From NCBI GenBank assembly GCA_949152475.1, contig OX424564.1, forward strand, positions 37,198,165 through 37,262,164: DNA of 64,000 bases, given 5' to 3'. Under the pieces are notes generated by a model. It saw nothing but the letters and a program-made list of their open reading frames with translations, was not told the DNA's origin and made no database searches. Shown piece after piece: positions 1 through 64,000 of the stretch (the stretch's first letter is position 1; every line of letters begins with the position of its first letter). The position numbers were made by a program, and so were the translations under genes. The DNA is from Terebella lapidaria (taxonomy: Eukaryota > Annelida > Polychaeta > Terebellida > Terebellidae).

Positions 1-562
1 CCCCCTCGTAGTCGGATGGGCCCTGGTACGACCCCGAGGATGTCTGGTTCCGATCGTGCTACTGAACGCCGGAGCTGGAGTCTACACCATGCCGATGGGG
101 ACCATCCTAATGGAGCTTCAGGATATTGAGGCTGTGATCAACCTAGTATTTCATCTCGATGGCAGGCATACAGCCCAGGACAAGGCTGAGAGAGAAAGAT
201 GGCACCGGGAGAATGAACCCCTTACATCAAATTCCACCAAGTGGCGGAACCGGACGCCAGAGCAGCCCAGAATGAAGATACATGCCATTAGGCATGTAAA
301 TCGGAGGGAGATTTTGATATCGATGATCGTTGCCTTCCACCGAGCGATCATCGATCATCGAATCTGACCCTTGACTCGGCAATACTCGCGCTTGTTGATG
401 GGCAATATCGGCTGGAACCGCCGCGGTCATGGCCGCGGTCACTGAGGCGCTAGTGCCATGATACGATGGTGGGGTTAGCATGTATTATAGGGCACAGGAA
501 GAAATAAATGAATAAACCACAAGGTTTTAATAATAGTCCAAAAAAGTTGTTTGGTAATTGAT

Positions 563-736
563 GATCCGAGTCAAAAATAGCAATGTTTGAAGAAGTTTCA
601 TTCGAATCATCAAATGTAGATCCAGTGTATCCGCGCTCTCGAGGCCCGGATCCGAGTCAAAAATAGCAATGTTTGAAGAAGTTTCATTCGAATCATCAAA
701 TGTAGATCCAGTGTATCCGCGCTCTCGAGGCCCGGA
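563..736. repeat. 86-bp tandem duplication
   Basis: A unit beginning GATCCGAGTCAAAAATAG at 563 begins again at 649, giving two nearly exact copies with an 86-bp period. The second copy runs directly into the perfect palindrome at 703-780. Confidence 0.85.
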
Positions 737-780
737 GGGCCGGCCCTCCGGGCCTCGAGAGCGCGGATACACTGGATCTA
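703..780. repeat. 78-bp perfect palindrome with flanking direct repeat
   Basis: The two 39-base arms are exact reverse complements with no spacer; the centre lies between 741 and 742 inside AGGGCCGGCCCT. A 10-bp direct repeat, CATCAAATGT, lies at 694-703 and 781-790, immediately outside the inverted repeat, as a target-site duplication would. It could be a small foldback insertion, a cruciform-forming site, or a foldback artefact of sequencing or assembly. Confidence 0.8.
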
Positions 781-1259
781 CATCAAATGTGGAGCCATTT
801 CACACCTCATGAATGTGTATCCACACTACACGGTGCACATACGCGGCAAAAATAGTCCTCAACAATCCCCAAGATTAGATCATAATTTAAGCAATATACT
901 TCGCCTAATCCTTTTGAAAAATCTGCATAAATTCGGTTACGTAATCTAATCTTATATCAAATGACGGATAATGAGTAATGACGGAAACATGCGGTGAAAA
1001 CAATTTGCATTACGGTCGGCACCCACTGGTCTGACACAGGCTGCATAGACGTGCTGTAGGAGTTCTCTCGATGTATTCATACGCGGCTACAAAACAAGAA
1101 CTAGCTTTTTTAAAAAAAGGCGCACGGCCAAAACTGCCCACTCACGAAAATATCCGAAACAATTTACGATATGAAAAAAATCGATTCCAAGTATTTCACA
1201 TCGATCATCGCTCGGCCCAGTACAATCGATCGATCATCGATATCATCGATTTATCGTTA

Positions 1260-2777
1260 CATGCCTACATGCCATGCAGTTGGAACCATCAATGGATACG
1301 CCAGAGTGCCTGGAGCATCTACAACCGCTTCTGGAGGGAATGCATCCAGACTTGACAGAGAGGGAAGTGGGCATCATCAAGGACCTCCTTCAATGCCACC
1401 AGCAGGTCTTCATGGGACCAGATGAGAAGTTGCGCCGGACATCCATGGCGAGCATCATCGACATGGGAGATCACCCCCAATCAAGCAGCCTCTGTCGAGA
1501 GCCCCGTACTACCAACAGGAGCTGTTCGAGAAAGAGGTGGGCAAGATGTTGAGAGCTGACGTAGTGGAGCTGAGTGACAGTCCGTGGTCCTCCCCCATTG
1601 TACTGGTGAAGAAGAATGACGACACACTGAGGTTTTGTGTCGACTAACGCCACCTGAATGATGTCACCAGAAAGGATGGATACACTCTGAGAGTTTTGAC
1701 ACCTTATCAGGAGGATGATATTTCTGCATGCTAGATTTGGCCAGCGTCTGCTGGCGGGTTGAGATGGATGACAAAGACAAGGAGAAGATGGTGTTCACCA
1801 CCCATAGCGAGCTCTACCAGTTTAAAGTGATGCCATTTGGACTGGCGACGGCCCTGGCTACGTTTGAGCGACTCATGGAACTGGCGCTGAGAGGACTACA
1901 ACGTAAGTGGAGTCTAATTTATTTAGACGACGTCATCTGCCTGGGAAATCTTTCCAGGAAGCCGGAAGCAACCTCTAGGACGTGTTCCAGAGACTGTAGG
2001 CCGCTGGACTGAAGTTGAAGCCAAGCAAGTGTGAGCTGTTTCGATAACAGGTCCACTTCCTAGGTCATGTTGTGTCCGACCGAGGCATCCAGTGTGACCC
2101 TGCCAAAGTTGAAGCAGTGACGAAGATGGTACCACTTACCACTTCGACGGAACTAAGGAGCTTCCTTGGGTTCGTGGGGTACTACCGCCGGTTTATCCTT
2201 GCCTTTCAACCCGATCGAGAGTTCTCAACCACCTTTTGAAGAAGGAAGTCAACTAACACTGGAGTGATACTCATCAGCAGGCATTTGAGACTCTGCATCA
2301 ACCCCACACCGAGCACCCCCTGCTGGTATATCCTGACATGAAATGAGAATTTATCCTAGATACGGATGCTAGAGGCTAACGAAGTGGGAGGAGTCTTATC
2401 TCAAGTGCAGGATGGGAGAAAGTGTGTCATCGCCTATGCTTCCGGGGCCCTGAGGACACCCAGCTGAACTACTGCACCAACAAGCAGTTGTCAACATGAT
2501 TCACCATTTCAGACATTTCTTGTGGGGGAGAACGTTCCTGTTGTGGACCGATCACACCTCCCCCAAGTGGCTTTTGAACTTCCAGAATGCAGAAGGAATG
2601 ATCGCCAGGTGAGCGGTGTGAATTGCCAGTCACATCTTCCGATGTGAAATCTGACCTGGAGTTCAACAGGGGAATGTGGATGGGATGTCCAGGTGCCAAT
2701 AGTGCTGGAGGCCAGATTGGCCCGCCTCTCGACACACCACAAGACCAGAAGGAGAGGAGGAGGCTTGTCCTACTCAG
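1260..2777 (+). mobile_element. Ty3/gypsy-type LTR retroelement fossil (pol fragment)
   Basis: Pol-like segments on the plus strand include a reverse transcriptase palm with the MPFGLATA-type region and a YLDD active-site box near 1,920, followed by RNase H-like sequence. The copy is broken many times and has no recognisable LTRs of its own. It abuts the 5' LTR of the next element, so that element may have inserted into or beside it. It looks old. No functional product is expected. Confidence 0.75.
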
Positions 2778-2942
2778 TGTAGTGTAGTTTTCACGCAGTC
2801 CGTATTTTATGTAGATGTTTTCAACGATATAATTATTGACGCTTCGGAAATGATATAAGCAAACTGTACTCCCGGTGGCGAATATAAGTGTTTCTAAATG
2901 TGATCAGTGTTATGAGTCTTATTTGAATTGATAAACATTACA
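2778..2942 (+). repeat. 5' LTR of the Ty3/gypsy fossil
   Basis: It begins TGTAGTGTAG and ends ATTACA, giving short inverted TGTA/TACA termini. It matches the partial copy at 7,244-7,380 over about 135 bp. Confidence 0.8.
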
Positions 2943-5900
2943 TTTTGGCGACGAGATGGAGGTTTCTTTGTCAACATTACCTCATTTTGATGTCGGTTAC
3001 GATGGTGGTGACATCGCTGACCGCTTGAAAAAGTGGATCGCCCGCCTGAAAAATCTGATGCTGGCTGTCAACATCGATGACGTTCACAGACAAAAAGCAC
3101 TGCTTCTGCACTATGCTGGCGAGGAAGTTCATGATATATTTAACACTTTGGCGGATACTGAATGGTGAAAATGCGTTTGACAAATCAGTAACAGCCCTGA
3201 AGGGACATTTTGCGCAAAAATAAAACAAAGAATTTGAAATCTACAAGTTTCGTCAAGCCTCACAACAAAAAGGTGAAAACATATCACAATTATACACTTG
3301 TTTGAGGCAGTTGGCCACAAGTCATGACTTTACGAACACTGACGCAGAAATAGAGTCAAATCATTCAGCAGTGCTCCTCAAACAAATTGAGAAGAAAAGC
3401 CCTGTCAGATCCAGACATGACTCTTTCCAAACTCCTCGAAATAGCCAAAATCATAGAGGAGACCGCTGTAAAAGCCGAAGGTATTGAATCACATACTGAG
3501 AGAACCAAGAGTGTCAACAAGCACACAGGGACATGCACAGAGACACCCCCAAGCAAGCTCACACAAACAGTGTTAGTATCAAACACAGAAGTGCTCACAG
3601 TAATAAAACAACCTCAAACAACCTGTGTTTCAACTGTGGACAGTCCTGGCCGCATGAGGGTGGTCAACAAAAATGTACAGCGAAAGGACATGTGTGTGAA
3701 AACTTTGAAATGAAAAATCACTTCGGGTCATGCTGTCAAAATGTATCTGAAGGACAACAAAGTCGTCAGATACTCAACAAACGCAGAAGACGTAGACGGA
3801 GGAATCCAAATTCGTCTGTAAGGAGAGTCGAGGCATTAAGTACAGAATCAGACAGTGATGAGTATGTGTACACACTCCACCTCAATAAACTGGGCAAGTC
3901 ACTCGGGAACACAGACTCCAAGCGTCCCACATTCGAAGTCACCACGAACAGTCAAACAATCACACTCACAGCTGACACTGGGGCAGAGGTGAATGTGATG
4001 GATGAATGAGACTTTGCAAAACTGTCCCCACGTCCGAACTTGGAAACTACAAACTCCCTAATATTCTTGTATGGTTCACAAAAACCTTTGAAAATTAGAG
4101 GAACTTTTCGAGCTGATGTTCAGCACAAACAAACACAAACGAGTGAGAAGTTCTATGTCATTGAAGGCTTCGGTGCATCTCTGCTCAGCTACAACACATC
4201 AGTAAACCTCCAACAGACGTCAGTGGAGCATGGAAACAACAAAGACTTCATCACCAAGTTAATATCTGAACACAGAGAGCTCCTCACAGAACTTGGAAAG
4301 CTAAAGAACTTCAAAGTCAAGCTACTTATCGACCCAGAGGTGCCCCTTGTTGTGCAACCCCACCGGCGAGTTCCATTCCACATCAGAAAACAGCTGCAGG
4401 AATTAGCTGAATCGGGATGAAGCACTCAGAGTGATTGAGCAAGTTGAAGGACCAACTCCATGGGTATCTCCGCTGATCGTAGTCCCTAAGCACAAAAACC
4501 CTGACCAGATCCTGTCTGTGTGGATATGCGACATCCAATAAAGGTATCATAAGAGACAGGCATATCAAGTCAGCCATCAATGAAATGGTGAGCTATCTCA
4601 AAGGCACGTCTGTGTTTAGCAAATTGGATCTCAACCAAGGGTATAACCAGCTGGAACTTGACCCAGAATCAAGATACATAACGACATTCTCGACCCATCT
4701 AGGGAGTGTCAAGTGACGCAGAGGTGTTTCAAAATGCCATTCGCCAGACTCTGACTGACCTGCAAGGCACAATCAACATAAGTGATGATATCCTGGTGTA
4801 TGGTTCATCATAAGAAGAACACAACAAGAACATGAAAGCAGCCTTTCAGCGACTCAGTGAAGTTGGCCTGACACTGAATGAAAGCAAGAGTGTGTACAAC
4901 AAAACCACTCTAGAATTCTTCGGACATGTGTTCTCGAAGAATGGCTTGTCTGCTGACCCAAAGAAGGTACAAGCTTTCGACAACATCAGCACGCCAACAA
5001 ATACAACTGAGCTCAGAAGTCTGCTGGGCATGCTCAATTTCTGTTCCTGGTTCATTCCGGAGTACGCAGCTCTAACCCAGCCCCTGTGTGACAGCGTGAC
5101 TCCAGCCCCATGGAACTGGACCTCAAAATGTGAGGCCGCACTGAAATCACTAAGAGACTCACTGAGTGCTGCTCCAGCCCTTGCATATCTTGACACCACA
5201 AAGCACCCAGAGCTCTACGTGGACACAAGTCTAATCGGACAAGGTGCTATACTAGTCCAGAGAAACGCTGGGGACGAAAACCTCAACATCATTGCATATG
5301 GAAGCTGTGCTATCACACACGTCGAGCAGAGATATTCACAAACTGACAGAGAGGCACTTGCTGTGATCTGGGTCTGTGAGCACTTTCACCTGTACATCTA
5401 TGGGCAGGCAATAGTGATCTTCACTGATCATTGCCCCCTGGTGTCAATCCACGGAAACCAAAACCTGAAATCTCCTGCAAGAATCGAACGCTGGACTCTC
5501 AGACTTCAGGTCTACAATGTGTGCTATCGACCTGGGTCAGAAAATCCGGCTGATTTCTAGTCGCGACACCCCTGTGTATCCACCAGAATAACATCTTGTG
5601 AAGAGAAAGTGGCAGAAGAATATGCGAACTATGTTTTGACAAACACTGTCCCAAAGTCGATAAGTGTTAACATGATCAAGCAAGAAACTCTACGAGATCC
5701 AACTTTACAAGCAGTCAAAGGAGTTATACTCTCCGGCAAATGGCGCCTGCCACAGTCACATGACGTACATGCAGTTGCATATCAACAGTTTGAACGCCTC
5801 AAATGCGAGTCAACAGTGTCATAGGAAAAAGACATTATACTCCGTGGACATAGACTGGTCATACCAAAAATGCTACAACAACAAGCCATCCAGATAGAAC

Positions 5901-7243
5901 ATGAAGAGCATTAAGGTATCATCCGGACGAAAGCTATGCTAAGACAGAAGGTGTGGTTCACTGGAATTGACAAAATGACAGAACAAGCAATAAAGTCATG
6001 TATTGCCTGTCAAGCAGCAGTCCCAGAAACAAAATGTGAACTGTTGAAGACGTCAGAACTACCACAATGTGCTTGGGAACAAGTCAGTGTTGACTTTGCA
6101 GACATCCAAACTGGACAATACATCCTTGTATTTATGGATGACTACTAACGATTTCCGATAGTCGAGATTGTCAAATCAACCTCCGCAAGCACAGTAATAA
6201 CCAAAATGGACAAGGTATTCTCAGGGTACTGAATCCCTTAGGCGCTTCAATCAGACAATGGACCTCCATTCCAGAGCAGAGACTTTGCGAACTTTGCAGA
6301 AACTCTAGGATTCCACCACAGGAAAATTACACCATACTGGTCCAGAGCCAATGCCGAAGTAGATTGGTTTATGTGCATGTTGAAGAAGGTGATCAAGACA
6401 TCGATCAGTGAACAGAAGACCTGGCAAAAGGAAATGCATCAATTCCTGCTAAACTACCGCACCACTCCTCATTGTACGACAAATCAGTTACCATAACACC
6501 TCATGTTGTTACGACCATTCAAGGGAAAACTTCCCCAGAAACCTGGAGACTGTACGACGAGGAACCAGGAAGAGCTAAAGAAACGTGATCAAGTCCAAAA
6601 GGGAAAGACATAATCACACTCGGATGCAAAAGTATATGTCAAACCCTCAAATATCCAAGTAGGGGACACCGTTCTTGAGAAACGCACCAGAATATACTCA
6701 AAGGGACAGACTCCGTATGATCCAAGACCACACAAGGCCACAAGATCAAAGGATCGATGATAACTGCAGAAAGGGGTGACAGTTCAACAGTAACAAGGAA
6801 TTCGTCGATGTTCAAGAGGCTGGATCACCAGGACATCTTAACACATGATTACGCAGCAGACTCATTGCCTCCAGAAAATGAGCTGCAGTTTGTACCTGAT
6901 GTTCCTCAGATTCAGAGAGATCGTCGAAGACCCCGCTACTTGGATGATTGGTTAAATGTGTTGAATAGACGTGGAATCAATACCCAGTATTAAGTATTCC
7001 GAGCAAACAAAACAGGGTCCGTTATCCAATCTCATAGTCCGGGGACAGAAAGTCATATCAGGCATACGAAGTGAGAGAAAACAAAAATGACAGGGAAACT
7101 CATGAACCCCCGTAAATGGCCATTAGGTGATGAACATGTTTGAAATTTGATCAGGTTACATTGAAAGGTTTTTATTACGTCAAAAATTGATGATGTTGAT
7201 GATGTATGCCATGACGTAGTATATGTTCTAAATGGAGGAGGAA

Positions 7244-7380
7244 TGTAGTGTAGTATTCACACAGTCCGTATTGCATGTTGATATGTTCAACGATAAAAAA
7301 TTATTGACGGTTCGGAAATGATGCAAGCAATCTGTACTTCCGGTGGCGAATAGAAGTGTTTCTAAATGTGATCAGTGTTG
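7244..7380 (+). repeat. 3' LTR of the Ty3/gypsy fossil (partial)
   Basis: It begins TGTAGTGTAG directly after a purine-rich tract and tracks the 5' LTR until about GTGATCAGTGTT. There it gives way to a different, minus-strand retroelement. Confidence 0.8.
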
Positions 7381-8559
7381 CCCTTTTTGGCCAGTGAATA
7401 GTTATAGCGCACCTTGTCACCTTCCACAAAAGCGGGCCTACTCTTAGCATGGGCGTCATAGCCTCGCTTCTGCCAGATAGCTTGAGCAAAGTCATGGGTG
7501 TTCGCCAGGACGCGGCAAACCCACTCCATGTACTCTGGGCCGCACTGCGGTACTGGGTCGGTTTCCACCACAGTTGGATACATAATATTCACAGGCAGAT
7601 TTAGCACGCGGCTATACAGTATCGCATGCGGGGTCACCTCTGTCGAGGCGTGGACCGACGACCTATACACCATCAAGGTGTACGGGGGGGCCGCCAGCAT
7701 GTTCAGGACAGATCAGTTGAACCGTTTGACCTGTCTGCAGACTGGGGTCTGTAATAGGTGGGCCAGACCTTGGTACTCCATAGCATTTCTGCTAGGCCCC
7801 AGAATAGTTTGCTTTCAAATTGCGTGCCCTGATCCCACTGTACCTGTTTGGGTACGCCATGTTACACCACCCACGTATTCACCAGCAACCGAGCTACCTC
7901 GTCCGTGGTCTGGCGCTGCGGCAGGTAGGCGAGGGTGTAATAGTCTGAAATCACCAGGATATACCAGAACCCACGCGAAGTGACCCAGTGAGTATCCAGA
8001 ATATCCAAAGTGATCCGGTCATAAGGCGCACCAGCCTTAACCATGGTCAAGGGGTAGCGGCCAGGAGTCAGAACTCCCTTACGAGCCAGGCGCTGCGGGC
8101 AAGCCGCACAACATCTCTGCACGAAAGCGCTGTTGCAGCTGGTGGATAGTCTTCTGGACGCCCAGATGACCAGTGTCGAAAGGTCATGCAGTTGGTAGAG
8201 CACTTTAGTCTGCAGTGCCGCAGGAAGCAACAGCTGTCAAAAGGCAGGCTTAGGGTACAGAGGCTCATAGCGCCCGTAAGGTACGCTTTCGTGGAGAGTG
8301 AGCTGTTCCCACTGTGAAACCAATGCTTGGTTCTCCTCCGTGTAGGTTTTCCGCTACATATTCGAAGGTTTCTGTTCGGCCTCAAGGGCCTTTATTACCT
8401 GTGTTAGGGCATGGTCCGCCCTTAGCTTCGCAGCCAGTTGTTTCGGAGAGTAGCCACCCAAGTAGGTTGGCTCTTCGTCCTTCAATTCCTGCTGCGTCAC
8501 AGCGGCCATTACCAGGAGGGTAATTGCCACTTGTACTCGGATGGTTCCCATAAGTGAAA

Positions 8560-8940
8560 CATTCCCAAAAAAGTCACCTATTTTCTACGTCTGAATTCAA
8601 TAGTTTGTACCACACCCTTGTATATATATTAAAACAGTGAAACACGATTAAAGTTAAGAAACAAACCTACTGAACGTGGACATATCGTTCTATGTTTCTT
8701 TGTGTTTATTTATTTTCTTTTTATTACTTTTTGATATATTTATCATACAAGTTATGAGTTGCTCAGTCCAATTTAATTTGTATATTAAAAAAATGTTTTC
8801 CCCGTAATTACGTTTTGAGCCTACAGTCCCTCGGACTCTTCACTCTTGACTAGACTATGTACATAAGGTATCTATGCCTAACACTATATGTATAACTCAA
8901 AATGTATCATAGTTCTGAAATAAATTTGATTGATTAATTC
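8560..8940. mobile_element. AT-rich insertion-like segment inside the fossil
   Basis: The base composition changes sharply to AT-rich at about 8,560 and back to GC-richer element sequence at about 8,940. The right end, GAAATAAATTTGATTGATTA, looks like the simple-repeat tail of a non-LTR retroposon. No coding sequence or clear target-site duplication was found. Confidence 0.35.
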
Positions 8941-9704
8941 CCACCATCAAGGGGAACTCGCTAGGGTTCAGTCACGCCCAATGATCGAACTAGGGTCGGT
9001 TGCGCTGGTAATGCTGCATCCGCGTGGAGGGTTGAACTCCTGTTGCCCGGGCTGCCATGGTATTGAGGTCAGCGGTGGCCTGCAGTCTCCCCGGAAGGTC
9101 TAGGTCAGAGTCCAGGGCGAACCCTCGCCACACTGGAACAGGGTCATTCCTGCGCAGTCCAGATTCTTGCACTTATGGCAACAGGACAGTCCTTCAGCAT
9201 TACCATGTTGCTTTCCAGTGCGGTGCTCAATTTTCATGCCATATTCCTGGAGATTAAACAAACCACTGGGCCATCAAGCCATCGGTCTTACTATAGTTGA
9301 GCAGCCATCGGAATGAACTGTATTCAATCCGCAACCGGAAATGGTAGGTCATAGTTACAACTGCGAGAAGCTCGCGTTGAATTGTGCAATAGTTCATTTG
9401 AGAGCGGCTCAGGGCCAGCAACTCCGGACATTTCAACCAGAAGTGTCTCTGCTTACTGCAAAAGTAGTAGGGCCGGTTGGCGATCGGTCCAGAGGTGAAC
9501 GCGCAGCAATATGTGAGGCCCTCCACATTGCACTCATCCGAGGATGAACATGAAGCAGTGGCCGGAGCCGCTTGCACCGCTGTCGTTGGCTGGTGGGATT
9601 GTGCACTAACCCACGGGGGATTATGGTCCACGGCGAGCGTGTACAGCTGCGGCCGGAGTCGAAGGCATCTGTCTGGTTCTGACAGATGCCTCTATTGCGA
9701 GTGC

Positions 9705-9970
9705 TGCGATGGGTAGACATCTGGATATACCCCGCTGCTACTATGCACGGATGGAGCCCCCGCCAGTCCTAACAAATAGGATGCTGGTGAGGCAGGGTAG
9801 CCGGCGTAACTGGGGGCCGAAGCAACGGTTGCCGAGAACGGAGCAGGTGCTGCCGATGGGTAGACACCCGGAAATAATCCGCTGCTACTAGGCATGGAGG
9901 GAGCCCCCGCCAGTCCTAATGAATAGGACGCTGGTGAGGCAGGGTAGCCGGTGTAACTGGTGGCCGAAGC
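9705..9970 (-). repeat. Tandem repeat inside the minus-strand fossil
   Basis: A segment of roughly 140-150 bp beginning GATGGGTAGACA (about 9,709 and 9,855) occurs twice. In the minus-strand reading it corresponds to a repeated Gly-Tyr-Pro-Ala-Ser-Pro-rich stretch of the gag-like region. Confidence 0.6.
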
Positions 9971-10375
9971 CACACGTTGCCAGCCAACTCCTAGGGCGCA
10001 AGTGCCCCACATCTGAGCACAGTCACGGCGTGTCATAATTACCAGGTAACAGTCTACCGAGAAAGTCCAGCCTCCATACATCACTTGGATATTGCACCAT
10101 CATAGTAATGTAGCCCGGTGTGACGAGCCCAAAAGCCACGCATGTGGGCATGTTGCTGGCTGGCCTCGCCAATAGTCCACCACGGGGATAGAGCCCGGAT
10201 AGCCCGATGTTCTGCCAGAGCCTGCACACACCATCCCAGGGCGAGAGACTACCAATCCATGGGGGCATGAGCCCTCGGATCAAAGCAGCCTCCCTCCTGA
10301 GCATCGACTGGAATTGTCCCCTGGATTCTCGCAGACCCTCTAGCCAGACAAAGTGGACGAGGGCGAGGGTGTGAT

Positions 10376-12571
10376 GTCAAAACCATTGTTACAGTATAGT
10401 GGAGTGAGAGAAGACAATGCGTCTCCAAGGAGATATATAAGTTATAAACGTGAAGCGGCCAAAATAGATAGGTATGGAGTACGATAACGGCTGAAACTCC
10501 TACCGCAATTTTGTGGCGAAATCACCCAAATAATATCAAATGAAGCCTCATAATACAAAACATACCATACTCATCGTAAAATGTATTGGGTCACCACGGC
10601 AACCATATAATCTGTACCAATGCAGTTGCTAGGGGCTTTAATTTGGGACTGATATGCGAATTTTAATTATATTGGACAGTTATTGGAAAAGGCCACAGCG
10701 TGATGCCCACGTCGATGCCGCCTTTGCAAACTTGAGACTGAGGTCGCTGAAAAATCACAGAAATTTGACACAAAACCAAGTTTCGGTTTGGTCCTAACAT
10801 TTTCACCTCTTTTGTGGCACATAATTCAATATTCGTGGGGCTTGCACCTCTAGCAACCATGGTTGGGACATATCATATGGATAGTTACCTTGGAAACCAG
10901 TTTTAGTAACTGAAGTACTACTCTGATTAGCACAAGTGGCCATCATTTACGATTGAACATAGAAATTTCATTAGCCTAATTAACTTCCTGTACCCTTGCA
11001 ACGTCACAAATACTACTCATTATGACACATAATGAGTGTAGGTGAAAAGAAAATTCTACTAGAACTGTCCTATCTATATAACTAGTTGAGATATTGACAT
11101 ACTATTAAAACGTCCATACTAATCCATGAGATTTACTATATCATCCTTGAAAAATAAGTATCCTGGCTTGGTTTATTTTCACTCTCTCATACCTTATAAC
11201 TGTACAGGAATAAATTGTTAATGGTTTATTATTCAAGTCATATATATTTGGTTTATTGGTTAATCATTTTATTTCATTTTTTTCATAAGACAAACACATG
11301 TATTCATGTAAAGAACTGTGCTGAAGTGACACCAACTGACGCAGTGGCAAATATTCTTGCCATACAGACAAAAATATTCTACATTCATTTGTACACCTGT
11401 TTATGTACATAAATTTTCATGCGTAATGAAATGAAAGCCTTTATCATGCCCACATAGTGATGTATATACAGCAGCTCAGCACTAACAAAATGGATTTTAT
11501 TTTGGATCACCATGTCAAATTGTATATAAATCTTCCATGAGAAACAAACCATCGGGTATTTTCTGTACATACATTTCTCACGGAACAACAAAATACAAAA
11601 CAACAATATATATACATAAATACATGGATTCAGCACGTTCACACTAACAAATATCACTGACACATACAAACAACCACAACACTTGATGTGCAGCGAGACA
11701 TCGAGGAAAGTACATTGAAGATGCATTTGCATCTGAACCTTTATATCCTGACCAACATTCAGACAGATAGTTTAAAGATGGTTTAATGAAACCATCTACT
11801 AGTAAAGCGTTCTTTCTGTAAGAATAAATAAAACACCACTCACTCACTGATCAATCATACAGCATCGTTCCAATCGTTGACAAAGTTTGAGAACTGTTGT
11901 AAGCATATCTAGCTAAGCATGCATACTAGTAATCAAGTGTAGATTCATATCACTGTTTATAGATATCCCTGTACACCACTGGAGAACCAAAACATTAAAT
12001 AGGTTGACGTCTACATCAATGGGAGCTATGAAGCCCATTTAAAACAATGCTCAGTGAACAGTTGTTAGTTTATTCCAAAACACTCTTTCATGAAAAATTC
12101 TAAGATATTCAGTTGTCATCATGTGCCAGAATCAAAATTTGGTCCCTAATAGGCACATAAATTCCATTTTGGTTTGGTCAACAGTTACATACATGTAGTT
12201 AGTATTCTCAACATTGTTCAAACATGTGGACAAAGGTCTTAACATGTAACTTGACAAATGACACAAACTACTGAGTACAGTACACAAAAATATTGTGATC
12301 AAAACATGGTTTGAAATGTAAAACTGGGATGTTACAAGTTGCTTTCCTAGGTAACAACAAGGTAAAATGTATTAGTTGCAAATGAGTTGAACAAACCAAC
12401 AGAGTCATTACTGCTCTAACGCACCTGAACAAACAAGTCTGTGTACTGGTAGCCTTTAGATCAGGCAAGGTGACGAGTACAGAATCTACATTCGTATTGT
12501 TTCAGTCAAGTATCACAACACACAATACTGTGTAATAACATATGTCATCACCATGTGCTCAGTAAAAAGTT
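10376..12571. other. Intergenic, no gene recognised
   Basis: AT-rich sequence with only short chance reading frames on both strands. No conserved domain, RNA gene or repeat structure was recognised. Confidence 0.5.
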
Positions 12572-12847
12572 ATACCGTATTGGTCCTAATAGTGGCACGC
12601 GCCCTAATAGTAGAGCGCCCCCCTGTTTTCCCCGAAGAAGTTCCCTTTTTGTAAGCTTGTAATTCACTTCATATCTTTCCAATAAACTCTTAGAGTGTTC
12701 CGATCCACATATTTATGTTATTTGAATCATAATAAAGGGGATTGAAGGCTATAGGTATATTATTTGCTCATTTTTGCGCGCGCTACTGCAGGAGGTCTTG
12801 CTTTGGCTCGCCGTGCTACGGTGCTACTATTAGGACCAATACGGTAT
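12572..12847. mobile_element. TA-flanked MITE, copy 1
   Basis: Terminal inverted repeats of about 22-26 bp begin ACCGTATTGGTCCTAATAGT at the left, with the reverse complement at the right ending CCAATACGGT, inside TA dinucleotides. There is no coding capacity. A related copy lies at 38,209-38,547. A TA target suggests a Tc1/mariner-like or similar DNA transposon source, but the family is not identified. Confidence 0.85.
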
Positions 12848-13041
12848 TCCTACATCACACATCCATGATTATATAAATAAAATTCACTCAGATTATCAAA
12901 GCGTGGAAAATTTTATCCAATTCACAGCTGTACCTAGATAATAATCCTTGACGTTACAGATAACGGTACTTAACTGAAGGATAAAGCTAACAAAAAGACT
13001 CGACTAACTAGTGAACCTAGGATACTATACAAGTACACTTT

Positions 13042-15328
13042 AAAACTAGACGTCAAGGCCTAAAGATGCCTTGGAGGCATTTCGGTGTGATGAATAATTT
13101 ATAATACTAGATATCGACGAAAATGAAAAATGTCGACAAATTTCGGGTCAAGGTCAAAGTTCATCCATAATACCCGCTAGATGTTAGTCTAGGGCGACGA
13201 GTCCGAAAATACCATCCGTTTCGCTCTACGACGCACCGTTTCCGAGATATCGACGAAAACAAAAACTGCCGACTCGGCAAAAAAAATTCGGGTCAAGGTC
13301 AAAGTTAATCCATAATTAGAGATGGCATCGAATGTCGCGACATTCATGCATCGTGATATTTGAAGTTTGACGACGTCGCGATCTGCATTTTCCCGACATC
13401 GCATCGTCAGTTTTAACAATTCAATCAATCTTTTCAATGCTAGACGTCCAGATTTTCATACATTTTCGGTGTGTCAGATTCAACGCATGTCAGATGTCAA
13501 TATCCATGATATAAGCTTATGCCGACATCGTATGTAACACGTATTGTGATTGGATGGTGAGAATATCCCATACGTGACGTCAGGTTTCCTAAAATCATTT
13601 GATTGTGACTGCGCATGCGCCTGTTCATGCTCGCCCGCCCACATGATGGAAAGGAAAAAATAACAAACACAAGAGAATTGTATCAGTTTATCGAAAATTC
13701 AGGGCTTTTTCAGGCCATATATTGACATTATATCATATTTAATACTAAGATATGCACTCACGTAGTGTTATATACCATGAATACGAGTACGAGATAATCA
13801 GTGTCCACAGTTATGTCGACATGTGTAGATCGCGATTTGAACTTGCCGACGTCGCGACTTAAAAAAAAATCACGATGCCATCTCTATCCATAATACCCCT
13901 TAGACATGTTTGTCTAGGGCGACGAGTCCGAAAGTAACGTCCGTTTCGCTCTACGACGCACCGTTTCCGAGATATCGACGAAAACGAAAAATGCCGACTC
14001 GGCAAAAAAATTTCGGGTCAAGGTCAAAGTTCATCAATAATTCCCCTTAGACATGTTTGTCTAGTGCGACGAGTCCGAAAATAACGTCCGTTTCGCTCTA
14101 CGAAGCACCGTTTCCGAGATATCGACGAAAACGAAAAATGCCGACTCGGCAAAAAAATTTCGGGTCAAGGTCAAAGTTCATCAATAATTCCCCTTAGACA
14201 TGTTTGTCTAGTGCGACGAGTCCGAAAATAACGTCCGTTTCGCTCTACGACGCACCGTTTCCGAGATATCGACGAAAACGAAAAATGCCGACTCGGCAAA
14301 AAAATTTCGGGTCAAGGTCAAAGTTCATCCAAAATACCCCTTAGACATGTTTGTCTAGTGCGACGAGTCCGAAAATAACGTCCGTTTCGCTCTACGACGC
14401 ACCGTTTCCGAGATAACGACGAAAACGAAAAATGCCGACTCGGCAAAAAAATTTCGGGTCAAGGTCAAAGTTCATCAATAATACCCCTTAGACATGTTTG
14501 TCTAGTGCGACGACTCCGAAAATAACGTCCGTTTCGCTCTACGACGCACCGTTTCCGAGATATTGACGAAAACGAAAAATGCCGACTCGGCAAAAAAATT
14601 TCGGGTCAAGGTCAAAGTTCATCCATAATTCCCCTTAGACATGTTTGTCTAGTGCGACGAGTCCGAAAATAACGTCCGTTTCGCTCTACGACGCACCGTT
14701 TCCGAGATATCGACGAAAACGAAAAATGCCGACTCGGCAAAAAAATTTCGGGTCAAGGTCAAAGTTCATCAATAATTCCCCGTAGACATGTTTGTCTAGT
14801 GCGACGAGTCCGAAAATACTGTCCGTTTCGCTCTACGACGCACCGTTTCCGAGATATCGACGAAAACGAAAAATGCCGACGGCAAAAAAATTTCGGGTCA
14901 AGGTCAAAGTTCATCCATAATACCCCTTAGACATGTTTGTCTAGTGCGACGAGTCCGAAAATAACGTCCGTTTCGCTCTACGACGCACCGTTTCCGAGAT
15001 ATCGACGAAAACGAAAAATGCCGACTCGGCAAAAAAATTTCGGGTCAAGGTCAAAGTTCATCCATAATACCCCTTAGACATGTTTGTCTAGTGTGACGAG
15101 TCCTAAAATAACGTCCGTTTCGCTCTACGACGCACCGTTTCCGAGATATCGACGAAAACGAAAAATGCCGACTCGGCAAAAAAATTTCGGGTCAAGGTCA
15201 AAGTTCATCCATAATACCCCTTAGACATGTTTGTCTAGGGCGACGAGTCCGAAAATAACGTCCGTTTCGCTCTACGACGCACCGTTTCCGAGATATGCAG
15301 GATGAATCAAGGATGACTCAGCAAAAAA
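13042..15328. repeat. 147-bp satellite, block 1
   Basis: Monomers recur every 147 bp (for example the GACATGTTTGTCTAG start at 14,050, 14,197 and 14,344). Each carries TTTCGCTCTACGACGCACCG and the motif TCAAGGTCAAAGTTCA. The block opens with CTAGACGTCAAGGCC and closes with GATATGCAGGATGAATCAAGG. It holds about 11-12 monomers and is interrupted by a hAT-type element at 13,317-13,886. Most monomers are nearly identical, so the array has been homogenised recently. Confidence 0.95.
13317..13886. mobile_element. hAT-type non-autonomous transposon (570 bp)
   Basis: Perfect 14-bp terminal inverted repeats (TAGAGATGGCATCG) are flanked by an exact 8-bp target-site duplication, TCCATAAT (13,309-13,316 and 13,887-13,894). 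Both features are typical of hAT elements. The target is a 147-bp satellite monomer, and uninterrupted monomers elsewhere show the empty site. There is no transposase. The element carries a CRE-like TGACGTCA (about 13,574) and an NRF1-like TGCGCATGCGC (about 13,610). Confidence 0.92.
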
Positions 15329-17077
15329 CTAGACGTCAAGGCCTAAAGATGCCTTGGAGGCATTTCGGTGTGATGAATAATTTATAATACTAGATATCGA
15401 CGAAAATGAAAAATGTCGACAAATTTCGGGTCAAGGTCAAAGTTCATCCATAATACCCGCTAGACATGTTTGTCTAGGGCGACGAGTCCGAAAATACCAT
15501 CCGTTTCGCTCTACGACGCACTGTTTCCGAGATATCGACGAAAACAAAAACTGCCGACTCGGCAAAAAAATTTCGGGTCAAGATCAAAGTTAATCCATAA
15601 TACCCCTTAAACATGTTTGTCTAGGGCGACGAGTCCGAAAGTAACGTCCGTTTCGCTCTACGACGCACCGTTTCCGAGATATCGACGAAAACGAAAAATG
15701 CCGACTCGGCAAAAAAATTTCGGGTCAAGGTCAAAGTTCATCAATAATTCCCCTTAGACATGTTCAAGGTCAAAGTTCATCAATAATTCCCCTTAGACAT
15801 GTTTGTCTAGTGCGACGAGTCCGAAAATAACGTCCGTTTCGCTCTACGACGCACCGTTTCCGAGATAACGACGAAAACGAAAAATGCCGACTCGGCAAAA
15901 AAATTTCGGGTCAAGGTCAAAGTTCATCAATAATACCCCTTAGACATGTTTGTCTAGTGCGACGAGTCCGAAAATAACGTCCGTTTCGCTCTACGACGCA
16001 CCGTTTCCGAGATATCGACGAAAACGAAAAATGCCGACTCGGCAAAAAAATTTCGGGTCAAGGTCAAAGTTCATCCATAATACCCGCTAGACATGTTTGT
16101 CTAGGGCGACGAGTCCGAAAATACCATCCGTTTCGCTCTACGACGCACCGTTTCCGAGATATCGACGAAAACAAAAACTGCCGACTCGGCAAAAAAATTT
16201 CGGGTCAAGGTCAAAGTTAATCCATAATACCCCTTAGACATGTTTGTCTAGGGCGACGAGTCCGAAAGTAACGTCCGTTTCGCTCTACGACGCACCGTTT
16301 CCGAGATATCGACGAAAACGAAAAATGCCGACTCGGCAAAAAAATTTCGGGTCAAGGTCAAAGTTCATCAATAATTCCCCTTAGACATGTTTGTCTAGTG
16401 CGACGAGTCCGAAAATAACGTCCGTTTCGCTCTACGACGCACCGTTTCCGAGATATCAACGAAAACGAAAAATGCCGACTCGGCAAAAAAATTTCGGGTC
16501 AAGGTCAAAGTTCATCAATAATACCCCTTAGACATGTTTGTCTAGTGCGACGAGTCCGAAAATAACGTCCGTTTCGCTCTACGACGCACCGTTTCCGAGA
16601 TATCGACGAAAACGAAAAATGCCGACTCGGCAAAAAAATTTCGGGTCAAGGTCAAAGTTCATCCATAATACCCCTTAGACATGTTTGTCTAGTGCGACGA
16701 GTCCGAAAATAACGTCCGTTTCGCTCTACGACGCACCGTTTCCGAGATAACGACGAAAACGAAAAATGCCGACTCGGCAAAAAAATTTCGGGTGAAGGTC
16801 AAAGTTCATCAATAATACCCCTTAGACATGTTTGTCTAGTGCGACGAGTCCGAAAATAACGTCCGTTTCGCTCTACGACGCACCGTTTCCGAGATATCGA
16901 CGAAAACGAAAAATGCCGACTCGGCAAAAAAATTTCGGGTCAAGGTCAAAGTTCATCCATAATACCCCTTAGACATGTTTGTCTAGGGCGACGAGTCCGA
17001 AAATAACGTCCGTTTCGCTCTACGACGCACCGTTTCCGAGATATGCAGGATGAATCAAGGATGACTCAGCAAAAAAT
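15325..17077. repeat. 147-bp satellite, block 2
   Basis: This is a second higher-order block of about 12 monomers with the same opening and closing sequences as block 1 but without the hAT insertion. A short extra partial duplication of TCAAGGTCAAAGTTCATC sits near 15,763-15,801. The homologue of the hAT target is intact here near 15,592. Confidence 0.95.
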
Positions 17078-17698
17078 TATTTCGACCTCTAGGTCAAAGG
17101 TCGTTTGAGGTATCGACCCCAAAATCAATAGGGTTCTTCCCTGGTGATATATAAACCTCCGTGCAAAATTCTGCAACTATTGCCTGAATATTTTTTGAGT
17201 TATCGTCCGGAAACCAAGTTCCTCGATTTCATCCTCACGGACCTCACGGACCTCGGAGCCGGATCAAAAAAAAAAGTACACCCTAGAGATGTTTGTCTAG
17301 GGCGACGAGTCCGAAAATAACGTCCGTTTCGCTCTACGACGCACGGTTTCCGAGATATGCAGGAAGCCTCAAGGATGAATCAGCAAAAAATTATTTTGAC
17401 CTCTAGGTCAAAGGTCGTTTGACGGATCGATCCCAAAATCAATAGGGTTCTTCCCTGGTGGCATATGAACCTCCATGCAGAGTTCTGCAACTATTGCATA
17501 AATATTTTTCCAGTTATCGTCCGGAAACCAAGTCTTAAAATTAGCCTTGATTTCATCCTCACGGACCTCACGGACCTCCGATCCGGCTCAAAAAGAATAG
17601 GGTTCTTCCTCATATCATTTCTGACTTGCGGTGAAAATTTGACAAGGATCCGTCAAGGCAATCTAAAGTTATCGTCCGGAAACCAAAAGTGGCGGAAG

Positions 17699-17743
<45 letters not shown>

Positions 17744-17783
17744 CTGCTAAAACCATAAAGGCATTTCTGCCGAAATGCCTTAA
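17075..17783. repeat. About 707-bp compound unit, copy 1
   Basis: This unit contains a partial 147-bp satellite fragment (17,280-17,355), a poly-A run at about 17,699-17,741, and a terminal hairpin formed by AAGGCATTTC and GAAATGCCTT near 17,758-17,782. The whole unit is repeated directly downstream. Open frames inside it are not gene-like. Confidence 0.85.
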
Positions 17784-18462
17784 TTATTTCGACCTCTAGG
17801 TCAAAGGTCGTTTGAGGTATCGATCCCAAAATCAATAGGGTTCTTCCCTGGTGATATATAAACCTCCGTGCAAAATTCTGCAACTATTGCCTGAATATTT
17901 TTTGAGTTATCGTCCGGAAACCAAGTTCCTCGATTTCATCCTCACGGACCTCACGGACCTCGGAGCCGGATCAAAAAAAAAAGTACACCCTAGAGATGTT
18001 TGTCTAGGGCGACGAGTCCGAAAATAACGTCCGTTTCGCTCTACGACGCACGGTTTCCGAGATATGCAGGAAGCCTCAAGGATGAATCAGCAAAAAATTA
18101 TTTTGACCTCTAGGTCAAAGGTCGTTTGACGGATCGATCCCAAAATCAATAGGGTTCTTCCCTGGTGGCATATGAACCTCCATGCAGAGTTCTGCAACTA
18201 TTGCATAAATATTTTTCCAGTTATCGTCCGGAAACCAAGTCTTAAAATTAGCCTTGATTTCATCCTCACGGACCTCCGATCCGGCTCAAAAAGAATAGGG
18301 TTCTTCCTCATATCATTTCTGACTTGCGGTGAAAATTTGACAAGGATCCGTCAAGGCAATCTAAAGTTATCGTCCGGAAACCAAAAGTGGCGGAAGAAGA
18401 AAAAAAAAAAAAAAAAAAAAAATTCTGCTAAAACCATAAAGGCATTTCTGCCGAAATGCCTT
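17784..18462. repeat. About 707-bp compound unit, copy 2
   Basis: A tandem copy of 17,075-17,783, offset by 707 bp at 17,465/18,172, with a shorter poly-A run (about 18,402-18,421) and the same end hairpin. Confidence 0.85.
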
Positions 18463-18477
18463 AATAACAAAACAGCG

Positions 18478-18783
18478 TGTCTGGCTCAAAGTGAGATCTG
18501 CAAAGTGTCACCAAATAATGATGACCGAAATCTTCACAAAAATATAGATTTGATGTAGAATTTGCTTCAATATGAGATGCAAATATATCGTGGAGATATG
18601 AACCATTTCCCTAAATACTACAGCACGGTGCACAAAGCATTACTGCAGTCAGCTCTTACTGTTCAGACAAAAAGCCTTGCATTTGCTGCTAAAATACAAA
18701 ATAAACACAACAAAGCTTGGGCAGTATACAAGGAAACGAGGATGGCATGGACTGATGCAATGAAGTTATTGTCGAAGGTTTAG
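18478..18783 (+). pseudogene. Unrecognised reading frame, possible terminal exon or gene remnant
   Basis: A plus-strand frame runs from about 18,478 to a TAG at 18,781-18,783, interrupted once by a TAG at 18,556-18,558. The last 74 residues are Lys-rich and helical-looking (YSTVHKALLQSA, NKAWAVYKETRMAW) and read like real protein, but I do not recognise a family. The second part follows ATGTAG, which could be a splice acceptor. Its stop overlaps the stop of the convergent kinase gene. It could be a terminal exon, a gene fragment or chance. Confidence 0.3.
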
Positions 18784-19772
18784 CTTCGTCCCGCCGCTGT
18801 ACCAGACTGCTGTCTTTGAGCGACCTTCTGCTTCAGCATCGTCCAGTCAAACACGTAGTCATACTGGTAGCTGAGAGTGCGGAACAGGATACGGAAAAGC
18901 TGTCGCAAGTAAAGGTAGTCAGGCGCTTCATCAAAGCGCAGACCTCGGCAGTAGTTGAGGTACATTGCAAACTCTGCAGGGAATCCTTTGCAAAGAACTT
19001 CCACGATCGTGTCCATTTTCTTCTCACTGATCTTCTCATACTTCTGCTTCTTGGTTGCAGCTTTCAGGCCTTGCCATGGCAGGCTGCCTCTGTTGAAGTA
19101 CATCAGCACGTAACCGAGGGACTCCATGTCATCACGCCGACTCTGTTCAATCCCAAGGTGAGCGTTGATGCTGGCGTAGCGGGCAGTCCCTGTCAGATTC
19201 TTGTCCTCTCGGTAGGCAATGTGAGTGCGCGTCCGATTGTCGCGGAATTTCTTCGCAAGCCCGAAGTCAATGATAAACAATTTGTTACAGTGACGGCCGA
19301 TGCCCATCAGGAAATTGTCTGGTTTGATATCACGGTGAATGAAGTTTTTATTGTGGACAAATTCGATGCGACCGAGCATCTGATCGGCCAACATCAGAAC
19401 AGTTTTCATGGTGAATCTTCTTGAGCAAAAGTTGAAGAGATCTTCAAGACTTGGTCCCAGTAAATCCATCACAAGAATGTTAAAGTCTTTCTCCTGGCCA
19501 AACCAACGGATGTGGGGAATGCCCACTCCTCCCTGCAGAATTTTGTACAGTTTACACTCGTATAGCAGTTGCGGATGCCGAGCTTTGATGGATTCCATTT
19601 TGACAGCCACTTCTTCGCCATTTGCGACATTGATGCCAAGGTAAATGTCACCAAAGGATCCACTGCCAATTTTACGAATCAGTCTGTATCTGGTTTTGGA
19701 AACGTCCCCAACGACAAACTCAGGTTTGCTCGATGACCGGTCGCTTCCGCTCTCCACTTTTGGGGGATTCAT
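18780..19772 (-). CDS. CSNK1A1-like: Casein kinase 1 alpha, intronless (retrogene-like)
   Basis: This 330-residue Ser/Thr kinase matches casein kinase 1 alpha almost throughout. It has the glycine loop GSGSFG (residues 36-41), the VAVK lysine (K58), HRDIKPDN (catalytic D148), DFG (D169-G171), and the CK1-specific [13 protein letters not shown] and [11 protein letters not shown] stretches. Family members phosphorylate beta-catenin, Ci/Gli and other primed or acidic sites. The N-terminus (about 28 residues, Ser/Lys-rich) is longer than in human CK1 alpha, and the C-terminal tail ends early in AAGRS. No intron interrupts the frame, which suggests retroposition; the human CSNK1A1L gene is a known parallel. 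All key catalytic residues are kept, so it is probably functional. Its start lies about 330 bp from the start of the acyltransferase gene on the other strand. Confidence 0.93.
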
Positions 19773-20105
19773 GTTGAATTTACTTCATTGAGTGACTGAA
19801 AAATACACAAAAATGTCCACACCTGACGACCGTTTTTGTTCAGTTGCCACCATACATATTACCCACAATGCACTGTTGCTGTATGAAGTGCGCATGCGCA
19901 CTAGGTCAATCCACATCTGTCAAGATGACAACAAAAGCTGTGAGCGGGTGACAAAGTGTGAAAAATTCTACGAAACACTCATACAACGTTGAGGGATCGC
20001 TTGTCGGAGCAGTCACAGTATACGTGGAAGCACTTGACGCGTGCAGTGGGTGGCTGTTTGGGTGTTGAGACACTTAAATTACATAGGAGGGTTGTTTGTA
20101 CCAAC
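19773..20105. promoter_or_regulatory. Shared head-to-head promoter interval
   Basis: This is the interval between the start codons of the kinase (minus) and the acyltransferase (plus). It contains TGCGCATGCGCA (19,889-19,900), a perfect NRF1 consensus, and TTACCCACAATGCACTG (19,859-19,875), which resembles a ZNF143/STAF site. Both factors are known at TATA-less and bidirectional promoters. Shared use is inferred from position. Confidence 0.55.
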
Positions 20106-20231
20106 ATGTCCGAAACGTGTGAAAGCAGGGAAGATGGGAGACGGCTTCCCAGGTCCAAGTCCCTGCACGCACCACTGGTCAGCAACCCTTTTGTGCACAG
20201 ACTCGGCCTGACAACACGGGACAAGATACAG
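20106..20231 (+). CDS. Acyltransferase exon 1
   Basis: It encodes 42 residues from the chosen ATG, ending in the family-typical NPFVHRLGL stretch before the first membrane segment. The donor is CAG|GTCAGA, phase 0. Confidence 0.85.
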
Positions 20232-23200
20232 GTCAGATCATACTGGCAAAGATCATACATGCATACAACATGCCATGTTGTTTGTTCACTTAACAATACA
20301 CAACCATTGATAGGGTTAATTAGACTTATCAAAGTATTTAGTTTGTAGACCCCTATTTATCTCAGTCAATATTTGTCATCTAGTCTAGAGTCTGTGAATC
20401 GCTGAAGTGGTGTGACAACTCACAAATGCAAGACTGCAATTATTCCGTCATTTGTTAATCACATTTTAAAGATGCCAGATGTACTAGACTCTATTGTGAA
20501 ATTAAACTTCAAATCAGATTATTTAATGTGACTAGATCTAGAGTGTATGTGAGTTCCTTTGAAGTTAATAATACACATATAGATTCGACTGCACATATGG
20601 TTCCATGTACATGTATTACTGCACTACATGTAATATGAGCCCCAGGTATGGCAATGAGTCTAGACAAAAAAATTCAATTTAAACCTAATTTATATCTTCT
20701 AAGTAGGTATAGTAAGTGAGTAATTTTTATTTTCAAATTGCACACAAGATGAACATATTCAATAGATGGTATGAGAAAGGTACGATTTGTGGACCCCACC
20801 AGAGGCCGATGCCTGTATTACTTGATTGTTCAAGCAATGAAGCCCATTAAATTGAAATAATAGTAACACAAAATATGGAGCGGATAGGAACAAAATATTC
20901 GCAAGCTGGACTCGAGTATAAGTTGCATACTACATATAACAACATCACAAACATGTAGATATATATACATTAATTCCACGTAGAAATACACATATGACTA
21001 CATATGTTTTATTAATGTATGTTTTACAGATTGCGGTGATGTCTGTGACAATTGTGCCGATTCGTCTACTGATCATGTTCATCCTGCTTGTCATGGGCTG
21101 GCTGTGTGCCTTCATCACACTAGTGGGCCGTACGAAGGAAGAAATAAGCCAGCCCATGACCGGTTGGCGTCGGTAGGTGTTGATGTGATAGTCATATAAC
21201 CATTCAATGCTTTGGAATGCTTTGAATGAATATCGTGATTATGCCTAGTTTGAAATACAACATGAAATTTAGTTATTTGCTTGGAGATATCAAATTAGTG
21301 AAATGATTTATCGTTACTACAATTGCAATCACAGGACATTGATGTAGTCTCATGATTATGGGTTTGTGGCATATATATATATTGTATAATGTGGCGAATT
21401 ATTTGGCTGTTCGAGACACATGATTATGTTACGCATCATAAAGTAGCTAATTAAGTCATTGCTTGCAATCTGAATATGTATATACTAGCAATACTTCCCA
21501 ATGTTATGTGCAATAGACGGAAATTATTTCCTAGTACCGGTAGTCAAAAATTCACTGCAACTAGTAAAATGGCGAACTTTTTTACACCTCAGTGCGAATT
21601 ACACTCAATTTATGTATTTAGCATGTTTATATCTGCATCAGTGCGAGATAACATGACTCACTGTCATGCGACTTGTGTGTGTGTGCACATATGGTCCGTA
21701 TGATATTTATCAGCAAATATTGAGGTTCCCTGACCTGCAAATATCATTTAACCATCTGACATGTGATTGCGAAAATTTACATTTTCTTTTATGATGTTGG
21801 ATCAGTCCCAACATTATACAGACAGACAGACTCTTATATTTCTTTTTATAATAAATTGTAATTATCACATGATTAGAATATGTTATATATATTAGGTTGC
21901 CAGTATGCAAGTATTTATGTATTTGACTTTTCTACATCCTACATGTACACGCCAGACTGTCAAGTGAGAATGCGTAGTTCAATAGGTCATGCACTCATTG
22001 ACCTATTCACACATACATATTGTATACTGTAAACGTACTAATCTTTGCGGTGGATTTATTTCGCGGATTTCGCGATAATATCAAAACCGCAAAATTAAAT
22101 CCACCGTAAAAATGCGTCCATATGGGAGAACGAAGTAAAACGAAGGCAGAACCGCAAAATTAAATCCACCGCAAAACGTCTGAGGTACATAACCGCAAAA
22201 TTAAATACCCGCAAAATTAAGAACGTTTACAGTAGTTGCCAAAAGTTAACATATATATGCTGTTATTTTATTATTACATACCGGTAGTTCAGAATGCGCA
22301 ATCATGTCATGCAACTCAGACTTTCAACTATTGACATTTTGTATTGATATTAAGAGGAGTTTACATGGTACATACTGCTCGGCATCATTTCAGAGCACCT
22401 AGATATATGGGAAATCAATAACGCCAGTGTTGGCAGAAATCATTGTATTCAAATGCTTTTTCTGTACAACAGTTATACATGATTGATATAACACATACGA
22501 TGATTAGTTTTTTACTTGTATTGATTCGTGACTAGTATTTTATTAGGGAAACACATGTAGAGAAAATACTACTAGTAATAATAAACAGACACAAATAATA
22601 GTTATTTTGTACATGTTTCATGCACTTCAAATCACTTATATAGCTATTTGTATTGAATTCATACCAATTGTAACATTTAGCTTATAAATACTCGTAGAGC
22701 TAGCAATGTACCCATGTTCTAATATTTCTCAATAGTTGTTGTACAATACAGAAAACACAATATGTGTCAGATTATTACCGGTATATCTATATCCATTACC
22801 GGTAGTGCTGGTGGTGTCAGGGCAATTCATGATACTGATAAGGTTATAGCAGTGGTTTGTGGTTGAAATTGTTTGGATCTATTATTTATGACAAACGTTT
22901 GCCCTGTACAGACTGTCTGTGTGACCGTTCTACCAAAATGATGTTTGCCCCTTGAAAATATCTATAGATTTAATAATTTACGACATTTCTTGCATGCAGT
23001 CATATTATACAGAAAGGATTCGGTAAATCAGGCATGCTAATCATGTTTGAAATGTGGCATGTATGCTATTATACTTGCTAAGTTGCTACACACACATGCC
23101 AGTAATCACTATTTAAAAACTTGAAATGGAATCTGTTGATGACAAATTTTGCTATTTTCAATTTCCTTGTGCTCATAGGACCGCAATATAGCGGCTGCTT

Positions 23201-26200
23201 GTGTCTCCAAGTATTGATTCTATTATGTAGGGGCAGGTGCCAATAGACCCACAGCTTGCCGTGGTTACCAGCTGGTTAGGTTCCAGGCCTGGGGGAGGAG
23301 GGGGGGGGGGGTGAAGTGGGGGTCAAGTACTTGGCTGGTGAAAAATTAACCAAATTAATTTATCAATACCAGATCTAAATATATAAGGTATTTATTGTCA
23401 AATCTCTAGATTTGGCTAGATAGAGCCTTTAGAAGTCTCCAATGGTCAGATCAATGTTGATTAATCCCTTTTAAGAGCAATCAGTATTCATTATTAAAAG
23501 CCATTCAAGTTGTTCCAGGGCAATGCTGCATACTGAGATCTACATTTTGTATGTGAATGACAATTGGGACAGTCCACACTGAGTCATTGTATCATGTTTA
23601 TGATATTGATCATTATAAGCATGATAAGGGAGACATTGGGCATAACAGCTGGTTGTCTGTAACCTTTCACAGCCTTCTCAAGTGTTTAGCTTTAATATAT
23701 TGATCATATTGGCGAAAATTTGTACCATCCTTTCTAAAATACACATGAATTATGTATCAACTGATGGGCTTCTTTTGAATTTACAAATTATTTTTTGACT
23801 GATAAAGTCGTTGTCATTGAAAATTCTCATCCAGGCTGTATCATGAGTGCTTAAAGCAAACAGCTACCAATCCCACCCTGAATGACTGTGATCATTCGTC
23901 TGCACCTTAAATTCAAATCACTCAGCCACCTCCGACACCGCATTGCTTTTCTGCTTGCAGTGCCATTCGACCTCTGTCCGTCTTCTTTTGCCGAGCAGTG
24001 TTTTTTGTCGGTGGTTTCCACTGGGTGACCATCAAGGGCCGACGAGTCACTTCCAAAGAGGCACCTATCCTAACAGTCGCCCCTCATTCGAGCTACCTCG
24101 ATGCAATTCTCAGCATCAAATTTGGACTTACTTCTACGGTTGCGAGAGCCGGCTCAGACGAAGTTCCGTTTTTCGGCAGTAGGTGTCCCACTGTTCACTT
24201 CCCTGTCTACTCATGCTGTACATATCTATATCTATTGTTTTCTGTTGTCATCTCTTGTTTGCTTGACCATCCGGTTATATGCTGCTTTTCCTGTATACAT
24301 GTACTTGTGTTAGATAAAGACTCTAGAGACAAGGCTTTCTCTGTATGTTCCAAAAAGTAGATGTATATTTGCTTTTCTATCAGTACTGCAAAAACTATAT
24401 TACTATTTTAATGTAAATTTAATATGATGGGATACTAGTACTAGTATGTTGTAGAAAATTATAATTCTGGTCAAAAGTTCCACAATATGAGGTTTTTGCA
24501 GTGCTGATAAAAGTTCTGCGGATTAGACACTGTACAGTCCTCGCTCGCTATCTTCATACTTTCTGTTTGTACATACATTCTGATACTTGGAACAAGTTCA
24601 AAATTTATGACGTTACCGGTAATCGTCATTATGGAGCTGTCACTGAGCACTATTGGTAATACTACAGGTAATTCGAATCCAGAATTTTCTTGTGGTTTTT
24701 TTACTGACCAAACTTTACCAGCAATATGTAGTGTACCTCCTGAACAGAGGTGGCAGTCCATCCCACGTCTTTGAATTGAACTTGTCTGTAGCCCAGTACA
24801 TGTTGTAACAGCACATGTACATATTGTACAGGTCCACAGCCTAACATGTATTTCTCATTTTGGTGATTGTGACAGCTCTATATTTCTGAACAGTTGCATG
24901 ATCATGCTTCAGTTGTACATATTGTGTGTTGGTTGTCATGGTAATGGTATGTGTGAATAAATCCAGCTTGTGCATGATGTATAACCAGTCAGTGCTTATC
25001 AGTGCCACATATCCTGTAAATATGCTGATTTTTTGTGAAATTCATGAAATCGTTTTTTTTTCATCGATGAAATTTCTCCACAGGATGCCAGGATGAGAAA
25101 ATTTCCCCCCAAAAAGACAAACACCAAACACATGCTCCCAACTACATAATTATGTACCACAATCTAAATAGAATCGTTGAAATCGACCTCACAATATTTT
25201 TTCTTCGCACATTGCTCCTCCCCCCCCCCACCCCCCCCCCCATGTGTCCTTGCTGTCTACCCATCTCCCGTTGCCATGACTGCACCAGACACATGGACTG
25301 GCCAACCTGGGCCTTTCTGCGAGGTGCGATGTTCATGTTGGGCTTCCAGTATGTCCGTGTGCGCGGTCGCCAGGCGTCCGCATCCGTGGCCCCTGTCCTG
25401 GTCGCGGCACCACATTCGTCCTTCCTAGACGGCATTGTCATCTTCATCCTGCGACACATTCCTAGTGTTGTTAGTCGCGTCGAAAACGCCCAAGCCCCCG
25501 TACTCGGCAGTACGTATTGCACTCGCACGCCCCACGGTGTAGATCTCTTGGAGTGCTTCAGTCTTCAGGATGTATAAATTACTTTGATAAGCAAATAATA
25601 ATAATAAAAAAACATTTTCTGACATGCTAACGGACATCCTGAAGGCACCTTGTATATAACTGCTGATTGGAGTTGCTGTACATAATATGCTACCTGTTTG
25701 TATCGACAATCCTTTTAATCACGTTAATTAAGGATACATGCTAATACTAGAACTGGTTACTAAGCTACTAAATCAAGCATGCTTGCCCTCACTCAGCTCA
25801 GGTGAATTCGGTTACTGACTGTGCCCAGTTCTGGAACCTGTTCCATCAATTTCCAATTGACGGTCAAAAAACTGTATGTTCATGTCATACACCTGACGAA
25901 ATCACAAGATTTACTGAAACTTATAAGGTCCTCAGTGGGTCCAGTGTACATCCATGCAGCATGTGCAATATAGTTTAACGGCCTTGAACTATTATTTCTT
26001 TTTGCTGGGTCATCCTTGAGGCTCCCTGTAATTCGGCCATTATTTTGGGACACATGGCCCGAGAAAAACATAGTTACTGGTTGAAGTGTGATAGATTGGG
26101 CATGTTGGCTGCATAGACATTGATTATAGATGGAGTAAATATCAGTGAAAAATTGGGTTGACCCGATCGGGACTCGAAGCAGGGACCGTCCGCTTCAACG

Positions 26201-29200
26201 CTTGCCGGGCGACTGGTGGAGTAGTCTATAATCAATATTTACGTGTGTTAGGGATGGACTTGAACCTCCACCTATTTTTGGGTTACCGGACCTAAGTGGG
26301 GCTTTGGTTATGTTGGAAGAACTTTTTCCTTAAATGCCTTCAACATTTTCAAGGCATCTTTATATACTTTTAGACCTTTGCGTAACATATGATATATTTA
26401 CCAATATTACAAAGAGAGTTGGTTGCATCTATTTCATATACTGCATGGGTGCAAACTGAACCCATCGGAACTTTACCTGGTGATTTCTGGTGATTTTGAT
26501 TTACAGTGTAAATAAATTGGGTCAGATGGGCATATTCGGCGTAGTGCTTGATATAGAACTTTCCAGGACTGGGCACAAATTTGACAATCAGTTATGCCCC
26601 CCTCCTTCCCACACCTCTTCAATATGCTCCATTGTGCATGTATTCGCTTGCAAATTAAAATACTATGAAATTCGTTTTCTTCCAAAAACTCCTTCATGTT
26701 CCATACATACATTTCACAATGGATTCTGTACATTTATACTGGACATGAAAAGCTTTCATCATTGGTTACACCTGACTTTTTTTCTTCAGGTTTCCGGACC
26801 TTTGGTCCGATAACCTGTTATTGTGGGTTGCGTCCGTCGCCAGTCCGTTCACATTTTAAGCTTTAAAGTTTATGGTCGAATCTTTCTGAAATTCTGCCAA
26901 AAAAATATCTTTTTTTAGATTTTCGCTTTTTTTCCCGAAATGGCTCAGTTTTGTCCTTTGCCGGCCATTTTCTCAAAAACTGTGTGATCAGTTTTGTTTC
27001 AAAAGATTCCCTTTACTAGTATGTATAGTACTTCTGTGATATGTATAAGTTTGGTTGCCATTGAATCACCGGTCTGCGCGTGGTGGCCATTTTGATTTTT
27101 TGATGGGTGGGTAAAAAAAATTTGTTTTGGCCCCATATCGCTTTACTATCCATTTTGGGCCATTTGTGGACCCAAAAAAAAATTTCCTTTGAAAAAAATT
27201 TTGGACTTTTTTCGGCACTTTTTAGCTTACCGGCCCTTTGGGCCGATAAGCTATTGTCGTGGTATTTCGTCCGTCGTCCGGCGTCCGTCGTCCGTCCGTC
27301 GTCCGGCGTCCGTCGTCCGTCCGTCGTCCGTCCGGGTCTGTAACTTTTTTTTGACATGATGAATTTCCCCATAAATTTGTCAGAACATACCTTGGGCCAG
27401 TATCTAAAGACGTTTTTAAATTTTTTTTGATTGAATCGTTTTGGCCTATTTGGCGGCCATTTTTGACGAAAAATTGCCAATTTTGGACTTTGGAGGCCAT
27501 TTTCTCAAAAACTGTCTGATCAGTTTTGAGATTTTCGTTTCAAAACATTCCTCTCATGTACCTTTATGATGTGTATAAGTTTCGTTGCCCTTGAATCGCC
27601 GGTCTGCGTGTGGCGGCCATTTTGATTTTTTGACGGGACGGCGAAAAAAAATTTTTTTGTCCCAAATCAAGTCACTATTCGTTTTGAGCCATTTCCAGCA
27701 AAAAAAAAAAAAAAAAAAAAAAAAATTTTTGGCCATTGAAAAATTTTTTGGACTTAAAAAATTTCACCCAATTTCCCTTCATAATGGGAGCTGTGCAGAG
27801 TAAACTCATAGAACACTTGAAGATAGAGCCTAAGTATTGGCACATTCAAATGGGAAATCATATATTGTGGTTTGGGTTATGACCTTGAATTTGACCTTCA
27901 ATGACCTTGGAAGATCAAAACGACCTTTTTTGTCGAAAAATGGCCAATTTTGGATTTTTGATGGCCATTTTCTCAAAAACTGTCTGATCAGTTTTGAGAT
28001 TTTTGTTTTAGAACATTTCCCTCATGTACCTCTATGATGTGTATGAGATTCGTTGCCCTTGAATCGCCGGTCTGCGTGTGGCGGCCATTTTGATTTTTTG
28101 ACGGGTCGGCTAAAATTTTTTTTTTGTCTCAAATCAAGTCACTATTCAATTCGAGCCATTTCCAGCAAAAAAAAACAATTTTTTTTTTTTGGCCATTGAA
28201 AAATTTGTTGGACTTAAAAAATTTCACCCAATTTTTCCTTCATAATGGGAGCTGTGCGGAGTAAACTCATAGAAGACTTCAAAATAGAGCCTAAGTATTG
28301 GCACATTCAAATGGGAAATCATATATTGCGGTTTGAGTGATGACCTTGGATTTGACCTTCAATGACCTTGAAAGGTCAAAAACGATGAATTTTGTCTTTG
28401 GTGGCCAATTTGTCAAAATCTATTCAGACAGTTTTTCTCAAAATAATGTATAAGATTCTCTTTATCTACCTTTGTGATGTGTCACTTGATTTCGTATTAT
28501 AGTCCATGCAGAAAATGTGTTTCCAGCAACATTTACGAACATGTTTTGACAATTAGAGTTCAAGATCAGTGTAACAATTTATATGTTGGAAAATCAATAC
28601 TCTGAGTTTCTCATGATTGCCGGTAAGCTACAGCACCCTTGGTGCTATGTTTTCCTTCATAATGGGAGCTGCCGCCACAGTACTCATAGAACGCTTGAAG
28701 ATAGAGCTTGGATATTGGCACTTTCAAATAGAAAGTCATATATGGCGATTTGTATGGCGATCTTGAATTTGACTTTTGATGACCTTGAAAGGTCAACACA
28801 GCCGGTTGTGTGTAAAAAATGCCCAAATTTGCTTCTACAGACAAAATGCTTGTAGATAGAGCTTATGTCTGCATTATGAGCATATAGGAATTCGTATATG
28901 GAACATCACTTACTAATGATGACCTTGAGCTTGATTTTGGATGACCTTGAGTGCTAAATGTCTGACGTGAAGTTACACCTGACATTGAATGTGTGTTAGC
29001 CGCTACAGACAAAATGGTTAAGCTAATGGCGACTCTTACGGTGAGGCTGAACTTGACCAAGATGGCCTTGACTGGTGAATTTCGAGGTCATCTCTGCAAT
29101 GGTCAGAACTAAAATTGTCTGGTAACCTATTTTAGCCGTTGGGTTAATTTTTTTATGGGCAAGTATCCATCAAATTTATTATGTAGTAGTATCAGGAGAA

Positions 29201-32200
29201 AATGACTCTTTTAAAAAGACTAAACTATAAGAGAAACTATCACTTTATTTTACATCATGTATTCATAAAAGTCATTCCAAAATCACAATACATGTATTTA
29301 CAAAAAGGTCCTACTTATGCACAAACTGTTGACTCATACTGTAAACCCATTAATGTTCGCTACCTTTCTAGTTTTGCAGATTTCGCTCCTTGAACAAAAT
29401 TCCGAACTTTAATGAATGTATTGAAAATTACATGAAAATGAACAAGACCCAAATTTAAATGGTTGGCGAACAGTCAATATTCCAGAAACTCGAACATTAA
29501 TGGGAGTCAATTTAAATGGGTTCACAGTAATATAATGGTGGTGAAAATAATTGATATGTTTTGTATTACCATAAAACTTTTGTGTTACATTTCAGTTTTT
29601 CTCATTTCTATTTCTCCTGTATTCAATGTTCAGTTCTCTTTTCATGGTGTTTACTGCATGTATCTTTCTAGATGTGCTGTTTTACGGTTGAACTTTGGGA
29701 ATATCAATACATAATATAACATGGATAATGACTTCAATATTCAGACTTGTATAAAGTGCATATTTATGTACCCATGTCATAATCATTGTAGTTTTACAAG
29801 ATGATGGTAATAAAGTTGAAATAACTAGAAAATATTAATCAGCTGTTAATATAGCTAAAATAGGATTTAAAAAAAAACTATTATAAATATAGTGTGTCTA
29901 CTGTCACGTATCATATTATATCCATTTCCAAATACTCTCTATTTTCATCTGTCGCCAGCGTTGACAAACTTCACACAGCCAGTGCTCGTATCCCGAGAGG
30001 ATCCTAACTCTCGACAGAATACGATCAAAGAGATCAACCGGCGCGCAAACTCCGGAGGTGCCTGGCCACAGGTGCTCATCTTTCCAGAGGGCACCTGCAC
30101 GAACCGGTCCTGTCTCATCGCATTCAAACCAGGTAAGGTCACCATATGTAGGGGGCAACACGGAGTATTAGCTTTTCTCTTCTGGGTTTCCCACATGTTT
30201 TCTGATACAGAAAAAGAGAAATCCTCTGTAATGATGTGAACGTTTATCTAATGTATGATTTTACATTATGGATGTGCCGTATGGAACATAATGTATGTTG
30301 TGTTTACATTGTTGTCTGTGAGTTATTGAAATGTTTCCTGTTGCTATGGTACCCAGGCGCATTTTACCCAGGAGCTCCTGTTCAGCCGGTCTGCATCAAG
30401 TACCCCAACCGACTGGTCAGTAGCAGTTAATACACTGTCCAATTTAAAGTCTCACTTCAATTCCGATATATTTTCGTACCGGTATATGTATTAACTATAT
30501 TTTAGTACCCGGTACACTTAGTTGTGGTGTTCCATTCACTAAATGTCTCAGTTTTCTATACCATTTACCAAGTGATGGAGTTTTAAGGAAGTTGTACATT
30601 TACTTCCAACATATACAATACACCTTTATATGATATTTATTTCTCTAGGACACTGTGTCATGGACGTGGGATGGACCGGGAGCGTAAGTCCGGAAATGTT
30701 TCAAACGTTTTCAAATTTGAGTTTTCAGATCGGTTAGAATGTTTAGAAAATATACAGATCTTTAATGCTTGGTTACTTGTACTTCGAATCTAAATTTATA
30801 CAGTCATGCGTGTATCTACATAGAAAAAAACATGGTTTATATTTGAATCATTGCAGGTTTTCTGTTCTATGGATGACGCTCTGCCAGTTCCACACCGCTT
30901 GCGAGATCGAGGTCAGAGTTCACACTAAGCTTTATTGTTTTCATTTTTTTTGTAAAATTTATATACATTTATTATGATTACGTATGACTTTGGGTGTATT
31001 TCCGGAAATTGTGGTTCTGTAGTATGAAAAATCGTAGTATTTCTGCCTACATACATCTAAATCGTGATTTACGAATTTTTATAAATTTGTCTTCTTTGAT
31101 CTCACACTTCGAAAGTTACGTTGATATATATGTATAAATATATGCATCAATTAACCAATATAATATAGCAAGATGGAATAAATGACACTAAATATTGCTT
31201 TAAAGAAAGCGTATCAACATTATACCGGTAATTGTCAACTGACTTCCGGATCACAAGTTCACAGAACCAACTATCCCACCCCCGTAGAAAGAAGATGCTG
31301 TTCCCTAGAACTGAATAAATCATGTCTTACAATCTTTTTTGATGTTCATTTCTCATTTCAGTTCTTGGACGTCCATGTTCCAACCGAGGCCGAGAAACAG
31401 GATCCTCGGCTGTTTGCAAAAAACGTCCAAGACAAGATGGCAAAGTAAGTCACATCTGGTACTGTGCTGTGGGGGTGGGCCAAAATGTATTCACTGTCAT
31501 TGACTATATAACCATTGATACAGTGTTCACATCACATCGGGGATCGATGACTTTTCTGAATGTGATCCAATTTGTAACATATTTTCCAAGTATTGAGTTG
31601 ATAAATGTCTTGCTTTCATGTTAAAATTGTCACTGAAAATTAGTTGCTCAGTTTGTGGCCAAGTGTAAATGTATTGGGTTTTCCCAGGGCTCTGGACATC
31701 CCGACCACTGACCACACATTTGAAGACTGTCGACTGATGTTGTACGCATCCAAGCTCAACTTTCCCGCGGCCTCGGGGCTCGTCGAGTTCCAAAAACTCA
31801 GCAAAAAACTTGGGTGAGTATCTGACAATGGTCCATGGAATTCAAGTACTTTGCAATATACTATGATGAGAAATCTTACTCAATATTGATAAATAAATTT
31901 TAATAAAAGTTATGTTATGACTTTGCCTGTCAGTATGAGCTATGACAACTTGAAGGAACACCTGAAGAAGTTTACGATGATCGCGCAGGACAACAAGGGC
32001 CATGTTACTTTGGATGAGTTTGCCAAGTTTTTAGAGCTGCCGGTGTCGGATACGCTCAGAGAGATGTTTGAACTCTATGATAGGGTAAGTTTTCTGCCGT
32101 GGCGATACTGCTAATAGCTATATTATGCTACATATCAGTTGTTGTCATGTTGCATTGTATTAGGTGTACAAAAATATGAAATGTTGAATGAAAAAACCAT

Positions 32201-33377
32201 AATGATTTACAGTACTGTGATGATAATGATTTACAGTACTGTGATGATAATGATTTACAGTACTGTGATGATGAAGTTTGAATAAATACAACGTAACTTC
32301 AATATAACCCACCAACATGATTCACGCATGATTAATAGACTCTGATACATTTTTGCGCTGTTTCCCCACAGGACGGCTCGGGGACGATAGATTTCCGGGA
32401 GTATGTCATCGGGCTCCACGTCGTCGCAAAACCTGCAAACTCGGAGGATATGATCAAGTTTGCATTCGAGGTCTGTGTTGAACGGAAATTAGATCTAATT
32501 TTTTGTCAAAATTATTGTAATGATATAATGTACATGCAAATTTATTTAATGATACTTTAGATTACTGTATTGATACAAACATAATGATACATACCTAATT
32601 AATGATACAGTACAATTTAAATATACCTAAGATTATTGTAATGATACCAACGTAATGATACATACGAAATTTACGATACAGTAACATTTGATATCATGAA
32701 AATGAGTTTGTTGGCCTGAGTGGTATCAGTTGAGATGTAATACATCTTCATGTACATGATGTATCTATTTTGTGACTACTGTTTGTTGTCTCAGGTGTTC
32801 GACTCGGGCAATAAAGGCTACATCACGGAGACAGAATTGTCAGAGATTCTACACAACGCCTTCGGGATGGAACAGACAGATGTCGCCAAACTTTTTGCTC
32901 AAGTCGATGCTGACAGTGACAACAAAATCACCTTTGGTACTTATATAAATGTATTTCATGCATATTTGTTTCTCAATAAAAACTTATAGTGATATTATAA
33001 TACCTGTTAAATTGAATGAATATATTAGAAGCACTGGTAGCTTACTATTTGAGAGAGGGAACAATGTTTTAGTACCAGTATATTTAAATCAAGCACCTGA
33101 TGACAGAAACTCATCAATCACTAGAGCATGTTCTTGTTTGAAAATAAGTTTGACCAGAGTAAATGACTTCCCCAGACCTCTGTGAGGCATAAATTGTCTG
33201 AACTCATCCCTTACAGACGAGTTTAAGCAATACGCAGAGAAGCGGCCAGAGTATGCTCGACTATTCATGTCGTACCAACAGCTGCAAGCCACACAGACAG
33301 AACAGGAGGCCCTGCGCCTGTCTCAGGAGTGGGGGGTTCCACAGGCCAACGGAAATCCCAAGGTCAAGGACGAATGA
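20106..33377 (+). CDS. LPCAT1/2-like: Lysophospholipid acyltransferase with C-terminal EF-hands, 13 exons plus an alternative exon 3
   Basis: This ER-membrane enzyme would transfer an acyl group from acyl-CoA to lysophospholipids (Lands cycle; PAF synthesis in LPCAT2). The splice model is 20106-20231, 21030-21172, 23961-24178 or 25289-25509, 29959-30132, 30357-30415, 30649-30683, 30857-30911, 31362-31444, 31688-31813, 31934-32084, 32372-32470, 32795-32936, 33217-33377. All junctions are GT-AG and phases agree. It gives 523 residues (524 with the other exon 3), close to human LPCAT1 (534) and LPCAT2 (544). Visible features are NPFVH, a membrane segment in exon 2, HX4D in exon 3, FPEGTCTNRS in exon 4, YPGAPVQPV in exon 5, EF-hand loops in exons 10-13, and a C-terminal KVKDE that fits the KXKXX ER-retrieval pattern. 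An upstream in-frame ATG exists at 19,989, but 20,106 gives the family-like start. Confidence 0.92.
20232..21029 (+). other. Intron 1
   Basis: AT-rich intron with no gene or repeat recognised. Confidence 0.8.
21030..21172 (+). CDS. Acyltransferase exon 2 (membrane segment)
   Basis: The acceptor TTTTACAG lies just before 21,030 and the donor is CG|GTAGGT, phase 2. It encodes a hydrophobic stretch (VPIRLLIMFILLVMGW) followed by PMTGWRR. The latter matches the TGWRR that precedes the catalytic domain in LPCAT2. Confidence 0.9.
21173..23960 (+). other. Intron 2
   Basis: AT-rich intron containing one MITE (22,025-22,234) and a G-run near 23,294-23,311. Nothing else was recognised. Confidence 0.8.
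22025..22234. mobile_element. 210-bp MITE with internal CCGCAAAATTAAAT repeats
   Basis: The ends are inverted copies of TACTGTAAACGT (left TACTGTAAACGTAC, right GAACGTTTACAGTA), inside a TA context. The body holds several copies of CCGCAAAATTAAAT, one in inverse form near the left end (GCGGTGGATTTATTTCGCGG). It has no coding capacity. Confidence 0.8.
23961..24178 (+). CDS. Exon 3a: LPCAT1-like catalytic core
   Basis: This 218-nt exon starts after CTGCTTGCAG and ends before GTAGGT, entering in phase 2 and leaving in phase 1. It encodes VGGFHWVTIKGR and LTVAPHSSYLDAI, carrying the HX4D acyltransferase motif (HSSYLD). The wording is closest to vertebrate LPCAT1 (GGFH..., TLAPHSSYFDAI, recalled from memory). 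It is one of two alternatives with exon 3b and shares about one third of its residues with it. Confidence 0.9.
24179..25288 (+). other. Intron between exons 3a and 3b
   Basis: About 1.1 kb, with a long C-rich tract (about 25,219-25,241) that forms part of a polypyrimidine region 50-70 nt upstream of the exon 3b acceptor. It could bind splicing regulators such as PCBP or PTB proteins. That is inference. Confidence 0.6.
25289..25509 (+). CDS. Exon 3b: LPCAT2/4-like catalytic core (alternative to 3a)
   Basis: This 221-nt exon starts after TGCACCAG and ends before GTACGT, with the same phases as exon 3a and one extra codon. It encodes FLRGAMFMLGF, LVAAPHSSFLDGI and PSVVSRVENAQAPVLG. These stretches resemble LPCAT2 and LPCAT4 (AAPHSTFFDGI, PSMVSRNENAQVPLIG, recalled from memory) rather than LPCAT1. 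The HX4D motif is HSSFLD. Splicing both 3a and 3b gives a stop at 25,426-25,428, and skipping both gives a stop at 30,005-30,007. The frame therefore allows only one of them per mRNA. Confidence 0.88.
26150..26230 (-). mobile_element. tRNA-like SINE remnant
   Basis: On the minus strand the segment contains CTTCGAGTCCCGATC, close to a pol III B box, after a GC-rich clover-like stretch. No convincing A box or full acceptor stem is present, so it is more likely a SINE or tRNA remnant than a tRNA gene. Confidence 0.35.
26788..27223 (+). mobile_element. Hairpin-headed repeat family, truncated copy
   Basis: It starts with a 29-bp hairpin (26,788-26,816: AGGTT/AACCT outer stem, CGGACC/GGTCCG inner stem, TTT loop) followed by TGCGTCCGTCGCC. 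It shares the internal GGCCATTTTCTCAAAAACTG motif with the following copy, which begins before this one reaches an end. Confidence 0.7.
27224..29147 (+). mobile_element. Hairpin-headed repeat family, long copy
   Basis: It starts with a 29-bp hairpin at 27,224-27,252 (AGCTTA/TAAGCT and CGGCCC/GGGCCG stems), then a CGTCCGTCGTCCG-rich stretch (27,268-27,336). Internal units with GGCCATTTTCTCAAAAACTG follow (about 27,500 and 27,960), then TGACCTTGAATTTGACCTT-type units. It ends near GGTAACCTATTTTAGCCGTT and a T-run. There is no coding capacity and the class is unknown. Confidence 0.7.
29959..30132 (+). CDS. Acyltransferase exon 4
   Basis: The acceptor is TGTCGCCAG and the donor CCAG|GTAAGG. It encodes QPVLVSREDPNSR and the second catalytic/acyl-acceptor motif FPEGTCTNRSC. 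It fits both exon 3a and exon 3b in frame. Confidence 0.9.
30357..30415 (+). CDS. Acyltransferase exon 5
   Basis: It encodes AFYPGAPVQPVCIKYPNRL, the PG-PVQP substrate-binding motif of the family. The acceptor is TACCCAG and the donor CTG|GTCAGT. Confidence 0.9.
30649..30683 (+). CDS. Acyltransferase exon 6 (35 nt)
   Basis: A small exon encoding DTVSWTWDGPGA, matching the DT-TWTWQGPGA region of LPCAT1. The acceptor is TTCTCTAG and the donor GC|GTAAGT. Confidence 0.88.
30857..30911 (+). CDS. Acyltransferase exon 7
   Basis: It encodes FSVLWMTLCQFHTACEIE, matching the WLTLCQFH region of LPCAT1. The acceptor is CATTGCAG and the donor GAG|GTCAGA. Confidence 0.88.
31362..31444 (+). CDS. Acyltransferase exon 8
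   Basis: It encodes FLDVHVPTEAEKQDPRLFA and the following NVQDKMAK, equivalent to the EFLPV-P-EEEK region of the family. The donor is AA|GTAAGT, phase 2. Confidence 0.88.
31688..31813 (+). CDS. Acyltransferase exon 9
   Basis: It encodes IPTTDHTFEDCRLMLY and GLVEFQKLSKKLG. The TDHTFEDCRLM stretch resembles LPCAT2. The donor is GG|GTGAGT. Confidence 0.88.
31934..32084 (+). CDS. Acyltransferase exon 10
   Basis: It encodes HVTLDEFAKFLELPVSD and FELYDR, the start of the EF-hand region; the last Asp is position 1 of the next calcium-binding loop. The donor is AGG|GTAAGT. Confidence 0.88.
32201..32272. repeat. 24-bp repeat, three exact copies
   Basis: AATGATTTACAGTACTGTGA followed by TGAT repeats three times in intron 10. 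Each unit contains the palindrome TACAGTACTGTA minus its last base. Confidence 0.9.
32372..32470 (+). CDS. Acyltransferase exon 11 (EF-hand)
   Basis: With the end of exon 10 it gives the canonical 12-residue EF loop DRDGSGTIDFRE, followed by YVIGL as in LPCAT2. Intact D1, D3, S5, D9 and E12 suggest calcium binding. Confidence 0.88.
32795..32936 (+). CDS. Acyltransferase exon 12 (EF-hands)
   Basis: It encodes a degenerate loop (DSGNKGYITETE, Gly at position 3) and the first ten residues of a better loop (DADSDNKITF) completed by exon 13. The donor GTACTT is weak. Confidence 0.85.
33217..33377 (+). CDS. Acyltransferase exon 13 (C-terminus and stop)
   Basis: It begins DEFKQYAEKRPEYARLF, completing an EF loop with exon 12, and ends KVKDE before TGA at 33,375-33,377. 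Lysines at -3 and -5 fit the KXKXX COPI retrieval pattern. Vertebrate LPCATs use KKXX-type tails. Confidence 0.88.
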
Positions 33378-34797
33378 TGTCATCCACTGTTCTGCAGTCT
33401 GATTGGTTGTTGTGATTGTGAGTCTGTGTTTCAGGCGTTACAGATCTTGAATGTTATGTTCTGTTTGTGTGTTTTTTCGCCTGACATTTCATTCCTATCA
33501 GCCCTATGTACAAGTGTGTTGTGGTTGGATGTGTCCCGGTGTTAGATGCCTGTACTCAAGTCATTCCTAGAAGTTCTAGAGTACTGTAGTGCTGGTACCA
33601 GCAACATCAGAGTGTCGGTGACCACATTGTTCCTGTCATCTGCTCTGAGTTTCTTAAATACAGCTGATCACTATGATGCAGGAAATCTCAAACAGCTAAT
33701 GCTTTGATCTTAGATCTGTTAAAACCTGTATAAATAGTATTTATTACTTTTAATTTTGTTAAGAATGATCTGTTGAATGTTCACACCTCACATAATACAG
33801 TGCAATTTCTGTCCCATGAACTTTGAAGAATATACATCAGAAAAAATATCATCCGTGCTTTTATTTCCATGTCCAGCTTTCACCAGGAAATTTTTTTCAC
33901 TCATATTGGTGGATTGTTTCTGCAGTAAATTCATTGATCTGTTAGCCTACATTGTATCGTAGGAGGCGTTAGAATGTTTTGCCTGACTACTGGCAAGGCA
34001 GTAGCCATGATATCATGAATATTGCTACCAGTTGAAGCAATTGGCAGGATGAACAACAGTGTATTTTGAATATTTTCATTGCGAAAATGGAAGATTGTTG
34101 TATTTAGTTCATGTGTAACTTTGGTATGGATTATGAAGATCACAAATTAGAGATATTGTTCCATTGAAAATGAATGGGTGACAGATAATTCCGGGTGTGT
34201 TTTCACAGTACTGAATCATGAGGACTTGTGTCTGAAGCGATTTTCTCCATTTTCGTTTACATTCATTAATTTTAGAGAGTTGTCCGACCTGTTCCTGTAA
34301 ATAACTTTTTTTCTTATACACATATATATATATAGATATGACATATGTGGGGGGATTTTTTGAGTGCAAATATATTTTTCCGTGATTATTTCATTTTAGA
34401 TGTAAAAAAACCACAGTGGGTGGATTTTTAGAGCTGCATTTGTACTGAAAACCTTCTAGCTGTGATGTTATCATATAGTAGTATACCAGTGGTCGTGTGT
34501 GGTGACCTGGTCATGTCATGTCGGAACTTTGCAATGTCGTGCGTACTGGCAAGGTAATGATGATATAAGCATTTAACCAGTGTCACCGCTTGGTATACAA
34601 CTGTACCTGTACAAAACACTTGTCTGAGTATTCTTTCTTCTTTATATTTTTGCATTCCATATGTATCTTGGATATGAGGATGAATTGGATTATCACGAAT
34701 ATTCGTTGCTATTGTGTCTTTTAGCCACTGAAAGACCCTCACAGTTCACTTGTCATTATATTCCGAAGGTACAGTGTGAACTATCAAACTTGTGTTT
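33378..34797 (+). other. Acyltransferase 3' UTR and downstream sequence
   Basis: The sequence following the stop codon is AT-rich with no further coding sequence. I could not fix a polyadenylation site; clear AATAAA hexamers appear only far downstream (about 37,775 and 37,923). Confidence 0.5.
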
Positions 34798-34946
34798 AAT
34801 TGACCTATCGCCAAAGCCCCCCAAAGTTGTCCGAGTTTCACAAATTACGTCGGCAAACTTCTCTTTGGCCAATGATAATGTTTTGCAGAATGCGTCGTAA
34901 ATGGCGTAAAAAGACTCGGACAAATCGGCTCAGCGATAGGTCAATT
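34798..34946. mobile_element. 149-bp MITE
   Basis: Perfect 14-bp inverted ends, AATTGACCTATCGC and GCGATAGGTCAATT, enclose a second internal inverted pair (TTGTCCGAGT and ACTCGGACAA). The whole element could fold into one long hairpin. It has no coding capacity and its family is unknown. Confidence 0.75.
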
Positions 34947-36966
34947 ATGTCCATGCCTATTAACTTCCCGAGATTTCACCTGATTTGCGAAATTCTCAAA
35001 GAGCATAAGGACCCTGATGATTACCGGTTTTACAGTACTGGTATATGACACTGTACATAGAGAAGATGACAGGAGTGTGCGATTCACTGCAGCAGCTATA
35101 CAGTAGATAAAAGGGGAGAGTGTTCTATTATAAACATATCTGGTTGTTCAACACAAAGTATATTTACTCCAGAAGCTAGGTTTTCGTTGCTGGCGTAGTA
35201 TTTGTCAACGAGTCAATAACAGTCATACTTTTTGGTATGTTGTGTACCATACCTGTGTTGAATTGAGAACTGTTTTATTAGCTCTAATCTGTCTCCATAT
35301 AGTGTGCCCAGGTATGCTGAATGTTGAATACAGATCCAATGGAATTGATGTAACTTGCGTATGTATGTTTCAACAGATGTATATATGAACTGAGATACAT
35401 GTTATGTTTGAGCTGTGCAAAGACCACAACATTTCACCTCTGATTTGGTTCCTGAGTCACTCGTTATTGTTCCCAGATGGACTCCTAATGATCATAATTA
35501 ATAACTAAATAATAACAAACCATGTCATGAATATGCTTTAATATTCTTTGTAATATCAGTGATAATACCCACAAGTGATACACATAGCAGATGCGAAAAA
35601 ATTATTCGATCACACATCAATCTATCATGAGAAGCCATATTATAATCTCAGTCAGTATATGTAATTACATTGTCAATACATTGTCTGCTCAAATGTTTGA
35701 TGGTGTGAAAATGTAGAGTGTATGCAGCCATCCTATTTATTTAGTATTTTTTATGACTTAGATACAGCAGAGTCTCAATGATAAAGTGTGCAGTCTAGTC
35801 CTGTTCAAAAGACAAATGAATACATTAATTCATGGAGAAAAATACCTAATTTTTGCACGAGCAACAAAGCCATTTGAATGATTCATTGTAAATTGTGACA
35901 AAATTTACAAGTGAACTAGTTTAGTTTTATAACACAACTGGACCAGGGAGGAAAACATAGGTACAATGTAGTTTACTTGAGTTTGTATCATATTTATGTC
36001 ACACTCCACAGTATTTTGAACCTCACGACAGCAATATCTATTTTGCCAGTATTTTGTATATTTTTATACAGGACCTTCCTGGTTTTGAATGGTCTGAACT
36101 TTAAGTCATACTGAATACTGATATAGGTAACTAGCTAGATGTACATTGTGATGTCTTTGCTGGAACCAGGCTTAGATTCTTGTGATTATTGTGAAACTTG
36201 GGACAGTTGTTATGTCCTTGATTCTTCCTACAGCAGAAATATTCATCAAACCAAATGCACATTTTCACCCTGCGCAAAAAGCTTGCTGTTACAACTATAT
36301 GCATGCTTAAATCCATGTCAGTGCCACACTGCGGTAAACTGCTGTCGATCATGCTGAACATGTTGGGGGTCATATTAATGTTGGTTTTTGGCTTGTGATC
36401 TGTTCACTTGATTCTGTGTGCATTGTTATTTGTAATAGAAATTTCATTGCTAAACTTTGTACAGTGCGGATGTACTTAGCTTCACATTCAGTGCAGATGT
36501 ACTTAGCTTCACATTCCAAACGTTATTCCTTAGCTTTGCAAATACATGCTTGAAGTGGAAAATATGTTATTTCTCTGCATGTCAATAGACAGTGATACCA
36601 GAATATCTTACAGTTTCATGTTGTATCGTGGTTACCATATAGGGTACCCCAGGCAGAGCCTCTAACAGAGCTGCTATAGAACCTCCAACATCCTGGTTTC
36701 TGCTTCAATTGTAGAAACTGTACAAGTACCAATTACAGAATGGTACCGGTAAATGATTACTGCTTAAAACTGTCTTCCTCGATACTGACATGTTGTTTGC
36801 ATTGTACATGCAAACCCATATGGATGTGCAAAAAGTTAATTAATAAATTATATTTTCCTTCTCTCTATGGCCCAAGTATCGTATCCTTGCGCCTTCCTCT
36901 ATATTCAATAAGGATTAAAAAGGTGACAGGCGGATTAAATGGCATTCATTTAGTGGCTGAGCAGTA
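34947..36966. other. Intergenic, no gene recognised
   Basis: AT-rich sequence with short chance frames. A tandem pair of about 25 bp (GATGTACTTAGCTTCACATT) occurs at about 36,468-36,518. Nothing else was recognised. Confidence 0.5.
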
Positions 36967-37680
36967 TTAACCTTTTCACTACTCATGGTTACGCTGCGTA
37001 ACCATACCACACCCCTCCTGCTGTACTGATGGTTACGCTGCGTAACCATAACTTTGACAACCAATAGATGTATAGGTAACTGTCCACTGATTGTATTTAA
37101 TGTTATATATACCCGAGAATGTACCTGCACGCTAGAGTAGCACATACATATTGCCACCGATTGAAAACTAGAAGCTGAATTGACTGTTTAGTTAATTGAA
37201 TAATTAACCTCTCATTAAACTTGTGACGTCACAAGTACCGATTACAATGGGTCGGACTAATGACAGTTTTCACTAAAACTTTAACATCTCCATAACTAAT
37301 CAAGATATTGACATGCTGTAAACACCATCAGAACTCACGATATTCACTTCATCACAAATATAGAAGACTACAAGTACTAGAGTAAAACGTATTGGATTAT
37401 ATCTCATTACAAATTCTAATATGGCTGTATGATAAAGAAAATGGAAATAGCCATCTGTTTACTCCCTAGAATTTTTTCTCGTTTCCACGGTAACCGATGA
37501 AATGGGGTTGAAAAGTATACTATATAGAAATAGCACACTATAATATGACTTTATTTTCGCACCTAATTATTCTGAAACATCTTTAAATAAAAATAACCAA
37601 ACATATGAAAATCCTATCAATTCATACATAAATCGGCTCAGTATGGAGGCTGAGGGGTGGGTCAGTAGCGAAAAGGTTAA
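36967..37680. mobile_element. TTAA-flanked non-autonomous element, piggyBac-like
   Basis: The element (36,971-37,676) begins CCTTTTCACTACT and ends AGTAGCGAAAAGG, inverted copies with one mismatch, each bordered by TTAA as in piggyBac-type insertions. The perfect palindrome formed by ATGGTTACGC and GCGTAACCAT around a central T occurs twice near the left end (36,984-37,050). There is no transposase. Confidence 0.8.
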
Positions 37681-38119
37681 GGCGCAGCGAATGATACTTG
37701 GACCCTCTCTATTACCATATTAGATTCATATGGAATGTTCATATGTTAATACTGGATATGATATGTCGATTGAATAAATAGTTACTGTTTGTTCACATTC
37801 CACAGCCGGCAACTGGAAGTTTGCTGCGAAGAAATGTACGTTATTTCAAGGTGTTTTGTTTTCGAGTTCCATGAGTATCATGAGGATAGTTGCCTTCAAC
37901 TGTTCTGAGATGTGCACCAAAAATAAAACTCAAGCAACTTTTTTTTGTGTTTGTATCTTTCCTGTTTCCCAGTTATTATTTATTTTTGTGTTTTCTCATG
38001 TACTAACTGATACCACATATATAAAATTATATTGAGGCCTGGCTATTATTCATAATATCAAATGAGTTACACTGCTATACTGCTGTTGTTCCGTTTGTTT
38101 GAGTTCTACAAAACTGTTT
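37681..38119. other. Intergenic, no gene recognised
   Basis: AT-rich. It contains an AATAAA near 37,923 but no recognised exon. Confidence 0.45.
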
Positions 38120-41100
38120 CACTGTAAGACCACTGCGCAATTGTTTCTATTTGCTGCAGCTATAAAAAGAATCCAGTCCATGGACTACTGTATTCCTTTA
38201 GTTGGAATTACCGTATTGGTCCTAATAATGGCGCATGCCCTAATAGTAGAGCGCCCCCCTCTTTTGCAAAAAAATGTTCGATTTTCGTAACCTTATAATT
38301 CACTTCATATCTTTCTAATAAGATCTTGGAGTGTTCCAATCCACACAGTTATGTTATTTGAATCATAATAAAGGGGACTAAAAACACAGTTATGTTATTT
38401 GAATCATAATGAAGGGGACTAAAGGCTATAGGTATACTATCCAGTGATTTTCTCAAATTTGACCCCAAGTTTGACCTCATTTTTGCGTGCGCTACTGCAA
38501 GAGGTCTTGCTTTGGCTCGTCGTGCTACTATTAGGACCAATACGGTATACAAGAATTAAACCTTCCTGCAACTGTTTCTCTCTGTTGCAGATTCAAAAAC
38601 AAAAATCTATGCCCTACTGTGTTCTTTTTGCTGGAGTTACACTCAAATTCAGTCTTCATGCAACTGTTTCTTTGTTGAAGCTACAAAAAGAACCCAGTTA
38701 CACGACAATCTGGTTTCTGCGCTACTGTTCCTGTTTGCCACAGCTATGAAAAAATACATTCTAGACTATAGACTACTGTGATTCGCTTGTTAGAGTCACA
38801 CAAGAGTTTGACATGGATCCAGTCTTTGTGCAACTGTTCCTCTTTGCTGCAGCTATGAAAATTCCCAAGTCTATGGACTGGTGTGTTTCTTTTGCTGGAG
38901 TCACACACATATCCAATCCCTGTGCAACTGTCTCTCTTCGCTGCAACTATGAAAAATTCAAGTCTATGGACTGGTGTGTTTCTTTTTGCTGGAGTTACAC
39001 ACACTTATCCAATATCTGTGCAACTGATTCTCTTTGCTGCAACTATGAAACATTCAAGTCTATGGACTGGTGTGTTTCTTTTTGCTGGAGTAACACACAC
39101 TTATCCAATATCTGTGCAACTGTTCCTCTTTGCTGCAACTATGAAAAATCAAGTCTATGGACTGGTGTGTTTCTTTTTGCTGGAGTAACACACACTTATC
39201 CAATATCTGTGCAACTGTTCCTCTTTGCTGCAGCTATGAAAAATTCAAGTCTATGGACTGGTGAGTTACTTTTGCTGGATTTACTCAGGAATACAGTCTC
39301 TGTGCAACTGTTCCTCTTTGCTGCAGCTATGAAAAATTCAAGTCTATGGACTGGTGTGTTTCTTTTTGCTGGAGTAACACACACTTATCCAATATCTGTG
39401 CAACTGTTCCTCTTTGCTGCAGCTATGAAAAATTCAAGTCTATGGACTGATGTGTTTCTTTTTGCTGGAGTAACACACACTTATCCAATATCTGTGCAAC
39501 TGTTCCTCTTTGCTGCAACTATGAAAAATTCAAGTCTATGGACTGGTGTGTTTCTTTTTGCTGGAGTAACACACACTTATCCAATATCTGTGCAACTGTT
39601 CCTCTTTGCTGCAGCTATGAAAAATTCAAGTCTATGGACTGGTGTGTTTCTTTTTCCTGGAGTAACACACACTTATCCAATATCTGTGCAACTGTTCCTC
39701 TTTGCTGCAACTATGAAAAATTCAAGTCTATGGACTGGTGTGTTTCTTTTTGCTGGAGTAACACACACTTATCCAATATCTGTGCAACTGTTCCTCTTTG
39801 CTGCAGCTATGAAAAATTCAAGTCTATGGACTGGTGAGTTACTTTTGCTGGAGTTACAGAGGAATACAGTCTCTGTGCAACTGTTCCTCTTTGCTGCAGC
39901 TATGAAAAATTCAAGTCTATGGACTGGTGTGTTTCTTTTTGCTGGAGTAACACACACTTATCCAATATCTGTGCAACTGTTCCTCTTTGCTGCAACTATG
40001 AAAAATTCAAGTCTATGGACTGGAGTGTTTCTTTTTGCTTGAGTAACACACACTTATCAAATATCTGTGCAACTGTTCCTCTTTGCTGCAGCTATGAAAA
40101 CTTCCAGTCTGTGGACTGGTGTGTTTCTTTTTGCTGGAGTAACACACACTTATCCAATATCTGTGCAACTGTTCCTCTTTGCTGCAACTATGAAAAATTC
40201 AAGTCTATGGACTGGTGTGTTTCTTTTTGCTGGAGTAACACACACTTATCCAATATCTGTGCAACTGTTCCTCTTCGCTGCAGCTATGAACAATTCAAGT
40301 CTATGGACTGGTGAGTTACTTTTGCTGGAGTTACTCAGGAATACAGTCTCTGTGCAACTGTTCCTCTTTGCTGCAGCTATGAAAAATTCAAGTCTATGGA
40401 CTGGTGTGTTTCTTTTTACTGGAGTAACACACACTTATCCAATATCTGTGCAACTGTTCCTCTTTGCTGCAGCTATGAAAAATTCAAGTCTATGGACTGG
40501 TGTGTTTCTTTTTGCTGGAGTAACACACACTTATCCAATATCTGTGCAACTGTTCCTCTTTGCTGCAGCTATGAAAAATTCAAGTCTATGGACTGGTGAG
40601 TTACTTTTGCTGGAGTTACAGAGGAATACAGTCTCTGTGCAACTGTTCCTCTTTGCTGCAGCTATGAAAAATTCACGTCTATGGACTGGTGTGTTTCTTT
40701 TTGCTGGAGTAACACACACTTATCCAATATCTGTGCAACTGTTCCTCTTTGCTACAGCTATGAAAATTTCAAGTCTATGGACTGGTGTGTTTCTTTTTGC
40801 TGGAGTAACACACAGTTATCCAATATCTGTGCCACTGTTCCTCTTTGCTGCAACTATGAAAAATTCAAGTCTATGGACTGGTGTGTTTCTTTTTGCTGGA
40901 GTAACACACACTTATCCAATATCTATGCAACTGTTCCTTTTTGCTGCAGCTATGAAAAATTCAAGTCTATGGACTGGTGTGTTTCTTTTTGCTGGAGTAA
41001 CACACACTTATCCAATATCTGTGCAACTGTTCCTCTTTGCTGCAACTATGAAAAATTCAAGTCTATGGACTGGTGTGTTTCTTTTTGCTGGAGTAACACA

Positions 41101-43085
41101 CACTTATCCAATATATGTGCAACTGTTCCTCTTTGCTGCAGCTATGAAACATTCAAGTCTATGGACTGGTGAGTTACTTTTGCTGGAGTTACACAGGAAT
41201 ACAGTCTCTGTGCAATTGTTCCTCTTTGCTGCAGCTATGAAAAATTCAAGTCTATGGACTGGTGTGTTTCTTTTTGCTGGAGTAACACACACTTATCCAA
41301 TATCTGTGCAACTGTTCCTCTTTGCTGCAGCTATGAAAAATTCAAGTCTATGGACTGGTGTGTTTCTTTTTGCTGGAGTAACACACACTTATCCAATATC
41401 TGTGCATCTGTTCCTCTTTGCTGCAAATAGGAAAAACTCAAATCTATGGACTGGTGAGTTTCTCTTGCTGGAGTTATAGAGGAATCCAATCTTTGAGCAA
41501 CTGTTCCTCTTTGCTGCGACTATCAAAATTCCAGTCTATGGACTGGTGTGTTCCTTTTGCTGGAGTTACACAGGAATACAGTCTCTGTGCAACTGTTCCT
41601 CTTTGCTGCAACTATGAATAATTCAAGTCTATGGACTGGTGAGTTTCTTATACTGGAGTTACACAGGAATACAGTCTCTGTGCAACTGTTCCTCTTCGCT
41701 GCAGTTGTGGAAAGAATCCAGTCTATGGACTGGTGAGTTTCTTATACTGGAGTTACACAGGAATACAGTCTCTCTGCAACTGTTCCTCTTTGTTGCAGTT
41801 GTGAAAAGAATCCAGTCTATGGACTGGTGAGTTTCTTATACTGGAGTTATACAGGAATACAGTCTCTGTGCAACTGTTCCTCTTTGCTGCAACTATGAAT
41901 AATTCAAGTCTATGGACTGGTGTGTTCCTTTTGCTGGAGTTACACAGAAATACAGTCTCTGTGCAACTGTTCCTCTGCTACAACTATGAATAATTCAAGT
42001 CTATGGACTGGTGTGTTCCTTTTGCTGGAGTTACACAGGAATACAGTCTCTGTGCAACTGTTCCTCTTTGCTGCAACTATGAATAATTCAAGTCTATGGA
42101 CTGGTGTGTTCCTTTTGCTGGAGTTACGCAGGAATACAGTCTCTGTGCAACTGTTCCTCTTTGCTAAAACTATGAATAATGCAAGTCTATGGACTGGTGA
42201 GTTACTTTTGCTGGAGTTACACAGGAATACAGTCTCTGTGCAACTGTTCCTCTTTGCTGCAACTATGAAAAATTCAAGTCTATTGACTGGTGTGTTCCTT
42301 TTGCTGGAGTTACACACACTTATCCAATATCTGTGCAACTGTTCCTCAACTATGAAAAATTCAAGTCTATTGACTGGTGTGTTCCTTTTGCTGGAGTTAC
42401 ACAGGAATACAGTCTCTGTGCAACTGTTCCTCTTTGCTGCAACTATGAATAATTCAAGTCTATGGACTGGTGTGTTTTTTTTTGCTGGAGTTACACAGGA
42501 ATACAGTCTCTGTGCAACTGTTCCTCTTTGCTGCAACTATGAATAATTCAAGTCTATGGACTGGTGTGTTCCTTTTGCTCGAGTTACACAGGAATACAGT
42601 CTCTGTGCAACTGTTCCTCTTTGCTGCAACTATGAAAAATTCAAGTCTATGGACTGGTGTGTTTCTTTTTGCTGGAGTAACACACACTTTCCAATCTTTG
42701 TGCAACTGATTCTCTTTGCTGCAACTATGAAAAATTCAAGTCTATGGACTGGTGTGTTTCTTTTTGCTGGAGTAACACACACTTATCCAATATCTGTGCA
42801 CCTGTTCCCCTTTGCTGCAAATATGAAAAACTCAAATCTATGGACTGGTGAGTTTCTTTTGCTGGAGTTATAGGGGAATACAGTCTCTGTGCAACTGTTC
42901 CTCTTTGCTACAACTCTGAATAATTCAAGTCTATGGACTGGTGTGTTCCTTTTGCTGGAGTTACACAGGAATACAGTCTCTGTGCAACTGTTCCTCTTTG
43001 CTGCAGTTGTGAATAGAATCCAGTCTATGGACTGGTGTGTGTCTTTTGCTGGACGTACACACACATGCTGTCTCTGTGCATCTGA
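38120..43085 (+). repeat. 96/93-bp tandem array (about 45-50 monomers)
   Basis: Monomers contain GTGCAACTGTTCCTCTTTGC, an ATGAAAAATTCAAGTCTATGG core and a GGAGTAACACACACTTATCC or CAGGAATACAGTCTCTG spacer. Periods are 96 bp (first spacer type) and 93 bp (second type), both multiples of three. This opens long frames on both strands, up to 470 codons. Edge monomers at both ends are more diverged than the centre, as expected of unequal crossing-over. I regard the open frames as by-products, not genes. Confidence 0.93.
38209..38547. mobile_element. TA-flanked MITE, copy 2
   Basis: It has the same terminal inverted repeats as the copy at 12,572-12,847 (CCGTATTGGTCCTAATA at the left, its reverse complement at the right). 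It carries an internal duplication of about 56 bp (ACAGTTATGTTATTTGAATC at about 38,347 and 38,393). It splits a diverged monomer at the left edge of the 96/93-bp array. Confidence 0.85.
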
Positions 43086-43611
43086 TTGCCTTTCCTAGTG
43101 GATTGCACTGTCGCTTTAGGTAGCTTGCTAGAGTTCAAATCCCATCGTATGTGACCTTTGACGGTTCATTGTCGGTTATTGAATGTGGAGAGTTCGTAAT
43201 TGCCGCCACATTCCATGTGTTGTGTGACAAGTCTTGATTGGAAAAGGAACTTACATTCCGCCTCAACTGGCGACGCCTCAAATCTAGTTCACTCGGAAGC
43301 GTGAAGGGCTCGGAATCTGGTTCGACCTCGGTTCGAATGAAATCAGAGGCGATCCTAAGAGAAGAGTCCAGTCTATACACAACTTGTTTATTGGTTAGAA
43401 AACGAATCCAGTTTATGCACGAAATCCCCTCGATCCTAAGAGTACATTGTTTCAATGTCCAACTATTTCTTGGTGTTAGAGTTGGATGCAACCCATGTCC
43501 CCCTTCAATATACATATAAAGATGTCTCACGAAATGGGTAATTGATCTAATACATTATTATATCATAACGGAATGGAATTAATGTAATTATGGAAGGATT
43601 CAGTAATTTTT
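43086..43611. other. Array-flanking sequence, no gene recognised
   Basis: It contains a few short frames and pieces resembling decayed array monomers (CCAGTCTATACAC, CCAGTTTATGCAC near 43,369-43,421). No gene was recognised. Confidence 0.45.
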
Positions 43612-45175
43612 AGGTTACCGGACCTGTTGCCTGATAACCTATTGGCATGGCGTTGCGTCCATCGTCTGTCGTCGTCGTCGGCGTCGTGCGACCACATTCT
43701 TGTCTTTAAAGTTTTCGATCTTTCTGAATTTTTGCACAAAAATACTTAAAAATATTTCAAAAGGGTTTTTTTTATATATTTTTTTCGATTTTCCTATTTA
43801 TTTTAGAATGGCGGCCATTTCCGCCGAAAAACGGCCAATTTCTGACTCTGGAGGCCATTTTCTCAAAACCTGTTCAGTTTTGAGATTTTTGTTTCGAAAG
43901 ATTGCTATCACATACTTCTGTGATATGTATAAGTTTCTTTGCCCCCGAATCGCCGGTCTGCGTATGGCGGCCATTTTCATGTTCTCGAAGGGTCTCAAAT
44001 AGGACTTTCCCATGTTGAATTCCCCTATGCTTAATAATGGGACACATTATGCCTAATATCTCACTTATTATTGAGATTAGAGACTAGGAATTAATCATGG
44101 ACACATAGAAAATGATATATGTTGATTATTGTCATGACCTTGAATTTGACCTTTGACCTCATTTTCAAGGTCAGAGCACAAAATGGCTGACATCTCGCTT
44201 ATTATCGACTTTACAGCTTAGGAATCAATTGTGCACATATAGGAAATGCTATAATCCGGATATTCTGATGACCTTGAATCTGACATTTGACATCATTTTC
44301 AAGGTCAAAGAACAAAACGGCTAATATCTCGCTTATTATCCACTTTACAGCTTGGGACTAAATTGTGGACGTATGGGAAATGATGTATGCCGACTATTTT
44401 GATGACCTTGAATTTGACCTTTGACCTAATTTTCAAGGTCAGGCTCAAAATAGCTACTATCTCGCTTATTATTGACTTTAAAGCGTAGGAATCAATTGTG
44501 CACATATAGGAAATGATATAATCCGGATATTCTGATGACCTTGAATTTGACCTTTTACCTCATTTTCAAGGTCAAAGAACAAAATGGCTAATATCTCGCT
44601 TATTATCGACTTTACAACTTGAGAGTCAATTGTGGACAGATAGAAAATGATATATGCTGAATATTGTCATGACCTTGAATTTGAACTTTGACCTCATTTT
44701 CAAGGTCAGAGTATAGAATGGCTAATATTTTGCTTATTATCAACTTTACAGATTAGGAATCAATTGTGGAAATATAGGAAATGATATATGCTAAATATTG
44801 TCACGACCTTGAATTTGAACTTTGACCTCATTTTCAAGGTATCACAGGACAACTTGGATAATATCTCGTTTATTATCAAATTTACAACTTAGGATTCTGT
44901 TGTGGACATACATCAAATGATATATGCTGAATATTCGACTTTTAATTTGACTTCTGATTTCATTTTCAATGTCACAGGACATAATGACTAATGTCTCTTA
45001 GGACTGAATTTACTGCTTAGTAAACAATTGTGAACGTATAAGAAATCAAATATGCTAAATACTCTCATGACTTTAAATTTGACCTCGACCTTATTTTCAA
45101 GGCCACAATATAAAATAGCTATTATATATAATAATATATATATTGTCCGATAACCTGTCTTAGCCCTTGGGCTAA
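43612..45175 (+). mobile_element. Hairpin-headed repeat family, third copy
   Basis: A 29-bp head hairpin at 43,612-43,640, partly decayed, is followed by GCGTTGCGTCC and the same GGCCATTTTCTCAAAA and AATCGCCGGTCTGCGTA motifs as at 27 kb. It then has a 133-bp tandem subarray. It ends with CCGATAACCT, a perfect 16-bp hairpin TTAGCCCTTGGGCTAA (45,160-45,175) and a T-run. Confidence 0.72.
44020..45125 (+). repeat. About 133-bp subarray, eight copies
   Basis: ATGACCTTGAATTTGACC recurs at about 44,137, 44,268, 44,401, 44,535, 44,670 and 44,800, with further decayed copies to 45,066. Each unit pairs it with ATTTTCAAGGTCA and ATATCTCGCTTATTAT. Confidence 0.85.
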
Positions 45176-45184
45176 TTTTTTTAA

Positions 45185-46440
45185 CGGAAGAATCATATGA
45201 TTAGATTTTGTTAACTAGTGATCCAACTGAATTTCATGCTTATTTATGTGAGGTTTACCATTCAGTTGGGTATTAATTTGTTGTAATTTCACTGTCATGA
45301 GTTTTTAATAGTTTAATATTTGACATCTTGAAAATCCACTTTTATTCGAAGGTGGTGGCTCCACTGGACGCAGACAAGGACCAGGGAGAAGGAACACCGG
45401 AATCCAATCAGTGCCAAACGAAACATACAAATGACTCATAATGTATTTCATATCGATGCAAAATGTAGAACATAAAAGAAGTTATAAATTTGTTAAATTG
45501 TGTTTGATTATGTACATATCCCTAAAATCTGCATGGAGGTCGAAACAGGAAATTGTCAGCATTCTAATTTCTCCCGATAGAAATATTGGCTGTTATAAAT
45601 TTGAAGCAGTTTTGTGCTCATCGGAGTTACTTGTTTTAGGATATATTTTCTGAGTGAACATATTAGTCGATCGTGGCACAATATTGGGGACTACATGACC
45701 TCACTGTTGGAATAATGTCTGGTCATCAAAGTCAGTGTAACCATTGCAAACTTTCTATTTTTCCAGCTTAAAATTCTTTTAAAAATTGGCGTTTGACTTC
45801 ATCGTAGAAGACGTCAAATTACATGATGATAACTTTATTGATTGCAAAATCTTAGTTGATTTCAACGATCTTAAGTCAAAGATGTGTCAATCTCCGAAGG
45901 TAGGAAAACCATTGGAGGCGTACACTTGAAGATAGAACGCAGATATTCATATAAATAGGAAATCTTATATTGTACATCTTCTGTGACCTTGAACTTGACA
46001 TAAAATGAGTGCTCGAACTCCAGGTTTTGGTCTAGTTGAAATATAATAAAATGGTTTTTGAACATTTAATATTTGAAGTAATTGGGATTTTTCGCGTATA
46101 AAAATGCATATACACTGTATATCTTTTGGGCGACCTCGATCGACATTGGTCCTGACTACTATGAAATCTGCCAACTGGTCTTGGGAGAGAAAATTATCAA
46201 TACTGCATGACATTCATGAACACAGTGTCTCACTTACCGACCCATAAGTATAAACAGACAGTCATAGTGTTTCTTCTGTTCGAAAGCGCTTTGTTAGTCT
46301 GAAGACCTCCCATGAACTGAACACAACATTTCCTGGGGGTGTTTTGCTTGTGCTCGTTTTTGAATGGACATCGATTTCTACCACCATTTAATCGTCAATT
46401 TCGCTTTCTTTGCATTCTCTCCCACTTAATGCAATGGTTG
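45185..46440. other. Intergenic, no gene recognised
   Basis: AT-rich. An exon-like frame at about 45,353-45,435 is discussed under rejected items. No gene was called. Confidence 0.45.
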
Positions 46441-48080
46441 CTTATTCTTAACCGGAATATTGAGGCGTTATATTGTTAGTTGGACACGGCCATCCTCTCA
46501 TGAACACAGAGCCTGAATAATGAGGCGTTATATTGTTAGTTGGACATGACCAATCTAATCATCAACACAAAGCCTGAATATTGAGGCATTATATTGTTAG
46601 TTGGACACGGCCATCCTATCATGAACACAGAGCCTGAATTAAGGCCTTATATTGTTAGTTCGACTGTTGGACATGGCCCATCTTATCACGAACACAGAGT
46701 CTGAATATTGAGGCGCTATATTGTTAGTTGGACACGGCCCGTCCTATCATCAACACAGAGGCTGAATAATGAGACGCTATATTGTTAGTTGGACATGGCC
46801 CGTCCTATCATCAACACAAAGCATGAATATTGAGGCTTTGTATTGATAGTTGGATATGGTCCATCTTATCCTCAACTTAGAGCCTGCATATTGAGGCGCT
46901 ATATTGTTAGCTGGACACGGCCCATCCTATCATCAACACAGAGCCTGAATATTGAGGCGTTGTATTGTGAGTTGGACATTGTGTATCCGATCATCAACAC
47001 AGAACCCGAATATTCAGGTGTGATATTGTTAGTTGAACATGGCCAGTCCTATCATCAACACACAGTCTAAATATTGATGCGTTATATTGTTAGTTGGACA
47101 TGGTTCATCCTATCATCAACACAGAGCCTGAATATTGAAGCGTTATATTATTAGTTGGACATGGTCCGTCCTATCATCAACACAGTGTCTGAATATTGAG
47201 GAGTTATATTGTTAGTTGGACATGGCCCGTTCTATCATCAACACAGAGTCTGAATATTAAGGAGTTATATTGTTAGTTGGACATGACCCGTCCTGTCATC
47301 AACACAGAGTCTGAATATTGAGGAGTTATATTGTTAGTTGGACATAGCCCATCCTATCATCAACACAGAACCTGAATATTGAACCGTCATATCGTTAGTT
47401 GCACATGGCCCGTCCCATCATCAACACAGAGTCTGAATATTGAGGAGTTATATTGTTAGTTGGACATGGCCCGTCCTATCATCAACACAGAGTTTGAATA
47501 TTGAGGAGTTATATTGTTAGTTGCACATGGCCCGTCCTATCATCAACACAGAGTCTGAATATTGAGGAGTTATAATGTTAGTTGGACATGGCCCGTCCTA
47601 TCATCAACACAGAGTTTGAATATTGAGGAGTTATATTGTTAGTTGCACATGGCCCGTCCTATCATAAACATAGAGCTTGAATATTGAGACTTCATATTGT
47701 TAGTTGGACATGGCCCGTCCTATCATAAACATAGAGCTTGAATATTGAGACTTCATATTGTTAGTTGGACATGGCCCGTCCTATCATAAACATAGAGCTT
47801 GAATATTGAGACTTCATATTGTTAGTTGGACATGGCCCGTCCTATCATAAACATAGAGCTTGAATATTGAGACTTCATATTGTTAGTTGGACATGGCCCG
47901 TCCTATCATAAACATAGAGCTTGAATATTGAGACTTCATATTGTTAGTTGGACATGGCCCGTCCTATCATAAACATAGAGCTTGAATATTGAGACTTCAT
48001 ATTGTTAGTTGGACATGGCCCGTCCTATCATAAACATAGAGCTTGAATATTGAGACTTCATATTGTTAGTTGGACATGGC
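46441..48080. repeat. 61-bp minisatellite (about 27 copies)
   Basis: The unit contains TATTGTTAGTTGGACATGGC and CCTATCAT-AACA-AGAG. Left copies vary in sequence and length; the right end (about 47,640-48,080) has about seven essentially identical 61-bp copies. This gradient points to recent expansion at the right edge. Confidence 0.93.
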
Positions 48081-50111
48081 CAGCAAATGCACGAATTCAA
48101 TGATGGGGCAAAATTGTGGTAGATTGCCGTCTGACCCGTGATATCCTGACGGGGGTTCCCCACTGAACGCCCGTGTACACTTCATAACACTGACACTCAA
48201 CACAAATAATTTGTAGCTGATTGTCCATGCTTGCTAAAAAAATTGCTTTTATTTTATTCCTTTATACATGTATTTCTTTTATTGCTGACTATTTCTTTAT
48301 AAGCTTGAATCGTCATGCATCGCTGCGGAAATAGTATCGTGTGCAATGGGTATGACGCGTTGTCATTCAAATACCCACATGTACATGTATATATCGTGAA
48401 TGTGGCAACGTCTTTTTATTATCACAAGTACCTTCACATATATTTCACATGAATATTATACAAGAGCACTTACACATAACACCTAATGTTCGCTTTGTTC
48501 GATTTTCATAGGAAACTGGGTGAAAATAACAAAAGGTGCGCGCAGTGACCCATAGAAAAAACGGTCTTAGTCACTTGTTACAAGGTCGACATGATTTTTT
48601 TCGTATTATGTCTTCGTTATTGGATAACTTACTAACAATAGAGTAATAATATATGCACATCTTGTTGAGGATATGAGCAAATGAAATTATCGAGAGACAT
48701 ATTATGTTGATTCAGGTCACACAAATTGACCAAGGCATAATATTTTGCTTTATTCGGGGCAAAATATGCTTTATTTTAACTACTTGCTCAACATGGAATT
48801 TCATGTAAAGAACAGGCCCCATAAGCTGAACCTTTGTTGACATATGTGTTGCAGTAAATAATTTGAAAATTGGTGGGCCCAAAAGCACTATTAAATGGTT
48901 ACTTGCTAGTTACAAATGACATACCAACTGAATCTATGGATACTGGGGAACAAAACACCGAAAATAGTGGACATTTTAACCGATTATTTCCATATTAAAT
49001 TTTACCCCAAACATACAGGGTTAGGGATTCCCAAAAAATGTCTATGTTACAAAGTAGGCTGGTTTAAAAATGTAATCAATCATTACTGGGGCTATGGCTA
49101 CAATGTACGAGTGTTGTTTAATGGTAACAGTTCAATTTGATAATTATAAAATTTTTAAAATACCAACCCTATCATGGCTGAGAGCAAAATATACAAAACT
49201 GGCGCCGACTGACCTGATGTAGCGCGGCTGCTTGGAGCGTTGATGGCCAAAAGTTACCAACGATTTCCGTAGAAAAAGCGGTGATAGAGTCTTCATCAAA
49301 TCAGCCATCAAATGGTATGTTCCTTCAGTGTATACATGTTGTTGGATATCATATTTCAGGAACTAAAAATCTTGTTTATAAAGCTACGCATGTTTGGTTT
49401 CTCAAATGTATAGGATTAAGTATGACAACAATCCAGGAGCTCCACGTGTAGCCAGATGTTGCACTGATTCATTTGCATGAACACATAATAAGCCACGTTC
49501 AGATGTAATTAAACAAGAATATGACTTAATTTGACTCATATACATATGTGTATGGTAAAACACAGATGAGAAGGCTACATTTCAAATAAATAGTCACGAT
49601 AGAATGTGAGATTTGTGGGACTAATTGTTTGGGAATATAATACTTATGTAATATGTATGGACCTAGGTCCATTGAGTCAAGTGAGAAATCATTAATACTC
49701 AATTGTATGTCTTGTCAACAAAATCCACAATGCCCATGCGCGTGAAAACAGTCAGGTGATCGTTACGGGTGGCTGAGCTTACCACGAGTTGAGTATTATT
49801 ATACAGAGTGATTACACTTCAAACTGAAAACCATATTGATTTTTGGGTTTGCCGTAGACTGAAATAGTGACACTTTTGGGAGGATATACAGTGATTTTGT
49901 TGACGTATGACAAGATATTGTTCAGATGTTGTAGTACATCTTCTGAAGATCATCTTGGATATATTTTTGAGTTCCCAGCGACGAAATGCTGTCCACAATT
50001 CTGGAATCCCCAGGCCAGTTGTTGGAGACGTTCATTTTCACATTTTGTGTGCGTATTTCAAAAAATCAAAAAATTACTGTATGGATTATTTGCAAAGAAT
50101 ACAGTAGATTT
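48081..50111. other. Intergenic, no gene recognised
   Basis: AT-rich with short frames only. No RNA gene or recognised repeat was seen. Confidence 0.5.
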
Positions 50112-50562
50112 TGTAGGGTTCGGCGACCCCACGATAAAGAGGTATACCCCATTACTGGATTGTCGCCGAATGTGTTATAAACCTGTCCGCACGTTCACGC
50201 TATAACCGTGGTGTCACTACTAGGTAGCTACCACGTCACAACGCTACAGTGCTTTCCCCTTTCGAAGGGGCCCGTCCCCGAGGTCAGATATATCCCACTG
50301 TTGAGCACATCACAGGCCAGATTGTGCGGCAGCCTACAACCTGGCGGTGATGCGAGTCAACAGCGGGGGCCGACCCGGGAGCGACGCCGAGAGAAACCAC
50401 TGTGGTTCGAAAGGTCAGGCACCAATGTAGGGTTCGGCGACCCCACGATAAAGAGGTATACCCCATTACTGGAGTGTCACCGAATGTCTTATAAACCTGT
50501 CCGCACGTTCACGCTATAACCGTGGTGTCACTACTAGGTAGCTACCACGTCACAACGCTACA
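50112..50562 (+). mobile_element. Miniature LTR element (TRIM-like), copy 1
   Basis: Two 137-bp terminal direct repeats (50,112-50,248 and 50,426-50,562) begin TGTAGGGTTCGGCGACCCC and end AACGCTACA. They enclose 177 bp without coding sequence. A 4-bp target duplication, ATTT, lies at 50,108-50,111 and 50,563-50,566. The two repeats differ at about three positions, suggesting a fairly young insertion. I see no clear tRNA primer-binding site. Confidence 0.85.
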
Positions 50563-50689
50563 ATTTCATCAATTATATCTTTATATAGGTATATTTGTTG
50601 GATAAGTAGGGAAAGACTTTTTTTGATACACAACATTTTCATGGTGGAGCCTTATCTGAAGTGCAGTAAAATACCGTCGTAAATCCAGA

Positions 50690-50870
50690 ATACCGTCGTA
50701 AATAATGGCCAGTTTTGGGGGTTCATGAGTTTCCTTGTCATTTTTCTTTTCTCTCACTTCGTATGCCTCATATGACTTTCTGTCCCCAGACTATGATTGG
50801 ATAACGGACCCTGTTTTGTTTGCTCGGAATACTTAATACTGTGTATTGATTCTACGTCTATGCTATCATG
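50690..50870 (-). mobile_element. Fragment of the 2,778-7,380 Ty3/gypsy family, reverse orientation
   Basis: This stretch is the reverse complement of about 6,960-7,130 (TTCCGAGCAAACAAAACAGG and GGACAGAAAGTCATA motifs). It is an isolated fossil piece of the same LTR family, 400 bp upstream of the receptor gene. Confidence 0.75.
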
Positions 50871-51294
50871 TAGCTAACATCCCCAAGAAGGTGTGCACCG
50901 GTCATTCAATAAGATGCTATACATTAATGTATAAACCCTGTTAAACCCTGATGTTTAACTTTCCTTTTTACGTCTTGGTTACGTCCACGTTATCGAGTAC
51001 AACCAACGAGTGCTAACCAAAAGTTATCCAACTAGTTTTTGATGTCACGGTGAAGTCGTTATCGTGCGTGACCGAGTTTTAATTGTGTGGATGGTTGTGG
51101 GGGATGGATACATTTAGGGGTAAGAGAGGTATGGGGATGTGTAAACGCACACTTAGCAGTGATTATAATCAGAAAGGCCGTGTCACAGACACTGTCACAG
51201 AGATCTATATACATGTGGAGATGTACTTCATTTTTATCCACATTGACCAACATCATTGATATTGCTTCATGACACACAGAAATAAACCGCGAAA
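50871..51294 (+). promoter_or_regulatory. 5' flank of the Toll-like receptor gene
   Basis: The sequence immediately before the receptor ATG. No TATA box or NF-kB-type site was convincingly seen. Confidence 0.35.
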
Positions 51295-53875
51295 ATGGCA
51301 ACAAAATCTACCTCAGTGTGCGGATTTGTACTTGTGTTGATACTATCGACATTTACAATAGTGTATGCACACCCTTGCCACATGGATACTCGTGGAATAC
51401 TACACGTTGACTGTAGCCACCGAAGTCTCCACTATGTACCAGAGGACATCAGCCGACCATCACTTGTGAAGTCACTGGACGTGAGTGGAAATGATATTGT
51501 TTCTGTCAGAAAAGGCGCCTTCGCAAATTATCCAAACGTCATCAAACTGAACCTTTCAACGACTGGAATACAGAGTATTGACAGCCTCTCATTTCTTGGA
51601 CTCGCGAAACTTCAAATATTGGACCTGACAAACAACCCAGTCTTGAAAATGGGGAAGATCGACTCTTCCATTTTCAAACCGTGTCCACAGATCAGTCATC
51701 TGTACATCAGTGGTGCTGCGCCACTCGGAGGGGAACGGTTCATCTCACTCCAAAACCTGGAAGAGATCACAATGACGCCTTCAGAAAAAAAACATGCCTT
51801 TCGAATTCGTGCAACTCCCCAAACTTTGTGTGCTGAACTTCGCATTCTGTCATTTCAGTGGCGTCCTCAAGAAATCGATGATACATCCCTTCATGGAAAC
51901 TATGATCGAGGAATTAGCCTTTCATGTATGCAACATCTCAAGCATAGAAAGGGGAGCCTTTGATGGCTTCAGAAACCTTAAACTGCTTAACTTTGCTGGT
52001 AATACTCAAGCCACTGTGCCGCATATATTATATGTTCTTTCTAAATCTTCGGAACTCAAGATCGAGTCATTAATTCTGGACCTTGTGAGAGGTAGACGCA
52101 CAGAAACATACATGCTAGGCACAAAGGTCAACGGTACTTGTATCCCAGTTTGGGAACATGTTGAGCATCTATCCATTCGAGGAAGCAACTTGTTGGGTAT
52201 CAAGACTTTGGACTGTTTCAATAATTTGGTCACTCTTGTTAGTGGATTCAACAGTCCGTTACTCTTCCCGAAAGGAAAGATCTCCACTCTTCTGCATCAT
52301 CGATTCCAGAAGCTGCGATACTCGGACATTTCCTACAGTTATGTACTTGATGATGGTCATCTAAAAAGGTTGATCGGTTACCACAGAGACGACAACTGGA
52401 TACCACCGAATCACAGCTACTTCCCTGTCAGACGACCGGACTGGGAAACTGATGACTGTGACAGTGTACCAAGCTCCAACCTGTCGGTGCCAAGTACCTG
52501 CGAAGTTTTACATCTACCCCCGTGTATCGTATACATTAAAGCAGATCACCTCGGTAATTCCGTGACCGAAACCCAGAACCGATGTTACTATTTCTCTCCA
52601 AATAACCTAAGATATTTGAACGTGTCAAACAGAATAGAAGTTGGAAAGATACAATGGCAGGATATTTTAGTCAAAGGTGTTGATAAAGTGGAAATTGTAG
52701 ATTCATCTGGGTTTGGGTTAATTGGTTTAAACTATGAGTCTTGTGATTCATGTCAGCATCTGCTGGAGTTGTACCTTGGACGAAATAGCTTAGGACTCGG
52801 CGAAATGACAAAATTTCCATCCATGAGAGCTTTGCGAATAGTTGACCTGTCTTATAATAAGATTAAGTATTTACCAAAGGGTCTGTGGGAAAATGTCCCA
52901 AACCTTGCAAAACTAAACTTGTGCGGCAACTACATTGAAGTTGTTGATTGGTTTTCAGAGCATTCAAAGAAACTCAGCTGGCTAGATTTGTCGTATAACA
53001 AGATAGGATTCCTTGGAAACAGTGTTTTGGACATTATAGATGAACATGTCAATAATTCTTCACTGATAATTGACATAACTGGCAATCCACTCCAGTGTCA
53101 GTGCGATCAACTCAAGTTTCTTGCTCGGTTTATGATAAATTCAGAAATATTTGAAAACAGAGAAAATCTCACATGTTGGGACAATAATCAACAAACAAAG
53201 TTTCTGTCTTTGGATCTAGAAAAGATGCAAAGACATTGTTCGAATGTCGATCTTAAAATCATGCTTTCATGTTTGGTAGTTGGTATATTTGCACTGAGTT
53301 TGTGTGTATCGTTATTGGTGTACAAATATCGATGGACATTGAAATGGAAATATTATAAAGCAAGATATGTGAAGTCCAGACATACGGACTTGTTGCTGGA
53401 TGATCTGTCCAGTGATTCCCTGTTCAGTGCCTTTGTGATATATCCTTTGGATGATGATCCAATCAGAGCATGGGTCTTTAACTCTCTGAGACACAAGATG
53501 GAAGAAGAGTGGCGTCAGGCTGAGTGTTTCATACGGGGCAGAAATGATATGCCTGGGGCATATGACACTGACAATATGGTCAATGGTTTGATGCAAACCA
53601 TTGTGGGTCATCTGTCCAGGGTTCTGTGGGTCATCTGTCCAGGGTTCTTTGAAGACCATCTTTGTGAGATGGCAGCTCACTTTGCTTTAAGACACTTTGG
53701 TGTCAGACGGAATGTGCTGTTGATTATGGACAACAGGTTTGACCAGTACCGTATTCCAAGGAAATTAGCCAATATACTTAATCCGAACGTAAGCACATTA
53801 AGACTCCAGTATACAGATGATCGTGACGGCCAAAACCTTTTCTGGTCGAAACTGAAGGATTACATGTACATCTGA
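51295..53875 (+). CDS. TLR-like: Toll-like receptor, single exon, one frame break
   Basis: A signal peptide (VLVLILSTFTIVYA) precedes a Cys-containing LRR N-cap and leucine-rich repeats (LVKSLDVSGNDIVSV, LQILDLTNNPVLKM, LRIVDLSYNKIKYLPKGLW, LSWLDLSYNKIGFLG). Then come an LRR C-cap (NPLQCQCDQLKFL), a membrane helix (about 53,261-53,324) and a cytoplasmic TIR domain (about 53,400-53,873). TIR box 1 (FSAFVIYPLDD), a box-2 BB-loop proline (RNDMPG) and box 3 (FWSKLKDYM) are present. Such receptors sense microbes and signal through MyD88. The frame changes at an A8 run (51,785-51,792): the first part continues only to 51,963 in its own frame while the rest is open from 51,794. One A fewer would make a single product of about 859 residues. 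It may be a sequencing error, a polymorphism or a pseudogene. Confidence 0.88.
53602..53647 (+). repeat. 23-bp exact tandem duplication inside the TIR domain
   Basis: The unit TGTGGGTCATCTGTCCAGGG plus TTC occurs twice head-to-tail. Because 23 is not a multiple of three, the two copies are read in different frames, giving VGHLSRV and then LWVICPGF. Confidence 0.9.
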
Positions 53876-55204
53876 GCCATGCATTTATTTCTGGTAAACC
53901 ATATCCCAACAGAGCTTGTATCAATATGCACAATTCTTACTTGTGAAGTTTGGAATCATAATGCTAATGCCAATGGGTATACACAATGGGATGAGCATCT
54001 GATTGGGGCAGTGTGAAGTCGAATTTCGATGTCTGTCGGTATATGAATGGGATTATGATCCTACGTATTTGGAGTAGTGCTATGAAATCACGGTTTGAAA
54101 AAAAAAATAATTGGGCTTTTTAAAACCCCAAATTGCATAATTAATCTGGATTTTCCGTTGAAAGAACCCAATATAATAAAGTCTGGTGGATCTGGGGACA
54201 TCCATACCCTCGAAACACACGATCAGTATGTGGGTTAAACCGAGTATTGTACTAGGATAACTCTTAACAAATGTACACAGTAAATTTTCGGGATTTTTTT
54301 CGTGTTGTTTCTCCATTATGTTTAAAATATATCATCTTCACTGTCCTATATTATGTGTTATTGTACTATTGGTAGAACTATGTCCAATCACTTTGTACTT
54401 TGTTTCTTTTTATGTATTATTGTGTGCGATCTATCTTTTTTTTACTGTAAAAGCTAGTCAGCCTTAGGTTCTGATTTTTGCAGATCATATTATATGCTCG
54501 ACAAAAAGCCCTAAACCTGAGGCTGACACTTTGTTATTTACATATTATTATGGTATTTGTTTAGTCATAACGCATTTTCAGTAATTATGTCTCATTTCTC
54601 ATTGTAACTAATTTTATTGTAACTACCTCAGCTTTGTTATGTTTGTATATTATAGTTCAAATAATGATATTTTTTAAATAAACCAAGGTCAAATCCCAGT
54701 TGTTGTTTGTTTTATTTCAGCAACACACACAAGTCGTTGAACATTGGGAATAAATCAGACCACATCACACGTGCCCATCGATCTTCATTCGCTTTAACAA
54801 CGAACCCGAATCACAGCTTCACATCTGAACCTCATCAAGGCCTCATCTGAAAACGCGCATTAGAAAACTGTTATCTGCATGAAATAAACTATCAAATATT
54901 AACTTTTTTCGAATCGAATAAATTAACTCGCTTTTTCGTATAAGTATTTCAGTGAATCCCTATTGTTGTATCATGTAATGTGTGAACCATGTGAATGTTT
55001 TGTTGATTGCTATAAGACTGCAAAGATATATGGGCATTATCTAAATAAAATGGTAATAACATTATCACCAGTCCAAAGTTCGAGTTCACCGATAGATCTG
55101 CTATAGCTAACATCTCAGCTGTTGGTGACATTGAAACTGACTTGACCCCCTGTCGCCCAGTATGCTGTAACAATGGTCTTACGTCACTTCCCTCGTTTCT
55201 CTGC
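53876..55204. other. Receptor 3' flank, no further gene
   Basis: AT-rich. An AATAAA near 54,676 could serve as the receptor's polyadenylation signal. No other feature was recognised. Confidence 0.45.
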
Positions 55205-55740
55205 TTCAGGGACTATAAATACTCTGGAGCCGTTTTGTTCAGTGAAGTTGTCTCAGAGCTGAGCAAAGCGAGAGAACGACGGAGGGCTCGACCATGAGCT
55301 CTACGTCCTCGCTCTCTGGCTAAGGCCCTCGTGGGTCCCTGGGTACAATTTTCATAGGGGGCCCAAGTGGGGAAGACCTTGATGACTCGGGGTCGTACGC
55401 CTTCTGGATCACCGGTCTCCCACCTGGGATGGTGCGACACAGGCTCTAGCGGACCGTCGGGCTGTCCGGGGTTCCATCCCCTGCGGCGGACCACGGCAAG
55501 CCGGCCTTAAGTTAACACCACGGTGATGATCCTGTATCTGAGTGGTGTCCGTATGTCTGGGCTCGCTGGGCGGGCTGCTACCTGGTTAACGTTCTGATGA
55601 TAAGTAGGCACTGCGCCCGCAGTGACCCTCGGTGAGCGGACTCTCTGCGAGGATCCGAGATAGTGGGCGTGCGTCCGCCGTGACCCGCAGTGAGAGGACT
55701 ATCCTCGAGGATCCCGGATAGCGGACGACGTTAAAACTTT
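55205..55740 (+). mobile_element. GC-rich island, possible LINE 5' region
   Basis: A sharply GC-rich block begins with GGGACTATAAATACTC (TATA-like) and includes a short ATG frame. It ends in two related units of about 66 bp (GTGACCCTCGGTGAGCGGAC and GTGACCCGCAGTGAGAGGAC). The composition differs strongly from both flanks, so it is probably an insertion. A non-LTR 5' UTR is one possibility given the LINE-like 3' end nearby. Confidence 0.4.
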
Positions 55741-56070
55741 ACATATTATTAGCATAGATGCATGATAACCGAAATACCAAATGTCAGCACAAAATTTACC
55801 ATTATGCCAACTGATACCAATGTCATGAAAACATCCATCAAACCAGTACATGAGAATTTCGATATGCTCAATATGATGTTTATCTCTATTTCAAAACGTT
55901 TTGTGTGCAGGAGTCAAGTCGTGCCTTTCAGGTTATAGGGCTCTTGAGGTTAACCACTCGATATCATCACAAGTCAATTTCAGGGTCACAAAAAATCGTC
56001 AGACGTTTTTTTTTCATTCTTTCATTTTATTTTTTCTTCATTCTGAGGCAAATGACATGAAAAGCTCAAA
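55741..56070. other. AT-rich spacer, nothing recognised
   Basis: No gene, RNA or repeat was recognised. Confidence 0.4.
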
Positions 56071-56474
56071 TTGAGCCTGAAGAACACTAATCAAGCTGAG
56101 TGTGCCCAATACGGCCTTGGGTCCAGATCATTTTTGTGTTATGTGGTAGCTTCTTTACATCTCCTTTACATCTTGGAATTCCACAAAAACTCAATCCAAT
56201 TACTCTCTTTTCTCAGGTCACCTTGTACACTGTACAGCTTCAAGAGAAACCTGAATACCCACTTCTTTGGACTATGCCATATGTCGTCTTAACTCATGTT
56301 ATGCGTGTTTTTAATATGTTTATTTGTCAAATTTTACTCTAATTTGTCACTACTTCATTATTATCTATATTTGTCTTATCTTGTTCTTACCTCAATTCTC
56401 TCTTTTTTAGTAACATTTTTCTCCCTTCATTACCTTGTACAGCGCATAGAAACGATTGTGATTATGGCGCTTTA

Positions 56475-56475
<1 letters not shown>
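56071..56475 (+). mobile_element. LINE 3' end (CR1/L2-like)
   Basis: Plus-strand frames contain SFKRNLNTHFF, like the last residues of CR1/L2-type ORF2. The sequence then ends with ACAGCGCATAGAAACGATTG and TTATGGCGCTTTATAAATAA, a typical 3' tail of such LINEs and the SINEs that borrow them. It is truncated, with no reverse transcriptase core. Confidence 0.55.
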
Positions 56476-56537
<62 letters not shown>

Positions 56538-56570
56538 TAATAATTATTATTATTATTATTATTAATAATC
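56476..56570. repeat. Compound microsatellite (AAAT)n (AAT)n (ATT)n
   Basis: TAAATAAATAAA repeats are followed by AATAATAAT and then ATTATTATT. The run probably grew from the LINE tail, and the last two parts form a hairpin. Confidence 0.95.
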
Positions 56571-57242
56571 AGGAGGCGACATACTCAAATACGATTAAAA
56601 CGGCCCATGGATAGATGAGTTGGTCCGGTCCTGCAATAGTACCGCAGCATTTGCTTTAAAATCTTTAGTGTCAACAAGCAGATGGAAACAATCACTAAAA
56701 AATATTCCGGTTAGATTGTGAAACGTTCTCAAATTTTCTTCATGCCTGAACAACCGCAAAATATTGCGAGTACTTCGATAGATTCGACCGATCAGACAGC
56801 GGCTTCCCTGGAATTCCCAGACTCCGTGGGGATCATCATCACGGGTACCATAGTACCACAAAGCGTACACTGCAAGACTATGTGAAATTTGCGAGCCTTG
56901 TGCAAAATTGTATTCTTTGTGCTACCAACAGAAGTGAGTGAAAATGGATGAATCTGACCTAAATTGCCAGATTACTCTGGACAGACTCATCACATCTTTT
57001 TCAAACTAGTGCGATTCTCTGGCTAAATTATTCACATGTCTTATTATGTAGTGGTCACAAGCAAAGATAAATCATAATTTGCTCCCGCCTGGGTACGAGA
57101 TCTCTTAACTCTTCATTGGAAAAACACCATTTTGCCTCAGTTCTCATTTTGCCTTTTGAATGAATTTATTGTTCTTGGTAATATTGAGGCCGAAATGTTA
57201 GGGTAGTCACTGTAAAATGCCGACAAGAGGTGATTTTTTTGC
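56571..57242. other. Intergenic, unrecognised frame on the minus strand
   Basis: A 91-codon minus-strand frame at 56,595-56,870 is not recognised. Nothing else was seen. Confidence 0.35.
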
Positions 57243-58546
57243 AGGTGTACGCTTTTGATAATTGCTGTACGCTTTGAGTCTACACATACGAAGGGCAATA
57301 TCTTTAGCCATTGATTAAGATTTCTGTGAATATTTATTTATTGTTATTCATAGCTCTCTATGAATAGAATTATTGTTATTTTCTTATTTTATACATCTGA
57401 ATGTGAGATACGTTTGATTATAGTCCAAACTTGAACAGCTTCAGCAATTGGCCGAGTGATTATTAAAGCTGCTGACTTCGAATGTGTGCAATATTTTTTT
57501 CAAAACCAATTTTTTGTTAAACACATCTAATGCAATATAACGAAAAGTGTGCTCAATGATTTTGACGATTACAGTCCGTCCGAGTTGTCTTTTCGTCCGT
57601 TTTAGTGCCCACTTTGTACCGGTTTTGTAAATAAACGAACGAAGTGTATCCATCAACCCCGAATGTAAACAAATGCTCAAATCGCGCTTAAAAGTCCACA
57701 TCGAGTACATTTTCCAGTTCGTGTGTGCATATATAGTGTAGTTGTGAGAAAATAATCAGTGATATACCATGATGTGCGTGGAATTGTCAGTTTATCTCGC
57801 ACTTCTATGCTTTGTTTACATCTGCTTTTGATGGATACAGTTTCTGTATTTACGCGAGAACCGCTTGTTCAAATGAGCAAAATTCCCCAGAGGACTGGTT
57901 ATTTTCATTACATTTGATGTGAGTATGTTTGATTCAGTTACTTTAGCATGTTTAGTATGAAATATAGTTTTCAAAAAAATATTGACTGGTTTCGAAGGCA
58001 GTCGCTTTAATATTTTGAGGTATGCATGGCCGATACAAACTGGGCGCATTGGTCTAACTCGGTGGTAACTCTTTCTGGAATTTAAACTTGAGCGGATTGG
58101 TTCATAAACTACATTTGCCTGTGCGGTTTTAATGATGATAAAAGTTGTTCATTTTATCGGATGATACTGTATATTTAGTTCGTCTTCGTACTATTTTAAC
58201 TCGTTAAGTGGGTTATATCAGCGGCTGATATAATAACCACAGTGACATATTTATAAAGTAGATCAATGAAGGAATTTCAACATTTTCTTCTTGCTTATAT
58301 TTCGCCTCCAAAAACAACAATATTCCATTACTACATATCCTTTTCTGACACAGTATGATATGTTAAGAAATAAATAAGAATAAGTTTGTATTGTAGGCAT
58401 GCACCATGGTGCAATGTGGCACGTGGCACCATGCAAGACATTTTGCATGAAATCCGTGGTAATAGGACGGATGACGTCGTTTTTTGTGTGGTTGGTGGGC
58501 TCTCCTGGATAACGAATTACTTGATATTTTCATACTTTTTAGCCAT

Positions 58547-58984
58547 TGTAAAGTTCGGCGACCCCACGATAAAGAGGTATACCCCCTTACTGGTGTGTCA
58601 CCGAATGCCTTATTCCGCCCATGCTGCAGCATCATAACCGTGGTGTCACTACTCGCGCCCACCACGTCATAACGCTACAGCGATTTCCCATTTCAGAGAG
58701 ACCTCGTCCCCGAGGTCAGCTATATCCCACTGTTGAGCTAAATCACCCTGGTCATCAGGGATCAGAAACATGCTATTTACATACATGGCTGTGATGTGAG
58801 TCAACAGCGGGGGCCGACCAAGGAACGACGCCGACAGAACCCAGTGGTTCGAAAGTTCGGCGACCCCACGATAAAGAGGTATACCATCTTACTGGAGTGT
58901 CACCGAATGTCTTATAAATCCGCCCACACTGCAGCATCATAACCGTGATGTCACTACTCGCACAGACCACGTCATAACGCTACA
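58547..58984 (+). mobile_element. Miniature LTR element (TRIM-like), copy 2
   Basis: This is the same family as 50,112-50,562. Terminal direct repeats (58,547-58,679 and about 58,853-58,984) enclose a conserved internal part (GTCCCCGAGGTCAG, GTCAACAGCGGGGGCCGACC). A 4-bp target duplication, CCAT, lies at 58,543-58,546 and 58,985-58,988. It has no coding capacity. Confidence 0.82.
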
Positions 58985-59242
58985 CCATATATGAACAAGT
59001 GCCACTGGCCTCAAAGGAAGAGCTTCGAAAATGTTTAAACAGAACTATTTAAAAACCCTTGAATACTGTATTTGATTTGGTACATATATGTTGTGGCCAT
59101 ATTGTAACTCTACTGGGCAGAATCTATACCTTGTTGGGCCAATAAATTTGTCATGTAACTATTTTTATTGTAGTCAATAATAGACTTAACTAGTAAAACT
59201 AATGATAACCTATTCGGTTAGTCATGACTGGATAGAACTTTT

Positions 59243-59640
59243 TAGGGCCCGGATGAGTCGGAAAGTTCCGACCCGGGTACCTGTGTCGTCTGACCCGACC
59301 CGTCCAAATATATAACAAAATTCGAATGATACTCACTGAAGCAATTTGTAACACGTAAACGCCAGACATTGATCTTTGACATATATTATCATATTGACAC
59401 ATTAGTAATTACCGGTATTTTCAAGTTTGAGAAAGATCACAATGTCATGACCTCATAAAACTATCGTTTTTTTCCTGATGATTTCCTTGTCATTCTTGTG
59501 ATTTTACTAGTGTTTATCACAAATATTCAAAACTATATATAGATCATTATTTGTTCTCAAATACGGGTAACGAAATTCCGATCCAGGTAATTGTATGACC
59601 CGCCCCGAATTTGGGTACCTGTCGATTCGTCTGGTCCCTA
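59243..59640. mobile_element. hAT-type MITE (398 bp)
   Basis: Imperfect inverted ends beginning TAGGGCCCGGATGAGTCG at the left and TAGGGACCAGACGAATCG on the reverse strand at the right are flanked by GAACTTTT and GAACCTTT, an 8-bp target duplication with one mismatch. It has no coding capacity. Termini and 8-bp target fit hAT elements. Confidence 0.72.
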
Positions 59641-60340
59641 GAACCTTTACATTGTTGAGCCCAATAAAAAATGTTTCTTATAATGTCATAATTAATTATT
59701 TTTATTGTGGCCAATAAGACTTAATCAATAAAACTAATGTTACTTATTCCGTTACAGCCATGAAATCTCTATAAGTCAGAAACTTTACCTTGTTGAACAC
59801 GTTTAAAAATCACCCGACTATTATTTGGACCAATGTGTAAGATTTTCAAGGTTCTGAATATGTTTTTTTCTGATTTAGGAGGCACAATGTTTTTTTTAGC
59901 TTTAGTCTTAGATTTAAATTTTTAGTCTTAGATTTAAACTCCCAATTAGCCACAGTTGAATGGCCTGTTGTGGTTCCAAGTGGCACTTTCAAGAATGTAA
60001 ACAAAAGAAAAATTTCAAAAATCAAAAAAAAAAAAAAAAACCAACATCATACAGGAAGAGCCCTGCTCTTCCTAAAAGCATACATTAGAAGTTTGGGTAT
60101 ATATAAATAAGTTTGGGTGATGCTTCTCATGAATTTTGTGGCAATTGCACCATGTCTCAGTTGTAGAAAAGCCGAAAAATCGTGAATGTTTGTACTAAAT
60201 CCGCGGTAATAGCCCGCCGCACGTATCAATCAGGAATTATCAAAAGCGTACACCTTAGTCTACCAAAATTAGGTCAAAAAAGCCCATAAGGTAGACATTT
60301 GGGTGTCAAAGCTGAATTTTTGCACAGTGACTCTGGAGAC
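59641..60340. other. Intergenic, repeat fragments
   Basis: It includes a direct pair of TTTAGTCTTAGATTTAAA (about 59,899 and 59,921), an A-run near 60,025, and a segment related to 58,380-58,470. No gene was recognised. Confidence 0.4.
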
Positions 60341-60346
60341 CATATA

Positions 60347-60496
60347 GATAACCCACAAAAAAGTCCCCATCAATCCCATGGGGGGTTTTCCCAAAAATCC
60401 AAGATGGCCGCCATTTATACGCGAAATAGCTTAGAATTGACCTAGCGAGTTATCTACTGCACCTACGTTGGTGATTTTAGTGTCTACCCCCATGTT
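60347..60496. repeat. 150-bp repeat, copy 1
   Basis: The block from AGATAACCCACAAAAAAGTC to GTGTCTACCCCCATGT recurs almost unchanged at 61,306-61,455. Confidence 0.9.
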
Positions 60497-61305
60497 TCCT
60501 GTCCTAAGGAATCTGATGGTGATATTGCCGAGTCTTTGTGACTGTTGATTGTTTCAAAATCCAATATGGCTGCCACAATAAATCAGGAAATTCGTAAAAT
60601 CACGTTTCCATCTATATTTCACCTGCTATGGCAAATAGAGGCAAAATTTGGGTCTACTCCCACGTTTTCCTACCCAAGGAATCCAATGGTGATAATGCTG
60701 GGTCTGTGTGACTGTTGGTTGTTTCAAAATCCAAAATGGCTGCCACAAAAACCCGGAAAAATCGTAATATCACGTTTCCATCTATATTTCAGCTGCTGTG
60801 GCAAATAGATGCAAAATTTGGGTGTCTACTCCCACGTTTTCTGACCTAAGGAATCCAATGGTAATAATGCTGGGTCTGTGTGGCTGTTGGTTGTTTCAAA
60901 GTCCAAAATGGCTGCCACAAAAAACCCGGAAAAATCGTAAAATCACTTTCCATCTATATTTCAGCTGCTATGGCGAATAGAGGCAAAATTTGGGTGTCTA
61001 CTCCCACGTTTTCTGACCCAAGGAATCCAATGGTGATAATGCTGGGTCTGTGTTTCTGTTGGTTGTTTCAAAATCCAAAATGGCTGCCACAAAAACCGGG
61101 AAAATTTGTAATATCACGTTTCCATCTATATTTCAGCTGCTATGGCAAATAGAGGCAAAATTTGGGTGTCTACTCCCACGTTTTCTGACCCAGGGAATCA
61201 AATGGTGATAAGGCTGGGTCTGTGTGACTGTTGGTAGTTTCAAAATCCAAAATGGCTGCCACAAAAACCCGGAAAAATCGTAATATCACGTTTCCATCTA
61301 TATTT
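60480..61305 (+). repeat. About 171-bp array, left arm
   Basis: Five units each contain AATCCAATGGTGATAATGCT, GTTTCAAAATCCAAAATGGC and TCCATCTATATTTCAGCTGC. Spacing of the AAAATGGCTGCC landmark is about 170-172 bp. The array reappears inverted at the right edge of the window. Confidence 0.9.
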
Positions 61306-61455
61306 AGATAACCCACAAAAAAGTCCCCATCAATCCCATGGGGGGGTTTCCCAAAAATCCAAGATGGCCGCCATTTATACGCGAAATAGCTTAGAATTGA
61401 CCTAGCGAGTTATCTACTGCACCTACGTTGGTGATTTTAGTGTCTACCCCCATGT
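61306..61455. repeat. 150-bp repeat, copy 2
   Basis: A near-exact duplicate of 60,347-60,496, joined on its left to a broken 171-bp unit and on its right to a non-LTR retroposon. Confidence 0.9.
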
Positions 61456-61878
61456 CGACGGGGACGGCCCATTTTGTGGACAACGGCTCTGAGATGGGAC
61501 GGGGGGGGGGGGATTTCTGGGCTTGCATCAGTTGGGGCTACCTATTGGGGTCTATCGGGGAGGGTTTTTCTTCATTATTTCTTAAGGGGTTGGATCTGTT
61601 GAGGGTGTTCTCATTGTATACATAAGTTTTTGTTAAATCACGTTCGGTTCAGTTATGTTGACTGTGATATACTGTACATTGTGGGGCTTAAACCAACTTC
61701 TAGCATACGTTGTCTTTGTGTGTGGGTACTATGTGTTATCACTGGGAGTATACAGGCACCATGTGCCTTGGTTTTTCTTACCCCAGGATCAGATATTTTT
61801 TGTTTGTCATATGTATTTCTATGTATATATGTATATATATTTGATCTGAATAAATTACCTACCTACCTACCTACCTTT
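61456..61878 (+). mobile_element. Truncated non-LTR retroposon with (ACCT)n tail
   Basis: Unrelated sequence interrupts the 171-bp array here and ends GATCTGAATAAATTACCTAC followed by ACCT repeats. It resembles LINEs with short tandem-repeat tails. No reverse transcriptase domain is left. Confidence 0.6.
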
Positions 61879-62165
61879 CAGCTGCTGTGGCAAATAGAGG
61901 CAAAATTATGGTGTCTACTCCCACGTTTTCTGACCTAAGGAATCCAATGGTGATAATGCTGGATCTGTGACTGTTGATTGCTTCGAAATTCAAAATGGCT
62001 GTCACCAATAACGGTGAAATTTGCCTCAGAATTCAATATGCCTGTCCTCAAAACCTGTGAAATTCGCATAATTAAATTTCGATTATGTAAGCATCTCTGG
62101 AAGATCGAAACAAGATTTTGGTGTTCACCTCTATGTTTTCTGACCCATGGAGTCCAATTGTAATG
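61879..62165 (+). repeat. 171-bp array, decayed inner units
   Basis: The array resumes with TTTCAGCTGCTGTGGCAAAT and continues through one fairly intact and one diverged unit. Confidence 0.8.
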
Positions 62166-63480
62166 TTGAAGTATCGAAGTTCCAGTGCAATCGAAACCTC
62201 AAAACCATGTTTTTAGCTAAATGAGCACGAATAGATATATCAACAAACTGATAAATTCATATCCGAAGACCACAGACACAATTCATCAAATCAAAATACA
62301 TGTAAGTGGTAGAATCCAGATGATACTATCACATATAAATACCCAAGCAATTGAGTGTGAGATCAGATGCTCCGGAATAGTGAGCATCTCCTGCCCAGCA
62401 TGTGGCATTTGCTCTGATATCCACAATTGTAAACTTAGATGCAAATATATCCACAAAATCACAATGATTGGGAAATATATACCATCATACATGTATGTAT
62501 GTGAGAGGTTTTAACTAACCTTCAACCATGCCTATCATAAAACTTTTTAAAATCACATTATACAATCATATTTGAGCAGTTTGGAAGTCGAAACCTGTGC
62601 TCCGGCTATGAGTTCCTGGTGAGATGCATGCACTATCTGGCAAAGCTGGAAAACTGTGACACACATGTTTAGACGCTGTAGGCTGGAGAAGTTGCGATGT
62701 TACTGCTCAAGACAGGGATATTGATAAGAGGAAACCCAGATTTGTCACGTTAGTCATATACCCTCGTACACACTTTACTTTTGTGCTCAATTTGGAGGGA
62801 TCTCAGCAGAGCCACTTGTTTATGGTTTCATTGTGGGTGAGAGTTGTGGATGTGGATGAGCTGAGCTCCATTGTGGAGGAGTTCTTGTTGTGCAATGATT
62901 TGTATGTAAGCATGCTCCTTCAAGGTTTTTGACATGTTTTGCCTCTCATGAATTAGCATCAACCTCTCTCCGGCCACAGCAACTGTATAATCCACTCTTC
63001 CTGTTTGTGAATACGACAAGGGATCATCAAAACTCTTTGCTGTTCTGAGCAGGCACCATTCACGCAACTGTGGCTGTCATTCAAAATGAAGCCTCTTTGT
63101 AAATAAAAAAAAAACATTGCATCGTGACAGGCAATTATTCATCAAAATTGTAGACTTATTCCAAACTACTACCGAACAGATGATTGCTACTCTCAGTCAT
63201 GAAAAACTGAGTTGTCTGTCTTGAGAAAATGGCTCTGCTGAGATGCAGTCTCTCCACATTCCTGCAATTCGGCACTGTGATTGTCATTATGTCACATCAA
63301 TAAATTGTAGTAAGCCAATGTCTGTGTTGGTTCTAAACTCCGATTTCACAGAGATTATGTGGCATTTTAACATGTTAGTTGAATATGGGTCCACCGGTGC
63401 TATTATTTCTTTCACTGGGTAAAACATGCATATATATAAACATCAAAATCTTTTATTTGCCACAGAAGCTGATATATAGT
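62166..63480. other. Core between inverted 171-bp arrays
   Basis: Unique-looking sequence with short frames, including an unrecognised 79-codon minus-strand frame at 62,828-63,067. No transposase motif was recognised. Confidence 0.4.
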
Positions 63481-64000
63481 CGAAACAGGGTTTGCAAATT
63501 TTTTTTCACAGATTTTGATGGCAGCTACATTTATTTCTGTGGCAACCAACAGTTACAGAGACACGGCATTATCACCAATGTATTCCTTGGGTCAGAAAAT
63601 ATGGGGGTAGACACCAAAATGGTGCTTCAATCTGCCATAGAAGCTGGAATATAGCTATATTCCCCGGAGTTTTGTTGTGGCCATTTTGGATTTTGAAACA
63701 ACCAACAGTCACATAGACTCAGCATTATCACCATTGGATTCCTTAGGTCAGACAACGTGGGAGTAGACACCAAAATTTTGCTTATATCTGCCATAGCAGC
63801 TGAAATATAGCTGCAAACGTAATATTACGAATTTTGGGGCAGCCATTTTGGATTTTGAAACAACCAACAGTCACATAGACTCAGCATTATCACCATTGGA
63901 TTCCTTGGGTCAGAAAACGTGGGAGTAGACACCCAAATTTTGCCTCTATTTGCCGTAGCAGCTGAAATATAGCCGGAAACGTGATTTTACGAATTTCCCG
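63481..64000 (-). repeat. About 171-bp array, right arm (inverted), cut by the window end
   Basis: Units read on the minus strand match the left arm (GCCATTTTGGATTTTGAAAC and ATCACCATTGGATTCCTT on the plus strand). The innermost unit is the most diverged. The array runs off the window. Confidence 0.88.

What the first reader, a model, noticed from the sequence alone, without database searches (positions are those of the whole stretch)
23961..25509. Mutually exclusive duplicate exons encode the catalytic core of one acyltransferase gene
Exons 3a (218 nt) and 3b (221 nt) enter and leave in identical phases, both have good AG/GT sites, and both encode the same domain with an HX4D motif, at about one-third amino-acid identity. 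The frame polices the choice: splicing 3a to 3b gives a stop at 25,426-25,428, and skipping both (exon 2 to exon 4) gives a stop at 30,005-30,007. Only one-of-two mRNAs encode full proteins. Alternative exons that swap an enzyme's active-site core are rare, and I know of none described for LPCAT genes.
Basis: partly seen in the sequence, partly recalled or inferred. Interest (0 to 1): 0.92.

Follow-up and report, generated by a model that had tools for sequence, protein, structure and literature searches.

The report
Enzyme gene with two swappable cores
An animal lipid-remodelling gene carries two alternative versions of the exon that holds its catalytic residues; one looks like the vertebrate enzyme LPCAT1 and the other like LPCAT2/LPCAT4, so one gene may make two kinds of enzyme that vertebrates make from separate genes.

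Summary
Confirmed at sequence level. The window holds a complete 13-exon animal gene (20106-33377, +) for an LPCAT1/2/4-type lysophospholipid acyltransferase (PlsC domain plus EF-hands, 523/524 aa). Exon 3 exists twice, 3a (23961-24178) and 3b (25289-25509): same phases, both open, both with HX4D, 35-38% identical. No transcript data were available, so splicing is inferred.

In an exon-3 tree this split has 98% bootstrap, and a one-residue difference in motif 1-2 spacing goes the same way. This rests on human sequences I recalled, whose motif positions agree with a published table. Best reading: one ancestral gene made both enzyme types by alternative splicing, and vertebrate paralogues each kept one exon.

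Active-site mutually exclusive exons, and their partition among paralogues, have precedents (FYN, KHK, ACSL6). My searches of one open-access library showed no report for LPCAT. It is a new case of a known kind, unusually informative because the two exons match enzymes whose substrate preferences are already known.

The parts
20106..20231 (+). exon 1 (from the start codon), N terminus
   Evidence: open frame, GT donor; NPFV motif shared with recalled LPCAT1/2/4
21030..21172 (+). exon 2, hydrophobic N-terminal membrane segment; ends phase 2
23961..24178 (+). exon 3a, LPCAT1-like alternative catalytic exon (motif 1 HSSYLD at 24085-24102)
25289..25509 (+). exon 3b, LPCAT2/LPCAT4-like alternative catalytic exon (motif 1 HSSFLD at 25413-25430)
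25426..25428 (+). stop codon met if 3a is joined to 3b
29959..30132 (+). exon 4, shared; motif 2 (PVLVSR) and motif 3 (EGTC)
30005..30007 (+). stop codon met if exon 2 is joined to exon 4
30357..30415 (+). exon 5, shared; motif 4 (PVQP)
30649..30683 (+). exon 6
30857..30911 (+). exon 7
31362..31444 (+). exon 8
31688..31813 (+). exon 9
31934..32084 (+). exon 10 (first EF-hand begins at its end)
32372..32470 (+). exon 11, EF-hand
32795..32936 (+). exon 12, EF-hand
33217..33377 (+). exon 13, C terminus, stop TGA at 33375-33377

Best explanation
This is a single animal gene that is co-orthologous to vertebrate LPCAT1, LPCAT2 and LPCAT4. It makes two acyltransferases by choosing one of two homologous exons 3. 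Shown: complete open frames with either exon, same phases, early stops with both or neither, intact PlsC domain with either exon, and closer likeness of 3a to LPCAT1 and of 3b to LPCAT2/4 (the last on recalled human sequences). Inferred: the exons are spliced one at a time; transcripts with both or neither are removed by nonsense-mediated decay; exon 3 supplies the catalytic His and Asp, the putative lysophospholipid-contact Arg and part of the acyl pocket, while shared exons supply motifs 2-4 and the EF-hands. The 3a form would then work like LPCAT1 (saturated acyl, 16:0) and the 3b form like LPCAT2/4. The exon pair would predate the vertebrate paralogues, each of which kept one exon.
For: Gene model and phases; stops. 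Pfam PF01553 59.0 bits with 3a and 59.5 with 3b, cut-off 23, plus EF-hands. Between 3a and 3b, codon positions 1, 2, 3 agree at 38, 38, 27 of 72 codons, and of 25 shared residues only 10 use the same codon, as expected of selected coding sequence. Exon-3 identities: 3a-LPCAT1 31/71, 3b-LPCAT2 33/71, 3b-LPCAT4 34/72, against 3a-3b 25/72, 3b-LPCAT1 26/71 and 3a-LPCAT4 23/72; 3a-LPCAT2 is 28/71. ML tree: split {3a,LPCAT1}|{3b,LPCAT2,LPCAT4} bootstrap 98; of the 12 topologies without it, log-likelihood deficits are 10.5-12.2 and the AU test rejects 11 at 5%. Motif 1-2 spacing: LPCAT1 37, LPCAT2/2b/4 38 in the published table; 3a 38, 3b 39. Random errors at 10% of recalled residues never changed the quartet in 1000 trials. 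Fly has one predicted orthologue of LPCAT1 and 2, CG32699, with LPCAT activity (PMC4293825, passages).
Against: No RNA, no second species, organism unknown. The human sequences are recalled (LPCAT4 only residues 1-299). One topology joining 3a with 3b is not rejected by AU (p 0.053). A simple identity quartet with LPCAT2 has only 88% column bootstrap (98% with LPCAT4). With 5 bacterial relatives as a distant outgroup, {3b,LPCAT2,LPCAT4} falls to 77 and 3a is not paired with LPCAT1 (56 for another arrangement). Outside exon 3, LPCAT1-LPCAT2 identity (197/447, 44%) is no higher than gene-LPCAT1 (202/442, 46%) or gene-LPCAT2 (215/444, 48%) (summed), so these numbers do not by themselves show that the vertebrate duplication is younger than the split from this animal. 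No excess of intron-intron RNA pairing was found.
Confidence: 0.7

Rival explanations
1. Mutually exclusive exons, but duplicated independently in this animal's lineage; the likeness of 3a to LPCAT1 and 3b to LPCAT2/4 is convergence or noise over about 72 residues.
For: Short alignment; AU test does not reject one 3a+3b topology (p 0.053); outgroup-rooted tree is weak. Parallel origin of exon pairs in different animal groups is common (PMC9741552, passages).
Against: 98% bootstrap for the split; diagnostic columns 5 against 1 and 2 (LPCAT2) and 6 against 1 and 2 (LPCAT4); shared spacing difference.
Confidence: 0.15
2. 3b (or 3a) is reached by an alternative promoter or first exon, so the two are alternative but not classical mutually exclusive cassette exons.
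For: Not excluded without RNA; intron 3a-3b is 1110 nt, and 10 ATG-started stretches of 20-55 codons lie in it, several nested.
Against: Those stretches show no recognisable LPCAT N terminus by eye; 3b has an acceptor in the phase that fits exon 2; the N-terminal membrane segment is encoded only once.
Confidence: 0.07
3. 3b is a relic of exon duplication, no longer spliced in, and only 3a (or the reverse) is used.
For: Weak donors on both exons, 2nd and 3rd lowest of 13; weaker 3b acceptor.
Against: Both frames are open with all motif-1 residues despite deep divergence; 3b keeps 46-47% identity with recalled human LPCAT2/4; third-position excess of change.
Confidence: 0.04
4. An exon from a separate LPCAT-like gene was inserted into this gene (exon shuffling or gene conversion between paralogues), in place of tandem exon duplication.
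For: The two exons fit different vertebrate paralogues, and the vertebrate paralogues are as far apart outside exon 3 as each is from this gene.
Against: Needs loss of the donor gene and insertion at exactly the homologous place and phase; tandem exon duplication is simpler. One predicted orthologue of LPCAT1/2 in fly.
Confidence: 0.04

Closest known systems
Vertebrate LPCAT1 / LPCAT2 / LPCAT4 (LPLAT8/9/10)
   Same: PlsC (AGPAT-family) domain with four motifs, EF-hands (recalled for LPCAT1/2), similar length, N-terminal NPFV and hydrophobic segment
   Different: Three separate genes, each with one version of the motif-1 segment; here one gene has two versions
FYN (FynB/FynT) and SRC, YES1, FGR, FRK
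   Same: Mutually exclusive tandem exons covering part of an active site (ATP site); paralogues each kept one exon (PMC9741552 section 12)
   Different: Protein kinase; FYN itself kept both exons
CACNA1F / CACNA1S
   Same: Reciprocal retention of duplicated exons after gene duplication
   Different: Ion channel, three exon pairs
ACSL6 / ACSL1 fatty-acid gate exons
   Same: Lipid enzyme whose substrate-gate segment is swapped by a mutually exclusive exon pair (PMC1543647, abstract)
   Different: Acyl-CoA synthetase; short motif, Phe/Tyr change
KHK exon pair
   Same: Swapped region includes a conserved catalytic Arg (PMC9741552, passage)
   Different: Sugar kinase; only one ligand-contact residue in the swapped region

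Membership tests
LPCAT1/2/4 (AGPAT-family LPLAT8-10) | PlsC acyltransferase domain | tested here: met
   PF01553 59.0 / 59.5 bits, cut-off 23
LPCAT1/2/4 (AGPAT-family LPLAT8-10) | motif 1 xHxxxxD | tested here: met
   HSSYLD (3a), HSSFLD (3b), residues 132-137
LPCAT1/2/4 (AGPAT-family LPLAT8-10) | motifs 2, 3 and 4 | tested here: met
   PVLVSR, EGTC and PVQP align to the positions tabulated in PMC8753187
LPCAT1/2/4 (AGPAT-family LPLAT8-10) | C-terminal EF-hands (recalled as typical of LPCAT1/2) | tested here: met
   PF00036 72.5 bits, 2 stretches; PF13499 71.9 bits
LPCAT1/2/4 (AGPAT-family LPLAT8-10) | acyl-CoA:lysophospholipid acyltransferase activity | not testable with these tools
   needs enzyme assay
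Mutually exclusive exon pair (criteria as in PMC5740500, passages) | neighbouring exons of similar sequence and length, same reading frame | tested here: met
   218 and 221 nt, phases 2 to 1, E about 8e-12
Mutually exclusive exon pair (criteria as in PMC5740500, passages) | joint inclusion absent or leading to frameshift | tested here: met
   by frame only: TAG at 25426-25428
Mutually exclusive exon pair (criteria as in PMC5740500, passages) | bridging splice-junction reads for each exon | not testable with these tools
   no RNA data; no genome held for the window
Competing-RNA-structure class of mutually exclusive exons | complementary intronic elements | tested here: inconclusive
   best tile pairings within the range of 10 shuffles for all 3 intron pairs; about 1 kb of each intron tested, one species

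The most novel reading that the evidence does not exclude
The common ancestor of bilaterian animals had one LPCAT gene that encoded an LPCAT1-type and an LPCAT2/4-type enzyme through mutually exclusive exon 3 choice. The vertebrate split between the surfactant-lipid enzyme LPCAT1 and the PAF-making enzyme LPCAT2 is a former splice choice turned into separate genes, and this 72-73 residue segment sets substrate preference.
Probability: 0.45. Interest if true: 0.78.

Novelty: new member of a known kind. Interest (0 to 1): 0.6.

Why it matters
Which part of LPCAT1 and LPCAT2 makes one prefer palmitoyl-CoA and the other acetyl-CoA is a practical question for lung surfactant and inflammatory lipid biology. 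If one animal gene swaps just this segment on a constant scaffold, nature has done the domain-swap experiment, and the segment becomes the obvious place to look. It would also add a lipid enzyme to the few cases where a splice choice was later divided between paralogous genes.

Tried and rejected
Looked for a genome of the source organism: none held. Looked for relatives: solved structures gave only bacterial PlsC 5kym at E 0.19, with a query of 3b plus exon 4 alone; viral contigs none; phages none; plasmids 2 weak bacterial hits; bacterial and archaeal genomes gave 14 loci, 13 named as Sphingomonadales or genera in it and 1 Clostridia, matching both isoforms about equally, so no animal sequence for comparison. 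Tested intron-intron pairing as the source of exclusivity: nothing beyond shuffles. Looked for an alternative first exon before 3b: nothing convincing by eye. No structure prediction was run: the tool takes proteins that the DNA gives letter for letter, and the spliced proteins are not contiguous in the window. First exon boundaries were wrong for exons 5, 9, 12 and 13 and were mended.

Literature: ten searches were made, seven of them with an LPCAT term. One search (LPCAT with 'mutually exclusive exons') found 6 papers, none on LPCAT exons by title and abstract start. One search listed 20 of 161 papers, none of the 20 holding the word LPCAT; one search listed 12 of 135, none holding the LPCAT term. 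Lists were capped and only open-access papers are held, so absence is not proven. Annotation databases (FlyBase, Ensembl, NCBI) could not be consulted.

Full report
The observation. I built the whole gene by hand from the sequence: 13 exons, of which exon 3 comes in two versions, from the start codon at 20106 to TGA at 33375-33377, every intron GT-AG, and a continuous frame of 523 aa with 3a and 524 aa with 3b. The product has a PlsC acyltransferase domain (PF01553, 59.0 bits with 3a, 59.5 with 3b, cut-off 23) and EF-hands, and aligns along its length with recalled human LPCAT1 and LPCAT2. The window gene is thus an LPCAT1/2/4-type gene of an animal that I could not identify; no genome is held for it.

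More than chance. 3a and 3b are homologous: tblastn of one finds the other in the window at E about 8e-12, and no other copy in the 64 kb, the remaining hits having E above 1. On the + strand between exons 2 and 4 there are only 4 clusters of open, phase-matched AG..GT segments of this size, two being 3a and 3b. Their differences look like those of selected coding sequence: codon positions 1, 2 and 3 agree at 38, 38 and 27 of 72 codons, and 25 residues are kept with only 10 identical codons.

The frame. Exon lengths 218 and 221 both leave remainder 2, so only one may be used. Both together stop at 25426-25428, neither stops at 30005-30007, both far upstream of the last junction, so such mRNAs would be expected to be removed by nonsense-mediated decay (inference). 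This is usual for such exons: in a human-fly comparison 20 of 28 genes had incompatible frames (PMC5740500, passage). The intron between them is 1110 nt, so crowding of splice sites is not the cause of exclusivity. Donor scores of 3b and 3a are 2nd and 3rd lowest of 13 with an approximate matrix, which would suit regulated exons. I found no excess of pairing between introns over 10 shuffles in any of 3 intron pairs, testing about 1 kb of each. How the choice is made remains open.

What the exon carries. In the published description of LPCAT2, His146 is catalytic, Arg166 and Arg195 may contact the phosphates of lyso-PAF and acetyl-CoA, motifs 1-3 form the cavity and motif 4 backs it (PMC8753187, passages). 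By alignment, motif 1 (H132, D137) and the Arg166 equivalent (R152 with 3a, R153 with 3b) lie in exon 3, while motif 2, motif 3, the Arg195 equivalent and motif 4 lie in shared exons 4 and 5. The swap therefore replaces the catalytic residues with the same residues but rebuilds their surroundings.

Which exon is which. As a check, the starts of motif 1 (135, 146, 129), motif 2 (172, 184, 167) and motif 3 agree with Table 3 of PMC8753187 for all three, as do the lengths of the two full ones (534, 544) and Arg166 and Arg195 of LPCAT2. In exon 3 the best match of 3a is LPCAT1 (31/71) and those of 3b are LPCAT4 (34/72) and LPCAT2 (33/71), while 3a and 3b share only 25/72. A likelihood tree separates {3a, LPCAT1} from {3b, LPCAT2, LPCAT4} with 98% bootstrap; all 3 topologies with that split are kept and 11 of the other 12 are rejected by the AU test, the exception (a topology joining 3a and 3b) having p 0.053. 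The published spacing from motif 1 to motif 2 is one residue shorter in LPCAT1 than in LPCAT2, mouse LPCAT2b and LPCAT4; 3a is one shorter than 3b. Random errors at 5% or 10% of recalled residues never changed the identity quartet in 1000 trials each, and 20% changed it in 1.5% of trials for LPCAT2 and none for LPCAT4.

Results against. Column bootstrap of the plain identity quartet is 88% with LPCAT2, 98% with LPCAT4. Adding 5 of the 14 bacterial relatives as a far outgroup weakens the picture: {3b, LPCAT2, LPCAT4} 77%, and 3a attaches to that group at 56%, leaving LPCAT1 outside. Outside exon 3, LPCAT1 and LPCAT2 are 197/447 identical, no closer than either is to this gene (202/442 and 215/444; sums). 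That is compatible with an old vertebrate duplication followed by fast change, but also with a duplication about as old as the split from this animal. Fly has one predicted orthologue of both (PMC4293825, passages), which favours one ancestral gene. In a copepod transcriptome two transcripts named LPCAT1 and LPCAT2 share one wasp best hit (PMC3929608, passage), a loose lead.

Explanation. The simplest account is tandem duplication of exon 3 in an ancestral animal LPCAT, use of the copies one at a time, and divergence into an LPCAT1-type and an LPCAT2/4-type segment. Vertebrate paralogues then kept one each. The proposed functions, LPCAT1-like making 16:0-containing PC and LPCAT2-like making PAF, are those of the mammalian enzymes (PMC8753187, passages) and are inference here.

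Known kinds. The phenomenon is of a known kind. FYN swaps part of its kinase ATP site by such exons, and its relatives each kept one; CACNA1F and CACNA1S did the same (PMC9741552, section 12 read in full). KHK swaps a region with a catalytic Arg (same paper, passage). ACSL6 and ACSL1 swap a fatty-acid gate (PMC1543647, abstract). Neither the human atlas (PMC5740500) nor the human/fly/worm survey (PMC9741552) mentions LPCAT in its main text (supplements not seen). I therefore file this as a new member of a known kind.

Verdict. The part most worth following is that the two exons look like two vertebrate enzymes.

Noticed in passing
51292-53869 (+): A leucine-rich-repeat receptor-like gene (Pfam LRR_8 in both halves) that looks by eye like a Toll-like receptor with a C-terminal TIR domain, though Pfam gave no TIR match at E 0.001. 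It runs in one frame to about 51957 and in another from about 51776, so it holds a frame change or a small intron.
   Followed up: partly
53602-53648 (+): A perfect 23-bp tandem duplication inside the same receptor frame; since 23 is not a multiple of 3, its two copies are read in different frames.
   Followed up: no
38827-43064: A 4.2-kb array of a 96-bp unit, about 45 copies, open over long stretches in several frames.
   Followed up: no
13886-17044: A 3.2-kb array of a 147-bp unit with copies about 97% alike in its two largest stretches, upstream of the LPCAT gene.
   Followed up: no
46455-48081 and 44049-45102: Further arrays of 61-bp and 134-bp units.
   Followed up: no
27460-28381: A 468-bp direct duplication inside the intron between exons 3b and 4.
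   Followed up: no
L001-L013: Thirteen loci with titles from Sphingomonadales or genera in it encode PlsC-type proteins with the FPEGTCT motif, about 33-36% identical to the window protein in most best segments (29% in one); they match both isoforms about equally.
   Followed up: partly
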